A stretch of 64,000 nucleotides of DNA from the NCBI RefSeq assembly GCF_008630935.1, contig NZ_CP043908.1:1674001-1738000 (forward strand), read 5' to 3'. The stretch comes from Thermodesulfobacterium sp. TA1 (lineage in GTDB: Bacteria; Desulfobacterota; Thermodesulfobacteria; Thermodesulfobacteriales; Thermodesulfobacteriaceae). Each line of letters starts with the position of its first letter. Position 1 is the stretch's first letter. Under the pieces are notes generated by a model. It was not told where the DNA came from. It did not search any database and saw nothing but the letters and a program-made list of their open reading frames with translations. Made by a program: the position numbers and the translations under genes. This document shows positions 1 through 64,000 of the stretch, one piece after another.

Positions 1-95
1 GTCCTCTTCCTAAACTTGAATCAGGTTTAATTATGTTTTTGAGCCTAACGATAGTTTTAAGTTTTTTTATGCTAAGTTTTTTTAAGGGGTGGTAA
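1..95 (+). CDS. Partial 3' end of a membrane protein, probably an antiporter-like hydrogenase subunit
   Basis: An open frame enters from the left edge and stops with TAA at 93-95, three bases before the next start. The visible 30 residues end in one hydrophobic stretch closing with a short basic tail (FFKGW), as expected for the last membrane helix of a polytopic protein. It sits directly upstream of a group 4 hydrogenase small subunit, so the likeliest identity is a NuoL/NuoM-like (Mrp antiporter-type) subunit of the same complex. That identity is inference from position; the fragment itself carries no diagnostic motif. Confidence 0.45.
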   Translation, partial: PLPKLESGLIMFLSLTIVLSFFMLSFFKGW

Positions 96-98
96 TAA

Positions 99-557
99 AT
101 GCTTTTAGACCCTATCAAGCAGTTTTTTAGGTATTCTCAAAAAAGGTCCCTTTGGGTTTTTCATGTAAACACCGGGTCTTGTAATGGGTGCGATATAGAA
201 ATTTTAGCTCTTTTTTCCTCTAAGTATGACGCCGAAAGATTTGGGATAAAACTGGTAGGCAGTCCTAAACATGCAGACATCTTGTTGGTTACTGGCCCTG
301 TTACTAGCAAATCCAGAGACCCATTATTAAGGGTTTATGATATGATGCCTAAACCAAAAGCAGTAGTTAGTGTAGGGGTTTGTTCTCTTAGTGGAGGGGT
401 GTTTGCCAAAAGTTATAATGTCTTAGGACCGGTTGATAACTTTATACCTGTGCATGTGTATGTAGGAGGATGCTCTGCTCACCCCAACATGATTTTAGAA
501 GGCATCTTAAGGGCGGCACAATTTTTATCTGAAGAGGAAGAACTATGGAGTTTTTAA
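99..557 (+). CDS. Group 4 [NiFe]-hydrogenase small subunit (NuoB/EchC/MbhJ-like)
   Basis: Electron-transferring small subunit that carries the proximal [4Fe-4S] cluster next to the NiFe large subunit, on the cytoplasmic face of the membrane. Four ligand cysteines are visible: C28 and C31 in TGSCNGC, C95 in GVCSLSGG, and C125 in VGGCSAHP. The CxxC first pair (rather than the tandem CC of complex I NuoB) and the short length of 152 aa favour a membrane-bound hydrogenase over NADH dehydrogenase. An AAGGGG ribosome site lies just upstream. It overlaps the next gene by 13 nt, so the two are probably translationally coupled. The large catalytic subunit is not in the window and presumably lies to the left; the exact subtype (Ech, Mbh, Coo, Hyf) cannot be settled here. 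Confidence 0.85.
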   Translation: MLLDPIKQFFRYSQKRSLWVFHVNTGSCNGCDIEILALFSSKYDAERFGIKLVGSPKHADILLVTGPVTSKSRDPLLRVYDMMPKPKAVVSVGVCSLSGGVFAKSYNVLGPVDNFIPVHVYVGGCSAHPNMILEGILRAAQFLSEEEELWSF

Positions 558-1474
558 AAGAGCTGTTTTTATACCCAGGGCTATTTTTTGGTTTTATTTT
601 AGGTGGTCTTTTAGAGGGTGTAAAAAGAAAGCTTAAAGCTAAGATGCAGCTAAGAATAGGACCTCCTATAACCCAGCCTTTTTATGACCTAAACAAACTT
701 ATGGTTAAAACCATCACCAAACCTTATGGTGTAGCTCCTTCTGTGTATCTTCTTATTCCTTTTATTCCTACCATAACCCTTATCTTCTGTTTTCTTCTTA
801 TGCCTTATCCCTTTTATCAAGAAAAAACAGCCTTTTCTTTTGACCTTATCTTAGTTTTTTACCTAACCGAAATCCCACTTCTTGCCCAAATAATCTTTGG
901 ATACTCTACCAAGTCTCCTTACGGAATGGTAGGTGCAGCCAGAGCAGGACAGATGTTTTTTTACTACAACGCCCTTTTTATCATGGTTATCACCACTCTA
1001 AGCCTCCTTGGAGACCCCCCTTATAGTTTTTGTATAAAAACCATTGCAGAAGCTTGGTCTCCCTTAGACATAGTAATAAAGCTTTTAACCCTTCCCTTTT
1101 TTGTATTTGCCGTTCTTGCCAAACTTAAATTGAATCCCTTTTCTATACCAGATGCTGAAGCAGAAATTTTAGAAGGACCTTTAACCGAAGCCTCTGGCTT
1201 AGCCCTTGCTTTTTTTAAGCTTAACTATCTACTTGAACTTGCGATTTTTGGTTCTCTTTTTTCCTTTTTTTATCTTCCTGTTTTAAAAATCTCTCCAAAA
1301 ATCGGGTTGATTTTACTTTTATTAGGGGCTTTTTCTCTAACCTTTGCGTTTGGTTTTGTAGAAAACCTAACTGCCAGGCTAAGACTTTCTCAATTTTCAT
1401 CCCTTTATTTAAAACATCTAATACCTTTAGCCACTGGACTTTTAGTAATAACTTGGATACTAAAAACCTGGTAA
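545..1474 (+). CDS. Group 4 hydrogenase membrane subunit, NuoH/EchB/HycD-like
   Basis: Integral membrane subunit that links the hydrogenase module to ion translocation. The 309-residue protein has about eight hydrophobic segments. The NuoH signatures are present in derived form: LRIGPP followed by KLMVKTITKPYG near residues 35-60, and the acidic loop PDAEAEILEGPLTEASG near residues 200-216, which corresponds to the conserved Glu-rich loop of complex I subunit H. The start at 545 lies inside the preceding small-subunit gene with GAGGAAG upstream, a normal operon overlap. Order here is small subunit, NuoH-like, ferredoxin-like. Confidence 0.88.
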   Translation: MEFLKELFLYPGLFFGFILGGLLEGVKRKLKAKMQLRIGPPITQPFYDLNKLMVKTITKPYGVAPSVYLLIPFIPTITLIFCFLLMPYPFYQEKTAFSFDLILVFYLTEIPLLAQIIFGYSTKSPYGMVGAARAGQMFFYYNALFIMVITTLSLLGDPPYSFCIKTIAEAWSPLDIVIKLLTLPFFVFAVLAKLKLNPFSIPDAEAEILEGPLTEASGLALAFFKLNYLLELAIFGSLFSFFYLPVLKISPKIGLILLLLGAFSLTFAFGFVENLTARLRLSQFSSLYLKHLIPLATGLLVITWILKTW

Positions 1475-1487
1475 AAGGACAAGGAAG

Positions 1488-1955
1488 ATGCTAAAACTTG
1501 CAGGCTGGCTTTTAAAAAACCTGTTTAAAAAACCTTTAACCATCGAGTTTAAAGGTAAAAGCCTTAAGGAAGTAAGGACTACCTATCGCGGTTATCCTAC
1601 CCATAGAGGGGAAAGATGCGTAGGCTGTAGACTATGTATTTATGTATGCCCTTCTGATGCCATAAGGATTGAAGGTAGTCTTTTTATAATAAATAAGTGT
1701 AAATGTACTGCATGCAAGGACTGTGCTGACGCCTGTCCTTTTGGGGCTATGCAGTTTATCCCCAGGCTGATAGGCACGGCTATATCCAAAAATGAATACA
1801 TGGAAATTACAGAAATCAAACTGGTAAAGTGCGAAAACTGCGGAGAGCCTATGCCTAAACCGGAACTTTTGTTAGAAAGACTATTAGGTAAACCTCCTAA
1901 AAACATACCATCCTATCTTAATCTTTGCCCTAAATGTAGAAGACAACAGATTTAA
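1488..1955 (+). CDS. Group 4 hydrogenase ferredoxin-like subunit (NuoI/EchF-like) with extra C-terminal zinc-ribbon-type cysteines
   Basis: Two-cluster electron entry subunit. Two CxxCxxCxxxC motifs are visible: C44, C47, C50, C54 and C73, C76, C79, C83, each expected to bind a [4Fe-4S] cluster. A further pair of CxxC motifs (C115/C118 and C147/C150) suggests a small C-terminal metal-binding ribbon not found in minimal NuoI proteins but seen in several hydrogenase polyferredoxin subunits. The N-terminus is basic and amphipathic, suiting peripheral membrane attachment. It follows the NuoH-like gene by 13 nt, with AAGGAAG as ribosome site, and is the last gene of this operon before a promoter-bearing gap. 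Confidence 0.85.
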   Translation: MLKLAGWLLKNLFKKPLTIEFKGKSLKEVRTTYRGYPTHRGERCVGCRLCIYVCPSDAIRIEGSLFIINKCKCTACKDCADACPFGAMQFIPRLIGTAISKNEYMEITEIKLVKCENCGEPMPKPELLLERLLGKPPKNIPSYLNLCPKCRRQQI

Positions 1956-1978
1956 TTTGTAAGCCCCAATTTAAAAGA

Positions 1979-2008
1979 TTGACAATTTTTACATATGGTT
2001 TTTATATT
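1979..2008 (+). promoter_or_regulatory. Sigma70-type promoter for the cytochrome b / CCG protein pair
   Basis: TTGACA (1979-1984) and TATATT (2003-2008) are separated by 18 nt in the gap after the hydrogenase operon. Transcription would start near 2015, giving a leader of about 48 nt with a strong AAGGAGG ribosome site at 2049-2055 before the ATG at 2063. The match is by eye; no expression evidence. Confidence 0.55.
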
Positions 2009-2062
2009 TATACTTATAAAGTAAATAAAAAAAAGAAAAATATATGCTAAGGAGGTATAAAT

Positions 2063-2926
2063 ATGGGGCTTATGTTGTTTACTTACATCGCCTTTTTTTT
2101 AGGGATTTTAGGGATTATCTATAGGTTTTATCGTTTTTACCGGCTACCTATCAACATAAGGTGGGAGGTTTATCCTGTGCCTCATGAACCTGGAGAAAAG
2201 AAAAAATATGGTGGTTCTTATATGGAAGAGTTAGGTTGGTATGAAAAAAGGCTTGAAAAAGACCTTTTAGGAGAGTGGCTCGAGCCTTTAAAGGAAATCT
2301 TTTTTTTAGAAAGGGTTAAAGTTTATAACCGTTATGGGCTATGGTTATGGTCTCTGGGGCTTCATTGGGGTTTATGGCTAATGTTTTTATTCATAGGTTT
2401 ACTCCTAATTAACACAAAGTTTACCTTACCTTTAGGGTTTATTAAGCTTGTTGGTTTTTTAGGGTATGGGATAGGAAGCATAGGGGTTTTGGGATTGTTT
2501 TTTAAAAGGCTTTTTAACCCCTCTCTTAAGCTTTATACCAGCCCGATCGACCGGATTAATCTACTTCTTTTATTGGCTCTTTTCCTTACAGGGTTTTTAA
2601 TGGTATTTACCGATGGAGGGCTAAAAGTAGCCCTTTCTTACTTTAAAGCGATCGTTACTTTTAACCCAGAGGAGGTTAACGTTAAAGGTTGGATATTTTG
2701 GCATTTTCTTATATTTAATATATTTATATTATATCTTCCCTTTTCTAAGTTTTTTCATGGACCGGCTAAATATCTAACTTACCACAAAATACTATGGGAT
2801 GACGCACCTCAGACCAAAGGGTCAAAAATAGAAAGGCTTATACAAAAACAGTTGAATTATCAAGTAGGATGGGCTGCTTCTCACATAAAACCTGAAAAAA
2901 ACTGGGTTGAAAACGCACAAAATTAA
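2063..2926 (+). CDS. Membrane b-type cytochrome of the DsrM/HmcE/TmcC (NarI-like) family
   Basis: Probable quinone-interacting membrane subunit with b hemes that exchanges electrons with the iron-sulfur protein encoded next. The 287-residue protein has five hydrophobic segments (about residues 3-25, 98-115, 125-150, 168-182 and 213-230), the topology of NarI/DsrM proteins. Candidate heme histidines lie in helices two and five (GLHWGLW and FWHFLIFN), with further His in the FFHGP loop. A 60-residue hydrophilic cytoplasmic loop follows helix one. In sulfate reducers such subunits pair with a DsrK-like CCG protein, which is what follows 23 nt downstream. Whether it belongs to Dsr, Hmc or Tmc type cannot be decided without a tree. 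Confidence 0.75.
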   Translation: MGLMLFTYIAFFLGILGIIYRFYRFYRLPINIRWEVYPVPHEPGEKKKYGGSYMEELGWYEKRLEKDLLGEWLEPLKEIFFLERVKVYNRYGLWLWSLGLHWGLWLMFLFIGLLLINTKFTLPLGFIKLVGFLGYGIGSIGVLGLFFKRLFNPSLKLYTSPIDRINLLLLLALFLTGFLMVFTDGGLKVALSYFKAIVTFNPEEVNVKGWIFWHFLIFNIFILYLPFSKFFHGPAKYLTYHKILWDDAPQTKGSKIERLIQKQLNYQVGWAASHIKPEKNWVENAQN

Positions 2927-2949
2927 ACCTATAAAAGGAGGAGTAGGAG

Positions 2950-4620
2950 ATGAGCCTTTGCAATTTTATAAAAAATGAATTAGAATTTATAAAAAATGAA
3001 TTAGAAGAAGAGATTAAGGGATGTGAGGTTTGTTTTAAAGCGTTAGCCCAACCTGGCAAACAGCCTTTGGTTAAGATAGAAGAAGAGGAAGCGCTAAAAA
3101 TTCCTGGTATAGAAGAGATCAAAGACCAAACCCCAGAAAGTTGGTATCAAACCTATAATTTAAGTTTAGACGGCTATACCATGTTCCCTCAACCAGACCC
3201 TGTTTCTGAGGAAGAAAAGGCTGAGGTGGTAAAAAGGTTTTTAAACGGCCTTTCTAAATTATTAAACCCTAAGTCTAACTGGACGTTTATCAGACCTCTC
3301 AAGCTATCTTTAGAAAATTGCGTAAAATGTAATACCTGTGCGGATGCCTGTCATCTATACTTAGCCAGCGGAAGAAAAGAAATATACAGGCCTAACTTTA
3401 GGGCTGAAGTCTTACGAAGGATTTATGAAAAACATTTTACTTTTACTGGAAAATTAAATTCCTGGTTTGGAGAAGAAATTGAGGTTAGTTATGACCTTAT
3501 AAGAAGGCTTTTTGAATTAGCGTATCGGTGTACCCTTTGTAGAAGGTGTGTTGTCTACTGTCCTATAGGGGTAGACAACGGGCTTATTGCCAGAGAATTA
3601 AGAAAACTTTTTAGTCAAGAGTTAGGGTGGGCTCCTCCTGAGGTTTATCAAAAAGGGACAAGACTTCATCTAAAAGCTGGGTCATCTACCGGAATGAACC
3701 CTCAAGGCATAAAAGATACCATAACCTTCTTAGAAGAAGAGATAGCAGAAAAAACGGGGAAAAAAATAAAAATCCCTGTAGATAAAAAGGGGGCAGAATA
3801 TCTTTTTATTCATAACGCAGGGGAGTACATCTCTTGGCCAGACCATATGGAAGCATTCTTTATCTTGTTTGATGCTGCAGGCATTGACTACACCATAAGT
3901 AGTGAACCCTTAGGCTATGATGGGGTTAACTATGGGGCTTGGTATGATGACATAGAACTGGCAAGGATTGCAGTCAATCATCTAAAAATAGCTCATTCCT
4001 TAGGGGTTAAAAAAATTTTAGTCGGAGAATGTGGGCATGCGCATAAGGTTTTTTGTGTAATTTTAGATAGGTTGCTTCCTGCAAGTTCTCCTTTAGCTGA
4101 GATAAAAAAAGAAAGTTGCATTCCTTTGGTTTGGGAAATAGTAAAAAGCGGAAAACTTAAGCTTGACCCCTCAAGAAACGATTTTTATTTTACTTTACAT
4201 GACTCTTGTAACATCGTAAGACTTATGGGTATTGTAAAACCTCAAAGAGAAGTCTTAAAAAAAGTAGTCCCTCAAGGAAGGTTTAAGGAAATGAATCCAA
4301 CCGGGGTTAAAAATTATTGTTGCGGAGGAGGGAGTGGGTTTGCTATCATGGGAAGTTTAAACTTTCCAGTTTTTCGAAAAAAAGTAGGCCTTAAAGTAAA
4401 ACTTTGTCAGATAATAGAAACCTTTAAAGATGTTCTTACAGAAGACAAAATCAAACTGGTAGTGGCTACCTGTTCTAACTGTAAAGGAACCATCAGAGAG
4501 ATGGAACATACTTATCAACTTTTTGAGAAATATCGAATAACCCATTGCGGATTGGTAGACTTAGTAGTCAACGCCATGGCAGACATCCCTCCGTTTTTAA
4601 ACTTTGAAGAGATGTTTTAA
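2950..4620 (+). CDS. CCG-domain iron-sulfur protein, DsrK/HmcF/TmcB-like
   Basis: Cytoplasmic redox partner of the preceding membrane cytochrome, related to the HdrD-type catalytic subunit of heterodisulfide reductase. Of 556 residues, the central part carries two ferredoxin-like motifs (CVKCNTCADAC and CTLCRRCVVYC) for [4Fe-4S] clusters. The C-terminal half carries CCG motifs (CCGGGSG and CSNCKG) of the type binding a noncubane [4Fe-4S] cluster. Length and order match DsrK. The start has a GGAGGAG ribosome site. Near the N-terminus the heptapeptide FIKNELE is duplicated by a perfect 21-bp tandem repeat. Only an MK-like pair is present; no dsrJOP-like genes follow because an insertion element comes next. 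The physiological disulfide or thiol partner is unknown. Confidence 0.8.
   Translation: MSLCNFIKNELEFIKNELEEEIKGCEVCFKALAQPGKQPLVKIEEEEALKIPGIEEIKDQTPESWYQTYNLSLDGYTMFPQPDPVSEEEKAEVVKRFLNGLSKLLNPKSNWTFIRPLKLSLENCVKCNTCADACHLYLASGRKEIYRPNFRAEVLRRIYEKHFTFTGKLNSWFGEEIEVSYDLIRRLFELAYRCTLCRRCVVYCPIGVDNGLIARELRKLFSQELGWAPPEVYQKGTRLHLKAGSSTGMNPQGIKDTITFLEEEIAEKTGKKIKIPVDKKGAEYLFIHNAGEYISWPDHMEAFFILFDAAGIDYTISSEPLGYDGVNYGAWYDDIELARIAVNHLKIAHSLGVKKILVGECGHAHKVFCVILDRLLPASSPLAEIKKESCIPLVWEIVKSGKLKLDPSRNDFYFTLHDSCNIVRLMGIVKPQREVLKKVVPQGRFKEMNPTGVKNYCCGGGSGFAIMGSLNFPVFRKKVGLKVKLCQIIETFKDVLTEDKIKLVVATCSNCKGTIREMEHTYQLFEKYRITHCGLVDLVVNAMADIPPFLNFEEMF
2965..3006 (+). repeat. Perfect 2 x 21-bp tandem repeat inside the DsrK-like gene
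   Basis: Units 2965-2985 and 2986-3006 are identical and in frame, duplicating the peptide FIKNELE. Because 21 is a multiple of three, slippage here adds or removes a helical heptad without frameshift. Confidence 0.9.
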
Positions 4621-4636
4621 TGTTTAAGCTATACTA

Positions 4637-4644
4637 AAAAGTTT
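4637..4644. repeat. Left target-site duplication of IS copy 1
   Basis: AAAAGTTT, repeated exactly at 5498-5505 on the other side of the element. An intact duplication indicates insertion without later rearrangement. Confidence 0.75.
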
Positions 4645-4693
4645 GGTAGTGTCTCATTAATTGTGTAAAGCCTTGAAGGAAAGGGAAGGGTAT

Positions 4694-4748
4694 GGTAGCT
4701 TCCCCAATGCTTAATAACCAAAACTACCAGAAAGGAGGGGAAGCTACC
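4694..4748 (+). promoter_or_regulatory. IS-internal hairpin masking the transposase ribosome site
   Basis: GGTAGCTTCCCC at 4694-4705 is the exact inverted complement of 4737-4748, giving a 12-bp stem around a 31-nt loop. The right arm overlaps the GGAGGGG ribosome site of the transposase GTG start at 4749. RNA reading in from outside the element would fold and hide the site, a control known for several insertion sequences. The same hairpin exists in the two other copies. Confidence 0.6.
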
Positions 4749-5484
4749 GTGAAAGAAAAAACTAAAACTTTAACAAAACAACCTATAGAAGAAATTCTAA
4801 ACTTTTTTTCAGCAAGAAGTCAACAATCTTATTAAAAACCTTTTAGAAAACCTTATGCTTAAAGAAAGAAGGATTTATTTAGAAGAGCAAGAAGACTATG
4901 CAAATGGTTTTTATACAAGAGATTTACTTACAAAGTATGGGAAGGTCCAAGATTTAAAAGTGCCCCGGGTCAGGAATGGTGGTTTTCGTCCTGCTATACT
5001 TTCTGAAAGAAGGAGGGCTGAATTAGACCTTACATCTACTGTTATTACCCTTTATGCAGTGGGAGTAAGCACAAGAAAAATTTCTCAGTTTTTGGAAAGT
5101 ATTTATGGCGCATACTATTCACCTCAAAGCATTTCCCGGTTAATAAAGGTGACTGAAGATGAAGTTAAAGAACTTAATTGTCTATTCGTCGAAATGAGGT
5201 AGCAAAGGAGCCAGTATATTTAGCTTTAGGGATAAAGCCTGATGGGAGAAGAGAGATACTTGGATTTTGGATATTTGGGTCTGAAGGGAAGGGGGTTAGC
5301 GAAAGAGATAAAAAGGAGGATAAAGGTAATAGAAGTATTTCCGGATGAAGGCTCTGTTGAGAGGTTGTTATATTTAATCTTGAAAGAACTGAATGAGAGG
5401 TTAAACTTAAGGAAGTTAAGAGGGTTTAATGAAATTGAATTTGGGAACTACCATGCCTTTCCCGGAAAAATTTTTACACAATAA
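4749..5484 (+). pseudogene. IS256-family transposase remnant, copy 1
   Basis: Translation should begin at GTG 4749 behind GGAGGGG. A run of seven T near 4801, where the sister copies have six, shifts the frame and gives an early stop. The family sequence resumes in another frame at 4855 with typical Mutator features (NGFYTRDL, VPRVRNGGF, GVSTRKISQFL), and stops at 5202. The C-terminal block (GRGLAKEIKRRIKVIEVFP) lies in a third frame to 5484. The middle of the gene with the catalytic DDE residues is deleted. No functional transposase can be made. Confidence 0.85.
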
Positions 5485-5497
5485 AAGGGACACTATG

Positions 5498-5505
5498 AAA
5501 AGTTT
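5498..5505. repeat. Right target-site duplication of IS copy 1
   Basis: AAAAGTTT, identical to 4637-4644. Confidence 0.75.
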
Positions 5506-5533
5506 TTTTAAACTAAAGAAGGGGGTGAAAGAG

Positions 5534-6757
5534 ATGGAAAAACAGGAGAAAATAAAAAATAAACTCTGGGGTTTACTAATCTTTAGCGTTGTGGTGCTAT
5601 TTTTGGTTAACGCTGGTTTCTTATATTTATCTTGGGAAGTAAAATCGGTTATAAAAGAAGATAGACTTAAAGATTTTTTAGACTATAGAGTTATTTTTTT
5701 ATCTCTTTTCTCATTAACCGCTGTTTTAGTAGAGGTATTTTGGGGATGGAAAATTATAGATAAATTAGTAAAAAGTGCTAACGAACTAAAACAGGTATTG
5801 GCTACCCTACACAAAGGAGATTTTACCGTTGACATAACCGTTTACAGTAAAGACGAACTTGGGGTAGCTTCTCAGCTTCTACATGAAATTATTCTTAAGA
5901 GAAGAAAGTTTTTTTCTCAGGCTAAGGATATTTCAGAGAACCTTTTTAAATATTCGACAAATATTTCCAAGGTTTCAACCGAACTTATCGAAAATTTAAA
6001 GTTTCTTACCGAAAGATCTACTCAGATGACCATATCTGCTAATCAAATCACAGAGTCTTTAGCCAACATCGTTCAAAACCTATCTCAAATAAGAGACTTT
6101 AGCAGTGAAACCTCAGAAAGTTCAAAAGAGGGTATGCTACTTTCTTCACAACTATCCAAAGACGTAGAAAGTCTAAAAGAAACGTTTGACAGATTAGGTT
6201 TAGTGATTAACGAATTAAGAAATAGTTCAGACCAGATAGGTTCGATAGTTATGTTGATAAAAGATATTGCCGAACAAACCAACCTGTTAGCCCTTAATGC
6301 TACTATAGAAGCTGCTCGAGCAGGAGAACATGGAAAAGGATTTGCTGTGGTAGCTGAAGAGGTAAGAAAATTAGCGGATAATACTACCAAGGCTACAGAA
6401 AAAATCGCAGAAGTTATAAAAGAAATACAAAACAAGGTAATCTCTGTAGAAGAGGTGATGAGGGGTTCGGTAGAAAAATTAGTCCAGGGCACACAAAAAG
6501 CTAATCAAACCGAAAGGATGTTAAAAGAAATCTTTGAAAAAACGCAAGAACTAAAAGAAAAAATAGACTTTATTGCTAACTCAAGCGAGGCTATCTCGTT
6601 TAACACAGAAACCATCTCTAAGGATTTAAACGAAATAACAGAAAGAATAAAAAATCTCTATAAAGCTCAAGAAAATACCGGATTGATAGCCGCTCAAGTC
6701 CTAAAAGAAAGTGAAACTCTAAAAGAGGCGGTAGGATTACATAAGGCTAAAGATTAA
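5534..6757 (+). CDS. Methyl-accepting chemotaxis protein
   Basis: Membrane chemoreceptor that signals to a CheA/CheW complex. From the chosen start it has 407 residues: a first membrane helix, a very short periplasmic segment of only about 20 residues, a second helix, a HAMP-like linker, then a long coiled-coil signalling domain. The strongly conserved hairpin tip is clear ([20 protein letters not shown]). The short outer loop suggests it does not bind a large periplasmic ligand and may sense a membrane or redox state. The ATG at 5534 is preferred because GGGGG lies 8 nt upstream; the frame also stays open to an ATG at 5495, created at the IS boundary. The inserted element directly upstream may alter its expression. 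Confidence 0.9.
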
Positions 6758-6761
6758 GGTT

Positions 6762-7445
6762 TTATTTTATCGCCTGATATAACGTTACGATCCCAAAGGT
6801 TAGAGGGATAAAATTTACTTCTGAAAACCCTGCTTTTAAAAGCAGGGTTTTTACCTTTTGAGGAGAAGGGAAAGATTTTATAGAACTTGCTAAATATTTA
6901 TAGGCCTCTTTGTCTCCGGTTAAAGCCCCACCTAAAAAGGGCATATAATAACTTAAGTAAAAATTATAAAACTTTTGAATAAAAAAATTTTTAGGCCAAG
7001 AAAACTCAAGGATGACCAGCCTTCCTCCTGGCTTTAAAACCCTAAAAAACTCTTTTAAAGCTTTTTCTTTGTTAGGAAGGTTTCTTAAACCAAAGGCAAT
7101 AGAAATTCCCCCAAAAGAGCTGTTTTTAAACGGCAAGTCTTCTGCGTCTCCACAGATAGGATAGATAAGGGTATCTTTTATCCGGTTTTTACCAAAAAAA
7201 AGCATCTCAAAGCTAAAATCAAGGGCAAAAACTGGGGCTAATCGGTTTTCATGGTAGAGGTCTAAGGTTAACGTAAAAGGTCCACAACAAAGGTCAAGCC
7301 AAGGATGAGGGGCGTCGGCTAAAAGAGAAGCAACCTTTTTCCTCCATAGTCTATCCTGCCCCAAGCTTCCTATTAGGTTTACTAAATCATATCTTCTGAC
7401 TATCCGATCAAACTTACGTTTTACAAAATCTTTTTCTACCTTCAT
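6762..7445 (-). CDS. ubiE: Demethylmenaquinone methyltransferase (UbiE/MenG)
   Basis: SAM-dependent C-methylation of demethylmenaquinone, the last step of menaquinone synthesis. The 227-residue protein shows a class I methyltransferase fold with a motif I variant LDLCCGPFTLTLDL (commonly LDVACGTG) and the UbiE block FGLRNLPNKEKALKEFFRVL followed by LKPGGRLVILEF. It shares one base with the upstream mqnA gene (7445), so both are translated from one message. The Mqn neighbours support the menaquinone role rather than ubiquinone. Confidence 0.9.
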   Translation of the reverse strand: MKVEKDFVKRKFDRIVRRYDLVNLIGSLGQDRLWRKKVASLLADAPHPWLDLCCGPFTLTLDLYHENRLAPVFALDFSFEMLFFGKNRIKDTLIYPICGDAEDLPFKNSSFGGISIAFGLRNLPNKEKALKEFFRVLKPGGRLVILEFSWPKNFFIQKFYNFYLSYYMPFLGGALTGDKEAYKYLASSIKSFPSPQKVKTLLLKAGFSEVNFIPLTFGIVTLYQAIK

Positions 7446-8284
7446 TATATAAGCCTATCTCCTAAACTAAAAAAGTTAAGTTCAGGAAGGGCAGGTATTA
7501 ATTTTTTCTTATATAAAAGCTCACAAAAATAAAGATAGGCTCTTTGTTTTAGCCCTGAAAAATCATACTCTAAGTGAGTAAGATACCGATGGACAAAATC
7601 CTTGGGGAGTTTTAGATGGCTTCGATCTACCACCTCTTTTAGGTTTGAAAAAGCCTTGGCTCTGGCGTAATAAAGGTTTAAACAAAAACTGGTAATCTCT
7701 CGCTTAAGGTTCATGAACTCTTTTTTCATGATAAAAAGAGCAAAAACAAAAGGAAAGTTAGTATATTTTAACCAAAGCTCGGCTAAATCGGTTATCAGAT
7801 ACCTATTTTCTTCATTTTGGAGGATTAAAGCTTCATCTCCTATGGCTAAATAACCTTTTAATTCCTTTTTTTCTTGTTCTGTTAAATCCTTCCAGTTTTT
7901 AGTAAGCTCTATATATTTAGGTTTGACACCAACAAAATCTTCAAGCAAGACCCTTAAAAGCAAAAAAGAACTTTCGGTTTCAGGGGTTATACCTATAGGT
8001 TTACCATCTAACAAAGATAGCGACTCTTCGTGATAAAGCACCACGCTTTTTACCTCTCCTACCGCACTGATAGACAAGTCTGGTAAAATCAAAAATTCCT
8101 TAGGGTTTTTTGCATAAACTACGCTTGAACTTAGGCTAGCACAAAGGGTCATTTGTCTAAGAAGTTGGTTAAGTCTTTTTGGTACCTCTAATACTAGTTC
8201 TATTCCCTGGTTCTTTTTAGGAAGGTAAAAAAGTAAAGGTAAGGTGTTTATATAAAGAGGAATCCCTATTTTTAGTTTATCCAT
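7445..8284 (-). CDS. mqnA: Chorismate dehydratase MqnA (futalosine pathway)
   Basis: Converts chorismate to 3-enolpyruvoyl-benzoate, the entry step of the futalosine route to menaquinone. The 279-residue protein fits the periplasmic-binding-protein-like MqnA fold: an N-terminal GIPLYINTLPLLFYL strand-loop, a SSSVVYAKNP segment, and IGITPETESSFLLLRVLL in the second lobe. It overlaps the amidohydrolase gene upstream by 8 nt. mqnA, a deaminase candidate, mqnC and ubiE in one run make a pathway cluster; mqnB, mqnD and mqnE are not in the window. Confidence 0.88.
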   Translation of the reverse strand: MDKLKIGIPLYINTLPLLFYLPKKNQGIELVLEVPKRLNQLLRQMTLCASLSSSVVYAKNPKEFLILPDLSISAVGEVKSVVLYHEESLSLLDGKPIGITPETESSFLLLRVLLEDFVGVKPKYIELTKNWKDLTEQEKKELKGYLAIGDEALILQNEENRYLITDLAELWLKYTNFPFVFALFIMKKEFMNLKREITSFCLNLYYARAKAFSNLKEVVDRSHLKLPKDFVHRYLTHLEYDFSGLKQRAYLYFCELLYKKKLIPALPELNFFSLGDRLI

Positions 8285-9503
8285 AGAACCTATATAAAAC
8301 CTCCTTTTTAGCGTTGAGAAGAGAACTCAACATTTCTTGAGGGTTGTCGGTAAGGTAATCAAAAACTTCGATTACCAACAAATTAGGAAGGTATCCTGGG
8401 CAAATAGCCCCTAAATTTTCATAACCTAAAATTTTTGCTCCGTTTAAAGTAGCCATCCGAATGAAGATTTCTGGAGGGATGTCTGGAAAGGCTGAATAAA
8501 GGGTTTTTAATTCTTCCCAAACGGAAAGGGAAGTGTTGCTGGCTAAGCTATCTGTGCCTATTCCTATTTCAAGCCCTGCTTCTAATAGCAAAGGCAGGTT
8601 AGGAAGTCCTACTCCAGTAAAAAGATTACTTCTTGGGCAAACACACACTTTAGGTTTATGTCTTTTTAGCACCTCTAAGTCTTCCTTTTCTAATTGCACT
8701 AAATGGACGAGTAAGGTTTTTTCGTCAAGTAGGTTTAAACTGGCTAAATATTTTACTGGGCTTAGCCCTGGGGAGCAAAAGCTTTCGTTCCATTGTCCTC
8801 TTTCTTTTAGTAAGTTTTTAATTGCCCCTTCTCCTGTTTTTAAAAACTCTACTTCCTCTTTAGACTCTCCGCAATGAATCGCAAAGATTTGGTTCCTCTT
8901 TTTGGTATAGGCCTTTATAGCTTGCAGAAGTAACGGAGAAACCGTATAAGGGGCATGGGCTGAATAGGTTGTTTTAATCCTGTTTTTAGAAAAATAGTCT
9001 TCAAGCGGTTGAAGTTTAACCCCACCTTTAAACCCTATAATCTCTCGAAAAATATATCCGTATAAAGGGGTTTGACAAACCAGGTCTAAGGTAAGCCCTG
9101 AGTTGGTAACCTCTCCTATTATGCCTACTCCTTCTCTCCACAGTTCAGAAAGACCAAGTTTAGCCCCTTCTTTTAACTCTACTGGGGAAGTCTCTTCTTT
9201 AAGCTTGATAACCTGTTTAACCCAGCCAAAAAAGCTTCCTGAAGGTCTAATCCTAAACCTAAAACTGGTGAGTTCAAGATGGGTGTGAAGGTTAGCAAGA
9301 CAAGGTAGGATTATCGTCTCCCCAAAATCTATCAACTTAGCCTGAGAGGTTTCTTTAAACAGGTCTGAAAACTTACCAACCCTAACAATTTTTCCCTCTT
9401 TTATTTCTACCGCTCCGTCTAAAATCGAAGGACTATCTACAGGAACCACCCATTTAGCCCGAAGTAAAAGATGATGATAAGAAAGGACCTGAAGTTCTTT
9501 CAT
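8277..9503 (-). CDS. Amidohydrolase, probable aminodeoxyfutalosine deaminase
   Basis: Metal-dependent hydrolase of the TrzN/SsnA/MtaD group, 408 aa. Metal-site motifs are visible: NLHTHLELT near residue 70, an HCGES motif, a histidine in LLVHLVQL, and GIGTDSLASN near the C-terminal third supplying the Asp. In bacteria with the futalosine pathway a member of this group deaminates 6-amino-6-deoxyfutalosine to futalosine. Its position between mqnA and mqnC supports that substrate; from sequence alone another adenine- or guanine-type substrate cannot be excluded. Spaced 2 nt from mqnC. Confidence 0.8.
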   Translation of the reverse strand: MKELQVLSYHHLLLRAKWVVPVDSPSILDGAVEIKEGKIVRVGKFSDLFKETSQAKLIDFGETIILPCLANLHTHLELTSFRFRIRPSGSFFGWVKQVIKLKEETSPVELKEGAKLGLSELWREGVGIIGEVTNSGLTLDLVCQTPLYGYIFREIIGFKGGVKLQPLEDYFSKNRIKTTYSAHAPYTVSPLLLQAIKAYTKKRNQIFAIHCGESKEEVEFLKTGEGAIKNLLKERGQWNESFCSPGLSPVKYLASLNLLDEKTLLVHLVQLEKEDLEVLKRHKPKVCVCPRSNLFTGVGLPNLPLLLEAGLEIGIGTDSLASNTSLSVWEELKTLYSAFPDIPPEIFIRMATLNGAKILGYENLGAICPGYLPNLLVIEVFDYLTDNPQEMLSSLLNAKKEVLYRFYG

Positions 9504-9505
9504 CT

Positions 9506-10567
9506 TTATTCTATAAGGGTATAATCCATCTTTCTTCTTTTTGGAATATAGCCTGCGCTAAGGATGTGATGTCTGATTTCTTCTTCACTCATACGATGAG
9601 AAACCCCAGCAGCAGCTACTACGTTTTCTTCTATCATCGTTGACCCAAAGTCATTACCTCCAAACTCTAACGCAATCTGAGCTATGTGAGGCCCTTGGGT
9701 AACCCAAGAAACTTGAAGGTTTTTGACGTTATCAAGCACTATCCGAGAAATGGCCAATACCTTTAAATAATAAGCTGCTCCTGCCTTTATCAAATGGCTT
9801 AAACCTGTGTTTTTAGGCTGAAAAGTCCAAGGAATAAACGCGGTAAAACCTCTGGTTTTATCCTGAAGATCCCTTATTTTAAGAAGATGCTCTATGATTT
9901 CTTCTTGAGTCTCTATATGTCCAAACATCATCGTAGCGGTGGTTTTGAGCCCAAGTTTATGAGCTATTTCCATCACGTTTAGCCATTCCTCTGCCGTGGC
10001 CTTGTTAGGAGAAAGAAATTTCCTTACACGGTCTGAAAGGATTTCAGCTCCCCCTCCAGGTATAGAATCAAGCCCTGCCTTAATCAATCTTTCTAAAACC
10101 TCTGTAATGCTTAACCCAAACTTTTTACTAAAAAACACTATCTCTGGAGGAGAAAAACCATGTACATGAACCTGAGGGAAGGTGGTTTTGATAAAACGTA
10201 ACATGTCTTCGTAAAACGAAAAAGGAAGGTCAGGATGAAGCCCTCCTTGCAAAAGGATTTGATAACCTCCTAAACTTATGGTTTCTTCTATTTTTTTTCC
10301 TAACTCTTCAAAAGAAAGCACATAGCCTTCCTTAGAATTAGGTGGTTTATAATAGGCACAAAACTTACATCCGGAGATACAAACGTTGGTGTAGTTGATG
10401 TTTCTATCAACCACATAAGTAACCACACGGTCTGGATTAAGTCTAAACCTAACCTCTCGAGCTAAAAAACCAAGTTCTTCTATAGGAATTTCAAAAAGGC
10501 TTAAAGCCTCTTCTTTATTCAATCTTTTACCTTCAAGCACTTTTTTAACCACTATATCTTTTTTCAT
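9506..10567 (-). CDS. mqnC: Cyclic dehypoxanthine futalosine synthase MqnC, radical SAM
   Basis: Radical SAM enzyme that cyclises dehypoxanthine futalosine in menaquinone synthesis. The 353-residue protein has the cluster motif CISGCKFCAYY near residue 62 (CxxxCxxC), followed by LQGGLHPDLPFSFYED and the family segment SIPGGGAEILSDRVR. MqnE is a close paralogue; the GGG-A-E-I-L-S-D-x-V-R block and the neighbours favour MqnC. Its start overlaps the cobO stop as ATGA. Confidence 0.88.
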   Translation of the reverse strand: MKKDIVVKKVLEGKRLNKEEALSLFEIPIEELGFLAREVRFRLNPDRVVTYVVDRNINYTNVCISGCKFCAYYKPPNSKEGYVLSFEELGKKIEETISLGGYQILLQGGLHPDLPFSFYEDMLRFIKTTFPQVHVHGFSPPEIVFFSKKFGLSITEVLERLIKAGLDSIPGGGAEILSDRVRKFLSPNKATAEEWLNVMEIAHKLGLKTTATMMFGHIETQEEIIEHLLKIRDLQDKTRGFTAFIPWTFQPKNTGLSHLIKAGAAYYLKVLAISRIVLDNVKNLQVSWVTQGPHIAQIALEFGGNDFGSTMIEENVVAAAGVSHRMSEEEIRHHILSAGYIPKRRKMDYTLIE

Positions 10568-11079
10568 CTTTCTATCCCTAACCTATCTAAAACCCCTTGG
10601 TCATAATAGTGCTTTATCTTTTTCATTTCAGTAACTAAATGCGCTAAGCTTAATAAATCTTCTGGAGCCTTTCTTCCGGTAATAACTATTTCTACTTCTT
10701 CAGGCTTATTTTTTAAAACTTGTAAAACCTCTTCTTTCTCAACCAAACCCCAGTTTAAGGCTAAGGTAAATTCGTCTAAAACAATTATATTATACTCTTT
10801 AGAAAAAACCAGCCTTTTAGCCTCTTCCCAACCTTTTTGAATAATTTCTTTTAACTCCGGGGTGATATCACTTACAAAACCTTTTTGTCCGTAGTGCTGA
10901 TAATACAGATTAGGCAAAGTTTTTAATATTTTTACTTCAGAAGTAGTCCCGTCCTTAAAAAACTGCAGAAAGGCTACCTTAAGCCCAGCCCCTAAGGCTC
11001 TGATAGTAAGACCTACGGCTGCCGTAGTCTTTCCTTTACCGTCTCCGGTATAAACCTGAATATAGCCTTTAAACCCCAT
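10564..11079 (-). CDS. cobO: Cob(I)alamin adenosyltransferase, CobO/BtuR type
   Basis: Transfers the adenosyl group of ATP to cob(I)alamin. The 171-residue protein has a P-loop TGDGKGKTTAAVGL near residues 11-24, the AFLQFFKDG segment, and a Walker-B-like IIVLDEF near residue 100. Short length and P-loop are typical of the CobA/CobO/BtuR family, not of PduO or EutT. Corrinoid handling fits the corrinoid iron-sulfur protein genes later in the window. Confidence 0.9.
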   Translation of the reverse strand: MGFKGYIQVYTGDGKGKTTAAVGLTIRALGAGLKVAFLQFFKDGTTSEVKILKTLPNLYYQHYGQKGFVSDITPELKEIIQKGWEEAKRLVFSKEYNIIVLDEFTLALNWGLVEKEEVLQVLKNKPEEVEIVITGRKAPEDLLSLAHLVTEMKKIKHYYDQGVLDRLGIER

Positions 11080-11088
11080 CTTCTCCTC

Positions 11089-11976
11089 TTATCTTAATAA
11101 CATTATCAAAAAAACCCCTAACAACATCAGCCCTGCGGCTATCATCCTTGTACCAAAATAAGCCTCTTTAAAAAAACAATAACCTAATAATACCGAAAAG
11201 AGAATACTAGTTCTTTTAAGAGCGATCATATACGCAGTTTCAAGCTGGCTTAAGGCTAACATATGAGAATAGCACATAAGCGCCTGGGTTAAACCTACCC
11301 ATAAAACCCCTTTGGTTTGAGTTTTAAAAAATTCCCACACCTTTATGCGATATAAAACTTTTACTACCAAACCGGCAGAAATCCCAAGTAAAGTGAAATA
11401 AAAAGAGGAAAACCACCAAGGATCGGTTAAAAGAAGCCCCTTTTTCCCAAGCACCGACGTAATAGAATAAAGCAAAGCTACCTGAAGCAAAAGGAAACTT
11501 CCTTTTTCCTTTTTTATAGCTTTTATGGGTTCTAAAATCCCGGTTTTAGCTAAAGGTAGGTTGATTATATAACTCCCCATTACCACCAATCCAATCCCTA
11601 TAGCTCCGTATAGGGACACCCTTTCTCCCAGCAAAAAATATCCGGTAAGGATGATAAATACCGGGGTAAAAGAAAGAAAAGGCAAAGACACAGAAAGAGG
11701 GGAAAGTTTTATGCCTTTCATATAAAGAAAGGTAGCCAAAACCTCTAAAGAAAGCAAAATTACTACTACCAAAACAAACTGAGGGGAAAAATAGGCCAAC
11801 CCCTCTCCTTTAACCAAGGTAAGATACCAAAAAAGAGGGAACAGAAAAGGTAAAGCCCCTACAGTCCTTGCCAACACCATATAAGCTGTGCCTAAATGAG
11901 AAAAATATTTTTTATTTAAAGCATCACTTAACGCTACCAAAAAACCTGCAAGGATGGCAAAGACAAAACCCAGCAT
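11089..11976 (-). CDS. EamA-type drug/metabolite transporter (DMT superfamily)
   Basis: Inner-membrane carrier of unknown substrate. The 295-residue protein is almost wholly hydrophobic with about ten helices arranged as two EamA repeats; the repeat ends GAIGIGLVVMGSYI and GTRMIAAGLMLLGVFLI are recognisable. It lies 9 nt from both neighbours and is co-transcribed with cobO and the endonuclease gene. Substrate cannot be read from sequence. Confidence 0.85.
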   Translation of the reverse strand: MLGFVFAILAGFLVALSDALNKKYFSHLGTAYMVLARTVGALPFLFPLFWYLTLVKGEGLAYFSPQFVLVVVILLSLEVLATFLYMKGIKLSPLSVSLPFLSFTPVFIILTGYFLLGERVSLYGAIGIGLVVMGSYIINLPLAKTGILEPIKAIKKEKGSFLLLQVALLYSITSVLGKKGLLLTDPWWFSSFYFTLLGISAGLVVKVLYRIKVWEFFKTQTKGVLWVGLTQALMCYSHMLALSQLETAYMIALKRTSILFSVLLGYCFFKEAYFGTRMIAAGLMLLGVFLIMLLR

Positions 11977-11985
11977 AAAACCAAC

Positions 11986-12639
11986 CTAAATACCTTTAAG
12001 AGGACAGGGATCGCAAACTGGGGTTACCTTTTTGCAAAAAGTCTTACCACAAGCTACTAAAAGAGCGTGGTATTCGTTAAAAAGAGCAGGGTCAAGCGGA
12101 AGGTTTTCCATAAAAAACGCCTGTATTTCGTCATAATTGGCTTCTTCAGAAATTAAAAGATGTCGATTTAAAATCCTGTAGGTATAGGCGTCAACCACAA
12201 ACACTGGAAGGTTGCCTGCATAAAGAAGGATGCTGTCTACCGTCTCTTTCCCTAATCCTTTAAGATTTAATAACTCTTCTCGTATTTTAGGTAATGGTTG
12301 CTGAAACATAAGGTTAAGGTCCCCTTGATAGTTGACTACTAAAAACTCTACGAAGGTTTTAAGCCTTTTGGCCTTAAGATTGTAAAATCCACTTGGCTTG
12401 ATAAGCTCTGCTAACTTATCTAATGAAAGTTCATAAAGCGCTTGAGGATTAAGAAATCCCTTTTGTTTAAGGTTGTTGATGGCTTTTTCTACGTTTTTCC
12501 AAGTAGCATTTTGAGTAAGGATCGCCCCTACACAAACCTCAAAAGGGGTCTCAGCAGGCCACCAATTTTGTGGACCAAAAAAAGCAAACAACCTATCATA
12601 AATTTCTTGTAAAATCTCGGTAGTTTTCCTCTTCATCAT
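11986..12639 (-). CDS. Endonuclease III-like DNA glycosylase (HhH-GPD, [4Fe-4S])
   Basis: Base-excision repair glycosylase family protein. The 217 residues include a helix-hairpin-helix LLNLKGLGKETVDSILLYA with the catalytic-lysine region, the conserved Asp in VFVVDAYTYRI, and a C-terminal cluster motif CGKTFCKKVTPVCDPC (C-x5-C-x6-C-x2-C). The spacing differs from canonical Nth (C-x6-C-x2-C-x5-C), as in the thermophile and archaeal subgroup of unassigned substrate. The start is MM; the second ATG is better spaced from the GGAGG that overlaps the end of the upstream fusion gene. Confidence 0.85.
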   Translation of the reverse strand: MMKRKTTEILQEIYDRLFAFFGPQNWWPAETPFEVCVGAILTQNATWKNVEKAINNLKQKGFLNPQALYELSLDKLAELIKPSGFYNLKAKRLKTFVEFLVVNYQGDLNLMFQQPLPKIREELLNLKGLGKETVDSILLYAGNLPVFVVDAYTYRILNRHLLISEEANYDEIQAFFMENLPLDPALFNEYHALLVACGKTFCKKVTPVCDPCPLKGI

Positions 12640-14960
12640 TCCTCCAGGGCAATCACTTCTGTACCCCAGGGAAGGTCAAAAACCCAGAAACCTTTAGCTA
12701 ACAACTCATTTCTTATTCTGTCTGCCTCTGTAAAATTACCTGACCTTTTTGCCTCATCTCTTAAACAGGCTAACTTCAACACTTCTTCCTCTTCGACCTT
12801 TTTGGGAAACCTTAAAACCTTTAAAACCCCGTTAAGTTTTTTCAGGTTTTCCAAGACCTTTTCTCTAAACTCTGGAGAAACCCCTTGTTTTAAGTATGGA
12901 TAAAGTTTTTTTAGAAAAGAAATAAGTTCTGAAATAACCACCGGAGTGTTTAAATCTTCTTTTAAAGCCCTTTCCCAATTATTAGTAAAACTCTCTAAAA
13001 GTTCCCAAGGGTGAGAAGCCTCTTTTTCCGGTCTAACAGAAGCCTCAAGTAAGCAAAGATGTTGGTCGATCTTCCTTAGGATTTTAGCGCTTTCCTCAAG
13101 CCCTTTCCAACTAAAATTAAAAGGATTTCTATAGTGGGTCCTTAAAAAATAAAACCTAAGGTCTCTCCCGCTAAATCCTTTTTGTATTACATCCTCTATG
13201 GTTACCCTATTTTCAGAAGAAAGCTTTTTTCCTTGATAAAAAACCATCCCAGTATGTAGCCAGTATTTAACCGTCTCTTTTCCTGTTAAAGCCTTTAACA
13301 CCGCTCTGGTGTTTTCATGATGAGGAAAAAGAAGGTCTATCCCACTGGTAAAAAAGTCTATCTCTTCTCCTAAATACTTAAGGATTAAAGCTGCACAATG
13401 GATATGCCAAGTAGGTCTAACCTTTCCGACAGAAGTATCAACAAAATAGCCTGCTTTTAACTCAAGTATATGTACCCTTTTAAGTAGAGCAAAATCAAAA
13501 GGCTCTTCTTTATCGTATTCTTCAACGTCTATAGTAGCCCCTGGCTTTAACCGAGAAAGGTCTACCTTAGAAAGCTTCCCATAATCCTCAAGTCTTGAAA
13601 TATCAAAATAAACACTTCCATACTTTACATAGGCTTTATCTTTCTCAATAGCTTTTAAAGCTACATCTGCCATTTCCTTTAGATGTTGACTTACTTTTGG
13701 ATAAAAGTCTGCCTCCTTAAGGTTTAAAAACTTGACATCTTGATAAAACTGTTCTTCTATAGTCTTAGTAATTTCATAAAGGTTTTTTTTCTCTTCTAAA
13801 GCTTTTTTTATCGTTTTATCGTCAAAATCCGTAAGGTTTACCACATGTTTTACTTTATAGCCTTTAAGGGTTAAATATTCTTTAAGTATGTCAGCGGTAA
13901 TAAGCCTTCTATAGAGCCCTACATGAGGACGAAGGTTTAAGGTAGGACCACAAGTGTATATCTTAACCTCCCGAGGTACTAAAGGAGTAAAGACCTCTCT
14001 TTTTTCAGAAAGGGTGTTGAAAACGATAAGGTCTGCTTTAGCTTCTATCGTTTGGTCTTTTGGCTCAAAAGTCCAAAGAGGGGTAGAAAGATAGCGCTCG
14101 CCCCCATCAGGAAAGATAACCACTATCAACCCTTGGTCTAAAGATTCAGCTACTTTTAAAGCCCCTGCTAAAGCTGCCCCTGAGCTTATTCCTACAAAAA
14201 TTCCCTCTTCTCTAGCTAGCCATCTTGCCCAAAAAAACGCCTCTTCGTCCTCTATGTTTATTACCTTTTCAAGAAGTTTTTTATTATAAATACCAGGGGG
14301 ATAAGACTCCTTCATGTTTTTTAAACCTTGTATCTTATGGTGAGGATATGGCTCAACCCCTATTACTTTAAACGGGAGATTATGGTCTTTAGCAAACCTG
14401 GCTATTCCCATAGCTGTGCCTGTGGTTCCAAGACCACAGACTACATGTGTGACTTTACCCTCGGTGTCTCTCCAAATTTCCGGACCTGTAGTATAGTAGT
14501 GACTTTTCCAGTTGGCCTCGTTGTTAAACTGGTCAGGGCAAAAATACTTTTCAGGCTCATTTCTTAGTAGTTCGTATACCGCTTCTATCGCTCCGTCAGT
14601 TCCCTTTTCTGCTGGAGTAAGAAGGATTTCTGCCCCAAAGGCCTGCATAATCTTTCTTCTTTCAATCGAAGCTGACTCTGACATAGCAATCATACATTTA
14701 TAACCTTTAACCGCACATACTAAAGAAAGTCCTATACCTGTGTTTCCACTCGAAGCCTCGATGACGATTTTTTCTTTAGTAAGAAGGCCTTTTTTTTCTG
14801 CGTCTTCTATCATAAAAAGCGCTGGTCTATCTTTAATAGACCCCCCAGGGTTCTGACTTTCAATCTTTCCCCAAATTTCTACCGAAGACTTGACTTTTAA
14901 CTTAGATAGTTTAATTATTGAGGTATTACCTATTTTTTGCAAAACATTATGAAACCGCAT
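12636..14960 (-). CDS. cysKS: Cysteine synthase / cysteinyl-tRNA synthetase fusion
   Basis: One uninterrupted 774-codon frame encodes two enzymes. Residues 1-300 are a PLP-dependent cysteine synthase: Lys43 in NPGGSIKDR should hold the cofactor, with EASSGNTG at 68-75, GLGTTGT at 176-182 and GISSGAALAG near 258. Residues about 310-774 are a full-length class I cysteinyl-tRNA synthetase: zinc cysteine C337 in YTCGPT, the HIGH-equivalent PHVGLY at 345-350, the WHIHCAA and FPHHEN zinc/specificity motifs, and KKLSSEN as the KMSKS loop. Making cysteine and charging it to tRNA are thus joined in one chain. A GGAGGAAAAAGGA site precedes the ATG at 14960. The symbol is descriptive, not standard. Confidence 0.92.
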   Translation of the reverse strand: MRFHNVLQKIGNTSIIKLSKLKVKSSVEIWGKIESQNPGGSIKDRPALFMIEDAEKKGLLTKEKIVIEASSGNTGIGLSLVCAVKGYKCMIAMSESASIERRKIMQAFGAEILLTPAEKGTDGAIEAVYELLRNEPEKYFCPDQFNNEANWKSHYYTTGPEIWRDTEGKVTHVVCGLGTTGTAMGIARFAKDHNLPFKVIGVEPYPHHKIQGLKNMKESYPPGIYNKKLLEKVINIEDEEAFFWARWLAREEGIFVGISSGAALAGALKVAESLDQGLIVVIFPDGGERYLSTPLWTFEPKDQTIEAKADLIVFNTLSEKREVFTPLVPREVKIYTCGPTLNLRPHVGLYRRLITADILKEYLTLKGYKVKHVVNLTDFDDKTIKKALEEKKNLYEITKTIEEQFYQDVKFLNLKEADFYPKVSQHLKEMADVALKAIEKDKAYVKYGSVYFDISRLEDYGKLSKVDLSRLKPGATIDVEEYDKEEPFDFALLKRVHILELKAGYFVDTSVGKVRPTWHIHCAALILKYLGEEIDFFTSGIDLLFPHHENTRAVLKALTGKETVKYWLHTGMVFYQGKKLSSENRVTIEDVIQKGFSGRDLRFYFLRTHYRNPFNFSWKGLEESAKILRKIDQHLCLLEASVRPEKEASHPWELLESFTNNWERALKEDLNTPVVISELISFLKKLYPYLKQGVSPEFREKVLENLKKLNGVLKVLRFPKKVEEEEVLKLACLRDEAKRSGNFTEADRIRNELLAKGFWVFDLPWGTEVIALEE

Positions 14961-15875
14961 TTCCTTTTTCCTCCAATTTTAATGGTTTTATTTTACCTCG
15001 TCTTATCAACTTTCCAAGCTACAGCCTCTCCTTTACAGTTTATTCCTATGGTTCCCCAAAAATACGTTTACCTTGAGGATCAAGTTTATACCATAAAAGA
15101 AGGCGACACCCTGGTTGACTTAGCCGTTAAGTTTGAGGTTGGTTATCAACATTTAGTCCTTGCCAACCCAGGGGTTGACCCTTGGATACCTAAAGAAAAC
15201 CAAACCATCATCATCCCATATCAGGTGTTGGTTCCTCAGGAGTTTATGTTTAAATCTCAATCTCCTTATATACTGGTAAACCTTCCTGAAATGCGTCTCT
15301 ATTTCTTTAACTATCCTTTTCTGTTTATAGCCCCTATAGGAATCGGAGACCAAGGAAAACTTCCCCCTATAGACACCTATTTTATTTATAATAAAAAAGA
15401 AAACCCCTATTGGTATCCTCCCCCCTCTATCAAAGCAGAAGACCCTACGCTTCCAGATGTGGTACCCCCTGGACCTGATAATCCTATGGGAAGCCATGCA
15501 CTTTATCTTTCAAAAGGACTTTATGCCATCCATGGAACCAATAAAATCTACAGCATCGGTAGAAGGTCTACCCATGGATGCATCAGAATGTATCCTCAAC
15601 ATATAAAACTTCTTTTCGAAAACGTGCCTATAGGCACCAAGGTCTTCATTATCTACGAGCCTTATAAACTATCTATCGAAAAAAACAAAATCTATCTTCA
15701 GGCCTTCCCTGACATAGAAAACCAGATAAAAAATCCTTTGGTTTATGTCTTAAAAAAACTAGACCAACTTTTAGAAGATAAAGACTATAAAATAGACCTG
15801 ATAAAACTTGAAAAAATATTTGAACAACCAGACGGACTGGTCCACCAAATAGGAGAGGTTAAATCCTTTAACTAA
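14949..15875 (+). CDS. LysM and L,D-transpeptidase (YkuD) protein, exported
   Basis: Periplasmic peptidoglycan cross-linking or lipoprotein-anchoring enzyme of the ErfK/YbiS group. After an N-terminal signal sequence (basic start, hydrophobic core, ATA-type cleavage near residue 26) comes a LysM domain (TIKEGDTLVDLAVKFEV) and then the YkuD catalytic motif HGTN...STHGCIRMYPQ with the nucleophile Cys. Start choice is uncertain: ATG 14949 is used; TTG 14937 and ATG 14982 are alternatives and none has a clear ribosome site. The 5' end overlaps the 5' end of the divergent cysKS gene, so each promoter must lie within or beyond the other gene. Confidence 0.85.
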   Translation: MKPHFLFPPILMVLFYLVLSTFQATASPLQFIPMVPQKYVYLEDQVYTIKEGDTLVDLAVKFEVGYQHLVLANPGVDPWIPKENQTIIIPYQVLVPQEFMFKSQSPYILVNLPEMRLYFFNYPFLFIAPIGIGDQGKLPPIDTYFIYNKKENPYWYPPPSIKAEDPTLPDVVPPGPDNPMGSHALYLSKGLYAIHGTNKIYSIGRRSTHGCIRMYPQHIKLLFENVPIGTKVFIIYEPYKLSIEKNKIYLQAFPDIENQIKNPLVYVLKKLDQLLEDKDYKIDLIKLEKIFEQPDGLVHQIGEVKSFN

Positions 15876-15880
15876 AGAAA

Positions 15881-16774
15881 CTAAAACCTCTTCCTTTTAG
15901 ACAATAGCAAAAAAGTTAATGCCCTCTCTTCTACCTCTTCTAACAAACCTGAAGCATAAAGACTTTTTAAAGCTTCTATGTGTAATCTATGATGAGAAGA
16001 CGTCGCCTCTACTTCAGCCATTAAAGAATTTCCTAAAGCAAACAAATCCCCTACTAAGTCAAGCACCTTATGTCTTACAAACTCGTCTTCACTTCTAAGT
16101 CCCTCTGGGTTTAAGACCTTTTCCTGGTCAAGGATAATCGCACTAGACAGGTCTCCACCTTTTAAAATACCCTTTTTTATCCTTTCTAAAAGTATGTCTT
16201 TAAAACCAAAGGTCCTCGCAAAACAGACCTCTTTTAAATAGTTTCTTGGGTTAATTTCTAACTCCATTTCTTGATATCCTATTACCGGATGGTCAAAAGA
16301 GATAGAAGCCTTGATTTTTAAAGTGTTTGCTGGTTTAAACACCAAGGCCCCATGGCCGTTTTTGTAATAAAAAGGCTTTTTAAGCCTAAACTTTTTTCTG
16401 GGATAAAACAAATATTGATAACCCTTTTCTTGAATTTTTCTTACCCAAGGATATGCCGACCCGTCTAAAAGTGGAACCTCCTCTCCATATACCTTGACGA
16501 TGGCGTTGTCTATCTGTAACCCATGTAAAGCCGATAACAGATGCTCTACCAAATAAATAAAATGAGTGCCGTCAGTAAGGGCAGTAGCTCCGTCAAGCCC
16601 AACCACATTTTCTATCTTTAACGGAATTTCTGGTTTATGAGCTAAATCTTCTCTTATAAACACTATCCCTGTATCTATCCCTGCAGGTTCTATCTCTACC
16701 CTTATCGTTTTTCCTGTAAAAATACCTTGTCCCTCTAAACTTATCTTTTCTGATAAAGTCTTTTGATATTCCAT
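15881..16774 (-). CDS. lpxC: UDP-3-O-acyl-N-acetylglucosamine deacetylase LpxC
   Basis: Zinc deacetylase for the committed step of lipid A synthesis, which implies an outer membrane. The 297-residue protein carries the family motifs: LVEHLLSALHGLQIDNA near residue 75 (first zinc His), and RHKVLDLVGDLFALG near residue 228 (zinc His and Asp). The usual C-terminal GHxxN catalytic His region is represented by SSHHRLH. AAAGGAGTG precedes the start. It is separated from pyrC by 155 bp and probably has its own promoter. Confidence 0.93.
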   Translation of the reverse strand: MEYQKTLSEKISLEGQGIFTGKTIRVEIEPAGIDTGIVFIREDLAHKPEIPLKIENVVGLDGATALTDGTHFIYLVEHLLSALHGLQIDNAIVKVYGEEVPLLDGSAYPWVRKIQEKGYQYLFYPRKKFRLKKPFYYKNGHGALVFKPANTLKIKASISFDHPVIGYQEMELEINPRNYLKEVCFARTFGFKDILLERIKKGILKGGDLSSAIILDQEKVLNPEGLRSEDEFVRHKVLDLVGDLFALGNSLMAEVEATSSHHRLHIEALKSLYASGLLEEVEERALTFLLLSKRKRF

Positions 16775-16929
16775 TTAAAGCACTCCTTTCCCTTAAGCTA
16801 ATCAGTCTAAGTTAGTCTACGTTTTATTATTTTCAAAAAATATGCCTGAAAAAAACAAGAAAATTATTAGGCTTTAGAGGGGGTAAACTTAAGGATGATG
16901 AATAAAAAATTTAACACCTGTGTAAAAAA

Positions 16930-18213
16930 CTACACACCTTGAGTAAAATCCCAAACCTTTTCTTCGATAACCGCTAATAAGGTTATCCCTTGTAGCTTTT
17001 TTCCAAGAAACGGGGTATTTTTACTTTTAGACTGAATAAGGGTTTCATCTAAAACATATGTTTTCTCAGGGTCAAAAAGGATAACTTCTGCTTTTTTCCC
17101 AGATTTAAAGCTCGGGGGATCGACGTTTATCACTTTAGCTGGATTACTTATCAGATATTCTGCCAGTTTTAAGGGAGTAAGCCAACCTTCTTTAACCAAC
17201 CGCACACTTAAAGGAAGTAATGTCTGAAGGCCTATCATTCCCGGAGAGGCTAAATTAAACTCTACCTCTTTTTCTAACACGCTATGTGGGGCATGATCGC
17301 TAGCTATTACCTGGATCAAACCTTCTTTTAGAGCCTGTTTGATGGCTATTACATCTTGTTCAGTTCTTAAAGGTGGATTAACCTTTGCCAAGGTATTGTA
17401 TTCTTCTACTTCTTTTTCGGTTAAAGTAAAATAATGGGGGCAAGTTTCAGCGGTAAAAGGCACGTTTTCTTCTTTAGCCCATCTTAGAAAAGGAAGTACT
17501 TCTTTACAAGATAGATGGGCCAAATGGATGGCTTTGCCGGTTTCCTTGGCTAAAAGCAGGTCTCTTACTACAGCAGAAACCTCAGCAGACCAAGGAATCC
17601 CTTTTAGTCCTAACTTAGCCGAAAAATAGCCTTCGTTTATCTGACCCCCTTGAGAAAGAAAAGGATCTTCACAATGAGAAATCACTGTAAGGTCAAACTG
17701 TTTGGCATAAAGCATCGCCCTTTTCATCACCTCTGAATTAGGGACCCATTTACCGTCATCGGACACAGCTACAGCTCCAGCCTGTTTAAGCCTTCCGAAT
17801 TCAGCAATTTCTTCTCCTTTTTGAGCTTTGGTGATACAGGCAATAGGATAAACCTTTACATAGCCTTTTTCTTGAGCCCTTTTTAAGATATATTCAGTAA
17901 TTTCTGGATTGTCGTTAGGAGGGTTGGTGTTTGGCATACAGGCAACCCTTAAAATCCCTCCATAAAGGGCTGCCTTTGTTCCTGTTTCTATATCTTCTTT
18001 CCATTCCTGACCCGGTTCTCTCAAATGAACATGAATATCAACCAACCCAGGCAAAACCCATTTACCTTCAGCCCAAAAAACCTTAGTATAAGGGTCTGAA
18101 GGTATTTCGTCTGCTATTCCTTTTATTTTCCCTTCCTCAATCAAAAGGTCTGCTACTTGATCTATTCCTTGAGAAGGATCTATGATCCTTCCCTTTTTAA
18201 TGAGTAGCTTCAT
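16930..18213 (-). CDS. pyrC: Dihydroorotase PyrC, class I
   Basis: Cyclises carbamoyl-aspartate to dihydroorotate in pyrimidine synthesis. The protein of about 427 residues has the binuclear metal motif DIHVHLREPG near residue 57, SHCEDP and HLAHLS His motifs, the catalytic ASDHAPH near residue 300, and the amidohydrolase fold. ATG 18213 is chosen since AGGTGG lies 8 nt upstream; a GTG at 18225 is the longer alternative. It overlaps the 3' end of pyrB by 17 nt, so the two are co-transcribed, as in many bacteria where PyrB and PyrC associate. Confidence 0.93.
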   Translation of the reverse strand: MKLLIKKGRIIDPSQGIDQVADLLIEEGKIKGIADEIPSDPYTKVFWAEGKWVLPGLVDIHVHLREPGQEWKEDIETGTKAALYGGILRVACMPNTNPPNDNPEITEYILKRAQEKGYVKVYPIACITKAQKGEEIAEFGRLKQAGAVAVSDDGKWVPNSEVMKRAMLYAKQFDLTVISHCEDPFLSQGGQINEGYFSAKLGLKGIPWSAEVSAVVRDLLLAKETGKAIHLAHLSCKEVLPFLRWAKEENVPFTAETCPHYFTLTEKEVEEYNTLAKVNPPLRTEQDVIAIKQALKEGLIQVIASDHAPHSVLEKEVEFNLASPGMIGLQTLLPLSVRLVKEGWLTPLKLAEYLISNPAKVINVDPPSFKSGKKAEVILFDPEKTYVLDETLIQSKSKNTPFLGKKLQGITLLAVIEEKVWDFTQGV

Positions 18214-19165
18214 AGGGTTTTCCACCTGTCAAAAGTTTTAGCAAAATAGCCATCCTTATGGCTACGCCGTTTTCTACTTGGTCAAGGATAACTTGAAAAG
18301 GATATTTTTCTATTTCTGGAGACAACTCAACCCCCCAATTTATTGGACCTGGATGCATAAGAAGAGCACCAGGTTTTAACAGGTCTAAATTTTTAAAGGT
18401 TAAACCAAAAAAGGTTTGATATTCTACTAAGCTGGGAACAAGTGCCTTGCCATGGCGCTCTTTTTGCACCCTAAGGGCAATTACTACATCTGCCTCTTTT
18501 AAAGCCTCTTTTGGGTCATAACAAACTTTAAAACCATCCGAAGAAATTCTAAAGTAATCTTCCTCTAAAGGTGTAGGCAAAAGATGGGCAGGCCCAGAAA
18601 CATAGACCTTTGCCCCCATCTTTTGAAAGGCTAAGATGTCTGACCTAGCTACTCGGCTGTGTTTTATGTCTCCTAAAATAGCCACTTTTAGCCCTAAAAA
18701 GGTGCCTAATTTTTCTTTTACTGTAAGAAGGTCAAGTAAAGCTTGAGTAGGATGTTCATGCGTTCCGTCTCCTGCATTTACTACCGAAATCTTTGAGTGT
18801 TTGGCGATAAAATGCGGAGCCCCTTCTATCGGATGTCTTATCACCAAAAGTTCAGCCCCTATAGCTTCTAAATTTTTCACCGTATCAAGCAGACTCTCCC
18901 CTTTTTCTATACTTGAACCTTTAGCAGAAAAAGTAAGAATATCGGCAGAAAGGGCTTTAGCTGCTCGGTCAAAAGAAAACCTAGTTCTGGTAGAAGGCTC
19001 ATAAAAAAGCAAAACCACCAACCTGCCCCTAAGAGTAGGCACCTTAGGAATGGGTCTTTTTAACACCTCTTTAAGCGTTTCGCCTAATTCTAAAAAACTT
19101 ATAATCTCCTCTGAAGAAAGAGACGCTATGTCCAAAAGATGCTGAGGTTTAGGACTTAAATCCAT
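18197..19165 (-). CDS. pyrB: Aspartate carbamoyltransferase catalytic subunit PyrB
   Basis: Joins carbamoyl phosphate to aspartate. The 322-residue protein has the carbamoyl-phosphate motif FYEPSTRTRFSFDRAA near residue 55, the SSIEKGESLLDT loop, the GDGTHEHPTQALLDLLTV block near residue 135 and HPGPINWGVE near the C-terminus. Length is standard. No pyrI-like gene is adjacent. It overlaps the LOG-family gene upstream by 10 nt. Confidence 0.94.
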   Translation of the reverse strand: MDLSPKPQHLLDIASLSSEEIISFLELGETLKEVLKRPIPKVPTLRGRLVVLLFYEPSTRTRFSFDRAAKALSADILTFSAKGSSIEKGESLLDTVKNLEAIGAELLVIRHPIEGAPHFIAKHSKISVVNAGDGTHEHPTQALLDLLTVKEKLGTFLGLKVAILGDIKHSRVARSDILAFQKMGAKVYVSGPAHLLPTPLEEDYFRISSDGFKVCYDPKEALKEADVVIALRVQKERHGKALVPSLVEYQTFFGLTFKNLDLLKPGALLMHPGPINWGVELSPEIEKYPFQVILDQVENGVAIRMAILLKLLTGGKPYEATH

Positions 19166-19836
19166 AAGTATTCCTTTATATACTCCAAGGTTTCTTCTGG
19201 CGTTTCTACAATCCTAAAAAGCTCTATATCCTTAGGAGAAATTTTGTTCTGCACAAGCAGATACTCTTTTAACCAATTGTAAAGAGGCAACCAAAACTCT
19301 TTTCCTACCAAGACTATAGGTACTGGTTTTATCTTTTTGGTTTGGACTAAAGTTAAAACCTCAAACATCTCGTCTAAAGTACCAAACCCTCCTGGGAAAA
19401 ACACAAAAGCTACAGAATATTTAGCCATCATTACCTTTCTAATAAAAAAATACTTAAAATCTAATCTTATGTTGGCGTAAGGATTAGGTATCTGTTCAAA
19501 AGGAAGCTTGATGTTAAGCCCTACAGAATATCCGTTAGCCTCAGCCGCTCCTTTATTAGCCGCCTCCATAATTCCTGGCCCACCTCCGGTTATCACCGAA
19601 AAACCTGATTTAACCAATAATTTACCTAACTCTACCGCCTTCTGATAATCAGGATGGTCTACAGGAGTTCTAGCAGACCCAAAAATTGTAACCCCAGGAT
19701 AAACCCGAGGAAGAACCTCAAAACCTTCTACAAACTCAGCAAGAATCTTAAAAAGTCTCCATGACTCCTTAGCTGCAAGGCCTTCTAACACATATTGCTT
19801 TTCTTCAAAAAGCTTCTCATTTAGCAATTTTTCCAT
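19156..19836 (-). CDS. LOG-family (TIGR00730) Rossmann-fold protein
   Basis: Member of the lysine-decarboxylase-like family whose characterised members release free bases from nucleoside 5'-monophosphates. The 226-residue protein has the two signatures GGGPGIMEAANKGA and PGGFGTLDEMFEVLT. An N-terminal extension of about 35 residues precedes the fold. Located between pyrB and recO in one transcript, which hints at nucleotide metabolism but gives no direct proof of substrate. Confidence 0.85.
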   Translation of the reverse strand: MEKLLNEKLFEEKQYVLEGLAAKESWRLFKILAEFVEGFEVLPRVYPGVTIFGSARTPVDHPDYQKAVELGKLLVKSGFSVITGGGPGIMEAANKGAAEANGYSVGLNIKLPFEQIPNPYANIRLDFKYFFIRKVMMAKYSVAFVFFPGGFGTLDEMFEVLTLVQTKKIKPVPIVLVGKEFWLPLYNWLKEYLLVQNKISPKDIELFRIVETPEETLEYIKEYLWI

Positions 19837-19837
19837 A

Positions 19838-20608
19838 TTAGCTTACTACCTCCATACCTAAAGTTTCTTTTACCATTTTTAGAGATATCACGTCAAATAC
19901 TAAAAAATACTGAAAAAATCTTTCGCTAATTTTGTTTAAAATCATCAAAACTTCTGAAGATAAACGGTTTTTTTTCATAGGTTCCTTTAAAAATTTAGGC
20001 TTTTTAGACATTTTACTAAAAATTTTCAAAACCTCAACTTGCTCTAAAGTAAGCCTAAAAGCGTTTTCTTCTTTACACCGATAACAAAGCACCCCTCCAT
20101 CCCTTACAGAAAAATAAAAAATTCTTTTAGGTTGATAACCGCATTTTACGCAACCCTCAACCTGAGGACTCCATCCTAAAAAACCAAGCATCTGCCATTC
20201 AAAAAAAACTTTATGCCAAAGGGTTATTTTAGGTTCTTTATCTAAAAACTTTATCCAATCTTTAATAAAATTAAAATATTCCACCTCTAAGCCCTTAAAA
20301 CTTACCTTAGAAAGCACCTCTCCTAAATAAGAAAAAAAAACATATTTTTCAAGGTCCTCCCAAAGGCTTTCAGGGATAAAAAGAAGGTCAGCTTTTTCTA
20401 AGATAGGAAGAGTTCCTTTAAAATTACGCCTTAGATGAAGGGTTAAAAGATTAAAATCTTCTAAAAGGTTGACAAACCTTCTTTTGCTTTTCTGAGCCCC
20501 TTTAGCTATCGCCCAAACCTTTCCTTTTGGGGTTAAGGTTTCTACTAAAAGGTCTATCTCACCAACCTTTTCCTTGGAAAGGACTAAACCTTCAATAGAA
20601 AAAAGCAT
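19838..20608 (-). CDS. recO: DNA repair protein RecO
   Basis: RecF-pathway mediator that loads RecA and anneals single strands. The 256-residue protein has an N-terminal OB-fold (EGLVLSKEKVGEIDLLVETLT followed by GKVWAIAKGAQKSKRR) and a helical C-terminal half with a zinc-finger of CVKCG and CYRCK. One base separates it from the LOG-family gene and 4 nt from the SurA-like gene, consistent with one transcript. Confidence 0.9.
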   Translation of the reverse strand: MLFSIEGLVLSKEKVGEIDLLVETLTPKGKVWAIAKGAQKSKRRFVNLLEDFNLLTLHLRRNFKGTLPILEKADLLFIPESLWEDLEKYVFFSYLGEVLSKVSFKGLEVEYFNFIKDWIKFLDKEPKITLWHKVFFEWQMLGFLGWSPQVEGCVKCGYQPKRIFYFSVRDGGVLCYRCKEENAFRLTLEQVEVLKIFSKMSKKPKFLKEPMKKNRLSSEVLMILNKISERFFQYFLVFDVISLKMVKETLGMEVVS

Positions 20609-20612
20609 CCTT

Positions 20613-21545
20613 TTAAAGATAAATCTTTACATACCTTTTCTCTTTTAATTCTTTGATCCATTTTTCTATAAACTTTTGGGCTTTTTCTTCAAACAGTTTT
20701 TGTTTAAGTCTCGGCTTTAGTTCCTCAAAAGCCGGTGGTTCATTTTCTCCTTTTTTAATCAGCTTTATAAGATAAAAATTATCTCCTACCTTTAAAGGTT
20801 CTGCTATCTCCTCTGGTTTTAACTCCTTGACCTTTTGTAAAACCTTAGGATCAAGCTCCTCTTCTTTAAAACTTTCGTTAAAAAACATCCCCTTTTCCTT
20901 AGAAAGGTTCTTTATAAGGTCTTCAAAGGTTTTACCTTTAACCAACTCCTCATACAAACTTTTAGCTAAACCTTCATCTTTAGTAATAAAAACAGAAAGC
21001 CAGTATCTAAAAGATTTATCATATCTTTTTATTTCCTCTGCATAAAGAGGCTTTAGGTCTTCGTCAGTAATTACAATCTTTTCTTTTAACATAAAATGCA
21101 CAAGCCTCATCTTTAAAAGGATATCCTTAATCTTTTTCTTATACTCCTCTAAGGTTAGACCTTTTTCTTTTAACCTTTGTTTGAAGTTCTCTTCCCCTCC
21201 CAAGGACTTAATTTCCTCTTTCAAATAAGCCTCTATCTCTTCGTCTTCTACCTTAAACCCATATTTTTTAGCCTCTAAACCTACCAGTGTATCTTCTATC
21301 CAATCGTTTAAAACCTTATTCCTGATTTCTTCTTTGACTTTTTCTTTCTCTTCTGAAGACATTTCTGGTTTCAAGAATTTTTGATAAAAAGGAGCACAAA
21401 GGTCCTCAAGCTCATATAAGGTTAAAAACTCTTCTCCTACTACTGCAACTATCTGGTTTATTTTAACCACCGCCTGAGCATAAGAAAAAATTGGAATAAC
21501 TAAAAAGAAAAACAATAGAAATCCTTTTAGTAAATTATGTCTCAT
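20613..21545 (-). CDS. SurA-like periplasmic chaperone / peptidyl-prolyl isomerase
   Basis: Probable folding factor for outer-membrane proteins. The 310-residue protein begins with a signal peptide (hydrophobic core ending at SYA-QA near residue 24), followed by a SurA-type N-domain (INQIVAVVGEEFLTLYELEDL). A single divergent parvulin-type segment lies around residues 180-270, less well conserved than in the PpiC protein encoded nearby. SurA of enterobacteria has two parvulin domains and about 430 residues, so this is a shorter version. It follows htrA by 5 nt, a sensible envelope quality-control pair. Confidence 0.75.
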   Translation of the reverse strand: MRHNLLKGFLLFFFLVIPIFSYAQAVVKINQIVAVVGEEFLTLYELEDLCAPFYQKFLKPEMSSEEKEKVKEEIRNKVLNDWIEDTLVGLEAKKYGFKVEDEEIEAYLKEEIKSLGGEENFKQRLKEKGLTLEEYKKKIKDILLKMRLVHFMLKEKIVITDEDLKPLYAEEIKRYDKSFRYWLSVFITKDEGLAKSLYEELVKGKTFEDLIKNLSKEKGMFFNESFKEEELDPKVLQKVKELKPEEIAEPLKVGDNFYLIKLIKKGENEPPAFEELKPRLKQKLFEEKAQKFIEKWIKELKEKRYVKIYL

Positions 21546-21550
21546 AGCGA

Positions 21551-23038
21551 TTACATCTCCTCTAAACTAAGAGAAACCAACCTTCGCCCTCCGTTTACCC
21601 TTATTCCAAGCAAGACCGTTTTAGATTTAACCGCTTTTTTAAGCCCTTTCAAAAAATCTTTAAGGTTATTAACCTTTACTCCGTTTACCTCGTCTATTAC
21701 CATACCTGGGGTTAGGTTTGCATAATCTGCCGGAGATTCAGGGATAACTTCTGTTATCACTACACCTTTGGTTTGCTTTAGGCCTAACCTTTTAGCAAGG
21801 GCTGGAGTAAGTTCCTCAACATAAAACCCCAACTGTTCTAAAATCTCTTGGGCTTCTTCTAATTCTGCCTTAGAAATAAAGGCATTTTCAGGAGGAGACC
21901 CCACTATAACCTTAATTTTTTCTAGTTTATTATCTCTAATCACGTCAAGCACTACCTCTGTCCCTGGTTTGGATAGTAAGATGTAACTTTTCAACTCCAA
22001 AGCATTTTTAACTGTTTTTCCGTTAAACCCTACTACTACGTCTTTTTCTTTTAAGCCCGCCTTATAAGCCGGTGAATTAGGCATTACCTCGGTTATCACC
22101 GCCCCATCAGAAACGTTTTTAATCCCAAGGACCTTAGCAAGATTGGGGGTTAAGTCTTGGATGGTTATCCCTAAAAAACCTCTTTCTACCTTACCTTTAG
22201 ATTTAAGTTGTTCTACTACCGTTTTTACGATGTTGCTTGGAATAGCAAAACCTATTCCCATATACCCGCCAGACCGGCTAAATATAGCGGTATTCATTCC
22301 TATAACTTCTCCTTTAAGGTTGATAAGAGGCCCTCCTGAATTTCCAGGGTTGATCGCTGCATCAGTTTGAATAAAATCTTCCACGTCTGAGATACCTATA
22401 CCGCTTCTGCTTTTAGCACTTATAACCCCTACGGTAATGGTATGAGTAAGACCAAAAGGATTGCCTATCGCTATCACCCACTCCCCTGTTTTAATAAGGT
22501 CTGAATCTCCAAAAGAAAGGGTAGGAAGGTTGTTAGCGTTTATTTTTAACAAGGCTACATCTGAAAGAGGGTCTGCCCCTATCTTTTCTGCTGAGAAAGA
22601 ACGACCATCAAGAAGTTTAACCGTTATTTTTTGAGCGTTTTGGATTACATGATTGTTGGTAACGATGTATCCATCAGAGGAAATAATAAAACCTGATCCT
22701 GCGCCCCTTTCTCTATATCTTGGCAACGAAGGAAAATTTCTAAAAAATGGATCTCTAAAAAAATCAAAAGGAAAGGGATTAACTTCTACCGTCCTTTCGG
22801 TTTCTATATAGACTACCGCTGAAGCTGTCTTTTCTGCTAAATACGAAAAGGCTTCAGAAAGTTTAATGGCATGGGTTAAACTTTCTTGGTTTATCCTCTC
22901 TCCGTCTTGAGCAATAAGCCTTGACTTAAAACTGCTTTTTTCTAAAAAAGCCTTGCTGGCAAACCCTAAGGCAAAGAACAACAAAACCAATAAGATGACC
23001 TTATATTTTCTAAAATGCCACCAAACGGTTGACCTCAT
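21551..23038 (-). CDS. HtrA/DegP-family periplasmic serine protease
   Basis: Envelope protease-chaperone. From the chosen ATG (23038, GGAGGTGG upstream) it has 495 residues: an uncleaved or cleaved N-terminal signal/anchor helix, then a trypsin-like domain with catalytic His in YIVTNNHVI, Asp in DPLSDVALLKI and Ser in NPGNSGGPLINL, followed by two PDZ domains (GFLGITIQDL and the C-terminal GVVITEVIPESPA block). The frame extends 14 codons further upstream but that start lacks a ribosome site. The 5' end overlaps the RNase H-like gene by 29 nt. Confidence 0.92.
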   Translation of the reverse strand: MRSTVWWHFRKYKVILLVLLFFALGFASKAFLEKSSFKSRLIAQDGERINQESLTHAIKLSEAFSYLAEKTASAVVYIETERTVEVNPFPFDFFRDPFFRNFPSLPRYRERGAGSGFIISSDGYIVTNNHVIQNAQKITVKLLDGRSFSAEKIGADPLSDVALLKINANNLPTLSFGDSDLIKTGEWVIAIGNPFGLTHTITVGVISAKSRSGIGISDVEDFIQTDAAINPGNSGGPLINLKGEVIGMNTAIFSRSGGYMGIGFAIPSNIVKTVVEQLKSKGKVERGFLGITIQDLTPNLAKVLGIKNVSDGAVITEVMPNSPAYKAGLKEKDVVVGFNGKTVKNALELKSYILLSKPGTEVVLDVIRDNKLEKIKVIVGSPPENAFISKAELEEAQEILEQLGFYVEELTPALAKRLGLKQTKGVVITEVIPESPADYANLTPGMVIDEVNGVKVNNLKDFLKGLKKAVKSKTVLLGIRVNGGRRLVSLSLEEM

Positions 23039-23627
23039 CTTTTCCACCTCCCTTTTGCCCTTCACCTTTTTGCTCAACAAGCTTGTTAACTACATATTCA
23101 AAAATTTTTTTTAGATTTACTACATCTTCTTTGTTGTAAAGAATAAGTTTTCTTAAAGCCCTTTTGTCTTTAGCTTCTATCCATCTTTGCCATAATTTTA
23201 CCGCATCATATCCATTCATACCGTCTGTCTCTCGATTTATTCCTAAAGCTTTTTCTATCTTTTTTAACCCTCCTTTTAAACCTACAAAACTAGAAAGAAT
23301 ATACAAGTCTAAATGAACAACCGGCATAGAAAGATCAGAGAAGCGTTTTTTAATAAAAGGAAGATCAAATCTTTCTCCGCCAAAAGTAACCCATACAGGA
23401 GAAGCCTTAAGAAGAGAAAGAGAACGCTCTAAATTAAACCCTTTAATAAAAGGTAAATATTTCCCTTGGGTGTAAATCCCTATTAGGGTTATGTCGTTTT
23501 TTTCCTTAGATAATCCCTCGGTTTCTATGTCTAAAAACAACAAAGAAGAGGTCTTTTTAGCACAAAGAAGACAAAGATCTACTAAACTTAAGGCTTCTCT
23601 ATCTATTATGCCTTTCAGTTCTAACAT
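23010..23627 (-). CDS. RNase H-like 3'-5' exonuclease-fold protein (YprB type)
   Basis: Likely nuclease of the DEDD superfamily, 205 aa. The first acidic motif is FLDIETEGL near residue 32, followed by a WVTFGGERFDLPFIKKRF block (second acidic motif), HLDLYILSS and a C-terminal YNKEDVVNLKKIF (third motif, with the Asp). This order matches the RNase_H_2 (PF13482) family of bacterial proteins with unassigned roles. The last residues are charged and low in complexity because they overlap the htrA start region. Confidence 0.8.
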   Translation of the reverse strand: MLELKGIIDREALSLVDLCLLCAKKTSSLLFLDIETEGLSKEKNDITLIGIYTQGKYLPFIKGFNLERSLSLLKASPVWVTFGGERFDLPFIKKRFSDLSMPVVHLDLYILSSFVGLKGGLKKIEKALGINRETDGMNGYDAVKLWQRWIEAKDKRALRKLILYNKEDVVNLKKIFEYVVNKLVEQKGEGQKGGGKDEVNRLVAF

Positions 23628-23654
23628 CTCCTTTATTTAATCTATTTTTTTAAT

Positions 23655-24518
23655 TTAATATATCTTAGGGGTATATTTTTGAGAAAGTTTTTGGATCAAG
23701 TCTTTCATCAAAACCTCTTCCTTTTCTTCTATTAAATCTCTTTCCACTAAGGGTTTGGCCTCTTCAAAAGTTAAAGTTTTAGCAGGTATCTTTTTTACCA
23801 CCTTAATAAGGTGGTATCCATAGTTAGACCTAATAGGCTGGCTTATTTCTCCGGGGTTAAGACTAAAAATTTTCGCCTCAAACTGTGGGTCGGTTTCACC
23901 TTTTTTTATAATCCCCAGACTTCCTCCCTGGTTCTTAGATTGGGTGTCATCTGAATAAGCTTTAGCCAAATCTTCAAACTTAGCCCCTTTAAGCAGCTGG
24001 GCTCTGATTTGATTAGCTTTTTTAAGCGCCTTTTCTTCCTCTTCTTTTTTAGCTTTAGGGGATAGATAAACCAATATATGTTTTAGTTCAACTGCCTCAG
24101 GCTCTACATATCTTTCTTTATTCTTTTCATAATAGCTTTTTAATTCTTCTTCAGACACCTTGATTCCTGCAAGCTTAGCTTTTAAATACTTTTGAGCCAA
24201 TACTTGTTTTTCTATGTTTGCAAGTTCTCTCTGCACCTCTGGAGTTTTATCCAATCCTTCATCCTTGGCTGCAAGGCCTAATAAACTTAAGGTTATCCAT
24301 CTTTCTACCAAAGTTTTCTTAATCTGTTCCTTAGCCCCTGGAGAAGACTTGATAAGTTCCTGAACCTGAGGGTCCTGATTAAGTACTTTCTCTACCTCTT
24401 CCTCATAAAGCTTATAAGGACCAACCTCTGCTAAAACCTTAGCTTCTGCTCCATAACCGATTTGTCTACCCCAAACAAACATCAAAACCAAAACACATAA
24501 CAATAAGCACTTTTTCAT
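23655..24518 (-). CDS. PpiC/PrsA-type parvulin peptidyl-prolyl isomerase, exported
   Basis: Extracytoplasmic foldase. The 287-residue protein has a signal peptide (hydrophobic core LLLCVLVLMFVWG), a SurA-like N-terminal helical region, then a well-conserved parvulin domain around residues 140-240 (ELKHILVYLSP, AKAYSDDTQSKNQGGSLGIIKKGE, SQPIRSNYGYHLIKV). A short helical tail follows. A GGAGGG-type site precedes the start. It is the second gene after the leaderless promoter of the hexapeptide-repeat gene. Confidence 0.9.
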   Translation of the reverse strand: MKKCLLLCVLVLMFVWGRQIGYGAEAKVLAEVGPYKLYEEEVEKVLNQDPQVQELIKSSPGAKEQIKKTLVERWITLSLLGLAAKDEGLDKTPEVQRELANIEKQVLAQKYLKAKLAGIKVSEEELKSYYEKNKERYVEPEAVELKHILVYLSPKAKKEEEEKALKKANQIRAQLLKGAKFEDLAKAYSDDTQSKNQGGSLGIIKKGETDPQFEAKIFSLNPGEISQPIRSNYGYHLIKVVKKIPAKTLTFEEAKPLVERDLIEEKEEVLMKDLIQKLSQKYTPKIY

Positions 24519-24532
24519 CTAAACCCTCCAAA

Positions 24533-25306
24533 CTATTTTATTTTAGTAAAAGGACCAAAAAAACCTGGTCCAGCCACCCGTGCTGGGAAAACAAAAGAAA
24601 ACTTTCCTAAAATCGTTCCTGGTTGCAAAACAGAATTACAACCAGTCTGACAACCATCCCCTAAAATAGCTCCTAATTTTTTAAGACCTGTCTTTATAAC
24701 CTCCCCTTCTATCGTAAAGATGATTTCTTTTTTGTTAAACTTTAGGTTAGCTAATTTTGTGCCTGCACCAAGATTAACTTGAGCCCCGAGAATGCTGTCC
24801 CCTACATAAGCAAAATGAGCAGCCTTAGCTTGAGACAAAAAGATAGAATTTTTTACCTCGGTGGTATGCCCTATCACACAACCCACCCCGGTATAAACGC
24901 TTCCTCTCACATAAGCCCCTTGCCTAACCTCTGTCCCTTGCGAAAAATAGGCAGGCCCTTGGATGATGGCAAAGGGCTCAACCTTCACCCCTTTTTCAAA
25001 ATAGATTTTTTCACTGGATAAAAAGGCACCTGCCATAAGAAGGGCTCCTTCCACCTTTTCTCCTTTAAAATAAAAACCATCTTCGCCCTTCTCTAACTCT
25101 TTAAAAGAAAGAACCTCTCCTTCTTCAGTAAGCAAAAGAGTTTCCGGCAAGGGCAAGTTTAAAGGAACCTCCTTAGGAAGAGAAGGCACAATATCGTTTA
25201 AAAAGGTCTTTAAAGCTTTTAAGGCTTCCCAAGGATAAGACCCTTCAAAAAGAGAGGCTATCTTTTCTTTTACTAAGTCTTCAAAAAAATCTACTAATTT
25301 AATCAT
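24533..25306 (-). CDS. Left-handed beta-helix (hexapeptide repeat) protein, sugar-nucleotide acyltransferase-like
   Basis: The 257-residue protein has an N-terminal helical region (1-65) followed by degenerate hexapeptide repeats (about residues 85-250), resembling the acetyltransferase half of GlmU or the C-terminal domain of sugar-1-phosphate nucleotidylyltransferases. Family-like segments include GAYVRGSVYTGVGCVIGHTTEVKNS split across repeats and GAILGDGCQTGCNSVLQPGT. There is no nucleotidyltransferase domain, so it is either a stand-alone acyltransferase or a binding partner. It heads the minus-strand run to pyrC and is read from a consensus promoter only a few bases from its ATG, without a ribosome site. 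Confidence 0.75.
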   Translation of the reverse strand: MIKLVDFFEDLVKEKIASLFEGSYPWEALKALKTFLNDIVPSLPKEVPLNLPLPETLLLTEEGEVLSFKELEKGEDGFYFKGEKVEGALLMAGAFLSSEKIYFEKGVKVEPFAIIQGPAYFSQGTEVRQGAYVRGSVYTGVGCVIGHTTEVKNSIFLSQAKAAHFAYVGDSILGAQVNLGAGTKLANLKFNKKEIIFTIEGEVIKTGLKKLGAILGDGCQTGCNSVLQPGTILGKFSFVFPARVAGPGFFGPFTKIK

Positions 25307-25316
25307 GTTAGAAATA

Positions 25317-25344
25317 ATTATAAACCCAAAAAAAGACTTGTCAA
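25317..25344 (-). promoter_or_regulatory. Promoter giving a near-leaderless message for the hexapeptide-repeat gene
   Basis: On the minus strand TTGACA (25339-25344) and TATAAT (25317-25322) are separated by 16 nt. The expected start of transcription is about 3-4 nt upstream of the ATG at 25306, leaving no room for a Shine-Dalgarno site. Confidence 0.65.
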
Positions 25345-25392
25345 AACAGAAAAATTGATTAAAATTTTAAAATATATTTAAGCGACCAAGTC

Positions 25393-25466
25393 GCCCCTGT
25401 AGCTCAACAGGATAGAGCAGCGGCCTTCTAAGCCGTAGGTTGGGGGTTCGAGTCCCTCCGGGGGCG
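25393..25466 (+). tRNA. tRNA-Arg (anticodon UCU)
   Basis: The cloverleaf folds by hand. The acceptor stem GCCCCTG pairs with CGGGGGC, followed by discriminator G. The anticodon stem GCGGC/GCCGT encloses loop CTTCTAA with anticodon TCT (reads AGA). The T stem GGGGG/CCCTC encloses TTCGAGT. CCA is not encoded. It stands alone, divergent from the hexapeptide-repeat operon; no convincing -35 site was found in front of it. Confidence 0.96.
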
Positions 25467-25639
25467 CTTCTTTAATTCAATTTATTTTCTTTATTTTTCT
25501 TTTATTAAAGACCTTACGTACTTTCATTCTTATCGCTAAGTTTAATCCTTTTATTCCTTAGTTTATTCTTAATCAGTTTCCGAACCTTAAAATATGCTTT
25601 ATAGCTTAATAAGCTAATCTTTCAAAATATTTCCTTTTC
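25467..25639. other. Non-coding AT-rich gap after tRNA-Arg
   Basis: No ORF with a ribosome site is visible. The only structure is a small 6-bp hairpin at 25602-25616 (TAGCTT/AAGCTA) without a following T-run, so it is not called a terminator. The promoter of the lytic transglycosylase gene lies at the right end. Confidence 0.5.
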
Positions 25640-25668
25640 TTGACTTTTACTTTATTTTATACTATAAT
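25640..25668 (+). promoter_or_regulatory. Promoter giving a near-leaderless message for the lytic transglycosylase gene
   Basis: TTGACT (25640-25645) and a perfect TATAAT (25663-25668) are 17 nt apart. The predicted transcription start is near 25675 and the ATG is at 25681, so the 5' leader would be about 6 nt with no ribosome site. Confidence 0.7.
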
Positions 25669-25680
25669 TGTAAAATTACT

Positions 25681-26346
25681 ATGAAAAAGATGAAGTCTAT
25701 TTTCCATTTTTTTGGGTGTAGATTTTTAAGTTTGGTAATTTCTACTTTAATTTTTAATATAATCTTTTGGTTTTTATCTGGTTTTTCTCTAGCTCATATC
25801 TACCGATGTAAAGACCCTGAAACCGGTGAAGAGTTTTTTACCAACTCTCAAAAGTTTTTATCTACTGTTTCTTGTCAACTTGTGCTTAAAGAACGTCCTA
25901 AAATTTTAAAAAATCTTTCTTTTAAACCCTCAGGGACTAATTTTTCTTTTTATACTAAAGTGCCGTCTGAATATGAAGAATGGTTCGAAAGGATAGGGCG
26001 TGCCTTTTCTTTAGACCCTGCCCTTCTTAAGGCCATTGCTAAGGTTGAGTCTTCCTTTAATCCAAGGGCTGTATCTCCTAAAGGTGCGATGGGTATCATG
26101 CAGCTTATGCCTCAAACTGCAAGACTGGTTGGGGTTGAAGATCCATATCATCCTTTAGAAAACCTTAAAGGTGGTGCCAAATACTTAAGGATGCTTCTTG
26201 ATGAGTTTCAAGACCTTACTTTAGCCCTTGCAGCCTACAATGCTGGACCTGAGAAAGTAAAAACTTATCGAGGTATACCTCCTTATCCAGAAACCCAAAA
26301 CTATGTAAAAAACGTGTTATACTATTATTCACTTTTTAAACGTTAA
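25681..26346 (+). CDS. Soluble lytic transglycosylase-family (SLT) protein, exported
   Basis: Peptidoglycan-cleaving lytic transglycosylase. The 221-residue protein has an N-terminal hydrophobic signal/anchor, a short segment with two Cys and a YRCKDPETGEEFFTN motif like DUF4124, then a C-terminal SLT domain: the catalytic Glu in AIAKVESSFNP, SPKGAMGIMQLMPQTA, and LALAAYNAGPEKV. Length fits minimal MltE/Slt70-like enzymes. Translation appears to start almost at the 5' end of the message (see promoter). The iorAB genes follow 33 nt downstream on the same strand. Confidence 0.9.
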   Translation: MKKMKSIFHFFGCRFLSLVISTLIFNIIFWFLSGFSLAHIYRCKDPETGEEFFTNSQKFLSTVSCQLVLKERPKILKNLSFKPSGTNFSFYTKVPSEYEEWFERIGRAFSLDPALLKAIAKVESSFNPRAVSPKGAMGIMQLMPQTARLVGVEDPYHPLENLKGGAKYLRMLLDEFQDLTLALAAYNAGPEKVKTYRGIPPYPETQNYVKNVLYYYSLFKR

Positions 26347-26379
26347 TAACTAACGACCATTAAAAAAACGGAGGGGTTT

Positions 26380-28074
26380 ATGCATCCTATTTTAAAGGGA
26401 GAAAACTGTAAAAAATTTCTGTTAGGCAATGAAGCCATCGTGAGAGCAGCCGTAGAAAGTTGTCTCCAGGTAGGGGCTGCTTATCCAGGGACTCCTTCTT
26501 CAGAAATAGGAAACAATCTTTTTCAGCTACAAAAAGACTTAGCTGGGCTTTATTTTGAGTTTGCGGTAAACGAAAAGGTAGCGATGGAAATCGTAGGAGC
26601 TGCTTCTGCCTGTGGTTTAAGGAGCCTTACCTGTATGAAACACGTAGGGTTAAATGTGGCAAGTGATGCTTTTATGACCTTAGCTTATGTAGGGGTGGAA
26701 GGTGGATTGGTAGTGGTTACCGCAGATGATCCTTCTTGTCATTCCAGTCAAAACGAGCAAGACAACCGTTATTATGCAAAGCTTGCTCAAGTGCCAATGT
26801 TTGAAGCTTATAACCCTCAAACCGCTTATCTTCTAACCAAAGAAGCCTTTTCTCTTTCTGAAAGGTTTAAATTGCCTGTGGTCTTAAGGACTACCACCAG
26901 GGTATCCCATGCCAGAGGGCAGGTAGAAGTAGAAACCGTGCCTTTTGATTTTTATCAAACCTTTAAAAAAGGATTTTTTAAAAAAGATCCTTTCAGGTTT
27001 GTCCCTGTGCCTGCAGTAGCCAGAAAACAACACAAACTTCTTTTAGAAAAATTAGAGGAGATGCAAAACTTAGCAAGTTCCTTTAGTCTTAATCAGTTCA
27101 TACCTAAAGGAAAACTTGGGGTATGTGCTTCAGGGGTTGCGGTTAACTATGTATTAGATGCATTAGAAGACCTGGGTTTAATAGAAGATGTCTCTTTACT
27201 TATACTTACCTTTACCCATCCTTTCCCTGAAAAATTAGCCTTAGATTTTCTCTCTCAAGTAGAAACCTGTGTGGTGGTTGAAGAGCTTGAACCTTATTTG
27301 GAAGACAATTTGAAGGTAATATCTTATACCCATGGACTTAAGACTAAAATCTTAGGTAAGAAAGAGAAACTTTTACCCAGATATTTTGAGTTTACCCCTA
27401 CCCAGGTCAAAGAAGCCTTGGCTAAGGCTTTTAACATAAAAGGTTTTAAAATCGAGGTTCCTCCTTTTGATTTTTCAACCAAACTTCCTGCAAGACCTCC
27501 GGTTCTCTGTCCGGGTTGTCCTCACAGAGAAACCTATAAGTTAATAAAAGAAGTTTTACAAGAGATGGGTATAGAGGAACATACCATCTATCCTACTGAC
27601 ATAGGCTGCTATACCTTAGGAATTCAACCTCCTATAAACATGGCAGACTATCTTCTTTGTATGGGCTCAAGCGTAGGTACCCCTTGTGGGTTTGATGTCG
27701 CTACTGACCAAAGGGTGGTAGCCTTTATCGGAGATTCTACTTTTTTCCATGCTGGGCTTTCTCCTTTGGTTAACGCTAAGTTTAACAAACATAACTTTAC
27801 TTTAGTGGTTCTTGACAACGACACCACCGCTATGACCGGGCATCAGCCTGTGCCTTCTCAAACGATAAAATCTCCTATTATCCAAGACCATCCAATCATA
27901 CCTATTAAAAAAATCGTAGATGCCCTTGATATCCCTTGCGTAGAAATCAATCCTTATAAAAAGGAAGAGGCAAAAGAGCTTATCCAGCCGTTGTTTGAAA
28001 AAAGAGAGCTTTCGGTAATTATTTCTAAAGCCCCTTGTATTTTATACAAAACAAAATCTCAAAAAGGGAGTTAA
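26380..28074 (+). CDS. iorA: Indolepyruvate ferredoxin oxidoreductase alpha subunit IorA, without the usual ferredoxin domain
   Basis: TPP-dependent oxidation of aryl pyruvates to acyl-CoA with ferredoxin as acceptor, together with IorB. The 564 residues show the N-terminal pyrimidine-binding domain (AAYPGTPSSEIG), a central domain, CPGCPHRET, and the TPP-binding motif GDSTFFHAG...NAKFN near residue 465. IorA proteins are usually about 600-650 aa and end in a two-cluster ferredoxin domain; here the chain ends after the TPP domain (ISKAPCILY) with no CxxCxxCxxxC motif. GGAGGGG precedes the start. IorB begins 3 nt after the stop. Confidence 0.9.
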   Translation: MHPILKGENCKKFLLGNEAIVRAAVESCLQVGAAYPGTPSSEIGNNLFQLQKDLAGLYFEFAVNEKVAMEIVGAASACGLRSLTCMKHVGLNVASDAFMTLAYVGVEGGLVVVTADDPSCHSSQNEQDNRYYAKLAQVPMFEAYNPQTAYLLTKEAFSLSERFKLPVVLRTTTRVSHARGQVEVETVPFDFYQTFKKGFFKKDPFRFVPVPAVARKQHKLLLEKLEEMQNLASSFSLNQFIPKGKLGVCASGVAVNYVLDALEDLGLIEDVSLLILTFTHPFPEKLALDFLSQVETCVVVEELEPYLEDNLKVISYTHGLKTKILGKKEKLLPRYFEFTPTQVKEALAKAFNIKGFKIEVPPFDFSTKLPARPPVLCPGCPHRETYKLIKEVLQEMGIEEHTIYPTDIGCYTLGIQPPINMADYLLCMGSSVGTPCGFDVATDQRVVAFIGDSTFFHAGLSPLVNAKFNKHNFTLVVLDNDTTAMTGHQPVPSQTIKSPIIQDHPIIPIKKIVDALDIPCVEINPYKKEEAKELIQPLFEKRELSVIISKAPCILYKTKSQKGS

Positions 28075-28077
28075 GCT

Positions 28078-28671
28078 ATGAAAAAGATAAAAGGTTTGGT
28101 GGTAGGTGTAGGTGGACAGGGTATTGTTCTTTTTACGAGGGTTTTAGGAGAGGCTTGTTTGAAGGCCAACCTTCCTATCATCGTTTCTGAGGTCCATGGG
28201 ATGGCTCAAAGAGGAGGTGTGGTTGAAAGCTCTATTTGTCTGTTTGGGAAAAGTCCTTATACCTCAGAAGGAGAGGCAGACTTTATCGTAGCCTTTGAAC
28301 CTGCTGAGGCTTTAAGGTTTGTCCAAAGAGCTAAAAAGGATACCAAATTTTTGATAAGCAAAAATCCTGTGTTACCTTTGGCTGTTAAAGAAGGATTGTC
28401 TACCTATCCAGACCTAACCCCCTTGTTTGAAGAGATATCTTCTTACTTTAACCACATCTTCTTTATCCCTGGAGAAGAATTGGCTAAAGAAGCTGGGTCT
28501 ACTAAAGCCCTAAACATGGTGATGTTAGGCGCAGCTACAGCCTTAGAACTATTTCCTATAGATAAAGAGGCCTTAGTTTCTGCCATGATAGCACTTTTAC
28601 CTGAAAAACTTCATCAGGTAAACCTAAAGGCCTTTGATTTAGGTTTTAACTATATAAAATCTTTGGATTAA
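28078..28671 (+). CDS. iorB: Indolepyruvate ferredoxin oxidoreductase beta subunit IorB
   Basis: Gamma-domain partner of IorA; 197 residues. The family opening VVGVGGQGIVLFTRVLGEA and the EVHGMAQRGGVVESSICLF block are clear, as is ADFIVAFEPAEALRF. Encoded 3 nt after iorA, so the two are made together. The 3' end overlaps the convergent RNA methyltransferase gene by 33 nt. Confidence 0.92.
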   Translation: MKKIKGLVVGVGGQGIVLFTRVLGEACLKANLPIIVSEVHGMAQRGGVVESSICLFGKSPYTSEGEADFIVAFEPAEALRFVQRAKKDTKFLISKNPVLPLAVKEGLSTYPDLTPLFEEISSYFNHIFFIPGEELAKEAGSTKALNMVMLGAATALELFPIDKEALVSAMIALLPEKLHQVNLKAFDLGFNYIKSLD

Positions 28672-29451
28672 CCATTGATAAAGCACAATGCCTGCGGCTA
28701 CGGCTACGTTTAGAGATTCTACCTTTCCTATGATAGGGATGGTTAGCTTATAGTCTGAAGCTACCATCCCCTCTGCAGAAAGTCCTTTGGCCTCATTACC
28801 TAAAAGAAGGACTGTTTTCTTAGGAAAAGAAAAAGTAAAAAGGTCCTCTCCTCCTTTAACTACGGTTGCGACTAATTTAAACCCTTTTTCTTTAAGGGTG
28901 GGGGTTAGGTTTAATAGGTTTTCTATTTTTATTACAGGAAGGTTCAAAACCGCTCCAGCGCTTGCTCTTACCGCTTTAGGAGAAAAAGGATCTGCGGTCC
29001 CTTTCGTATAAAACACACACGAAGCCCCTACCGCTGAAGCTGTTCTAATGATTGCCCCTACATTAGAAGGATCTTGTATCTCTTCCATAACCACGACGCA
29101 AGCAGGGCTGGTCTCTAAAACCTCAGAAAAATTTTTATGAGTAGGAATTTTAACTACGGCTAAAACCCCTTGAGGTGTCTCCGAGACGGCAACTTCTTTA
29201 AAAAGCGCAGCATCTAACACTATTATCGGAATTTTAGCTTGTTTTGCCAAAGTTAGTAAAGGTTCTAACCTTTTAAGCCGTTCCTTTTCTAAAACCAGAA
29301 AAAGAACTTGTTTGTCTCTTTGTTGTAAAAGCTCTTGCACAAACGAAAAACCTTCTAAGAGAAAGGATTGATGCTCCTTCCGTGCTTTAGGTTCTTTTAG
29401 GGACTTTAGAAATTTAAAGACCGGGTTTGATTTTGAAGAAACAAACTTCAT
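28639..29451 (-). CDS. TrmH-family (SPOUT) RNA 2'-O-methyltransferase
   Basis: SAM-dependent rRNA or tRNA ribose methyltransferase with a trefoil knot. The 270 residues comprise an N-terminal substrate-binding domain (FVSSKSNPVFKFLKSLKEPK) and the SPOUT domain with motifs EEIQDPSNVGAIIRTA, GNEAKGLSAE and IPIIGKVESLNVAVAAGI. The target nucleotide cannot be inferred (RlmB-like or tRNA Gm18-like). It is the last gene of the minus-strand Wood-Ljungdahl run, 6 nt after folE2. Confidence 0.88.
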   Translation of the reverse strand: MKFVSSKSNPVFKFLKSLKEPKARKEHQSFLLEGFSFVQELLQQRDKQVLFLVLEKERLKRLEPLLTLAKQAKIPIIVLDAALFKEVAVSETPQGVLAVVKIPTHKNFSEVLETSPACVVVMEEIQDPSNVGAIIRTASAVGASCVFYTKGTADPFSPKAVRASAGAVLNLPVIKIENLLNLTPTLKEKGFKLVATVVKGGEDLFTFSFPKKTVLLLGNEAKGLSAEGMVASDYKLTIPIIGKVESLNVAVAAGIVLYQWLIQRFYIVKT

Positions 29452-29457
29452 GGGGTT

Positions 29458-30249
29458 TTAAAACTCGGACTTAGTCCTTTCTATACAAGCATAGGCGTTA
29501 TGAGCATGAATAGACTCAAAGTTTTCTACTTCTACAAAAAACCAGCTTACTTCAGGATGTTCCCAAAGTCGTTTGGCCACAGCCCTTACCACATCCTCAA
29601 CAAACCTTGGGTTTTCATAAGCGACCTCTGTAACAAACTTTTCATCTGGTCTTTTTAAAAGAGAATAAACCGGGCTTGAGGCTGAATATTCAGCTATTTC
29701 TATCAACTCTTCTAACCAAATAAACTTTTTAAACCGTACCTTAAGGGTAATCAAGCTTCTTTGATTATGGGCTGAAAAACGACTGATAGATTTAGAGCAA
29801 GGGCAAAGGGTCATCACCGGAACCTTAGCTCCTATAATCAGGTCTTTCTTGCCTTCAGTATAACTGGCTAACAAAATACCTTGATACTCCATCAAAGAAG
29901 AAATCTGAGTAACCGGGGCTTTTTTTTGTAAAAAATAAGGAAAAAACATCTCTAAATGTGCGCTTTTAGCAGAAAGTCTTTGAGAGAGTTTTTTCAAAAG
30001 TTTTATCACGTTTTTTACATGAATCTCCCCTTTAAACTCGTTTATCACCTCGATAAATCGGCTCATGTGAGTGCCTTTAAACTTAGAAGGAAGGTCCACA
30101 TATAGATTAAGCTCTGCTACCGTATGCTGTAGCCCTTTTTCTCGGTCAAGCACTGTAACCGGATGTTTAAACCCTTTAATTCCTACTTTGTCTATATCTA
30201 TCTTTTCTTCTGGAGGAAGACTTTGTACGTCAATTAGTTCTGGCTTCAT
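29458..30249 (-). CDS. folE2: GTP cyclohydrolase FolE2 (type IB)
   Basis: First step of folate synthesis in organisms without, or in addition to, FolE1. The 263-residue protein has the FolE2 opening (PELIDVQSLPPEEKIDIDKVG), KGTHMSRF near residue 60, and the catalytic Cys in MTLCPCSKSIS. ATG 30249 is chosen because it overlaps the acsE stop as TGATG; a TTG 15 nt upstream is the alternative. Its place downstream of acsE fits supply of tetrahydrofolate to the Wood-Ljungdahl methyl branch encoded in the same run. Confidence 0.92.
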   Translation of the reverse strand: MKPELIDVQSLPPEEKIDIDKVGIKGFKHPVTVLDREKGLQHTVAELNLYVDLPSKFKGTHMSRFIEVINEFKGEIHVKNVIKLLKKLSQRLSAKSAHLEMFFPYFLQKKAPVTQISSLMEYQGILLASYTEGKKDLIIGAKVPVMTLCPCSKSISRFSAHNQRSLITLKVRFKKFIWLEELIEIAEYSASSPVYSLLKRPDEKFVTEVAYENPRFVEDVVRAVAKRLWEHPEVSWFFVEVENFESIHAHNAYACIERTKSEF

Positions 30250-31145
30250 CAGAGTTCTAACCAAAATTCTGAAAAGATGTTTTTCCCAAGAAGCACGTTG
30301 GTAGTTTTATAAATCTCCAACTCTTTAGGGCTTAAATCTTTAGGGTCTATTTCTTCTTCATCCATAATCCTTTCCACCAACCTTACCCAGTCGGGATGTA
30401 ATCCTTTGGCTATTTCTACAAGTTCTCGGTCATATACATTTAAAATGGCTGCATATAAATTATACTTCATAAGCATCATAAGCAGCACTCTATTTAGATA
30501 AGGTCTTAGTTTAGGATTGATCCCATTAGAAACGTTGGAAAGGCCTACGATGCTTTTAGCTCCTGGGGCCAAATCTTGTAGCATACTAAGAAAATTTAAA
30601 GCCTCTATTATCTGCTCTGCCCCTAAGGTAATAGGGGTAATGATAGGGTCCACCCAAATTTTTTCATTAGGAATACCTGCCTCGTTAAGATTCATAATAA
30701 GGTCTACTGCTAAAGCAGCCCGTTCGTTGGCATCCCTTGGCAAACCTTCATCCCCCCATAAAAGCGCTACCACCTCGCACCCGTACTCTGCAGCAAGGGG
30801 GATGAGTCTTTCCATCCTTTCTTTTTGAGCAGAGATAGAGTTCATCAAAAACCGTTTGGGAGCTTTTGAAACCTTAAGTCCTGCAGCCATAGCTTCTTCG
30901 TTGGTAGTATCTAAAGATATGGGAAGGTCTACCTCTGATTCCACTAACGTTACTATCCAAACTGCAAGCTCCTTTCCGTCTTTTTTGGCTGGGCCTATGT
31001 TAAGGTCTAAATAATCTGCCCCTAACTCTTTTTGCTCTTTTGCCATTTTTTTTATAGGCTCCGCTTCCCTGGCTTTGATGGCAGGACCTATGGTTTTAGA
31101 CATAATGTTGATGCTTTCTCCTACACAAACCACTTTTTTTTCCAT
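30249..31145 (-). CDS. acsE: Methyltetrahydrofolate:corrinoid/iron-sulfur protein methyltransferase AcsE
   Basis: Moves the methyl group between methyl-H4folate and the Co centre of the corrinoid iron-sulfur protein (AcsC/AcsD). The 298-residue TIM-barrel pterin-binding protein shows GESINIMSK near the N-terminus, GADYLDLNIGPAKKDG, PISLDTTNEEAM and IVGLSNVSNG motifs of the family. It is somewhat longer than the roughly 260-aa acetogen enzymes, with a C-terminal extension of about 35 residues. It lies between acsC and folE2. Confidence 0.93.
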   Translation of the reverse strand: MEKKVVCVGESINIMSKTIGPAIKAREAEPIKKMAKEQKELGADYLDLNIGPAKKDGKELAVWIVTLVESEVDLPISLDTTNEEAMAAGLKVSKAPKRFLMNSISAQKERMERLIPLAAEYGCEVVALLWGDEGLPRDANERAALAVDLIMNLNEAGIPNEKIWVDPIITPITLGAEQIIEALNFLSMLQDLAPGAKSIVGLSNVSNGINPKLRPYLNRVLLMMLMKYNLYAAILNVYDRELVEIAKGLHPDWVRLVERIMDEEEIDPKDLSPKELEIYKTTNVLLGKNIFSEFWLEL

Positions 31146-31167
31146 TTTTTCCCTCGGTTAGTTTTAT

Positions 31168-32526
31168 TTAAGATCTAAGTTTTTTTGCTAACTCTTTTAA
31201 GGCTGTAGGTAATCCATTTGCTTCTCTCGGACCTATCACTACCTCCCAACCTCCGAGCTCCTCTTCCAGCTCCCCTTTGATGCTGGCTACATATCCAGGT
31301 ATTACTAAAGTTCTGTGTTTTATCTTTTCGGCAATACCGGACCTTTTCACAAACTCTGCGATGTTGTCTGCATTAAACTTTCCTGCAGCCCAAGCAGTAA
31401 GCACAGAAAGCCCGTCTGTATCCTTTACTAAAAGCCAACAAGGAACCCTACTTCCTTCTATCTCTCCAGACACGATAAAATAGGTTAAAGCAAAATTACA
31501 GGTTACTACCACCGGAGAAAACGCATCTGGTCCGTTTATAGGATAAATCCCCTCTTCTACCACCAAAGGTTTCTGTGGGTCTGAATAAAGGTTGAACCTT
31601 TCTACCAACAAAGGGAATAACAACTCAGCCTTTAGGTCTGAAACCAAAATAATGCTGGCATATTTGGCTACAAAAATACTGGCTAAAAGATATTGCTCAG
31701 AAAGGTCTCCTGTATACCTATCCATAAAGGTTATCACCGGAAAGCCAAAAGGTTTAAACCGTTTTTTTATTGCTGCACGTCTTATGATAACTAAGTCCTC
31801 GAAAAGCTCCTTAGGATGTAAGGCTCCACTGTCTAAAACCAAGTCTTTTAAACCCTGTTTGGTTAATCCTTCAACCAAAGGGACCAACTCTCCTAAGTAA
31901 TTTGCAGAAACCACCAAAGGGACCTTTTTTTCTAAAGCCATTTGCCCCCAAGAAGATAAATTTTCTACTTTTCCTGGATAAACAAGGGGAATCGAGCCTC
32001 CACATGCCTCTATAGCCTGCTTTACTGTTTCTATGTCTCGGGAATCTAAAACTATAGCCAACTCTGGTAGTTCTTCCCTTACCCTTTTTATAAGGGTTAT
32101 AAATCTCTCTCCATTTCCCTCATCTCTAACACAAACGACTTCAGGCTTAAGGAGGTTGCCTACCCTTTCCCATCTAAGCTGTTGATAAGCCTTAATCCGT
32201 CTTGTAATTTCTTGGTCTTCCATAGAGGTATTTAAATAGGTTCCGATAAGAGGAGGGTTTTCAAACTTTTTTTCGTGTCTAAAAAGGACGGTCTCTCCTC
32301 CTAATTTATAAGGTGTTTCTGAAGTTCCTATAACAACCGTCCTTATAGGAGGTGCGGTTGCCTCGGCTATTTCTTCTTTAACCTTAGGGTCTACATAAGG
32401 GCATTGGTCTATCTCTGCCTGTCCTGCTGCCACCTTCATCGCAAAAGCAAGACAAGTAGGAAACCCACACTCTTTACAGTTTTTCTTGGGAAGAAGTTTC
32501 ATTATTTGAATGCCTGTAAGCGCCAT
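31168..32526 (-). CDS. acsC: Corrinoid/iron-sulfur protein large subunit AcsC
   Basis: Carries the corrinoid-interacting domain and a [4Fe-4S] cluster used for reductive activation of Co. The 452-residue protein begins with the cluster motif at C17, C20, C25 and C42 (NCKECGFPTCLAFAM then QCPYV), followed by TIM-barrel and C-terminal corrinoid-binding domains. It partners with the AcsD domain that is fused to MetF in this genome. Placed 36 nt after acsB. Confidence 0.93.
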   Translation of the reverse strand: MALTGIQIMKLLPKKNCKECGFPTCLAFAMKVAAGQAEIDQCPYVDPKVKEEIAEATAPPIRTVVIGTSETPYKLGGETVLFRHEKKFENPPLIGTYLNTSMEDQEITRRIKAYQQLRWERVGNLLKPEVVCVRDEGNGERFITLIKRVREELPELAIVLDSRDIETVKQAIEACGGSIPLVYPGKVENLSSWGQMALEKKVPLVVSANYLGELVPLVEGLTKQGLKDLVLDSGALHPKELFEDLVIIRRAAIKKRFKPFGFPVITFMDRYTGDLSEQYLLASIFVAKYASIILVSDLKAELLFPLLVERFNLYSDPQKPLVVEEGIYPINGPDAFSPVVVTCNFALTYFIVSGEIEGSRVPCWLLVKDTDGLSVLTAWAAGKFNADNIAEFVKRSGIAEKIKHRTLVIPGYVASIKGELEEELGGWEVVIGPREANGLPTALKELAKKLRS

Positions 32527-32562
32527 CTAAACTACCCCTTTAATCCTTGCTTTCTATTTTTG

Positions 32563-34782
32563 TTATTCTATCAAAGGAGGAAGGGTTAAAACCGGGTGAT
32601 TAACCTTTTCTACCCAAGTTTTTACCTCTTCCTCAGTGTTTGCCACTGTTTCGTCTGCTATCTTTTCTACCAAATCTGGAATTCCTATCTCTTCTGCCCT
32701 TTGTTGAAGTTTATCTTTTAACTCTTCTTTTAAGTTTTTAGGCATCCATACAACCCTTTTAAGCCCTCCTTCAGCCATTAAAAACTTGGGAGATACTATA
32801 TAATGTTTAGCTACCCCTAAAAATCCTGGGGTTTGTACTCCACCTCCTACCATTCCTGCCATGGTAGAAAATTTCATCCCTGTAGGGGTTAGCCCTGTAT
32901 AGTCTCTGTTTACTATCATGATTCCGTTTACCTCAGGAAGTACAGCAGCGATACACTCAAAACATCCACAAGCAGTCATAGGGTCTTTCATAATACTATA
33001 AAGGGCTACCTGTTGTACCTTACCTCTGGAAGCTTCTTTAACGAATTCGTTTATCCCAGAAAAATATCCATAAACCGGGTCTAAACCTTCTCCTTTAGGA
33101 ATGGGACGATTAGGTCCTGTAGGATTTATCTCATAACCTGCTTTGCCATCAAGCCAGTTATATGCCCCACACATACCCACTCTTTCAGGGGTAATTACAC
33201 ATACATGAGAAGGAGCAAAACTCTGGCATAAAGTGCAAGAATAGAAAACGTCTACCTTTTCGTCAACTAATCCAGCAATCCGTTCATCTCTAACCCGATA
33301 AATCTCTTTAGCTTTCTCTAAAATCTCTCTAACCTCAGGCTCTCGAGTATATATTTTTACCTGCACTTTATCCAAGATGGCGCTAAATTTTTCCTTAATC
33401 TTGGCATAAAGTATTAAGCCTAAGTGTTTAAAGGTAAAACCTTTTTCTACTGCTTGTTTAGATATCCTAAGCCACATCAAATGCCTTTGTCCTACATGCA
33501 TAACCCCTTGGGCATAGTTTATTAAATAATGGAACTGCCTTTCTATGATAGGTTCAAAATCTTCTTGCATGTTAGCCCCTGCTACCTCAACCACCACCGC
33601 TAAAGGCAACCTATAAGGAGGTCCCTGTTCTGAAAGGTCTTTTAGGTCTGAAATGTCTGGACCTATAACCTCTATCTTCCCATCTTCTACCTCGTCTAAA
33701 GGTTTAGATACCAAAAGCTCAACCCCTAAGGTTTTACCACCTCCACACTCTAAATACAAGTCTTCTTTCCTGACCCTTTCTCCTTCAAAAGAGGCTGCAT
33801 AGGCTACAGGAATATCAAGCTTAACCGAGGTAATTTTAAGCCCCCTTACCTCTAAGGCTGTATCCACCATCTTATCAACAGGCACATTAGCCACTAAATG
33901 TTCATAAAGACATACTCCAGGAACTTTTATCTCAGGTAGGTCCACGTTGGTTATTACCGGACATCCCAGGTTAAAAACACCCAAGGCATTAGCCGCCAAC
34001 TCTGGAGAGGGAGCACCGAAAGACAACACAAAGGCAAAAGTTCGGTCTTTGTTGTAAAGAAGATTTTTTTGTGCTTCTCCTGGTTTAACACCTCCAAAAG
34101 ACATGGCAACCCTGCAAGCAAATCCTATAGCAAAGGCAACAGAACTTATCTCAGGACCAAAAGGAACCAGCCTGGTTGACCAACCAAGTTGAACTCCTTC
34201 TTTAGCAAGTAATTCTGCTAAACTAATCCCTTTCCCTGTCCCGTGAAGGAATACATACAGATTTTTTTCTTGTAGCTCTCTGATGATTTTTATAGCACTT
34301 TCTATGTCTTCAGGAGCCCCTAAAATAGCTGCAAAACCAGGGGCTGTGCCATCTACAAACTCAACCCCTCTTTTTCTAAAAACCACGTCATCTGCCGCAC
34401 CAAGCCAAAGTTTGCCCTCTTCAGGATCCTCAGAAAGACAATAAAAATCCGGTTGTTTAAGATATCTAATAGCCTCGATAATTTCCTCAGCAAAAAGGGC
34501 TACAATGCCTGCATCTAAAGCCTTACCCCAAAAGAAAAAATCAGAAGAACTATCCTTAGGCAAAAGCTTTTTAATCTCTTCCAAAACCTCTCCACAATCA
34601 CCTAACCTTTTTACAGGATATCCTAAAAGCGCATAGATTATAGGAAAAAAATAAGCAGTATTAGGAAACCCAACAGCCTTTTCTTTCCCAAAAACCTTTA
34701 CAGCTTCTTCATATTCCTCTAAGGCCTTTTCAAAAATCAAATAAGCCCCTTTTATACCTATCTCACAAACTATCTTAGACAT
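32563..34782 (-). CDS. acsB: Acetyl-CoA synthase (CODH/ACS alpha subunit) AcsB
   Basis: Nickel-iron enzyme that assembles acetyl-CoA from a methyl group, CO and CoA, or cleaves it in reverse. The 739 residues match bacterial AcsB length (about 730). A-cluster ligands are visible in the C-terminal domain: CTLCQSFAPSHVCVITPERVG with MCGAYNW, and the Ni-binding CGC in TACGCFECIA. A bacterial-type N-terminal domain that contacts CO dehydrogenase is present. The normal partner, a catalytic AcsA/CooS, is not encoded beside it; the operon instead has a CooS-like protein without metal ligands. Confidence 0.95.
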   Translation of the reverse strand: MSKIVCEIGIKGAYLIFEKALEEYEEAVKVFGKEKAVGFPNTAYFFPIIYALLGYPVKRLGDCGEVLEEIKKLLPKDSSSDFFFWGKALDAGIVALFAEEIIEAIRYLKQPDFYCLSEDPEEGKLWLGAADDVVFRKRGVEFVDGTAPGFAAILGAPEDIESAIKIIRELQEKNLYVFLHGTGKGISLAELLAKEGVQLGWSTRLVPFGPEISSVAFAIGFACRVAMSFGGVKPGEAQKNLLYNKDRTFAFVLSFGAPSPELAANALGVFNLGCPVITNVDLPEIKVPGVCLYEHLVANVPVDKMVDTALEVRGLKITSVKLDIPVAYAASFEGERVRKEDLYLECGGGKTLGVELLVSKPLDEVEDGKIEVIGPDISDLKDLSEQGPPYRLPLAVVVEVAGANMQEDFEPIIERQFHYLINYAQGVMHVGQRHLMWLRISKQAVEKGFTFKHLGLILYAKIKEKFSAILDKVQVKIYTREPEVREILEKAKEIYRVRDERIAGLVDEKVDVFYSCTLCQSFAPSHVCVITPERVGMCGAYNWLDGKAGYEINPTGPNRPIPKGEGLDPVYGYFSGINEFVKEASRGKVQQVALYSIMKDPMTACGCFECIAAVLPEVNGIMIVNRDYTGLTPTGMKFSTMAGMVGGGVQTPGFLGVAKHYIVSPKFLMAEGGLKRVVWMPKNLKEELKDKLQQRAEEIGIPDLVEKIADETVANTEEEVKTWVEKVNHPVLTLPPLIE

Positions 34783-34810
34783 CGCCTACCTCTTAAGTTT
34801 TTTGATCACA

Positions 34811-36958
34811 TTAAGTCCAAAATAGACTAAACATTTTTTTGGTTAAAGCTACTGTTTTGGGATGTCTGAGGATAAAAAGTTCCCCTCCTGCTAAAGCTAG
34901 ACACAAGGCAGTGATTGTCTCCATCATCACCCCTCTCATTTCAGCCTCTCCCATAAGCTCATCAGAAGGAAGGCTTACCTCTTTAGTTTTCCATACCTCT
35001 CTACCTATATTACAGATAAAAGGGTTTTGAAGCTTTTGGTCGTTGGCATAAAGGGCAGCAAGCCTTATTCTTTCCATCACAGAGTAGGTATATTCAAGCC
35101 CATATCCAAGAGCCCCTACAGAAGGGTCCATGATGATTTTTTCTAAAGGCACCCCTAAGTTTTCAAGTAAAATGTTTAACTGTTTGGCTATGTTTACATC
35201 GATAGGACTTTGGGCTATTACCGGCAGTTGATAACCCAAGGCCACCGCACCTAAAGTACGGTAATTTTCCTCAACTATAGGCCCAAAAAATACGTTGTCA
35301 TCTTTTATAACCTCTGCCACCTCTTTAAGCACTTCTGTGTCTTTTTCTGGATTATCACTCCCCCATATAATCAACGGGACCTCTACCGCTTCTCTAACCT
35401 TTTGTATAACCTTTTTGGCATGGTCTGGTCCCAAGTCTAAATAATTAGGGTCTGTACCTAATAAGTACACACAGATGGCTTCTGCCCCATATTCTTCTAC
35501 ACATTTTTTAGCCCAAGCCCCTGGGTCATGCCATACATCTCTAAAGTATTTAGCAACCACCTCTGGATAATCTTCCGGAACTACGTCTAAAACCTCCATA
35601 GCGACCTTTAACGGCTGGCCTAAATTACCCTCAAAGCCATGAAAAGGTAAAACCTCAGCTCCTCCGACGTTTAATGCTTTGTCTCCCTTTCCAAAGAATA
35701 TTTCTCTAATCTTGCCTGAACTAAGTTCACGATACAACTCTTCAGGAAGCCCTCTTATCCTTTCGGAAACACTGCGATATTCGCCTTTTATAATCTTTAT
35801 GGGTTCTGGCTTTGGAGCAGAAGTTTTTGCCTCGGGTTCCTTTACTAAAACCGGCTCTTTGGGCATTACTGAAACAACCGGTTTTTCTAAAGGCCTTTCT
35901 TTTACTGGCTCCTCCTTTTTCCCTGTAATTAAGGTTTCAAGCCTTAAAAGATGAGCTTTCAAGTTTTTTATCTCCTCTTCTAACTGCCTTTTATCTTCGT
36001 CTTTAAAAGAAAAGATCTTCTGCTCTTCTACGAGGTCTTCTGGAGGTAAGGGACGAGGATAAAAACCTGTTTTCTTAAGGATTTCAGGCAAGTACTCTTC
36101 CCAGCCTATAGCCATCAAATGAAATCCTCTTACTCCAGGAATTTCTTTTATTTTTTCTATCAACTCTACCGCTATCTGGATGCCTTCTTCTAAGGGGTCT
36201 TTAGCCTCGCGCATCCTTTTAACCAAATCTTCAGGAACGCAAGACCCTGGCAAATTGCTTTTAATATATTCGATCATACGAAAAGATTTAGGAGGAACGA
36301 TACCAGCCAAGATATATGCCTTTTCCGTAAGTCCTTCGTTGTGGGCGATATACATAAACTGTTTAAACTTGGTTACATCATAAACTAACTGAGTCTGAAT
36401 AAACTCAGCCCCTGCCCTAATTTTTTTAGCCAATCTTCTTACACGATATTCTGTTGGATCAGCAAAAGGGTTTTCTGTAGCCCCTAAAAAATAGGCTGGC
36501 CTTTCTCCCTTTATTTCTTCTCCGTTTAAAAACTTTCCTTCTTTAAGTTTATTAACCATCGCTATCAGCTGAACAGAGTCTAGATCAAACACCGGTTTTG
36601 CCTCGGGATGGTTACCAAACTTTGGATGGTCTCCTGTAGTGCAGAAAAGATTCTTTATTCCTAAGGCCCAAGCTCCAAGAAGGTCTGACTGCATAGCAAT
36701 CCGGTTTCTATCTCTACAGGTCATCTGCAGGATAGGCTCTATACCCTCAGACATAAGGGCTAAACAACCTGCTAAGCTTGAAAGCCTTACCATGGCAACT
36801 TGACAGTCAGTCACATTCGCTGCGTCTACATATCCTTTAAGCACCCTTGCCTTCTTTTTTAAAGGCTCAAGACTTGCGTTCTTCGGTGGAGCAAATTCAC
36901 AAGTAATAGCCATATAACCAGATTTTAAAACCCTTTCTAAATGACTTCTAAACCTCAC
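34811..36958 (-). CDS. metF-acsD: MetF-AcsD fusion: methylenetetrahydrofolate reductase plus corrinoid/iron-sulfur protein small subunit
   Basis: A single 715-codon frame. Residues 1-300 are a methylenetetrahydrofolate reductase TIM barrel (ITCEFAPPKNA, NVTDCQVAMVRLSS, LFCTTGDHPKFGNHPEA, FIQTQLVYD). Residues 318-345 look like a coiled coil and 346-390 form a Pro/Lys/Glu-rich linker. Residues 392-715 are a full AcsD domain (FGGAE-type opening NVGGAEVLPFHGFEG, LGTDPNYLDLGPDHA, SPIDVNIAKQLN, DPSVGALGYGLEYTYSVMERIR). The enzyme that makes methyl-H4folate is thus covalently tied to one subunit of the protein that receives the methyl group. The start is GTG with GGGAGAGG upstream. metV, the usual MetF partner, is immediately upstream. 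Confidence 0.92.
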   Translation of the reverse strand: MRFRSHLERVLKSGYMAITCEFAPPKNASLEPLKKKARVLKGYVDAANVTDCQVAMVRLSSLAGCLALMSEGIEPILQMTCRDRNRIAMQSDLLGAWALGIKNLFCTTGDHPKFGNHPEAKPVFDLDSVQLIAMVNKLKEGKFLNGEEIKGERPAYFLGATENPFADPTEYRVRRLAKKIRAGAEFIQTQLVYDVTKFKQFMYIAHNEGLTEKAYILAGIVPPKSFRMIEYIKSNLPGSCVPEDLVKRMREAKDPLEEGIQIAVELIEKIKEIPGVRGFHLMAIGWEEYLPEILKKTGFYPRPLPPEDLVEEQKIFSFKDEDKRQLEEEIKNLKAHLLRLETLITGKKEEPVKERPLEKPVVSVMPKEPVLVKEPEAKTSAPKPEPIKIIKGEYRSVSERIRGLPEELYRELSSGKIREIFFGKGDKALNVGGAEVLPFHGFEGNLGQPLKVAMEVLDVVPEDYPEVVAKYFRDVWHDPGAWAKKCVEEYGAEAICVYLLGTDPNYLDLGPDHAKKVIQKVREAVEVPLIIWGSDNPEKDTEVLKEVAEVIKDDNVFFGPIVEENYRTLGAVALGYQLPVIAQSPIDVNIAKQLNILLENLGVPLEKIIMDPSVGALGYGLEYTYSVMERIRLAALYANDQKLQNPFICNIGREVWKTKEVSLPSDELMGEAEMRGVMMETITALCLALAGGELFILRHPKTVALTKKMFSLFWT

Positions 36959-36971
36959 CTGACCTCTCCCA

Positions 36972-37640
36972 TTAAAATGTTAGGTCTTCCCTTTCTCTTT
37001 TTCTTGGACCTTCTCCGTAGGTTGTCCTCCAATCCTTTGGAGGAAAAATCTCATCAAGATTGTTAAGTTCTCCTCTATTTTGGAGTCTCGTAACGATTTC
37101 ATACCAAACACAAGGTATTTCCGGATTGACCTCGCATCTTTCTGTTTGAGACCCTCCACATGGTCCATTCAAAAGGCCTTTAGGACATCTGGCAATCGGA
37201 CAAAGCCCTGCAGTCTTATCGATAAAACAATCTCCGCAGGCTCGGCATCTCTCCTCCCAGACCCCAACCCCAAGATGTGCTCCTATAAACAAGGTATCGG
37301 TTCCAGGATAAACCCTTAACTCAGGATAAAGGTCGGCTATTAAGTTTACTCCTACCCCACAAGCTAAGCTTAATACTGCGTCGGCTTCTTTAGCAACCTC
37401 AGGTAAACCCTTTAATCCTACAGGATCACACTGCCTGATAAGGGTTTTTCCAACTGCGGTAAACTTTTTATCCTCCTTTGCCGCTATAAGGTTTAAACTT
37501 GAAACCAAAAGCTTTACCTCCCGGTCCCCTCCGGTAGCACAAATCCCAGAACATCCTCTACAGCCTAAAACTAAAACCTTTTTAAACTTACTTAAAATTT
37601 CCCAAAGTTTTTCTACAGGTTTTAACTCAGTAATTACCAT
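36972..37640 (-). CDS. metV: MetV, cysteine-rich partner of methylenetetrahydrofolate reductase
   Basis: Small zinc/iron-sulfur subunit that in acetogens forms the MetVF core enzyme. The 222 residues are rich in Cys: VLGCRGCSGICATGGDREV near the N-terminus, and CRACGDCFI, LCPIARCPKGLLNGPCGG and CEVNPEIPCVWYE towards the C-terminus, which matches the MTHFR C-terminal zinc-binding family. It sits 13 nt upstream of metF-acsD and 12 nt downstream of an MvhD-like gene, as in clusters where MetVF accepts electrons through Hdr/Mvh-type proteins. Confidence 0.88.
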   Translation of the reverse strand: MVITELKPVEKLWEILSKFKKVLVLGCRGCSGICATGGDREVKLLVSSLNLIAAKEDKKFTAVGKTLIRQCDPVGLKGLPEVAKEADAVLSLACGVGVNLIADLYPELRVYPGTDTLFIGAHLGVGVWEERCRACGDCFIDKTAGLCPIARCPKGLLNGPCGGSQTERCEVNPEIPCVWYEIVTRLQNRGELNNLDEIFPPKDWRTTYGEGPRKREREDLTF

Positions 37641-37652
37641 AAGCCTTCTCCG

Positions 37653-37988
37653 TTAAACTTTAAAAACCTCTTTCCACAAAGCATCTTCCTTTTCTTTACT
37701 AAAATAATCAAACCTTATCCTGTAGTCTTCTGCCCATCTTCCTAAAAATTTTTTTATGGTCTCTATCCTTTTTTCTGCCCTAAGATTTCCTATCCTTCCC
37801 TTACATATACCTTTTTTACAGGCTAAAACAAACACCTGCTGAAATCCCTCTTCCAAAACTTTCAACAACTCAACTGAAGTTAAACTTCCTGCACAGTCTA
37901 AAGTTTTAAAAACTATGTTTTCTTTTTCCTTAAACCTTTCTTCTAACCCAAGCTCCTTGCAACCAAAAACCAAAGTCTTTATCTTCAT
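37653..37988 (-). CDS. MvhD/FlpD-like small electron-transfer protein
   Basis: The 111-residue protein resembles the MvhD/FlpD family (hydrogenase iron-sulfur subunit, PF02662), which carries a [2Fe-2S] cluster and links HdrA-type flavoproteins to electron donors. Candidate ligands are C10, C32, C57 and C62, in the family pattern LDCAG...GFQQVFVLACKKGICKGRIGN; the GN after the fourth cysteine is typical. It is shorter and more divergent than MvhD proper (about 130-140 aa). Between metV and a CooS-like ferredoxin protein, it probably belongs to the electron path for methylene-H4folate reduction. No HdrA is encoded nearby. Confidence 0.65.
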   Translation of the reverse strand: MKIKTLVFGCKELGLEERFKEKENIVFKTLDCAGSLTSVELLKVLEEGFQQVFVLACKKGICKGRIGNLRAEKRIETIKKFLGRWAEDYRIRFDYFSKEKEDALWKEVFKV

Positions 37989-38004
37989 TCTTCCTCCATA
38001 AGGG

Positions 38005-39474
38005 TTAAACGACCTTAATGGTTATTGCCTCAGAAGGACATTCTCCCACACAAACACCACAACCTGTACATCTTTGCAAATCTATTAAAAGGCTGTTTAA
38101 ACCATGGTCTATAAAAATGGCGGAAAAAGGACAGACCTTTAAACAGGCAAAACAGGTGATACACCTTTGTCGGTTTAGCTCAGCTATTTTTAGCGGTGAA
38201 ACCTTAGAGGGGAACCTATTCCTTATACTTTGTAAAACCACCTTTTGATAAAAAGATATATGCTCTGAAGAAGATAAAGCCCTCCTCATTTCCATGTCAA
38301 AAAGCACACGAGGCTTTGGCTGTTCTATACCTAAAGCTTTTCTTTTTGCTTCTATCTTTTGCAAAATGACTTCTAAAATCGGTTCTATCGGGCTAACCCC
38401 TTCAAAAAAGGTAAACCCTTTACTAAACAGATTAAAAGGTAAAAACTCCTTTCCTATACCTAAAACCTCTACCCCTAAACCTAAAAAGGCTGGAATAAAA
38501 AGCCCTGGGGTTTCCCCTTTGAGATGTTTCTCAGAACAGTTTAAAACCACCAAAGGTAGTTCTGCAAAAGTTTTTCCTAAACCTCCATAAGATACCATTT
38601 CCGACATGATAGAAAAAACCTCAGCCTGTCCTCTTAAACCTAATACCGGAGGCAACCCAAAAGCTTCTAAAAACTCTCTAAGCCTATCCCCAGCCTCCTC
38701 CATCCACTCAAAAAAAATTGCCTTTTTCTTTCCGTTTTCTTTTGTATCTCCTTTTACATACCATACCCATATGTTTTCTTTTAAAAGTCCTTTAATTAAA
38801 GAAACATAAGGTTCTTCTAAAAAAGAGCCTTCAAATAATACCAAACCTTTTAGATAGCCTGCTTTTAAGTTTTCATTAATAGGACCTAAGGAAGCCCGAA
38901 AAGTTCCCCCAAGGGTGTGCATCAAGTCTTCACATCCGATCCCTTCTATAAACCTTTCCTTTTCCTCTTCTTCTATGTCTTCCTCAACAAAACTCAACCC
39001 AAGACCCTGAAAACAAGACCTAAAAATTTCTACCCCAAAAACATAAGCCAAAGAAAGCTTCATCAACTGTTTATTAAAAGTAGCTTCTTCTATCTTTTTA
39101 GAAAAAATCTGATCATAGGTAAAAGCTATTTCTTTTTCTATACCATCAGGTAAAAGCCCTTGGTCTTTTAGCTGAAAAAACATCTCTTGAGGAAAGAAAA
39201 CACCTGCCTGGTTTAGCAGGTTATTATCAGTAAAAAGTCTTAAAAGTTTTTTTATGGTTTCACTCAACAAAACCCTTTCGGGAAGATTAGCCTCTAATCC
39301 TAAAAGGCGAATTAAAAGATTTAATTTTTCTGGTTTTTTTAAAGATATAGAATTTCCAGAAAATAAGGCTTTTTCTATTTTAAACAGATATCCTTTAAGC
39401 TTAAAAAGATGTAAACCGTAGTCCTTAACCAGACTTAACCCTAAGTCTTTTAACTGTTCCTTAGCGTCTAACAA
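38005..39474 (-). CDS. CooS/AcsA-like protein lacking cluster ligands, with C-terminal two-cluster ferredoxin domain
   Basis: Not a recognised named protein. Residues about 100-370 read like a Ni-CO dehydrogenase catalytic subunit: LLPDGIEKEIAFTY recalls the conserved ILPxGIDREIxE segment, LMKLSLAYVFGVEIF the LaDGWGGSMIA segment, and FGLPPVLGLRGQAEV the PPVLHxGSCVDN segment. The cysteines and histidine that ligate the C-cluster there are replaced (RGQAEV for GSCVDN), the tGC motif is replaced by YVKGDT, and the N-terminus has none of the B- and D-cluster cysteines. Residues 438-479 hold two ferredoxin motifs (C438, C441, C444, C448 and C469, C472, C475, C479). It should not oxidise CO. A role as electron carrier or as structural stand-in for CODH is inference. 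TTG start behind GAGGT. Confidence 0.7.
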   Translation of the reverse strand: MLDAKEQLKDLGLSLVKDYGLHLFKLKGYLFKIEKALFSGNSISLKKPEKLNLLIRLLGLEANLPERVLLSETIKKLLRLFTDNNLLNQAGVFFPQEMFFQLKDQGLLPDGIEKEIAFTYDQIFSKKIEEATFNKQLMKLSLAYVFGVEIFRSCFQGLGLSFVEEDIEEEEKERFIEGIGCEDLMHTLGGTFRASLGPINENLKAGYLKGLVLFEGSFLEEPYVSLIKGLLKENIWVWYVKGDTKENGKKKAIFFEWMEEAGDRLREFLEAFGLPPVLGLRGQAEVFSIMSEMVSYGGLGKTFAELPLVVLNCSEKHLKGETPGLFIPAFLGLGVEVLGIGKEFLPFNLFSKGFTFFEGVSPIEPILEVILQKIEAKRKALGIEQPKPRVLFDMEMRRALSSSEHISFYQKVVLQSIRNRFPSKVSPLKIAELNRQRCITCFACLKVCPFSAIFIDHGLNSLLIDLQRCTGCGVCVGECPSEAITIKVV

Positions 39475-39505
39475 GGTATACCTCGGCTAAAAAAATTTTA
39501 AAGTT

Positions 39506-39514
39506 ATTATAACA
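39506..39514 (-). promoter_or_regulatory. Extended -10 promoter before the CooS-like gene
   Basis: On the minus strand TGT immediately precedes TATAAT (39506-39511), an extended -10 element, about 32 nt upstream of the TTG start at 39474. No good -35 match is seen. It would allow the acs/met half of the run to be expressed apart from fhs-folD. Confidence 0.4.
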
Positions 39515-39551
39515 TATCTATACCAAAAGACTATAAAAAATCGAGATTTTA

Positions 39552-40457
39552 CTAAAACTGAACTTCTGATGGAAGTCCTTTTATGGCTTTAGCCGCCTCT
39601 AAGGTATTTTTCATCAGCATGGTAATCGTCATCGGACCAACTCCTCCAGGAACCGGGGTAATCAAAGAGGCTTTTTGTTTAACCGTTTCAAAGTCTACAT
39701 CTCCGCAAAGGATAGGTTTGCCTTCAGGAGAAGTTCCGATCCTATTAACCCCTACATCTATCACCACCACCCCTTCTTTTACCATGTCTGCTGTAATAAA
39801 CCTTGGTCTACCGGCTGCTACTATCAGGATGTCTGCTCTTCTGGTATGAAAAACAAGGTCTTTAGTAGCGGTATGACAAACCGTAACCGTTGCATTACCT
39901 ACAGGTTTAAGCTTTTGCATAAGAAGTATGGCTAAAGGTTTACCTACGATGTTACTTCTTCCGATGATAACCACCTCTTTACCCTCTACCTCTACTCCAG
40001 CTTCTTTTAAAAGAAGCAAAATACCGTAAGGTGTGCAAGGAATAAACGTAGGACTACCCATAACCAACCTTCCTAAGTTAAAAGGATGAAAACCGTCTAC
40101 GTCTTTCTCAGGGTTTATGGTGCAAATTACCTTTTTTTCGTCTATATGCTTAGGGAGGGGAAGCTGAACCAAAATACCATGGATGTTTGGGTCTTGGTTA
40201 TAGCGCTCTATAAGGGCTAATAGTTCTTTTTCTGAAATGTCTCTTGGAAGGGTTTCTTGCACTGAATAAAAACTTAATTCTTTAGCTAATCTTTGTTTAG
40301 CGGTAACATAAGAAACTGAAGCTGGATTGTCTCCTACCAAAATAGTAACCAAACCTGGAGTTATTTTATGTTTTTCTTTTAACTCTTCTACCTCTTTTTT
40401 AATTTGTTCTCTTATTTTTTTTGCTACTTCTGTCCCTTTTAAAATTTTAGCCTCCAT
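39552..40457 (-). CDS. folD: Bifunctional methylenetetrahydrofolate dehydrogenase / methenyltetrahydrofolate cyclohydrolase FolD
   Basis: Second and third steps of the methyl branch. The 301-residue protein has the catalytic YVTAKQRLAKEL (Tyr and Lys) near residue 50, ILVQLPLPKHID near residue 95, DVDGFHPFNLGRL near residue 120 and the NADP-binding VVIIGRSNIVGKPLA near residue 163. The C-terminal TPVPGGVGPMTITMLM is standard. Encoded 14 nt after fhs. Confidence 0.95.
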   Translation of the reverse strand: MEAKILKGTEVAKKIREQIKKEVEELKEKHKITPGLVTILVGDNPASVSYVTAKQRLAKELSFYSVQETLPRDISEKELLALIERYNQDPNIHGILVQLPLPKHIDEKKVICTINPEKDVDGFHPFNLGRLVMGSPTFIPCTPYGILLLLKEAGVEVEGKEVVIIGRSNIVGKPLAILLMQKLKPVGNATVTVCHTATKDLVFHTRRADILIVAAGRPRFITADMVKEGVVVIDVGVNRIGTSPEGKPILCGDVDFETVKQKASLITPVPGGVGPMTITMLMKNTLEAAKAIKGLPSEVQF

Positions 40458-40471
40458 AGTCTTTAACCCCT

Positions 40472-42238
40472 TTATTCAATTCCTATAATTTTTCCTGTTT
40501 TTAAATCAACCTCTATCTTACGAAACCTTGGATTGGAAACCGTTCCAGGCATAAGGTTTATCTCACCAGAAATAGGAACTATTAACCTTGCCCCTCTAAA
40601 AACCATGATATCTCTCACGTTAAAAACCCAATCTTTAGGAACCCCTCTTAATTTAGGATTGTCTGAAAGTGAAAGACTGGTTTTAGCCATACAAACAAAA
40701 AGCTCTGAAAGGTCTTCGTTTTTAAGTTGGTTTAGTTTTTGTTCGGCTAAGGGAGAAAAGCATACCTCTTTTGCTCCATATATTTCTTTCGCGATTTTCT
40801 CTATTTTAGCCTGCAAAGTTTCTTTGCTTTCATAAAGAAAAGAAAAATTGTTTGGGGTTTCGCAGGCCTCTATCACTGCCTCAGCCAGTTCAAGGGCTCC
40901 TTCTCCTCCTTTTAACCAGTGGTCTGAACAAACCGCAACCACTCCCATTTCTTGGCAAAATCTTTTAACCACCTCTATTTCTTCTTTAAAATCATAGGTA
41001 AACCGATTGATACAAACTACAGGTTTTATACCGCTTTTTTGGATGATGTTTATACAGTGGGATAAAAGCTCACATCCTTTTTCTACTAAGTCTGGTCTTA
41101 AAGATTGATACTCTTGGGGAAGAGGTTTATTTTTTTGAGGTATAGGTGCTCCTCCGTGGTATTTTAAAGCCCTTAAAGTAACTACCAATACCACAGCCTG
41201 AGGAGAAAGACCAGATAACCTACATTTAATATTCCAAAACTTTTCATACCCTATTTCTGCCCCAAAACCCGATTCAGTTATATGATAGTCTGAGAGTTTT
41301 AATCCTAAATAGTCTGCGATGATAGAAGATTGTCCTAAAGCTATGTTGGCAAAAGGCCCGGTGTGGATAAAAACAGGTTGACCTTCCATCGTTTGAGCAA
41401 GGGTGGGATTTATAGCCTCTACCAACCAAGCTGTCATCGCTCCTGCTACTTCCAAGTCTTCAGCGGTGATAGGTTTTCCCTTTTTATCATAAGCTAACAC
41501 TATATTGCCTACCCTTTGTCTTAAATCTTTTAAATCTTTAACAATAGAAAGAATGGCCATCAGTTCTGAAGCAGGTGCTATCCAAAACTTACTTTCCATC
41601 AAAACGCCATCTTTTTTTTCACCAAGACCTATCAGCACCTTTCTTAAAGCCTGGGCACAAAAGTCTATTATCCAGGGAAACTCTACTCTTTTTGGGTCTA
41701 TGTTAAGTCTTTTGAGCCCTATTTTTGCAAACTCTTCATCTGAATACATCTCTTCGTAGTGGAGCCTTGAGGTAAGGGCTACCATGCCAAGGTTATGGGC
41801 GTTCATCACGGCGTTTATATCTCCGGTGAGCCCAAAAGAAATTTTTTCTAAAGGTATTACTTGAGATAAACCACCTCCAGTCCCTCCTCCTTTAAGGTTA
41901 AACGTAGGACCTGAAGAAGGCTGTCTAATAGCACCACTTACTTTTTTTCCTTTTTTAGCCAAACCCTGGATAAGACCTATGGTGGTAGTAGTTTTACCTT
42001 CTCCAAAAGGAGTGGGAACTATAGCCGTAACGTTTATATACTTACCATTAGGCTTGTTTTTTAACCTTTTCATTACTTTAGCATAATCAACCTTAGCCAG
42101 ATAGTAGCCATAAGGGATAAGCTCTTCTGGTAAGATCCCAGCCTCTTCTGCAAGTTCAAAAACTTTTTTCATTTGTTTCTCAGCTTGATAGGCTATCTCC
42201 CAGGTAGACATCTTCGTTGGGTCTGTTTTTCTTTTCAT
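40472..42238 (-). CDS. fhs: Formate-tetrahydrofolate ligase Fhs
   Basis: ATP-dependent activation of formate to 10-formyl-H4folate, entry to the methyl branch. The 588-residue protein is slightly longer than usual (about 556). The nucleotide-binding segment TPFGEGKTTTTIGL near residue 75, GGGTGGGLSQVIPLE, FGAEIGYEKFWNIKC and the C-terminal GEINLMPGTVSNPRF are clear. First gene of the minus-strand run, behind a consensus-like promoter. Confidence 0.95.
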   Translation of the reverse strand: MKRKTDPTKMSTWEIAYQAEKQMKKVFELAEEAGILPEELIPYGYYLAKVDYAKVMKRLKNKPNGKYINVTAIVPTPFGEGKTTTTIGLIQGLAKKGKKVSGAIRQPSSGPTFNLKGGGTGGGLSQVIPLEKISFGLTGDINAVMNAHNLGMVALTSRLHYEEMYSDEEFAKIGLKRLNIDPKRVEFPWIIDFCAQALRKVLIGLGEKKDGVLMESKFWIAPASELMAILSIVKDLKDLRQRVGNIVLAYDKKGKPITAEDLEVAGAMTAWLVEAINPTLAQTMEGQPVFIHTGPFANIALGQSSIIADYLGLKLSDYHITESGFGAEIGYEKFWNIKCRLSGLSPQAVVLVVTLRALKYHGGAPIPQKNKPLPQEYQSLRPDLVEKGCELLSHCINIIQKSGIKPVVCINRFTYDFKEEIEVVKRFCQEMGVVAVCSDHWLKGGEGALELAEAVIEACETPNNFSFLYESKETLQAKIEKIAKEIYGAKEVCFSPLAEQKLNQLKNEDLSELFVCMAKTSLSLSDNPKLRGVPKDWVFNVRDIMVFRGARLIVPISGEINLMPGTVSNPRFRKIEVDLKTGKIIGIE

Positions 42239-42271
42239 AAAAACCTCTTATTTCCTGTCTTTAGCCTATAT

Positions 42272-42300
42272 GTTTTATAACAAAAACCTGATTTCGTCAA
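42272..42300 (-). promoter_or_regulatory. Promoter for fhs and the Wood-Ljungdahl run
   Basis: On the minus strand TTGACG (42295-42300) and TAAAAC (42272-42277) are 17 nt apart, about 34 nt upstream of the fhs ATG. The -10 is a moderate match. Confidence 0.5.
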
Positions 42301-42331
42301 TCTAAAAATAAAACATTATATCCCTTTTAAT

Positions 42332-42349
42332 CCTTTTATTGTGTAAAAA
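42332..42349. repeat. Solitary IS256-like terminal repeat remnant
   Basis: An 18-nt stretch, CCTTTTATTGTGTAAAAA, is identical to the inner part of the right terminal repeat of the three IS256-like copies in this window (for example 52525-52542). It is preceded by ATCCCTTTTAAT, resembling a duplicated outer part of the same repeat. No transposase sequence adjoins it, so it looks like the scar of a lost copy between the fhs and M16 peptidase promoters. Confidence 0.5.
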
Positions 42350-42366
42350 CTTCTTGAAGCGCTCGG

Positions 42367-42384
42367 TTTTTAAAGCTTTAAAAA
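42367..42384. promoter_or_regulatory. 18-bp perfect palindrome between divergent genes
   Basis: TTTTTAAAGCTTTAAAAA is self-complementary over its whole length and lies between the divergent fhs and M16 peptidase genes. It could be an operator or simply AT-rich dyad; function unknown. Confidence 0.3.
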
Positions 42385-42510
42385 TAAGAAAAGAAAATAA
42401 ACTCCCTTAAAAGGGCAACCCAATCTCTTAACAGTGCTTTTTGTGGATAAAATTTAGATATGTGTTATTATTATTCTTAATTAATTTTTTTTTAAACATG
42501 AGGTCTGGAA

Positions 42511-45111
42511 ATGCTAAAACATGCGGTTTGGATATTGCTTTTTATTATTTTATTTTTAGGAGGATTTTGGATGGAGGCTACAGCTAAGAACTCTGATTAC
42601 ATAGTAAATAAAGTGGTAGAAAAAAAATTAAAAAACGGGCTTACTGTTCTTTTTTATCCTTATGACCGGGAAGACGTGGTTACGGTTAAGCTTTGTGTTA
42701 AGGTGGGAAGTGCTTACGAAAACGAAAAACAAGCAGGGCTTACCCATCTGATAGAACATATGATTTTCAAAGGCACTGAGACCAAAAAACCTGAAGATAT
42801 CGTGGGAACGATAGAGGCTCTTGGTGGTTACATGAATGCCTTTACCTCTTTTGATTATACTTGTTATTATGCTACCGGTCCAGCCAAGATTTTAGAAAAT
42901 TCCTTAGACATCCTTTCTGATGTGGTTTTTCATCCCTTTTTTGACCCCAAAGAGTTAGAAAGGGAAAAAGAAGTAGTGATTGAAGAAATGAAGATGAGGC
43001 TTGATAACCCTCATGTGGTGTTGTGGGAAGAGGTGATGAAGGCCTCTTATCAGAAATATCCTTATAGGAGGCCTATCATTGGTTATGAGGAAACGGTAAG
43101 GTCCTTTAAAAGAGAAGACCTTTTGTCCTTTGTTAACCAGTTTTATACTCCCGAAAACATGGTTCTTTCAGTTATAGGAAAGGTGAACCAAGACCGTTTA
43201 TTTGCCTTAGTAGACAAATATTTTACCAACCTTCCTAAAAGGACGCTTAAAAAGGTTAAGTTTCCTAAGGAACCTTTTACAGAAAAACCAAGGCTTGTAT
43301 GGGTAGAAAGACCGGTAAAAGAGGGTTATTTTGCTTTAACCTTTCCTGGGGCTTCGTTTAAGGATGAAGACGCACCTATTTTAGAACTTTTGGCAGAAGT
43401 TTTAGGAGGAGGAGAGTCTTCCAGGCTTTATGTGAGGTTAAAAAGAGACCTAAACTTAGTAAAAACTATTTCTATGTCTGCCTTTACCCCTGCTGGACCA
43501 GGGTTGATAGAAATCTTTGGAACGGCAGACCCAGAAAAGTTTAAAGAGGTTCTTTCTCAATTAATAACAGAACTGGAAGAAATCAAAGATTTTGGAGTTA
43601 CTGAAGAGGAATTAAAAAAGGCCAAGGTAAAACTCCTTTCTGACTTTGTGTTTGACGCAGAAACTTCTGAGGGCCTTTCAAGCACCCTTTCTGCTTTTCA
43701 ATTAAACAGAGGAACCTATAAGGATATCCTGTGGTATAAAAAGAAAATAGACGAGGCAACCGTTGAAGACCTAAAAGAAGCAGCTAAAAAATATTTTGAC
43801 TTTAACAAAATGGTAGGTGGTTTCCTTTCTGAAAAAAGGCTTTTTACTGAAGAATACCTTAAAAACCTTATCTCCGTAAAAAAAGAAAAAACCATAAAGA
43901 GTTTTAGTTTAGAAAATGGGCTTAAGGTGTTTATCTATCCAAGAAAAGACCTACCTACTATAGGTATAACCTTAGCCTTTCCAGGAGGTTTAAGGTTTGA
44001 AACCCCTCAAACCAACGGACTTTTTCAGGCCTTAACCCTTATTTGGACAAGAGGCACCCAAAAATATAGTGCAGAAGAAATAAACTTTAAGCTTGAATCC
44101 TTAGGTGCCAGTATAAAAGGGTTTTCTGGTAGAAACACCTTTGGAATAAAAGCCCTTTCTCTTTCTTCTAACCTTGAGGAAACCTTAGAGCTTTTTAAAG
44201 AAATTTTACTTTATCCTACTTTTAAACCAGAGGAATGTGAAAAAGCCAGACCTGAACTTATTTCTATGCTTCTTATGCAAGAAGACAGTCCTATTAGCTT
44301 GGCAGTAACTCAATTTTTAAAAATCCTTTTTTCTGACCATCCTTATGGTTTAAATATAGCTGGAGACCAAAGGTTTTATCAATCTTTTAACTCAGAAGAC
44401 CTAAAACAGGCTTATCAAAGGTTTGTCAATCCAAATAAAGGGGTATTAACCATAGTAGGGGACGTAGACCCCTTTATCTTAAAGCAAAAACTTGAGACTA
44501 TTTTAAAGGATTGGAAACCCTTTTCTGCTCCTTTTTCCGAAGAAGAAGAACCTAAACTACCTTCTCAAAGGTTTCAAAAAATTAAAAAAGAGACCTTCCA
44601 AAACCAAATTTTACTTGGTTTTCAAACCCCTGGACTGACCTCTAAAGAAAAGCTGGTTTTAGAGGTTTTAAGCAGTGCCCTTTCAGGGCAAGACGGAAGG
44701 CTTTTTAGAATTTTAAGAGATGAACGCGCTCTTGCCTACAGCGTAACCTCTTTTACGGTTTTTTATCCTAAAAAATCTGCCTTTGTGCTTTATATAGGTT
44801 GCTCTCCTGAAAAAGAAGAAGCAGCCATAGCAGGATTTTGGGAAATATTAGAAGAAATTTCTCAAAATGGTCTAACCCAAGAAGAAATAGAAAGAGCCAA
44901 AAACAGGCTCTTAGGTAAACTCAAACTTGGATTACAAAGCAACCTTTCTAAGGCTGAGGATATGGCAGTAAACGAGGTTTTAAACCTTGGGTGGGACTAT
45001 AGCCAAAAATACGAAACCATGTTAAAATCTCTTAAACAAGAGGATATAAAGAATTTTATAAAAACTTATTTGCAAAAGGATAAAGCTGTGCTTTTTATTT
45101 TAGGAAAATAA
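42511..45111 (+). CDS. M16-family zinc peptidase with two domains, exported
   Basis: Pitrilysin-type metalloprotease of 866 residues. After a signal peptide (hydrophobic core to about residue 20, ATA-K) the first M16 domain carries the inverted zinc motif HLIEH near residue 77 (HxxEH) and the downstream zinc Glu in VVIEEMKMRL. The second half is another M16 repeat (SFSLENGLKVFIYPRKDLPT) without the zinc motif, as in non-catalytic partner halves. Such one-chain two-domain enzymes resemble the ZnMP/PqqL group in the periplasm. GAGGTCTGGA precedes the start. tsaE follows 17 nt downstream. Confidence 0.9.
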   Translation: MLKHAVWILLFIILFLGGFWMEATAKNSDYIVNKVVEKKLKNGLTVLFYPYDREDVVTVKLCVKVGSAYENEKQAGLTHLIEHMIFKGTETKKPEDIVGTIEALGGYMNAFTSFDYTCYYATGPAKILENSLDILSDVVFHPFFDPKELEREKEVVIEEMKMRLDNPHVVLWEEVMKASYQKYPYRRPIIGYEETVRSFKREDLLSFVNQFYTPENMVLSVIGKVNQDRLFALVDKYFTNLPKRTLKKVKFPKEPFTEKPRLVWVERPVKEGYFALTFPGASFKDEDAPILELLAEVLGGGESSRLYVRLKRDLNLVKTISMSAFTPAGPGLIEIFGTADPEKFKEVLSQLITELEEIKDFGVTEEELKKAKVKLLSDFVFDAETSEGLSSTLSAFQLNRGTYKDILWYKKKIDEATVEDLKEAAKKYFDFNKMVGGFLSEKRLFTEEYLKNLISVKKEKTIKSFSLENGLKVFIYPRKDLPTIGITLAFPGGLRFETPQTNGLFQALTLIWTRGTQKYSAEEINFKLESLGASIKGFSGRNTFGIKALSLSSNLEETLELFKEILLYPTFKPEECEKARPELISMLLMQEDSPISLAVTQFLKILFSDHPYGLNIAGDQRFYQSFNSEDLKQAYQRFVNPNKGVLTIVGDVDPFILKQKLETILKDWKPFSAPFSEEEEPKLPSQRFQKIKKETFQNQILLGFQTPGLTSKEKLVLEVLSSALSGQDGRLFRILRDERALAYSVTSFTVFYPKKSAFVLYIGCSPEKEEAAIAGFWEILEEISQNGLTQEEIERAKNRLLGKLKLGLQSNLSKAEDMAVNEVLNLGWDYSQKYETMLKSLKQEDIKNFIKTYLQKDKAVLFILGK

Positions 45112-45128
45112 CCTTTTTAAAGTTATAA

Positions 45129-45599
45129 ATGGAAATTAGCTTTATTACCGAAAACGAAGAAGAGACTATAGAATTAGCCCGAAGGCTATCTAAGGTCTTA
45201 AAGCCTGGGGACTTAATCCTTCTTTATGGAGACCTTGGGTGCGGGAAAACTACCTTCGTAAAAGGTATTACAGAAGGTTTATTGGTAGACCCAGACATTT
45301 ACGTAACCAGTCCAACCTTTTCTTTGATTAATGTATACGAAGGAAAATATACCATTTATCATGTAGACCTTTATCGTTTAGACCACATAGAATTAGAAGA
45401 GTTAGGCCTACATGAATTTTTAAACGAAGGTATAGTAATCATAGAATGGGCTGACCGTCTCACCGAACCTTTAAAAGAAGATTTTTTAGAGGTGTATTTT
45501 GAATATTTGGACCTTTCTAAAAGAAAGCTCACTTTTATCGGTTATGGAGAATGGCAAGACCTCCTAATAGAACTGGATAAGGATGGGTTATCAACTTAA
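45129..45599 (+). CDS. tsaE: tRNA threonylcarbamoyladenosine synthesis ATPase TsaE
   Basis: P-loop partner of TsaB/TsaD in t6A37 formation on ANN-decoding tRNAs. The 156-residue protein has GDLGCGKTTFVKGI near residue 36, TSPTFSLINVYEG near residue 60, YHVDLYRLD and IIEWADRL near residue 107, all family signatures. No clear ribosome site; probably coupled to the M16 peptidase gene. The 3' end overlaps the convergent glk by 65 nt. Confidence 0.93.
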   Translation: MEISFITENEEETIELARRLSKVLKPGDLILLYGDLGCGKTTFVKGITEGLLVDPDIYVTSPTFSLINVYEGKYTIYHVDLYRLDHIELEELGLHEFLNEGIVIIEWADRLTEPLKEDFLEVYFEYLDLSKRKLTFIGYGEWQDLLIELDKDGLST

Positions 45600-46455
45600 C
45601 CGCAAAACGTTTTAACAAGAACTCCATTTTAAGGTTTTTAAAATAACCTGTTAAAAACTTATCTAAAAAGTTTTTTTGGTTAAAAAAATCCTTTAGTCCT
45701 AAAACCAAACCACCTGAAAGATAAATACCTCCTTCTGGCAAAAAAGTCAGGGCTAACTCCGAAGTTTTTCTTCCTAAAAGCTCTAACATGATTTCTACGA
45801 TTTTAATTCCTTTTTGGTCTCCTTTTTTAGCAAGCGTAAAAATTTCTTCAGGAGATAACCTTTGCTTAAAATAAAAATCATACCAAAGAGAAACCCCTTT
45901 CCCTGAAAGGGCTTTTTCCCAACAAACCTCCTCTTGCTGCTGTTCTAAGTAGCTTAGAAAAAGAAACTCCTCTTTTTTTAAAGCACAAAAAGGTATGTGC
46001 CCGTTTTCTGAAGGTAAAACCTTATCTTTTTCTATCAACACCGAAACCCCAAGACCTGTCCCAGGGGCTAAAAAAACCTTAGGAAACCTTTTTTTGGTTT
46101 TTCCTTTTTTTAAGGTTTTAAAATCTTTGGGGGATAAAAAAGAAGACCCAAGCGCCAAACCATGAAGGTCGTTTACTAAAAAAATTTCCTTAAAATCAAA
46201 CTTTTTCTTGAGTTCTTCTGAGGATACCTGCCAGCCTAAGTTGGTAAGCTTGGCTTTACCTTCAACAACCGGTCCGGCAACCGCTAAATATGCCTTTTCA
46301 ATAGGAAAATCAACCCTAATCTCTGTTAAATATTCTTTAATCAGGCTGGAAAGGTTTTTGTATCCTTTAGTTCGATAAATCTTTAGTTGATAAAATCTTT
46401 TACCTTTTAAAACGGCAAGTCTTGAGTTTGTGCCCCCTATGTCAGCTAATAACAT
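45535..46455 (-). CDS. glk: Glucokinase (Glk family)
   Basis: ATP-dependent phosphorylation of glucose. The 306-residue protein shows LLADIGGTNSRLAVL at the N-terminus (phosphate-binding), LAVAGPVVEGKAKLTNLGW, LVNDLHGLALG with the catalytic Asp, LAPGTGLGVSVLI and SENGHIPF (normally SEGGH). This is the PF02685 glucokinase family rather than ROK. It lies just downstream of a rho-independent terminator that closes the pal-ompH transcript, so it may depend on read-through or a promoter within that gap. Confidence 0.88.
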   Translation of the reverse strand: MLLADIGGTNSRLAVLKGKRFYQLKIYRTKGYKNLSSLIKEYLTEIRVDFPIEKAYLAVAGPVVEGKAKLTNLGWQVSSEELKKKFDFKEIFLVNDLHGLALGSSFLSPKDFKTLKKGKTKKRFPKVFLAPGTGLGVSVLIEKDKVLPSENGHIPFCALKKEEFLFLSYLEQQQEEVCWEKALSGKGVSLWYDFYFKQRLSPEEIFTLAKKGDQKGIKIVEIMLELLGRKTSELALTFLPEGGIYLSGGLVLGLKDFFNQKNFLDKFLTGYFKNLKMEFLLKRFAVKLITHPYPVLLGGLAILHNR

Positions 46456-46460
46456 TTTAA

Positions 46461-46503
46461 GATAAAAAAATATAATAATTCCTCGGGCATACTACCCGAG
46501 GAA
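46461..46503 (-). terminator. Rho-independent terminator after ompH
   Basis: On the minus strand a perfect 9-bp stem (46479-46487 with 46495-46503, TTCCTCGGG arms, 7-nt loop) is followed by a T-rich stretch over 46478-46461. It lies 16 nt after the ompH stop and ends the pal-ompH transcript. Confidence 0.8.
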
Positions 46504-46519
46504 CCTAAGTTAAAACTTA

Positions 46520-47068
46520 CTATTTTTGAGTTTTCTTTAGGTTTTCGTAGTAAACGTTAAACTTTTCTATCAGCTTCTCTGTATAATCAACCTTAGGTGA
46601 AATATAGTATATCCCAGGTTGATTTTTTTCTAAAACCAGGTCTATCCCTTCTTTTTGAACAAACTCTTTAAGCACCTTTTCTAACTCTTTAAAGACTGGA
46701 TCAAGAAGTTGTTTTTCATATTCTTGCATCTCATACTGGGCGTCTTCCTGAAGACTTTTGAGTTCTCTTAGCAACTTTTGATATTCAGCCTGTTTTTTTT
46801 CTCTGGCCTCTTGCGAAAGAAGAGAGCCCTTCTTTTCAAGCTCTTCTTTCATGGCATCTATTTCTTTAGCCTTGGCTTGAACTTTTAAAGATAGCTCCTC
46901 ATATTTTTTCTGAAGTTTTTGAATGACTTCTTCTCCATATTTAGATTTATTAACTACCTTTTTAATATCTATAACCCCTATCTTTAAAGATGTTTCAGCC
47001 TTTACCTCTTTAAAAAATCCAAAAAACAAAAAAACAACAAAAAAAATCCAAAACACCCTTCTTTCCAT
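46520..47068 (-). CDS. ompH: OmpH/Skp-family periplasmic chaperone
   Basis: Holdase for outer-membrane proteins. The 182 residues consist of a signal peptide (WIFFVVFLFFGFF, cleavage after KAEA-type residues), a LKIGVIDIKKVVNKS opening typical of the family, then a long charged coiled coil (residues about 45-120) of Lys/Glu heptads forming the tentacles, and a closing beta segment. AAAGGAGG precedes the ATG. Transcribed with pal, 21 nt apart. Confidence 0.9.
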   Translation of the reverse strand: MERRVFWIFFVVFLFFGFFKEVKAETSLKIGVIDIKKVVNKSKYGEEVIQKLQKKYEELSLKVQAKAKEIDAMKEELEKKGSLLSQEAREKKQAEYQKLLRELKSLQEDAQYEMQEYEKQLLDPVFKELEKVLKEFVQKEGIDLVLEKNQPGIYYISPKVDYTEKLIEKFNVYYENLKKTQK

Positions 47069-47089
47069 AAATACCTCCTTTTATTTTAC

Positions 47090-47674
47090 TTATTCGATGA
47101 TAACAAAATCAACTCTTCTGTTTATAGACCAACAGGTCTCATTAGAACATTTAGCTAAAGGCCTTTCCTCTCCAAAACTTATGGTACTAATTCTTTCTTC
47201 GTCTATCCCTAATTTAATCAAAACCTTTTTTACCTCTTGAGCTCTTTTAGCCCCAAGTGCCATATTATATTCGTTAGTACCTCTTTCATCACAATTTCCT
47301 TGTAGTTCAACCTTTAGGTTTTTATGCTGAAGAAGATATTTAACGTTATGCTTTATAGGGTCCCACATGTCTTCTTTTATAGAGTAGTCATCATAATCAA
47401 AAAAAATCGCTTTAAGAGGTAGAGTGCTTCTTCCATACAACATCCACCTTTCCCAATCCTCTTTTTCACAACCTTTTTCTTCTTCAGAAGAAAAAGGTTG
47501 TTCTTCTTCAGAAGAAACTTTTTTTTTATCAATCTCTACCTGATTTTGAGGTTGAGAAGTTGGAGAAGGTTGAACGACAGGAATTTCCGTACCTCCAACT
47601 ATAGGAGGAACCTCTTTTTTAGCACAACTAACCAATAAAAAAAGAGTCAATATTAAAAATCCCCATAATTTCAC
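47090..47674 (-). CDS. pal: Peptidoglycan-associated lipoprotein Pal (OmpA domain)
   Basis: Outer-membrane lipoprotein of the Tol-Pal system. The 194-residue protein has a lipoprotein signal with lipobox LLVSC near residue 17, a low-complexity linker rich in Pro, Ser and Glu (residues 25-75), then an OmpA-like peptidoglycan-binding domain with GNCDERGTNEYNMALGAKRA and the C-terminal NRRVDFVI. Start is GTG behind AGGAGG. The linker DNA contains a 15-bp perfect hairpin (47468-47501). tolA/B/Q/R are not adjacent here; ompH follows. Confidence 0.9.
   Translation of the reverse strand: MKLWGFLILTLFLLVSCAKKEVPPIVGGTEIPVVQPSPTSQPQNQVEIDKKKVSSEEEQPFSSEEEKGCEKEDWERWMLYGRSTLPLKAIFFDYDDYSIKEDMWDPIKHNVKYLLQHKNLKVELQGNCDERGTNEYNMALGAKRAQEVKKVLIKLGIDEERISTISFGEERPLAKCSNETCWSINRRVDFVIIE
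47468..47501. repeat. 15-bp perfect inverted repeat inside pal
   Basis: Arms 47468-47482 and 47487-47501 are perfectly complementary around a 4-nt loop, in the part encoding the Ser/Glu-rich linker. In the pal mRNA this forms a stable stem with a UGAA loop. Confidence 0.85.
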
Positions 47675-47683
47675 GGCATCCTC

Positions 47684-48265
47684 CTATTCCCAGCAATAAC
47701 CTACTATGTCTAACTCTAATAAAAAATCACCCAATAAAAACTCTAATTGTTTTCTAATATATCTCGTTATTTCATAAAGTAAAGTTAGCTCATCGTTTAG
47801 AATCTGGGTTATTAAGGTATAATCAGCGTGAGAAAGTTTATTTAGCAAACGACGACAAAAATAATCCCTACATATAAAAGGCCTGGCAAAGATTTTACAT
47901 CCTGTAGGTCCTACAAAAAAGCATTTAAGTGGAATCTCCCTATCTTTAGGAATAGGTTTTTCTAAGAAAAGATTTAAAAGTAAAATATTTATCGTAACCT
48001 CTGCTTCAATACCAGCTTTACAACAACCTTTTTTGTCTATCACCGAACAAACATAACATTCGTTAAAAGTTTCTAAGTTTAACATCGTTTGATTAGAAAG
48101 ATTTACTGCTTTTTCATATCTTTTTAAATAATCTAAAAACTTATCATCTCGATAAAAATAATCTTTCCAGTTTTCAAATAGTTCTTCAGCAGTTTGGATT
48201 TTCTCTTTCATTAAAGCGGTTGGGTCTGGGTCTAAATGTTTAATCAGTCTTAGATTTTTCAACAT
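47684..48265 (-). CDS. Cysteine-cluster protein, YkgJ-like
   Basis: Function unknown. The 193-residue protein is mostly helical and has eight clustered cysteines in a pattern like the YkgJ/CxxCxxCC family (PF03692): CYVC followed by GCC, then CFFVGPTGCKIFARPFIC and RDYFC, probably a metal or iron-sulfur site. Helical N- and C-terminal flanks (residues 1-60 and 145-190) are not typical of short YkgJ proteins. No clear ribosome site precedes the ATG. It lies 9 nt upstream of pal and is transcribed with it. Confidence 0.6.
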   Translation of the reverse strand: MLKNLRLIKHLDPDPTALMKEKIQTAEELFENWKDYFYRDDKFLDYLKRYEKAVNLSNQTMLNLETFNECYVCSVIDKKGCCKAGIEAEVTINILLLNLFLEKPIPKDREIPLKCFFVGPTGCKIFARPFICRDYFCRRLLNKLSHADYTLITQILNDELTLLYEITRYIRKQLEFLLGDFLLELDIVGYCWE

Positions 48266-48421
48266 GGTTTATTCTTTAATTATTTTTAAAGATTTTAATT
48301 TAAAAGAAAAAAAATAAAAGATGTTAGATGATGAACCTGGATTATTTGAACAAAAATTTTGAAGATAAGAATTAAACAAGGTTTTAAGGTTTTAAACTTT
48401 TGTCAAAAAGAAGAAGATAAA

Positions 48422-48476
48422 TTAGTTTAAAACCATGTCGAAAACTTTTTTGGTTTTCGACATGGTTTTAAACTAA
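48422..48476. repeat. 24-bp perfect inverted repeat with 7-nt loop
   Basis: Arm 48422-48445 is the exact reverse complement of 48453-48476, with loop TTTTTTG. The arms include CCATGTCGAAAAC. Both flanking genes point away from it, so it is not in a terminator position for either. It could be a miniature repeat element, a protein-binding dyad or a structured RNA. Confidence 0.9.
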
Positions 48477-48561
48477 ACTTTAAAGTGTTTTTAAACATAT
48501 AAATTAACCGGAAAAGACAAAGGTCGTCAAAATAATAGCCCCAATATTTGCTTATTTAGAA

Positions 48562-48589
48562 TTGCGTTAATTTATTAATAAACTATAAT
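48562..48589 (+). promoter_or_regulatory. Promoter giving a leaderless rmuC message
   Basis: TTGCGT (48562-48567) and perfect TATAAT (48584-48589) are 16 nt apart. The ATG at 48598 is only 9 nt after the -10 box, so transcription should begin at or within 2-3 nt of the start codon. There is no ribosome site. Confidence 0.6.
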
Positions 48590-48597
48590 AATAATTT

Positions 48598-49482
48598 ATG
48601 GAATATCTTTGGTTGGTTTTGTTTTTCTTGGGGGTAGTTGTGGTCTTAGGGATTTTTTATTTTAAGGTAAGGGCTTATGTAGACGAGAAATTTTCTTTTT
48701 TTCAACAAAAAATAGAAAGCCTGGCAGAACCTTTATTTTCAGTTAAAGAAAGGATGTCTGACCTTCAGGAAATCAAACGAGACCTAACCAAGCTCTATCT
48801 GGCAGAAGAGGTGCTTAAAGGAGTAAGTGAGGATGTAGCTAAGCTTAACGCTATTTTTTTAAGTAGAAAGTCAGGAAAAGGTGGTGAAAAAGCAGTAGAA
48901 GAGATTTTAAGTCTTTTGCCCCCAAACCTTCTTGTAAGAAACCTTAAGATGGGCTCATCAGAGGTAGAATTTGCCTTTGCTTTAAAAAATGGAAAGTATC
49001 TACCCATAGATTCAAAGGTTGTCTCCCCAGAGATTCTTAGCAAAGAAAAACTTTCAGAGGAAGAGATAAAAGACCTTATAAAAAAGATTAAAAAAAGAGC
49101 TAAAGAGATAGTGGTTTATACCAAAGACGAAAAATCTGTAGGTTTTGCTGTTATGACCTTTCCTGACAGAATTTATGATTTCGTTAAGACAAAACTTTTA
49201 GAGGAATTAGAAAAAGACAAAATCATACTTGTACCCTATGGTTTGCTTTTATCTTTTTTGATGTTTGTATTTTTCTTCTGGGAAAGGTTTGGGCAAGTAG
49301 TAGAAGCCTCAGATTTTGCTGAGGTTTTAGTAAAGTTAGAAAAAGGGTTTTATGAAATGGAAAAAGACTTAGAACAACTCTTTAAAGAAATTCGTTCGGT
49401 TGAAAACCTTTTTTCTCGGGTAAGAAACAACCTAATTTTGTTAAAAAGAGATATAGAAAGGATTAAAGAAAAGACCGGTTAG
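48598..49482 (+). CDS. rmuC: RmuC-family DNA recombination protein
   Basis: Predicted nuclease-fold protein that limits rearrangement at inverted repeats in E. coli. The 294-residue protein has an N-terminal membrane helix (residues 3-22), coiled-coil stretches, then the RmuC core: KGGEKAVEEILSLLPPNLL, VEFAFALKNGKYLPIDSKV with the PD-(D/E)xK-like D...DSK pattern, and a C-terminal coiled coil. It is shorter than E. coli RmuC (about 475 aa). An extra hydrophobic stretch near residue 215 (LLLSFLMFVFFFW) is part of the core fold. The promoter suggests a leaderless transcript. Confidence 0.85.
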   Translation: MEYLWLVLFFLGVVVVLGIFYFKVRAYVDEKFSFFQQKIESLAEPLFSVKERMSDLQEIKRDLTKLYLAEEVLKGVSEDVAKLNAIFLSRKSGKGGEKAVEEILSLLPPNLLVRNLKMGSSEVEFAFALKNGKYLPIDSKVVSPEILSKEKLSEEEIKDLIKKIKKRAKEIVVYTKDEKSVGFAVMTFPDRIYDFVKTKLLEELEKDKIILVPYGLLLSFLMFVFFFWERFGQVVEASDFAEVLVKLEKGFYEMEKDLEQLFKEIRSVENLFSRVRNNLILLKRDIERIKEKTG

Positions 49483-49506
49483 AAGTTTTATAAAATAGGA
49501 GGTCTT

Positions 49507-51930
49507 TTGGGTAAAGTTTTTGAACTACCTATCGTTGGGATGACTTGTGCAGCTTGCGTTAAAAGAGTAACAGACCTTCTTCTTAAAATTCCGGGGGTAA
49601 AAAAGGTAAGCGTAAACCTAATCACTGAAAAAGCAGTTTTAGAGGTTGAGGAACAGTCCAGCCTTGATTTAAAAGTCATAAGAAAAACCCTGCAAAAAGG
49701 AGGTTATGACTTAGGGGTTCAACGGGTGGCATTTAAGATAGAAAAATTATCTTTAGGAGACCCTATAGCAATCGAAAAAGAAGTTTTAAAAGTTTTTGGA
49801 ATAATAAAAGCCTCAGCCAATTTAGCCACAGAAGAACTGGTTTTAGATTATGTACCTACCTTGGTCGATCAAGAAGACATAAAAAAAATCCTCTCAAGGT
49901 TGGGTTACGATCAAGCGGTTATTTTACAAGAAGAAGTGGAATTTTATGAAGAAGTTTTTAGAAAGAAGGAACAACAAGAATTAAAAAAACGCTTTTTGAT
50001 AAGTGCAGTTTTAACCGGTTTTATCCTTTTAGATATGCTAACCCATATCTTTTGGCATCTGGAGAAAAGAGAAATTTTTAATTATGTTCTTTTTATTTTA
50101 ACCACCCCGGTGGTCTTTTATGGAGGAGGTAGTTTTTTTAAAGCAGCGTTCAAGGGGTTGACCCACCTTTCTTTTAACATGAATACCTTAATAGCCCTTG
50201 GTACAGGCGCAGCCTATGGCTATAGTTTTTTAGCTACCTTTTTTCCTAACATCTTTTTGGCCTATGGTCAGCAACCACAGGTTTATTATGAGACAGCAGC
50301 GGTAATCATTACACTTATTCTTTTTGGACGTCTACTTGAAGCTAAGGCCAAGCATAAAACCACAGAGGCCATCAAAAAACTTGCTTCTCTTCAACCTTCT
50401 AAAGCTAGAGTTATTAAAGAGGGTTTTGAAATAGAGGTTCCTATAAAAGAAGTTAAAGTAGGTGATATACTTTTGGTTAAACCAGGAGAGAGGATTCCAT
50501 TAGATGGAAACATCATAGAAGGCATAGGATTGGTAGACCAGTCAGTTATTACTGGAGAAAGCTTACCTGTGGAAAAAAAAACTGGAGATAAGGTTATAGG
50601 AGGGACGTTAAACCTCACCGGAAGTTTTAAGCTTAGGGTTACAGAAATAGGAAAAGATACCGTTTTAGCCCATATTATAAGGTTAGTAAAGGAAGCCCAG
50701 GCAACTAAACCTTCTATTCAAAGACTCGCGGACAGGATAGCCTCGGTGTTTGTACCACTGGTTATAGGAATTTCTTTGTTTACCTTTATCGTTTGGTTTT
50801 TTTTAGGGTATGGTCTAACCTTTAGCTTGATGAACGCTATTTCGGTTTTAGTGGTAGCCTGTCCTTGTGCTTTAGGGCTTGCTACTCCAACAGCCATTGC
50901 TGTGGCTACAGGAAAAGCTGCAGAAGAAAACATTCTTATCAAAAATCCTGAGTCCTTAGAATATACTAACCGCTTAAACTATGTAGTGTTTGATAAAACA
51001 GGGACCCTTACTTACGGTCAACCAGTGGTTAGTAAGATTAAAGTGATTTCAAATTGCTCAGAAAAAGAGGCTATAAAATTGGCTGCCTCTGCAGAAAAAA
51101 ACTCAGAACACCCTTTAGGTAAGGCTTTATTAAACTATGCTAAACAAATAGGTGTAGATATTTTAGACCCAGAGGAATTTTACTATCTCCCTGGGAAAGG
51201 GGTTGTAGCTCAATTAGAGGGAAAAGAAATTTTAGTAGGTAATAAACGCCTTATAGAAGAGGCAGGGGTCTCCTTAGAAGGATTAGATAGTCTTTTAGAA
51301 AAAGAAAACCAGGAAAAGGGATCTTATATTTTGGTAGCTGTAGACGGAAGGTTGTGTTGCGTAGTGTGGTTTGTGGACCAAATTAAACCAGAGGCATTTG
51401 AGGTATTGCAAGCCCTTAGATCCAAAGGTATTAAAGTAGGTATGCTTACCGGAGATGTTTGGGACACTGCTAAGGAAGTGGCTCACAAACTACAAATTGA
51501 TGAATTTTGGGCTGAGGTTTTGCCTCAAGAAAAGGCCCTCAAAATAGAAGAATTAAAGGAAAAAGGAAAGGTGGTAGCTATGGTAGGAGATGGAGTAAAT
51601 GATGCCCCAGCCTTAGCTAAAGCTCATCTTGGTGTGGCTATAGGGTCTGGGACTGAGGTTGCTTCAGCTACTGCAGACATAATTTTAGTAAAAGACGACC
51701 TAAGAGACTTCTTAAAAGCTCTAAATTTAGCGTCAATAACCTACAAAAAGATAAAACAGAACTTTTTCTGGGCGTTTTTCTATAACCTTATTCTTATCCC
51801 AGTAGCTGCGGGAGTACTTTACCCTTTCTTTGGAATCCTGTTAAAACCCGTCTTTGCCTCAGCTTCGATGGCCTTTAGCTCACTTTTTGTGCTTATTAAT
51901 TCGTTACGGCTAAAAAAGATAAACCTATAA
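49507..51930 (+). CDS. copA: Copper-translocating P1B-type ATPase (CopA-like)
   Basis: ATP-driven copper export across the inner membrane. The 807-residue protein has an N-terminal HMA domain with GMTCAACVKRV, a second HMA-like domain (about residues 75-145) without the metal-binding CxxC, eight predicted membrane helices, and TGES, CPCALGLATPT, phosphorylation motif DKTGTLTYG, SEHPLGKAL and GDGVNDAPALA. The CPC motif marks Cu(I)/Ag(I) transport. Start is TTG behind AGGAGG. The copper chaperone gene follows 21 nt downstream. Confidence 0.93.
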   Translation: MGKVFELPIVGMTCAACVKRVTDLLLKIPGVKKVSVNLITEKAVLEVEEQSSLDLKVIRKTLQKGGYDLGVQRVAFKIEKLSLGDPIAIEKEVLKVFGIIKASANLATEELVLDYVPTLVDQEDIKKILSRLGYDQAVILQEEVEFYEEVFRKKEQQELKKRFLISAVLTGFILLDMLTHIFWHLEKREIFNYVLFILTTPVVFYGGGSFFKAAFKGLTHLSFNMNTLIALGTGAAYGYSFLATFFPNIFLAYGQQPQVYYETAAVIITLILFGRLLEAKAKHKTTEAIKKLASLQPSKARVIKEGFEIEVPIKEVKVGDILLVKPGERIPLDGNIIEGIGLVDQSVITGESLPVEKKTGDKVIGGTLNLTGSFKLRVTEIGKDTVLAHIIRLVKEAQATKPSIQRLADRIASVFVPLVIGISLFTFIVWFFLGYGLTFSLMNAISVLVVACPCALGLATPTAIAVATGKAAEENILIKNPESLEYTNRLNYVVFDKTGTLTYGQPVVSKIKVISNCSEKEAIKLAASAEKNSEHPLGKALLNYAKQIGVDILDPEEFYYLPGKGVVAQLEGKEILVGNKRLIEEAGVSLEGLDSLLEKENQEKGSYILVAVDGRLCCVVWFVDQIKPEAFEVLQALRSKGIKVGMLTGDVWDTAKEVAHKLQIDEFWAEVLPQEKALKIEELKEKGKVVAMVGDGVNDAPALAKAHLGVAIGSGTEVASATADIILVKDDLRDFLKALNLASITYKKIKQNFFWAFFYNLILIPVAAGVLYPFFGILLKPVFASASMAFSSLFVLINSLRLKKINL

Positions 51931-51951
51931 AAACTCAGTAGGAGGAAAAGG

Positions 51952-52167
51952 ATGAAAGTTTACACCTTAAAAGTAGAAGGTATGACCTGCCCTCATTGTG
52001 AAATGATTATCGAAAAAGAACTAAAAACCCTTTTTCCTGAACTTATTTTGGTTAAAGCAGACAGAAATAAAAAAGAGGTCACCTTAAAGGTCCTTCAAGA
52101 ATTAGACCTTAATAAAGTTTCTAAAGCAATAGAAAAACTTGGTTATAAAATAACAGAAACAGAATGA
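51952..52167 (+). CDS. copZ: CopZ-like copper chaperone (HMA domain)
   Basis: Single 71-residue heavy-metal-associated domain with GMTCPHCEMIIEKEL (CxxC at C13/C16) and the C-terminal KLGYKI. It should hand Cu(I) to the neighbouring ATPase. GGAGGAAAAGG precedes the ATG; encoded 21 nt after copA. Confidence 0.9.
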   Translation: MKVYTLKVEGMTCPHCEMIIEKELKTLFPELILVKADRNKKEVTLKVLQELDLNKVSKAIEKLGYKITETE

Positions 52168-52171
52168 TTAT

Positions 52172-52444
52172 TTATTCCTTTTTCTTGCAACGCCCTTTTC
52201 TTTTAACCCCGGTGCCTTCTTCTGCTTTCTTTTTACACTTCCCTTTGGATTTAGGTTTTTCTTCAGGGGCTAAACCAGGGCTTGTTTCTTGAGAAGGTTG
52301 GTTTTGGATTAGTCCATATTTAGCCAAAACGATCCTTTCAGCCTCTAACCAGTTGTCTAAATCCCTACCTGGTATACAACCACTTTTTACGTAAAGCTCA
52401 TAAGCTACCATCCTGATTTCATCTTCTAAGGCCTTTTTATCCAT
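52172..52444 (-). CDS. DUF2934-family protein with basic tail
   Basis: Function unknown. The 90-residue protein has an N-terminal DUF2934-like segment (IRMVAYELYVKSGC then DLDNWLEAERIVL, residues 10-43) and a Lys/Gly-rich C-terminal tail with Cys (KGKCKKK and GRCKKK). The tail could bind nucleic acid or metal. It converges on copZ with a 4-nt gap and starts with GGAGGGGG upstream. It is the last chromosomal gene before the IS-bounded island. Confidence 0.7.
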   Translation of the reverse strand: MDKKALEDEIRMVAYELYVKSGCIPGRDLDNWLEAERIVLAKYGLIQNQPSQETSPGLAPEEKPKSKGKCKKKAEEGTGVKRKGRCKKKE

Positions 52445-52516
52445 ACCCCCTCCTAAAAATTTTAGTGTTTTAATTAAAATTTATATATATTTTTTAAAAA
52501 ATTATCAAGGACTTTT

Positions 52517-53209
52517 CATAGTGTCCCTTTTATTGTGTAAAAATTTTTCCGGGAAAGGCATGGTAGTTCCCCAATTCAATTTCATTAAACCCTCTTAACT
52601 TCCTTGAGTTTAACCTCTCATTCAGTTCTTTCAAGATTAAATATAACAACCTCTCAACAGAGCCTTCATCCGGAAATACTTCTATTACCTTTATCCTCCT
52701 TTTTATCTCTTTCGCTAACCCCCTTCCCTTCAGACCCAAATATCCAAAATCCAAGTATCTCTCTTCTCCCATCAGGCTTTATCCCTAAAGCTAAATATAC
52801 TGGCTCCTTTGCTACCTCATTTCGCCGAATAGATAAATAAGTTCTTTAACTTCATCTTCAGTCACCTTTATTAACCGGGAAATGCTTTTCAGCCCTCCTT
52901 CTTTCAGGAAGTAGGAAGGCACGAAAAGTAAATCTCTGGTATAAAAACCATTTGCATAGTCTTCTTGCTCTTCTAAATAAATCCTTCTTTCTTCAAGCAT
53001 AAGGTTTTCTAAAAGGTTTTTAATAAGATTGTTGACTTCTTGCTGAAAAAAGTCTAGAATTTCTTCTATAGGTTGTTTTGTTAAAGTTTTAGTTTTTTCT
53101 TTCACGGTAGCTTCCCCTCCTTTCTGGTAGTTTTGGTTATTATGCATTGGGGAAGCTACCATACCCTTCCCTTTCCCTCAAGTCTTTACACAATTAATGA
53201 GACACTACC
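52517..53209 (-). mobile_element. Defective IS256-family element, copy 2 (left border of defence island)
   Basis: A 693-bp version of the element at 4645-5497 in reverse orientation, with the same terminal repeats and the same missing transposase core. Two further internal deletions lie in the N-terminal part, joining gatttactt to ttttcgt and agggctga to aaagcatttc. It is nearly identical to copy 3, with the same deletion junctions and only a handful of substitutions seen. The flanking 8-mers AAAAATTT and AAAAGTCC (in element orientation) agree at only 5 of 8 positions, so a target duplication is not convincing. Confidence 0.85.
52530..53105 (-). pseudogene. IS256-family transposase remnant, copy 2
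   Basis: From GTG 53105 an open frame of about 97 codons encodes the N-terminal, probably DNA-binding, part; both internal deletions keep this frame open. It stops at the shared deletion point (GEMR and stop). The C-terminal 80-codon block lies in another frame (52530-52772). Catalytic residues are absent. Confidence 0.8.
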
Positions 53210-53389
53210 AAATTTTTTCTAAGAGAGAAGATAATTTATTTCATTTCTGAAATTGTTTTGAGATCAGGAGGGTTAGGAGAGATTTTTTTTAGTAACCACA
53301 CAGGATGAAATTTTCTTGATTTTTTTCAAAAAACTTTTAAAATTTTTTAAAAATTATTTTACAAAAATATGTAAACACTAAATAATTTT
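53210..53389. other. AT-rich gap upstream of the defence helicase
   Basis: No ORF or convincing promoter was found. TTTACA (53358) with AT-rich hexamers near 53379-53386 is a weak candidate. The helicase ATG has no ribosome site in front of it. Confidence 0.4.
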
Positions 53390-56300
53390 ATGATTAAAGA
53401 AGGAGCAATAATTGAAGGTCCTTTTTGGCCAGAACCATTAGAAGTTAAAAAAATTGAGAAACTTGATGAAGGTTATCACATCATAGGTTCAACAATTCAA
53501 TCACGAAAATATATTGATGATTTCATTCCTTGGGAGGATTTTTCAAAAATAAAAACAAAAGCTTTTGTTCTAAATTTTTCTGGTAAAGGTTCTGAAGCCT
53601 TTTTAACTCTTGAGGCTCTTCGTTTCCGTTATGCTTCTCTTTTTGACCCTCTTCTTGCTGTAAATATTTCTAAAGTAGACCCCTTACCTTTCCAAATTGA
53701 AGCTGTTTACGGTTATATTCTTAAGCTTCCTCACATAAGATTTTTAATTGCTGATGATCCTGGTGCTGGTAAAACAATTATGGCTGGGCTTATTATTAAA
53801 GAGCTCAAATTGAGAGGACTTGCCAAACGCATCTTGATAGTTGTTCCAGGTCATTTAAAAGACCAATGGCTTAGAGAAATGCAAGAACGTTTTCAAGAAA
53901 CTTTTGTGGTTTTTGATAGACATTCTTTAAGGTCTCTTTATGGAGAAAATTTTCTACTTAAAGAAAACCAAGTTATAACTTCTATGGATTTTGCTAAACA
54001 AGAAGAAATTTTACCTTTATTTCAAACTGTTAATTGGGATCTTACTATAGTTGATGAAGCTCATAAAATGGCTGCATATAAATATGGAGAAGGAACTAAA
54101 AAGACCGAAAGGTATAAATTAGGAGAAGTATTATCAAAAACTTCAGTTTATTTACTTTTTCTTACTGCTACTCCTCATAAAGGAGATCCGGAAAACTTTA
54201 GACTACTCCTTGACTTATTAAAACCTGGATTTTTTGCTACATCAGAAATGGTAGAAAAATCTATCAATAATAAAGATAATCCACTTTTTATAAGGAGGCT
54301 TAAAGAAGATCTAAGAGATTTTGAAGGGAAACCCTTATTTACAAATCGTTATCCCAAAACCATTAAATTTAGGCTTTCTGATGAAGAAAAAAATCTTTAC
54401 AATGAACTCTCAAGGTATGTTATTGAACAGTATAATAAAGCTTTAACTCTTGATAAAAAGAGAAATGTAGCTTTTGCCCTTTTAATTTTACAAAGAAGAA
54501 TGGCTTCAAGCACTTATGCCCTTCTTAGATCCCTTGAAAGAAGAAAAAATAGACTTGAGGAACTACTTTCAGAACCAGATTTAAATGAGAGGATGCCTAT
54601 CCTAAAAGATATAGAAGAAATTGAAGATTATCAAGAACAAGAAAGATGGGAAGAAGAAAAAAAATGGGAAACTTTAAGCTTAGCAAGAAATAAGAAAGAA
54701 TTAAAAGAAGAAATAGAAACTATTAAAAGCTTGATTGAGAAAGCTAAGAAAATATTGGAAGAAGAAAATGAAGTTAAGCTTAATGAGCTAAAAAAGGCTA
54801 TAGAAGAAGGATTTAAAGAAATAAGAAAAATAGGAGGAAATGAGAAAATTTTAATTTTTACAGAGTCAAGAGATACCTTAGAATATTTGGTAGAAAAAGT
54901 TAAATCCTGGGGTTATTCAGTTAACTATATACATGGTGGTATGAGCCTTCCTGAAAGGGTAAACGCAGAAAAAGTTTTTAGAGATAAAACTCAAATTATG
55001 GTTGCAACTGAAGCTGCAGGAGAAGGTATCAATTTACAGTTTTGTCACCTTATGATAAACTACGATATACCTTGGAATCCAAATAGACTTGAGCAAAGAA
55101 TAGGAAGAATCCATAGATATGGACAGCAAAAGGATGTTTACATATTTAATCTTGTTGCAGTAGATACAAGAGAAGGTGAAGTATTAGCAAAACTTTTTGA
55201 AAAACTTGAGGAAATTAGAAACAAGCTTGGTAGTGACAGAGTTTTTGATGTTATCGGTGATGTATTCTTTGGAAAAAATCTTTATCAACTTATCTTAGAA
55301 GCTGTCTCTCAGGCACGGACATTAGATGAAATAATTCAAGAATTGGATATTAAGGTGGATGAAGAATATATCAAAAGAGTTAAAGAAGCCTTGGGTGAAA
55401 GCCTTGCTACAAAGTTTATAGACTATACAAGAATAAGAGAACTTTCTGAAAAGGCAAAAGAGAATAGACTTATTCCAGAATATGTAGAGGAATTTTTTAA
55501 AAAGGCTTTCCAAAGAGCAGGGGGAAGGTATCACATAAGAAAAGATGGTTTTATCAGTATTGAATCAATTCCATTTGAATTAAAAAGAATAGCAGAGAAG
55601 TTGAATTTAAGTCTTTCAACCTATCCTAAAGCAACCTTTGATAAAGAAAAGGCTTTTAAAAATCCAGATGCAGAGTTTATATCCTTTGGACATCCCTTGC
55701 TTGAAGCCTTGATAGAATGGGTTAATAAAAACTTCTTTAATAAACTACAAAAGGGAGCTATTTTTGAAGACCCAGAAGGAAGATATAATGGTATTATATG
55801 GTTTTTCGAAGGTGAAGTAAAAGATGGAAAAGGTGAAATAGCAGGTAAAAGAATTTTTGCTATATATGATGACGGAAAAGATTTTAGAGAAATAAACCCA
55901 GCTATTTTATGGGATTTAATTCCGGTTGACGAAGAAAATACTTCTTTATCTGTTGATGGCATTGAACAAAGAAAAGAGGAAGCCAAGAAGTTTTCACTTA
56001 AATTAATACAACTTTACCAAAAAGAAGTAGGAAATGAAAGGGAAAGACAAGCAGAAATAAAACGTAAATATGGCATTAAGTCTTTAGAATATTTCATAAG
56101 AAAATTGGACGAAGAACTTGTAGAACTCTTTGAAAGAGGTGAAAAGGGTGAGAAAGTGGATTTAGTTATAAGAAATAAAGAAGAAAGGAAAACTTATTAT
56201 ATGCAAGCTTTAGAAGAATTAAAAAAAGAAATAGAACAAGAAAAATCTCTATCCATTTCAATGCCGAGGTTTATTGGGGCAGTTTTAGTAAGACCTAAGA

Positions 56301-56692
56301 TTGTTGACGAGATGATAAGCGATGAGGAGATAGAAAGGATTGGTATGGAGATTGCTATGGAATATGAGAGAAATCAGGGAAGAGAACCTGAAGATGTTTC
56401 AAGGGAGAATCTCGGTTTTGATATAAGGTCAAAAGGAAAGGATGAAATAAGGTATATAGAGGTTAAAGCAAGAAAAGATGAAGGTGATGTTGCTTTGACA
56501 GTTAACGAATGGTTAAAGGCAAAGAGATTTAAAGAAAATTATTGGCTGTATGTAGTTTGTAATGCAATTTCAAACCCTACACTTTACATAATAAACAACC
56601 CTGCAGAAAATTTAAAAACTAAAGAAAAAGTGGAAGTAGTTAGATTTATAGTCCCATTAGAAGAATGGAAGAAAAAGGGAGAAAGGGTATGA
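53390..56692 (+). CDS. SNF2-type helicase with C-terminal DUF3883 (nuclease-like) domain, defence locus
   Basis: Large ATPase of 1100 residues, first gene of the defence locus. Helicase motifs: Walker A DDPGAGKTIMAGL near residues 122-134, DEAH in IVDEAHKMA, LTATPHKGD, and motif VI RLEQRIGRIHRYGQ. A charged insertion rich in Glu and Lys (about residues 380-480) separates the two RecA lobes. The last 100 residues match DUF3883: FDIRS, then IEVKAR (a PD-(D/E)xK-like E-x-K) and LTVNEWLKAKRF. Known restriction-like systems pair such helicases with a methyltransferase and an ATPase, as here. The stop overlaps the methyltransferase start as ATGA. Target DNA and specificity are unknown. Confidence 0.88.
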   Translation: MIKEGAIIEGPFWPEPLEVKKIEKLDEGYHIIGSTIQSRKYIDDFIPWEDFSKIKTKAFVLNFSGKGSEAFLTLEALRFRYASLFDPLLAVNISKVDPLPFQIEAVYGYILKLPHIRFLIADDPGAGKTIMAGLIIKELKLRGLAKRILIVVPGHLKDQWLREMQERFQETFVVFDRHSLRSLYGENFLLKENQVITSMDFAKQEEILPLFQTVNWDLTIVDEAHKMAAYKYGEGTKKTERYKLGEVLSKTSVYLLFLTATPHKGDPENFRLLLDLLKPGFFATSEMVEKSINNKDNPLFIRRLKEDLRDFEGKPLFTNRYPKTIKFRLSDEEKNLYNELSRYVIEQYNKALTLDKKRNVAFALLILQRRMASSTYALLRSLERRKNRLEELLSEPDLNERMPILKDIEEIEDYQEQERWEEEKKWETLSLARNKKELKEEIETIKSLIEKAKKILEEENEVKLNELKKAIEEGFKEIRKIGGNEKILIFTESRDTLEYLVEKVKSWGYSVNYIHGGMSLPERVNAEKVFRDKTQIMVATEAAGEGINLQFCHLMINYDIPWNPNRLEQRIGRIHRYGQQKDVYIFNLVAVDTREGEVLAKLFEKLEEIRNKLGSDRVFDVIGDVFFGKNLYQLILEAVSQARTLDEIIQELDIKVDEEYIKRVKEALGESLATKFIDYTRIRELSEKAKENRLIPEYVEEFFKKAFQRAGGRYHIRKDGFISIESIPFELKRIAEKLNLSLSTYPKATFDKEKAFKNPDAEFISFGHPLLEALIEWVNKNFFNKLQKGAIFEDPEGRYNGIIWFFEGEVKDGKGEIAGKRIFAIYDDGKDFREINPAILWDLIPVDEENTSLSVDGIEQRKEEAKKFSLKLIQLYQKEVGNERERQAEIKRKYGIKSLEYFIRKLDEELVELFERGEKGEKVDLVIRNKEERKTYYMQALEELKKEIEQEKSLSISMPRFIGAVLVRPKIVDEMISDEEIERIGMEIAMEYERNQGREPEDVSRENLGFDIRSKGKDEIRYIEVKARKDEGDVALTVNEWLKAKRFKENYWLYVVCNAISNPTLYIINNPAENLKTKEKVEVVRFIVPLEEWKKKGERV

Positions 56693-58224
56693 GCGAGAAA
56701 AAGAGTTTTATAGAAGTTTGTTTTCCAATAAAAGAGGTTAGCGAAGAATCTGCAAGAGAGAAAAACATAAGGCATGGACATATTTCAACCCTTCATATTT
56801 GGTGGGCAAGGCGTCCTCTTGCCTCATCAAGGGCAACCGCTTATGCCTCTCTAATTCCAGTTCCTGAAAGTGCTTCCGAAATTCAAAGAAAAAAGGAATT
56901 TATAATTCAACTTTCTAAGTGGGAAAATTCTTTAAACGAAAAACTTATCAAACAGGCAAGAGAAGACATTTTAAAAGCAAATGGTGGAAGACCTTTAAAA
57001 GTTTTAGACCCTTTTGCTGGCGGTGGTTCAATTCCTTTAGAGTGTTTAAGGCTTGGAATGGAAACACATGCCGTGGAATACAATCCAGTTGCAGTTCTAA
57101 TTTTAAAGTGCACACTTGAGTATCCGCAGAAATATGGAAGACTAAGAAAAAACAGAGAAAATGAAGGATTGTTTAAAGCCGAAAAAGAAGAAAGTTCACT
57201 AATTGCAGATGTTAAAAGGTGGGGAGAATGGGTTTTAAAACTAGCAAAGGAGGAGATAGGAAAATTCTATCCACCTGATGAGGATGGCTCAATTCCTGTT
57301 GGTTACATATGGGCAAGGACAATTTCTTGTCAAAATCCATCATGTGGGGCTGAAATTCCACTTATGCGCCAGTTTTGGCTTGCAAAGAAAGAAAACAAGA
57401 AAATCTCTCTATTTCCTTATGTATTTGATAATAGAGTTGAATTTGCTATTATCCAACACGATGGAAAAGCCTGGAAGATTATTGAATCATCAATTCCTAA
57501 TTTTAAACCAAACATCCCTTATGATTTTAAGCTAGAGAAAGGAACGGTTGCCCGAGCAATTGCAGAGTGTCCGGTTTGCGGTAGCATAGTTGATGACAAC
57601 AAGGTAAGAAAGCTTTTTCAGGAAGGAAAGGCAGGGCAGAGAATGGTTGCTGTGGTCTTACACCATCCCCATAGACCAGGAAAAACTTACAGATTAGCAA
57701 CTCAAAGAGACTTAAAAGCTTTCAAAGAAGCAGAAAGATACCTTGAAGAGAAAAGAGCAAAACTTATGGATGAATGGGGAATTGACCCTGTGCCGGATGA
57801 ACCAATAACCCGTGTACCGGTAACTTTTGGCGTTATTAATGTGTGGGTTTATGGAATGCTAAAATGGGGCGACCTTTTCAATTCACGCCAAAAACTTGCG
57901 CTTATTACTTTCACAGAAAAGGTTCGTCTTGCTTATAATAAGATGATTGAAGAAGGATACGATAAGGAGTATGCAAAGGCGGTGGTGAGTTATTTGGCTA
58001 TTACAGTTTCAAGAATGGCAGATTTTGAAACTTCTATGGCAGCCTGGCATCCTCAGTGGGAGTTTTCTACACATATATTTACAAGACAAGCCCTACCTAT
58101 GAATTGGGATTACTCTGAACTTAATCCTTTTTCTCCAATTTTGACAGGAACCTGGAAAAGTATGTCCGGACAAATACAAGAAGTTCTCTCCCATCTTACC
58201 CAAATCCCACCGGTTGAGGTTTAA
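56689..58224 (+). CDS. DUF1156 adenine-specific DNA methyltransferase (COG1743), N-terminal part of a split gene
   Basis: The 511 residues hold the DUF1156 opening (IRHGHISTLHIWWARRP, residues 27-43), the SAM motif VLDPFAGGGSIPLE at 105-118, and a Zn-ribbon-like pair of CxxC motifs (CQNPSCG and CPVCG). The catalytic DPPY motif is missing: the family sequence stops at PPVEV and continues in the separate gene at 58758. Intact family members are one chain of about 900 residues. The start at 56689 overlaps the helicase stop (ATGA) with GGAGAAAGG upstream; a start 8 codons earlier inside the helicase gene is less likely. Activity would require association of the two halves. Confidence 0.88.
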   Translation: MSEKKSFIEVCFPIKEVSEESAREKNIRHGHISTLHIWWARRPLASSRATAYASLIPVPESASEIQRKKEFIIQLSKWENSLNEKLIKQAREDILKANGGRPLKVLDPFAGGGSIPLECLRLGMETHAVEYNPVAVLILKCTLEYPQKYGRLRKNRENEGLFKAEKEESSLIADVKRWGEWVLKLAKEEIGKFYPPDEDGSIPVGYIWARTISCQNPSCGAEIPLMRQFWLAKKENKKISLFPYVFDNRVEFAIIQHDGKAWKIIESSIPNFKPNIPYDFKLEKGTVARAIAECPVCGSIVDDNKVRKLFQEGKAGQRMVAVVLHHPHRPGKTYRLATQRDLKAFKEAERYLEEKRAKLMDEWGIDPVPDEPITRVPVTFGVINVWVYGMLKWGDLFNSRQKLALITFTEKVRLAYNKMIEEGYDKEYAKAVVSYLAITVSRMADFETSMAAWHPQWEFSTHIFTRQALPMNWDYSELNPFSPILTGTWKSMSGQIQEVLSHLTQIPPVEV

Positions 58225-58232
58225 GAATAAGT

Positions 58233-58607
58233 ATGGATAAGAAAACTGCAATTTTTAATTCTTTGATAGAAAAGCTCAAAGAATTCCCAGATGTTCTGGC
58301 TATCATTCTTTTTGGCTCATATGCAACTGGAAAGATGAAAGGGATTTCAGATGTCGATATTGCGGTAATTCTTGAAAGACAAAGCAAAGATTTAGAAGCT
58401 GATATAGGAAGTATGTATTCACCAGTCTTTGATGTTGTGCTTTTTCATCGCCTACCTTTACACATTCAGTTTGAAGTTTTAAAAACTGGAAAAGTGCTTT
58501 TTTGTAAAGACGAAAGAAAATTATTTGAGATAAGATTTAAAGTTCTTCATGAATATCTTGAAATGTCTAATACATACGAAAGAATTAAGAGAATGGTTTT
58601 AAAATGA
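58233..58607 (+). CDS. MNT-type minimal nucleotidyltransferase, inserted in the methyltransferase gene
   Basis: The 124-residue protein has the nucleotidyltransferase signature GSYATGKMKGISDVDIAV near residues 29-46 (GS-x-DxD) and a third acidic position in VFDVVLF near residue 70. Family length is complete. MNT proteins pair with HEPN (HepT) ribonucleases in toxin-antitoxin modules, where MNT can neutralise HepT by AMP transfer. Here it begins 8 nt after the stop of the N-terminal methyltransferase part and its stop overlaps the next short ORF as ATGA, the usual coupling of such pairs. It therefore looks like a toxin-antitoxin pair inserted into the methyltransferase gene. Confidence 0.85.
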   Translation: MDKKTAIFNSLIEKLKEFPDVLAIILFGSYATGKMKGISDVDIAVILERQSKDLEADIGSMYSPVFDVVLFHRLPLHIQFEVLKTGKVLFCKDERKLFEIRFKVLHEYLEMSNTYERIKRMVLK

Positions 58608-58744
58608 GGATCATTGATCTTGTTATAAGGTTTGAGAATCATACGAATAATGCAAAATTTGTAGCAACTAAGGATATTTCTGATTATTTTGTTTACAATA
58701 CACTGGCAATGGAGTCTTTTTATTATAGTTTTATAAAAAGGTAA
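58604..58744 (+). pseudogene. Short ORF, probable truncated HepT/HEPN partner of the MNT gene
   Basis: A 46-codon frame starts in an ATGA overlap with the MNT stop and ends at TAA 58742-58744. It carries a plausible HEPN start (an N-terminal helix, then DISDYFVYNTLAMESFYY) but stops where family proteins of about 110-140 residues continue, and the RNase motif Rx4-6H is absent. The ATGA overlap and position identify it as the second gene of an MNT-HEPN pair; the homology itself is weak by eye. If correct, the toxin is dead. Confidence 0.5.
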
Positions 58745-58757
58745 AGGGAGAACAAAA

Positions 58758-60002
58758 ATGAAAAAGCTTAATCTTCCAATGATTTTTCAAGCATCTGCTA
58801 CTGAACTTCCTTATCCTGATAACTACTTTGATGCAGTTTTTACCGACCCACCTTATTATGATAATGTGCCTTACTCTTATCTTTCTGACTTTTTCTACGT
58901 TTGGTTAAAGAGAAGCATTGGAGACTTATATCCAGAGCTATTTTCTACACCTTTAACTCCTAAGTCAAAAGAAATAGTTGCTTATTCTCACAGTGAGGGT
59001 GGTTTTGAGGCAGGAAAGAGGTATTTTGAGGAAATGCTTGGAAAAGCTTTCCAAGAAATTTATAGAGTTTTAAAACCAAATGGCATAGCAGTAATTGTTT
59101 ATACCCACAAGTCCACCGGTGGCTGGGAAACCCTTATAAATTCCCTTTTAGATTCGGGTTTAGTTCCTATAGCAAGCTGGCCTATTGATACAGAGATGAG
59201 ATCAAGATTAAGGGCTCAAGATTCTGCTGCCCTTGCCTCATCAATTTACATTGTCTGCAGAAAAATGGAAAGAAAAGATGTAGGTTGGTTTAGTGAAGTA
59301 AAGGATGAGATTAGGAGGTATCTCAATGAAAAGCTTGATAAGCTTTGGCTTGAGGGTATTTCTGGGGCAGACTTCTTTATTGCTGGTATTGGGTCTGCAA
59401 TTGAGGTCTTTGGAAAATACGAAAAGGTTATGGATTATGAGGGAAATGTTATAAGAGCTGAAAAGCTACTTGAATTTGTGCGGGAAGTGGTTACTGACTA
59501 TGCAGTTCGGCAGATCTTACACAACGGCATCGCAGGTGAGCTCTCCCCGCTTACAAGATTTTATCTGCTTTGGAGATGGACATTTGGAGAAGCAAAAGTA
59601 GAATTCGATGAAGCAAGAAAGCTTGCACAAAGCATAGGTGTTAACTTAGAAAGAGAATGGAATAAGGGTTTTATTAAAAAAGATAAAAATTATATAAAAG
59701 TTTTGGGACCTCAGGAAAGAAGGATAGAAGAAATTGAAAGTTTAAGAGAAAAGGACTTGATTGATGTGCTTCATTATGTACTTTTACTATGGGGTCAAGG
59801 TAAAAGGGAAGAGATGAAAAAAGTTTTAAGTGAAAGTGGCTGGGGTAATAAAGAAGTTTTTTATAGAGTTGCTCAAGCCATATCCGAAACTCTTCCTTTA
59901 GACAGCAAAGAGAAGAGATTTCTTGATGGATTTTTATCTGGAAAAGATAAACTTATAATAGAAATAAACAACTTTCAAGAAAAACAAGGGAGGTTGTTTT
60001 AA
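58758..60002 (+). CDS. DUF1156 DNA methyltransferase (COG1743), C-terminal part of a split gene
   Basis: The 414 residues continue the family sequence almost where the N-terminal part ends: QASATELPYPDNYFDAVF, then catalytic motif IV TDPPYYDNVPYSYLSDFFY at about 33-51, then VLKPNGIAVIVYTHKST and SWPIDTEMRSR. A helical C-terminal region follows. It has its own ATG with AAAGGGAG 7 nt upstream, so it can be made independently. The two parts together cover a full enzyme with little or no sequence lost, apart from the inserted MNT module. Confidence 0.88.
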   Translation: MKKLNLPMIFQASATELPYPDNYFDAVFTDPPYYDNVPYSYLSDFFYVWLKRSIGDLYPELFSTPLTPKSKEIVAYSHSEGGFEAGKRYFEEMLGKAFQEIYRVLKPNGIAVIVYTHKSTGGWETLINSLLDSGLVPIASWPIDTEMRSRLRAQDSAALASSIYIVCRKMERKDVGWFSEVKDEIRRYLNEKLDKLWLEGISGADFFIAGIGSAIEVFGKYEKVMDYEGNVIRAEKLLEFVREVVTDYAVRQILHNGIAGELSPLTRFYLLWRWTFGEAKVEFDEARKLAQSIGVNLEREWNKGFIKKDKNYIKVLGPQERRIEEIESLREKDLIDVLHYVLLLWGQGKREEMKKVLSESGWGNKEVFYRVAQAISETLPLDSKEKRFLDGFLSGKDKLIIEINNFQEKQGRLF

Positions 60003-62588
60003 ATGAGACCTTTTATTACCATAGCACATCCCCATGAGGATGTGCTCAAAAATCAGCTTACAATGGATATTTTTGCTGCTGATTTATGGCAAGTTCATAA
60101 AGGTGAAGCTCCATTTGAGTATCAAGAGTGTAACGAATTTTTTAGAAAAACATATCTTACCAAAGGTATAGCTTATTTGATTGAAGTTGTTAAGAAAAGA
60201 CTTGAAGGAAAAGGTGGAGACCCTGTAATTCAACTTCAAACTCCCTTTGGTGGTGGAAAAACTCATTCTTTGATAGCTCTTTATCACAAGGCTAAAACTG
60301 AGTTTAACGCTAATGTGGTAGTCTTATCTGGAACGGCCTTTGATCCAAAAGACACATTCCTTTGGGAAGAAATAGAAAAACAACTCACCGGAAAAGTGGT
60401 TTTTCTTAGAGGACAAATCTCTCCTGGAAAAGAAAAATTAAAAGCTCTGTTGGAAAAATATCAGCCGCTTTTAATCCTTATGGATGAAATTTTACAATAT
60501 ACTACCAAGGCAGATGGAATAAAAGTTGGAGATACAACCTTAGGCACTCAAACTGTTTCTTTTATGCAAGAGCTTACCGAAACCTTAGCTACTCTCCCCA
60601 AAGCTGTTTTGGTTTTTACTTTACCTTCCAGTTTGCTTGAACATTTTGATGATGTTGCTGAGAAGAGATTCCAACAATTACAGAAGGTTGTAGGAAGAAT
60701 GGAAAAAGTGTTAACACCCGTAGAAGATGAGGAAGTAGCTCATGTTATTAGAAGAAGACTTTTTAAGTATGTTGATGAAAAATTAGCTGAAGAGACAATA
60801 CAAGAATTTATTGATTATACGGAAAGGGAGGGTTTTTTACCTATAGATAAAATAATATATCGGGAAAGGTTTAAAGCAAGTTATCCCTTTCAGCCAGAAG
60901 TTATAGATGTCTTATACAAACGTTGGGGCTCTTTCACAACTTTTCAAAGGACAAGGGGAGTATTGAGATTACTTGCCTTAGTTGTCCAATCTCTGAAAAA
61001 TTCTCAGAAACCTTTTATTAGACTTGGAGACTTTGACCTTAAAAATGAAGAAATAAGAAAAGAATTGGTTAAACATATTGGTCCAGAATATGATAGTGTT
61101 ATAGCTGCTGACATTACGTCAATTGATTCAGGTGCAAAAAAGGTTGATACGTCTCTCGGTTCTTCTTATCTTTCTTATCAATTTGGCACAAGAGTAGCTA
61201 CAGCAATCTTTATGTATTCCTTTTCTGGTGGGCAGGAAAGAGGAGCAACACAAAGAGAAATAAAACTTTCTTGTGCAGAAACTGGTATTCAAAGCAGTAT
61301 AATTGTAGAAACCGTAGGAAAACTCAAAGATACGCTATTTTATCTATCAGATTCTGAAAGTCTTTTGTTTTTCACGAATAAACCCAATTTGAATCGCATT
61401 TTGCTTAATAAGATAGATGCAATAAGTGATACGGAACTTAAAGAGGAGGAAGAAAAATTAGTGCGTGAAGCTTTTAAGAAAACCGAACATTTTGATATCT
61501 ACATTTGGCCTGAACAGCCAGTAGATGTCTCAGATACGGAAAAATTGAAGTTAATTGTGTTAAGAGACATTAACAGTGAAAAAATTAGAAAATTTATAGA
61601 AACCTATGGAGATAGACCAAGAATTTATCGGAATTCATTGATATTCTTATGTCCTTTAGAGTCTGAAAAAGTAAATTTCGAAAAAACTTTAAAAGAGAGA
61701 CTTGCTTGGCAAAGAATAGAAAAGGACAAAACACTTGAATTGAGTACTGACCAAAAAGAAAAGGTGGAAAATAAAATCAATGAGACAGAAAAATATGTTA
61801 AAGAAAGAATAAGGTATGTTTACCGTATTGTTTATCTGCCACAAAAGGATGAACCTGAAAGAATGGATTTAGGTATCCCTACTTATGGAGCTAAAAAGAT
61901 AATATCTGAAGAAATATACGAAAGATTAAGAGAAGAAGGAAAGATTATTGAAAAATTAAGTGCTCATTATCTGAAGGAGAAATACTTAAGAGAGAAAGCT
62001 TATGTAGAAACAAAGAATATTCTTGATTCATTTTATAAAACTCCCGGAGAAGTAAGAATAAAAGACAAAAGCGTGCTTATAAATGCTCTTAGAGAGGGAG
62101 TAAAACAAGGGATTTTTGGGCTTGGTTATTTAGAAAATGGGGAACCAGTTTGTAAATATATAAAAACTGATGTGGAACCTTATTTTGAAGAAAAGGAAGT
62201 TATTATTAATCCAGAATTATGCGTAGAAAGTAGAGAAGAAATTAGCCTTAAAACGAAAGAAGAAATTGCAATAGAATTTATAAAGCCGACTTTACCTGAA
62301 TTTGAAAAGAAAGAGATTGTCAAAAAAGAAGAATTAGTTGAAGGAATAAAAAGACAAGTATCGCTACCAAAAATTAGTAAACTTTTGCTTAAATTCAATA
62401 TTACTCCTGGTAAATTCTCTAACATTGTTAAAACAATAAACCTTATCAATGAAAAATTTGAAAGCGTCAATATAAAAATAGAGGTATCAGCTAAGCACGG
62501 AGAAATGCTTAAATCAGAATACGAAGACAAAATTATAGAAACAATAAAACAACTTGGCTTAGAAATAGAAGAAGAGAAATTAGATTGA
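60003..62588 (+). CDS. DUF499 (COG1483) P-loop ATPase, defence locus
   Basis: Large AAA-type ATPase of 861 residues that accompanies DUF1156 methyltransferases and helicases in predicted anti-phage loci. Walker A is PFGGGKTHSL at 81-90 and Walker B LLILMDEILQY near 157-167; family text such as FQRTRGVLRLLALVV and YPFQPEVIDVLYKRW is present. The C-terminal third is charged and divergent. It follows the methyltransferase directly (TAAATG) with GGAGG upstream. Its biochemical role in such systems has not been settled to my knowledge. Confidence 0.85.
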   Translation: MRPFITIAHPHEDVLKNQLTMDIFAADLWQVHKGEAPFEYQECNEFFRKTYLTKGIAYLIEVVKKRLEGKGGDPVIQLQTPFGGGKTHSLIALYHKAKTEFNANVVVLSGTAFDPKDTFLWEEIEKQLTGKVVFLRGQISPGKEKLKALLEKYQPLLILMDEILQYTTKADGIKVGDTTLGTQTVSFMQELTETLATLPKAVLVFTLPSSLLEHFDDVAEKRFQQLQKVVGRMEKVLTPVEDEEVAHVIRRRLFKYVDEKLAEETIQEFIDYTEREGFLPIDKIIYRERFKASYPFQPEVIDVLYKRWGSFTTFQRTRGVLRLLALVVQSLKNSQKPFIRLGDFDLKNEEIRKELVKHIGPEYDSVIAADITSIDSGAKKVDTSLGSSYLSYQFGTRVATAIFMYSFSGGQERGATQREIKLSCAETGIQSSIIVETVGKLKDTLFYLSDSESLLFFTNKPNLNRILLNKIDAISDTELKEEEEKLVREAFKKTEHFDIYIWPEQPVDVSDTEKLKLIVLRDINSEKIRKFIETYGDRPRIYRNSLIFLCPLESEKVNFEKTLKERLAWQRIEKDKTLELSTDQKEKVENKINETEKYVKERIRYVYRIVYLPQKDEPERMDLGIPTYGAKKIISEEIYERLREEGKIIEKLSAHYLKEKYLREKAYVETKNILDSFYKTPGEVRIKDKSVLINALREGVKQGIFGLGYLENGEPVCKYIKTDVEPYFEEKEVIINPELCVESREEISLKTKEEIAIEFIKPTLPEFEKKEIVKKEELVEGIKRQVSLPKISKLLLKFNITPGKFSNIVKTINLINEKFESVNIKIEVSAKHGEMLKSEYEDKIIETIKQLGLEIEEEKLD

Positions 62589-62626
62589 GTTTTGAATAAT
62601 TACCTAAAATAAAGGGAAGTAGATAA

Positions 62627-62779
62627 TTGATTGAAGAACTTTTTGATAAAAAAGGATTTGAAAATATAAGAATTTTACCATGGAAGCCAGAAGACCTCAT
62701 AGTGTCCCTTTTATTGTGTAAAAAATTTTCCGGGAAGGGCATGGTAGTTCCCCAATTCAATTTCATTAAACCCTCTTAA
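62627..62779 (+). pseudogene. Fourth gene of the defence locus, truncated by IS copy 3
   Basis: A TTG start at 62627 with AAGGGAAG 7 nt upstream opens a frame of 24 native codons (IEELFDKKGFENIRILPWKP, then EDL) that runs into the IS terminal repeat and ends inside the element at 62779. The ribosome site, spacing and position after the DUF499 gene indicate a genuine fourth gene of the operon. Too little remains to name it. A possible 3' remnant lies beyond the element at 63390-63440. Confidence 0.6.
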
Positions 62780-63390
62780 CTTCCTTGAGTTTAACCTCTC
62801 ATTCAGTTCTTTCAAGATTAAATATAACAACCTCTCAACAGAGCCTTCATCCGGAAATACTTCTATTACCTTTATCCTCCTTTTTATCTCTTTCGCTAAC
62901 CCCCTTCCCTTCAGACCCAAATATCCAAAATCCAAGTATTTCTCTTCTCCCATCAGGCTTTATCCCTAAAGCTAAATATACTGGCTCCTTTGCTACCTCA
63001 TTTCGCCGAATAGATAAATAAGTTCTTTAACTTCATCTTCAGTCACCTTTATTAACCGGGAAATGCTTTTCAGCCCTCCTTCTTTCAGGAAGTAGGAAGG
63101 CACGAAAAGTAAATCTCTGGTATAAAAACCGTTTGCATAGTCTTCTTGCTCTTCTAAATAAATCCTTCTTTCTTCAAGCATAAGGTTTTCTAAAAGGTTT
63201 TTAATAAGATTGTTGACTTCTTGCTGAAAAAAGTCTAGAAATTCTTCTATAGGTTGTTTTGTTAAAGTTTTAGTTTTTTCTTTCACGGTAGCTTCCCCTC
63301 CTTTCTGGTAGTTTTGGTTATTATGCATTGGGGAAGCTACCATACCCTTCCCTTTCCCTCAAGTCTTTACACAATTAATGAGACACTACC
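62698..63390 (-). mobile_element. Defective IS256-family element, copy 3 (right border of defence island)
   Basis: 693 bp, same orientation as copy 2 and nearly identical to it, including both extra internal deletions; about six substitutions were noticed (for example at the 62728 T/A run and at 62940). It interrupts the fourth defence gene. Its flanking 8-mers (GCCAAGGA and AGGTCTTC in element orientation) do not match, so the insertion was followed by a deletion or arose by recombination. Confidence 0.85.
62711..63286 (-). pseudogene. IS256-family transposase remnant, copy 3
   Basis: Same structure as copy 2: a GTG-initiated N-terminal frame of about 97 codons from 63286 and a separate 80-codon C-terminal block at 62711-62953. 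The catalytic core is missing. Confidence 0.8.
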
Positions 63391-63440
63391 TCCTTGGCTC
63401 TGGTAAAAAACTTATTAAAGATATAAATTATGGATTGTAA
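63390..63440 (+). pseudogene. Possible 3' remnant of the truncated fourth defence gene
   Basis: Directly right of IS copy 3, the frame encoding LLGSGKKLIKDINYGL ends at TAA 63438-63440, 32 nt before the next gene. It may be the C-terminus of the gene cut at 62697, but another frame is also open for 11 codons, so this is uncertain. Confidence 0.3.
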
Positions 63441-63472
63441 AAATAAATATAGGATAAAATTGGAGGAAACAG

Positions 63473-63898
63473 ATGGAAGTCCAGAAGAAAGAAAAGGTTT
63501 GGGAGATTGCTAGATTTATGAGAAACCAAGATAAGGTTGCTGTGTGGTTGCAGGTAGACTTGATAGACGTAGATTTTGGATATGCCTTAATAGGCATGAA
63601 GGTTAGAGAAGACATGCTTAATGCGGCTAAGGTTTGTCAAGGAGGTGCCCTTTTTTCTTTTGCAGATTTTGCTTTTGCCATTGCTTCAAACTCTCATGGA
63701 AAATTAGCTTTAGCCATTTCTTCTACCATTTACTTTACCTCTTCAGCCAAAGAGGGAGAGTATCTTTACGCTGAAGCCAAGGAGTTAAGCCTCACCAGGC
63801 GAACCGGGGTTTATGAGGTAAAGGTTTTCGAAAAAGAAACAGGACGGCTGATTGCCATGTTTACCGGACAGGTTTATCGAAAAGAGGAATATTTTTAG
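63473..63898 (+). CDS. PaaI-type hotdog thioesterase
   Basis: Probable acyl- or aryl-CoA thioesterase. The 141-residue single hotdog domain has the family segment CQGGALFSFADFAFAIASNS near residues 53-72 with the helix-borne catalytic Asp, and a C-terminal strand set (YLYAEAKEL, YEVKVFEKETGRLIAMFTGQ). GGAGGAAACAG precedes the ATG. Arylacetyl-CoA from IorAB could be a substrate, but the genes are not adjacent. It marks the return to ordinary chromosomal sequence after the island. Confidence 0.85.
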   Translation: MEVQKKEKVWEIARFMRNQDKVAVWLQVDLIDVDFGYALIGMKVREDMLNAAKVCQGGALFSFADFAFAIASNSHGKLALAISSTIYFTSSAKEGEYLYAEAKELSLTRRTGVYEVKVFEKETGRLIAMFTGQVYRKEEYF

Positions 63899-63942
63899 GG
63901 GTTTAAGATCTAAAAAAATGTTGTATATTTTAAAATAAGGCT

Positions 63943-64000
63943 ATTGGGACCTGTGCGACGGATCCTGGTGAACCCCGCCAGGCCCGAAAGGGAGCAACGG
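63943..64000 (+). ncRNA. ffs: Signal recognition particle RNA (4.5S/ffs), 5' part, cut by window end
   Basis: The universally conserved SRP RNA core is present: GGTGAACCCCGCCAGG followed by CCCGAAAGGGAGCAACGG, which forms the symmetric and asymmetric internal loops and capping tetraloop bound by Ffh. The 5' strand GGGACCTGTGCGACGG precedes it. The exact 5' end is estimated from a TAAAAT box at 63931-63936. The 3' strand lies beyond the window. Confidence 0.92.

Follow-up and report, generated by a model that had tools for sequence, protein, structure and literature searches.

A MetF–AcsD fusion in Thermodesulfobacterium and its relatives, and its possible role in tethering the corrinoid protein to the methyl branch of an operon with no recognisable CO dehydrogenase

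According to PMC11474084, the corrinoid iron–sulfur protein stands alone in acetogens and belongs to a stable complex in methanogens, where separate subunits of the ACDS complex hold it together with acetyl-CoA synthase (ACS) and CO dehydrogenase (CODH). In the locus described here, by contrast, its small subunit AcsD is joined by a covalent arm to the reductase MetF. In PMC12289521, AcsD (the CoFeSP beta subunit) is modelled against the N-terminal domain of ACS, and extensive motion is described for both ACS and the corrinoid domain. For the methyl branch, the Moorella gene set hdrABC-mvhD-metVF, as given in PMC5736913, is similar to our operon in having a MetV-like gene beside MetF and an FlpD/MvhD-like gene beside MetV. 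However, our operon has none of hdrA, hdrB and hdrC, containing just FlpD, MetV, MetF and a ferredoxin domain on the protein in the CODH slot, and its MetF carries AcsD. The AcsD chains 2h9a_B and 9fzy_E, the latter from a CODH/ACS complex, share their fold and domain with our AcsD at 39% and 38% identity, respectively (Foldseek alignments); both are stand-alone proteins of about 310 residues, whereas ours forms the C-terminal end of a chain that begins with MetF.

The gene lies in a 64,000-nucleotide stretch (positions 1,674,001 to 1,738,000 of contig NZ_CP043908.1, hereafter the window) from Thermodesulfobacterium sp. TA1, a heat-loving, sulfate-reducing bacterium. It runs on the minus strand from 36958 to 34811 as a single frame of 715 codons, from a GTG start to the stop, with zero internal stops. 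Residues 1–306 (36041..36958) form the MetF domain, in which Pfam PF02219 (MTHFR) matches residues 7–298 over profile positions 2–287 of 287 (E 4.6e-37, 128.3 bits against a cut-off of 24). Residues 307–406 (35741..36040) form a linker, and residues 407–715 (34811..35740) form the AcsD domain, matched by PF03599 (CdhD) at 419–662 (E 7.3e-44, 150.5 bits, cut-off 24.8) and by the NCBIfam AcsD subfamily NF003376 at 411–711 (375 bits, cut-off 280); the exception model NF040759 (WLP_AcsD) gives 294 bits, under its cut-off of 430. The AlphaFold2 model (mean pLDDT 79, pTM 0.53) consists of two barrels, a helix and a disordered arm, and Foldseek matches its AcsD part to 2h9a_B (TM 0.94 by target) and its MetF part to the MTHFR 8eac_B (TM 0.81). 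The original prediction of one 715-codon frame holding a complete MetF, a linker and a complete AcsD was thus borne out by Pfam, NCBIfam, AlphaFold2 and Foldseek. Comparison of the window with T. hveragerdense gives dN/dS values of 0.06 for MetF, 0.31 for the linker, 0.08 for AcsD and 0.06 for AcsB, so that both fused domains and ACS are, judged from sequence comparison, under strong purifying selection.

The fused MetF scores 71.5 bits against the NAD(P)H MTHFR equivalog TIGR00676, far under the E. coli-type cut-off of 293.7, which would suit a dead scaffold whose methyl-tetrahydrofolate (methyl-THF) is made by another reductase. We consider this very improbable, since the genome has no second MetF, the PF02219 match is full length in a domain with the low dN/dS given above, and a MetV partner adjoins it. 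In addition, the genome encodes a full-length MetE, which should require methyl-THF; a partner for a core-MetE was rejected as an explanation because this MetE is full length.

The window genome is a single contig of 1,829,881 bases, in which the fusion is the sole match to the MetF half and to the AcsD half, and the pooled loci encode 51 distinct fusions, each read from a single open frame, with linkers of 100–460 aa (median 278). Together these exclude chance or a sequencing indel that removed a stop, an outcome named beforehand as one that would undo the prediction; because the fused proteins come from independent genomes, an assembly artefact has next to no probability. In a phylum-wide search of 395 genomes, drawn evenly across the phylum, at least 40 (a lower bound) have both halves in one verified frame, and the genus adds 4 more. 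A separate scan of genome contigs found 13 fused loci among the best 80 of 200, titled Thermodesulfobacteriaceae, Caldimicrobium, Desulfobulbaceae/Desulfobulbus or 'Deltaproteobacteria'. Named carriers include T. thermophilum, T. hveragerdense and T. hydrogeniphilum, together with metagenome-assembled genomes of Caldimicrobium and Desulfobulbaceae, and the fused rows of the trees span 14 families (f1, f2, f3, f31, f50, f57, f63, f66, f67, f78, f80, f85, f101 and f102 in our numbering).

The AcsD tree places every one of the 49 fused sequences, along with 2 split ones, in a single clade (SH-aLRT 100), the split pair being nested within it. The fused or unfused state changes twice over 75 rows in this tree and twice over 80 rows in the MetF tree, both built by a quick method, unrooted and without bootstrap; this is consistent with one origin. 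Many independent origins were rejected, as two changes per tree fit one gain and one loss. Three apparent further fusions (L122, L125, L126) were also rejected, since on translation each proved to have stop codons separating its genes. Of 14 genomes from the genus, 8 carry the fusion, 4 have split genes and 2 yielded MetF alone; the split genes, each with its own start, occur in 4 of the 12 congeners that encode acetyl-CoA synthase. In one of them (G065), a G-rich Shine–Dalgarno-like stretch and then an ATG come after the MetF stop, and AcsD of all four retains about 75–110 additional N-terminal residues, which indicates a real fission rather than an error. The fusion is therefore real, old and widespread; the four re-split congeners show as well that it is not essential and that tethering is dispensable.

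Fission in these four relatives took place upstream of a linker helix that the window shares, which raises the question of whether the fused chain is cut, or AcsD re-initiated inside the linker, to yield two separate proteins as in other bacteria. The original prediction had stated that the frame contains no internal stop or restart signal; the former holds, and the latter does not, as a Shine–Dalgarno-like stretch lies about 8 nt before the in-frame TTG codon 333. However, this pair is missing from the three nearest relatives, comparable signals arise by composition in 41 of the 51 Glu-rich linkers, and intact frames are retained across the 14 families, all of which make separate products unlikely. 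On balance, we lean towards expression as one bifunctional polypeptide of about 80 kDa.

The linker of the window fusion consists of a helix (residues 320–345) and a Pro/Lys/Glu-rich arm (347–391) that AlphaFold2 predicts to be disordered (pLDDT < 50). Fusion linkers in general are rich in Glu, Ala, Lys and Pro and nearly free of Cys (33 of 15,527 residues), and the position of the helix is conserved across 20 aligned linkers. A profile HMM of the helix, built from 20 fusion linkers including the window's own, matches the window fusion at residues 314–348. It also matches the N-terminus of AcsD in all four split genomes (iE 7e-11 to 9e-8) and, again in all four, the N-terminus of the protein in the CODH slot (E 5e-8 to 3.7e-5), while the top unrelated ORF gives E 0.1 and the top shuffled protein 5.5. 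No match was obtained in the CODHs of the fused Thermodesulfobacteria loci (0 of 7 distinct proteins) or in proteins of the 489-aa type described below (0 of 4). As all four split genomes belong to a single lineage, the helix on their CODH-slot protein counts as one event. The coiled-coil likeness of such helices can be convergent, though the E-values are clear against those of other ORFs. The long linkers found elsewhere have a coiled coil as well as a helical block that is conserved, the latter read by eye in all 30 linkers from outside Thermodesulfobacteria and caught only in part by a sequence pattern; no convincing copy of the block was found elsewhere within the fetched loci. The one very long linker scanned with Pfam (L148) gave TPRs only, and the idea that the linker holds a folded catalytic domain was rejected.

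These features bear on whether the fusion means anything beyond bookkeeping, i.e., neighbouring operon genes that became joined and fixed MetF and AcsD at 1:1, with no functional coupling. MetF and AcsD are indeed adjacent operon genes in the unfused relatives L122, L125 and L126, and the linker is loosely constrained (dN/dS 0.25–0.35). However, such a joining does not account for a helix of conserved position, for its retention on AcsD after fission and its presence on the CODH-slot protein, or for linkers elsewhere that reach 460 aa and contain TPRs and another conserved block, exceeding the needs of a spacer. We thus regard uncoupled joining as a lesser possibility, and somewhat favour the reading in which the linker acts as a tether, keeping the corrinoid protein attached to the MetV/MetF reductase.

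Other joins of the corrinoid protein occur in related operons. AcsC is fused to AcsE in T. hydrogeniphilum, which also has the MetF–AcsD fusion. Three of the four split genomes share this AcsC–AcsE join, and the sequence retrieved from the remaining one breaks off within acsC. These AcsC–AcsE fusions lie at 12732–15170 of L034, 458–2848 of L132, 628–2958 of L111 and 976–3363 of L205. AcsD of unfused relatives often bears a C-terminal Pro/Ala/Glu/Lys arm of about 200 aa, and in two loci such an arm runs into CODH, giving AcsD–arm–CODH proteins of 1134 aa (L068, 1468–4872) and 1146 aa (L074, 7995–11435). Taken together, the AcsD–CODH, AcsC–AcsE and MetF–AcsD joins suggest that the corrinoid protein has repeatedly been tethered to one neighbour or another. 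As a separate observation, the unfused AcsD at 7992–9557 of L044, as in most AcsD loci from L044 to L110, is about 510–540 aa long and ends in an arm and a short terminal helix; the arm of the L044 protein has no Pfam match.

The operon reads, on the minus strand, fhs, folD, a 489-aa protein, flpD, metV, metF-acsD, acsB, acsC, acsE and folE2. Formate–tetrahydrofolate ligase (fhs, 40472..42238; Pfam and NCBIfam) and folD (39552..40457; Pfam) are followed, after the 489-aa protein (38005..39474), by an FlpD/MvhD-like electron carrier of 111 aa (37653..37988; PF02662) and the MetV-like partner of 222 aa (36972..37640; PF12225, MTHFR C-terminal). Downstream of the fusion lie acsB (32563..34782), encoding acetyl-CoA synthase (1027.7 bits, cut-off 800), acsC (31168..32526; Pfam and NCBIfam), encoding the large subunit of the corrinoid iron–sulfur protein, acsE (30249..31145), encoding a methyl-THF:corrinoid protein methyltransferase that scores below the NCBIfam cut-offs, and folE2 (29458..30264; Pfam and NCBIfam), encoding a GTP cyclohydrolase. 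AcsB retains the CODH-binding N-terminal domain and the cysteines and CGC motif of the A-cluster, at positions that we take to be those of the cluster. CCG domains occur elsewhere in the window genome, and one fused relative (L034) has an HdrA-like protein, two FlpD and a ferredoxin protein. Near the operon, on the opposite strand, lies a two-gene 2-oxoacid:ferredoxin oxidoreductase of the POR type (26380–28671, plus strand).

In the proposed mechanism, the MetF barrel with MetV and an electron supply from FlpD and ferredoxin would form methyl-THF, and the AcsD barrel with AcsC would make up the corrinoid iron–sulfur protein, which would receive the methyl group from AcsE and deliver it to AcsB. 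The short amphipathic helix of the linker would dock or oligomerise, and the disordered, charged arm would let the AcsCD head swing between AcsE, AcsB and a resting place. With the tether, a carrier that otherwise diffuses freely would belong permanently to a MetVF–AcsCD–AcsE–AcsB assembly, and local concentrations would rise. Swinging-arm carriers such as the lipoyl E2 of pyruvate dehydrogenase possess a flexible Pro/Ala/charged arm and a small helical docking element; the likeness is one of arm architecture, with no sequence relation claimed, and here it is a corrinoid heterodimer that serves as carrier. The docking, the assembly and the benefit of the tether seem to us slightly better than an even bet. 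It had been proposed that the tether either channels methyl-THF or fixes a MetVF–AcsCD supercomplex. The supercomplex is in line with the operon order, the shared helix and the AcsC–AcsE and AcsD–CODH fusions, whereas direct folate channelling is not required by the tether model, and the methyl group would in any case have to pass via AcsE.

The pathway setting assumed in the original prediction differs from the one we find, as the genome has no recognisable catalytic CODH, even though its ACS operon looks intact. The 489-aa protein occupies the CODH (acsA) slot and shows CODH ancestry over residues 176–412 (about 30% identity to CODHs by blastp, E down to 3e-30), followed by a C-terminal 2×[4Fe–4S] ferredoxin domain. 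All 49 Foldseek matches of its model with E below 0.001 are CODHs (best E 2.6e-12), a result biased by the CODHs in the alignment behind the model. With the ligand numbering that we assume for CODH, alignment shows zero ligands of clusters C, B and D retained in this protein or in its relatives in L031, L131 and L032. Across the window genome, TIGR01702 finds two weak stretches only (31 and 30.5 bits, cut-off 478), the 489-aa protein itself scoring 31 bits, and the sole PF03063 match is a protein in a 545-aa frame whose length and family suggest the hybrid-cluster type; a CODH elsewhere in the genome was therefore rejected. Another one-contig genome (G028) is likewise without a CODH recognisable by TIGR01702, and T. 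thermophilum (G204) and G396 have a 489-aa-type protein plus a canonical CODH elsewhere. The ferredoxin tail is closest to the C-terminus of a 180-aa Fe–S protein that adjoins flpD in relatives, so that an operon deletion may have joined a CODH remnant and this protein. With a dN/dS of 0.32, the 489-aa protein is constrained but evolves fast.

Altered CODHs occur in other members of the genus as well. By alignment, the CODH-slot protein of the four split genomes is without the D-cluster cysteines and some of the cluster-C ligands, and T. hydrogeniphilum has one normal CODH and a second, altered one. These CODH-slot or second CODH proteins of Thermodesulfobacterium lie at 7988–10195 of L132, 8093–10393 of L111, 1381–3642 of L168, 1159–3459 of L169 and 728–2506 of L034 and, as read from their aligned ligands, form a decay series beside intact ACS.

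In PMC7005905, AcsB and AcsCD of Dehalococcoides are suggested to obtain methyl groups by cleaving acetyl-CoA, the full pathway being absent; in comparison, the window retains fhs, folD, metF and a ligand-free CODH-like protein, and its MetF is fused to AcsD. With this precedent for acetyl-CoA cleavage, and with no recognisable catalytic CODH in the genome, fixation of CO2 to acetyl-CoA by the operon cannot be assumed. The genome also encodes an acetyl-CoA synthetase. Tentatively, the methyl branch and ACS could have been rewired to run CODH-free, with CODH turned into a ligand-free scaffold whose ferredoxin domain would feed electrons to MetVF and perhaps activate ACS or the corrinoid protein, the MetF–AcsD tether holding the carrier, and ACS either using external CO or cleaving acetyl-CoA, made from acetate, for methyl groups.

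No description of a MetF–AcsD fusion was found in the open-access text searched, including that on organisms of the phylum, in agreement with the original remark that the fusion is not known to have been described; specifically, the passages searched in PMC10553843, PMC12827605, PMC4911364, PMC7463578, PMC8780430, PMC9751629, PMC7117923, PMC3584212 and PMC5736913 have none, and those of PMC5736913 mention only an HdrB–HdrC fusion. In PMC4911364, TDIS_1006 of Thermosulfurimonas dismutans is entered as a methylenetetrahydrofolate reductase; as its locus tag stands ahead of acsE (TDIS_1009), it is probably a MetF–AcsD fusion. Published pathway maps can thus hide the fusion.

Retention of the fusion across 14 families points to an assembled Wood–Ljungdahl enzyme, which sulfur-metabolising Thermodesulfobacteriota would have built by tethering the corrinoid protein to MetF. 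If so, a single polypeptide would allow a direct test of substrate hand-off in this pathway. Most surprising is the CODH-free setting, and the genus offers a natural experiment in ACS function without a CO source, with CODH decaying beside a conserved ACS.

Follow-up and report, generated by a model that had tools for sequence, protein, structure and literature searches.

A ligand-less CO dehydrogenase homologue fused to a ferredoxin in the acetyl-CoA synthase operon of Thermodesulfobacterium

Results

The locus and its genes

The window analysed here is a stretch of 64,000 nucleotides from Thermodesulfobacterium sp. TA1, whose complete genome of 1.83 Mb belongs to the same genus as the Thermodesulfobacterium species compared with it. 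The hosts are hot-spring sulfate-reducing bacteria. A gene cluster in the window has the order fhs, folD, pseudo-acsA, mvhD, metV, metF:acsD, acsB, acsC, acsE, and the pseudo-acsA gene at its third position is the subject of this study. Its strand, missing from the earlier note, is minus. The features are, in window positions:

39552..42238, minus strand: FolD (39552-40457) and Fhs (40472-42238), the methyl branch of the same cluster, with synteny conserved in relatives; both are named by family
39475..39551, minus strand: intergenic stretch between folD and the fusion gene, with TATAAT (39506-39511) and GAGG (39481-39484) common to four species, compared by eye
38005..39474, minus strand: pseudo-AcsA:ferredoxin fusion, an intact open reading frame of 489 aa with TTG start, CooS homology and orthologs in three species
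39106..39333, minus strand: remnant of the AcsA N-terminal helical domain (residues 48-123) without B/D-cluster Cys, from a separate hhalign match and the ligand table
38359..38946, minus strand: AcsA Rossmann fold 2 (residues ~177-372) without C446, C476 and C526, from hhalign, the ligand table and the fold search
38269..38358, minus strand: C-terminal tail of ACS-operon AcsA (residues 373-402), LGIxxPKPRVLFDMxMRRxL, 63% identical to canonical AcsA
38008..38178, minus strand: 2[4Fe-4S] ferredoxin domain (residues 433-489) with 8 invariant Cys, assigned by Pfam Fer4 families and resembling the C-terminus of the relatives' operonic Fe-S protein
37653..37988, minus strand: MvhD/FlpD-like [2Fe-2S] electron-transfer protein (PF02662, E=5.5e-12)
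36972..37640, minus strand: MetV-like subunit of methylene-THF reductase (PF12225)
34811..36958, minus strand: MetF:AcsD fusion of methylene-THF reductase and corrinoid protein small subunit (PF02219, PF03599)
32563..34782, minus strand: AcsB, acetyl-CoA synthase (NF040764 over cut-off)
31168..32526, minus strand: AcsC, corrinoid protein large subunit (NF003195 over cut-off)
30249..31145, minus strand: AcsE-like methyltransferase (PF00809, NF005719)

Orthologs of the fusion, 53-55% identical to it, were found in T. commune, T. thermophilum and T. hveragerdense. The start region is common to all four species, with the GAGG site 6 bases upstream of the TTG start; a consensus scan made no call on the TATAAT at 39506-39511. 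The fusion gene may lead its own transcript. Within 39475-39578, besides the common TATAAT, a terminator-like hairpin was noted at the end of folD. The MetF:AcsD fusion suggests a physical link between the methyl branch and the corrinoid protein. It also occurs in several canonical relatives, and the T. geofontis clade has two separate genes. Genome labels are G000 for the window's genome, G001 for T. thermophilum, G007 for T. hveragerdense, G013 for T. commune DSM 2178 (PMC4319511) and G005 for T. geofontis OPF15 (PMC3624685).

Descent from CO dehydrogenase

The earlier note had proposed a pseudoenzyme derived from CO dehydrogenase (CODH) that now carries electrons or partners AcsB or MetVF structurally. 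The descent and the ligand loss stood: CooS/AcsA homology was found (hhalign E=1.3e-31), and every metal ligand is lost. The NCBIfam model of the anaerobic CODH catalytic subunit, TIGR01702, matches residues 169-280 (E=2.8e-9, 35.7 bits), far from its equivalog cut-off of 478 bits. Pfam detects only the ferredoxin in the fusion protein; it gave no Prismane (PF03063) match there, the genome's match to that family being another gene, and the product does not class with Hcp. In a profile comparison, the four pseudo-AcsA with no CooS among them were aligned to nine intact CooS. The probability was 99.9%, with profile residues 173-399 lying on CooS 423-668, and residues 42-121 matched CooS 129-208 separately (E=1.3e-7); five column-shuffled controls reached at most 0.5%. 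The landmark segments that the earlier note had picked out, GLLPDGIEKEI, LGGTFRAS and LPPVL, all fall inside the aligned blocks.

A structure search giving no CODH fold had been named beforehand as what would speak against this descent. An AlphaFold2 model (pLDDT 70) had CODHs as all of its best 47 PDB matches (E 1e-12 to 1e-9), in a search that is not independent of homology, the model's alignment having contained CooS relatives. Because AlphaFold2 on the four pseudo-AcsA alone gave an unusable model (pLDDT 32), the hhalign profile test serves as the independent evidence of descent.

Metal ligands and retained segments

Ligand numbers follow the C. hydrogenoformans enzyme, with positions placed by motif and spacing. 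As the earlier note had it, C-cluster and N-terminal B/D-cluster cysteines are absent, and the ligand table extends this to all four orthologs. None of the C-cluster ligands (His and five Cys) remains in any of them: deletions have taken away the B/D-cluster segment together with C-cluster positions H261, C295 and C333, and C446, C476 and C526 are either substituted or fall in gaps. Rossmann fold 1, which would lie immediately upstream of the fusion's Rossmann fold 2, has been deleted. Outside the ferredoxin, C181 and C313 are the only invariant Cys or His in the four orthologs. The two C-terminal ferredoxin motifs are real by Pfam standards, with two CxxCxxCxxxC motifs at residues 438-479 and Fer4 families over cut-off.

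The segments best conserved relative to canonical AcsA are the tail (residues 373-402, 63%), residues 263-280 (61%) and residues 177-215 (43%). A tail pattern, R[VI][LF].DM..RR, was found in 9/9 ACS-operon AcsA (such C-termini are seen, e.g., at loci L126, L133-L135 and L137-L141) vs 0/11 stand-alone CooS, in a set recruited without the tail pattern (RVLFDMEM), and it thus separates ACS-linked from stand-alone CODHs in the tested set. The tail alone matched no PDB sequence. Both marks of an ACS-associated AcsA, the acs-operon position and the operonic C-terminal tail, were found for the fusion. It lies where acsA had been expected, between folD and the mvhD/metV/acsB run, as canonical acsA does. 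Rossmann fold 2, tail and gene position show descent from ACS-operon AcsA; judged by its sequence, the fusion is the operon's own acsA, degraded and predicted to be non-catalytic. With the operonic AcsA of other Thermodesulfobacteriaceae it shares the folD-mvhD/metV/acsB position, Rossmann fold 2, part of the helical domain and the tail. It differs in lacking Rossmann fold 1 and the B-, C- and D-cluster ligands and in the added ferredoxin, and CooC is missing in two of the four genomes.

Origin of the fusion

The canonical relatives have fhs, folD, acsA, an hdrA-like gene (~960 aa), a gene of 173-223 aa, an Fe-S protein of 184-196 aa, mvhD and metV. The window's clade lacks hdrA, the 221-aa gene and a separate Fe-S gene; here acsA carries the ferredoxin and adjoins mvhD. 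The C-terminal ferredoxin of the relatives' operonic Fe-S protein is 38-48% identical to the fused domain, a match that rests on a short domain, and it has the same site beside mvhD. The best matches to the ferredoxin alone were mostly open reading frames of ~180-190 aa; wherever the operon around them was read, they proved to be this operonic Fe-S protein. Unlike the fusion, that protein (184-196 aa) is a separate gene with extra N-terminal Cys motifs. From gene order and ferredoxin similarity we infer that the fusion probably arose in one step: a single deletion would have taken out everything from the end of acsA through hdrA and the 221-aa gene to the start of the Fe-S gene, so that acsA ran on into the ferredoxin beside mvhD.

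Genome G002 is sister to the window's clade (97% in the operon-protein tree). Its intact acsA is followed directly, in tandem, by a degenerate second copy of 601 aa (L147:9095-10897) that is without H261, C295 and the C-terminal tail.

Absence of other CODHs and of CooC

The earlier note had found no catalytic acsA in the window. This holds for the whole complete genome, where TIGR01702 and PF03063 find this gene and Hcp only and thus no separate complete CooS. The complete genome of T. commune shows the same pattern with TIGR01702, with no other CODH. A Mo-type CODH as substitute was rejected, no PF20256 match being found in the window's genome. The reductive glycine pathway was considered as a substitute; none of 16 genomes had a GcvP match over cut-off. 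Acetyl-CoA synthetase was over cut-off in 15/16 genomes tested.

CooC is the Ni-insertase. CooC-like matches of at least 153 bits are absent from the genomes of the window, T. commune and T. geofontis and from G004, G009 and G012, while 21 genomes with a strong CooS match have them (Fisher p=4.6e-5 for the association). The exceptions are G008, G014 and G039, with strong CooS and no strong CooC, and G011, with neither. A second, weaker CooC relative (80-92 bits) is kept in all six genomes with a dead CODH and occurs in canonical genomes as well; as a guess, it might serve ACS. Separate CooS genes adjoining CooC were seen in T. thermophilum (L150:3663-6646, ~60% GC) and T. hveragerdense (L151:7090-9901, ~49% GC). 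Because GC around the acs operons of both species is 38%, these genes were apparently acquired later by transfer, in species with a dead AcsA.

A second clade with a dead AcsA

The operonic AcsA of T. geofontis (G005), G004, G009 and G012 is full length; H261 is missing, as are both D-cluster Cys and one or two more of the C-cluster Cys, and the B-cluster is kept. No other CODH was seen in these genomes, and CooC is absent there. Like the fusion, this AcsA is in an ACS operon, has lost C-cluster ligands and goes with no CooC and no other CODH seen. Unlike the fusion, it is full length with an N-terminal extension of ~100 aa and has neither ferredoxin nor MvhD. A tree of seven operon proteins places the two dead-CODH clades apart, and a shared origin was rejected (AU p=0.0005). 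By these sequence comparisons, loss of C-cluster ligands is shown to have arisen independently in the T. geofontis clade.

MetE-type methionine synthase was observed in 5/6 dead-CODH genomes (not T. geofontis; e.g. G000:C1:1769302-1770270) and in 0/5 others, and full-length MetH gave no match in any of the eleven genomes checked. T. geofontis is reported to require CO2 (PMC3624685).

Acetyl-CoA synthase

ACS domain A1 docks CODH in acetogens. AcsB of the window passes the equivalog cut-off and looks intact, with a conserved catalytic domain. Mapped by hand, its V140, V143 and F229 occupy the places of I146, V149 and F229 in the CO alcove of the Moorella enzyme (PMC11474084). At positions invariant in ten canonical AcsB, changes common to the whole of the window's clade (four members) number 30/198 in A1, 8/106 in A2 and 0/126 in A3, the catalytic domain, with domain borders set by hand at residues 320 and 490; the excess in A1 vs the rest is significant (p=2.4e-5). 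It is not general, because the counts in the T. geofontis clade are 5/198, 7/106 and 9/126.

Selection on the fusion

Compared pairwise, the fusion has a dN/dS of 0.31-0.35 when the window is set against each of the other three species, and of 0.41-0.49 when those three are compared with one another. Against the window, the operon neighbours have 0.05-0.11 apart from MvhD, which is relaxed like the fusion (0.24-0.33). The fusion is under relaxed or weak purifying selection in the four species. The reading frame is intact in all of them vs ~20 stops expected in a neutral simulation. Its most constrained parts, in the comparison of the window with T. commune, are the ferredoxin (dN/dS 0.08) and the tail (0.14).

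Discussion

In this study we describe an AcsA that has lost its metal ligands and gained a ferredoxin in the operon of an ACS. What might such a protein do? We lean slightly towards the joint reading that it is a non-catalytic scaffold which docks on ACS and whose ferredoxin feeds electrons. A scaffold or carrier role fits the retained Rossmann fold 2, the ACS-type tail and the intact ferredoxin. The low dN/dS of ferredoxin and tail between the window and T. commune, the lack of another CODH and of CooC, and the remodelled A1 of ACS speak for it as well. ACS contacts in known complexes involve Rossmann fold 2 and terminal extensions; in the Methanosarcina complex mostly Rossmann fold 2 and the C-terminal extension touch ACS (PMC11474084). 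By analogy, the tail of the fusion may meet ACS as in those complexes, although ACS docking in C. autoethanogenum needs no such tail (PMC11474084), which counts against a docking role of the tail. The retained Rossmann fold 2 and tail would thus dock on ACS or partner proteins, and the ferredoxin would pass low-potential electrons to MvhD, MetV or MetF, re-reduce the corrinoid protein and ACS, or do both. Several results count against a scaffold: the fusion is far less constrained (dN/dS 0.31-0.49) than its neighbours, neither the tail nor the ferredoxin stands out as more constrained among the three close species, where changes are few, and the T. geofontis clade has neither a remodelled A1 in ACS nor a fused ferredoxin.

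The same weak constraint is what one would expect of a decaying remnant, whose product has no role or of which only the ferredoxin end matters, the AcsA part being passive ballast. Large deletions and the relaxed MvhD point the same way, as do the low values of most operon neighbours. However, the frame has survived in four species where neutrality would have brought some twenty stops, the tail still resembles AcsA, as does the beginning of Rossmann fold 2, and T. thermophilum and T. hveragerdense keep the fusion despite having another CooS. We consider a remnant rather unlikely. It is very improbable that the protein regulates, or senses CO or redox state through its fold or ferredoxin: the gene does head the mvhD-to-acsE run and is preceded by the shared TATAAT, but no DNA-binding or signalling domain was found with Pfam and NCBIfam, and outside the ferredoxin the protein retains no residues that could form a CO-binding metal site. 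Catalysis at a rebuilt or different metal site, making CO or carrying out a related reaction, would account for an intact-looking ACS in a genome where no other CODH was found. It seems more doubtful still, as the ligand positions are all gone, no His and only two Cys are invariant outside the ferredoxin, Rossmann fold 1 is missing and the Ni-insertase CooC is lost. That the likeness to CODH is mere chance and the fold another is hardly credible, since the score far below the TIGR01702 cut-off, the missing Pfam Prismane match and the unusable model without CooS relatives are outweighed by the profile match (99.9%, E=1e-31, five shuffles at most 0.5%), the shared tail, the gene position and the fold search.

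Related cases are known. The archaeal Ni-CODH groups A-4 and A-6, compared from PMC6344411 only, are CODH homologs with incomplete C-cluster residues as in the fusion, but they keep most C-cluster Cys and include no AcsA with a fused ferredoxin. In that work Inoue et al. (2019) listed archaeal groups with incomplete sites and excluded hits below 550 aa as well as any sequence whose cluster regions had deletions (PMC6344411). According to PMC7005905, Dehalococcoides mccartyi has ACS and no CODH, like the window's genome, and acetyl-CoA cleavage with CO release has been proposed for it; it differs in lacking metF and acsE, both present in the window's genome, and the passages on it mention no AcsA remnant. 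A 2026 survey of Desulfobacterota collected homologs by BLAST (E<1e-5, 70% coverage), followed by phylogeny and synteny; its text has T. geofontis in the reference list only, and T. commune is absent from it (PMC12827605). A search of the open-access literature found no related paper on a pseudoenzyme, CODH and ACS, which is no proof of novelty. Surveys of the Wood-Ljungdahl pathway by gene presence could count the full-length, ligand-less AcsA of T. geofontis as a CODH, and length-filtered surveys miss the short fusion.

CODH normally makes the CO for acetyl-CoA synthesis, and an ACS without it raises the question of the source or fate of CO. Since no CODH was found, ACS would have to obtain its CO from another source, or else work in reverse and split acetyl-CoA with release of CO. 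Both T. commune and T. geofontis have been isolated and described, and their genomes are complete, so that one could measure how they grow when CO is supplied or withheld and whether they release it. The pieces retained in the fusion may also point to the minimal part of a CODH needed to meet ACS and its partners. In conclusion, we give about even chances to the wider view that a CODH was converted from a CO source into a docking and electron module in ACS complexes, with dead CODHs having arisen at least two times in one genus. If true, this would imply a niche for ACS without CODH, in which CO comes from outside or acetyl-CoA is cleaved for methyl groups.
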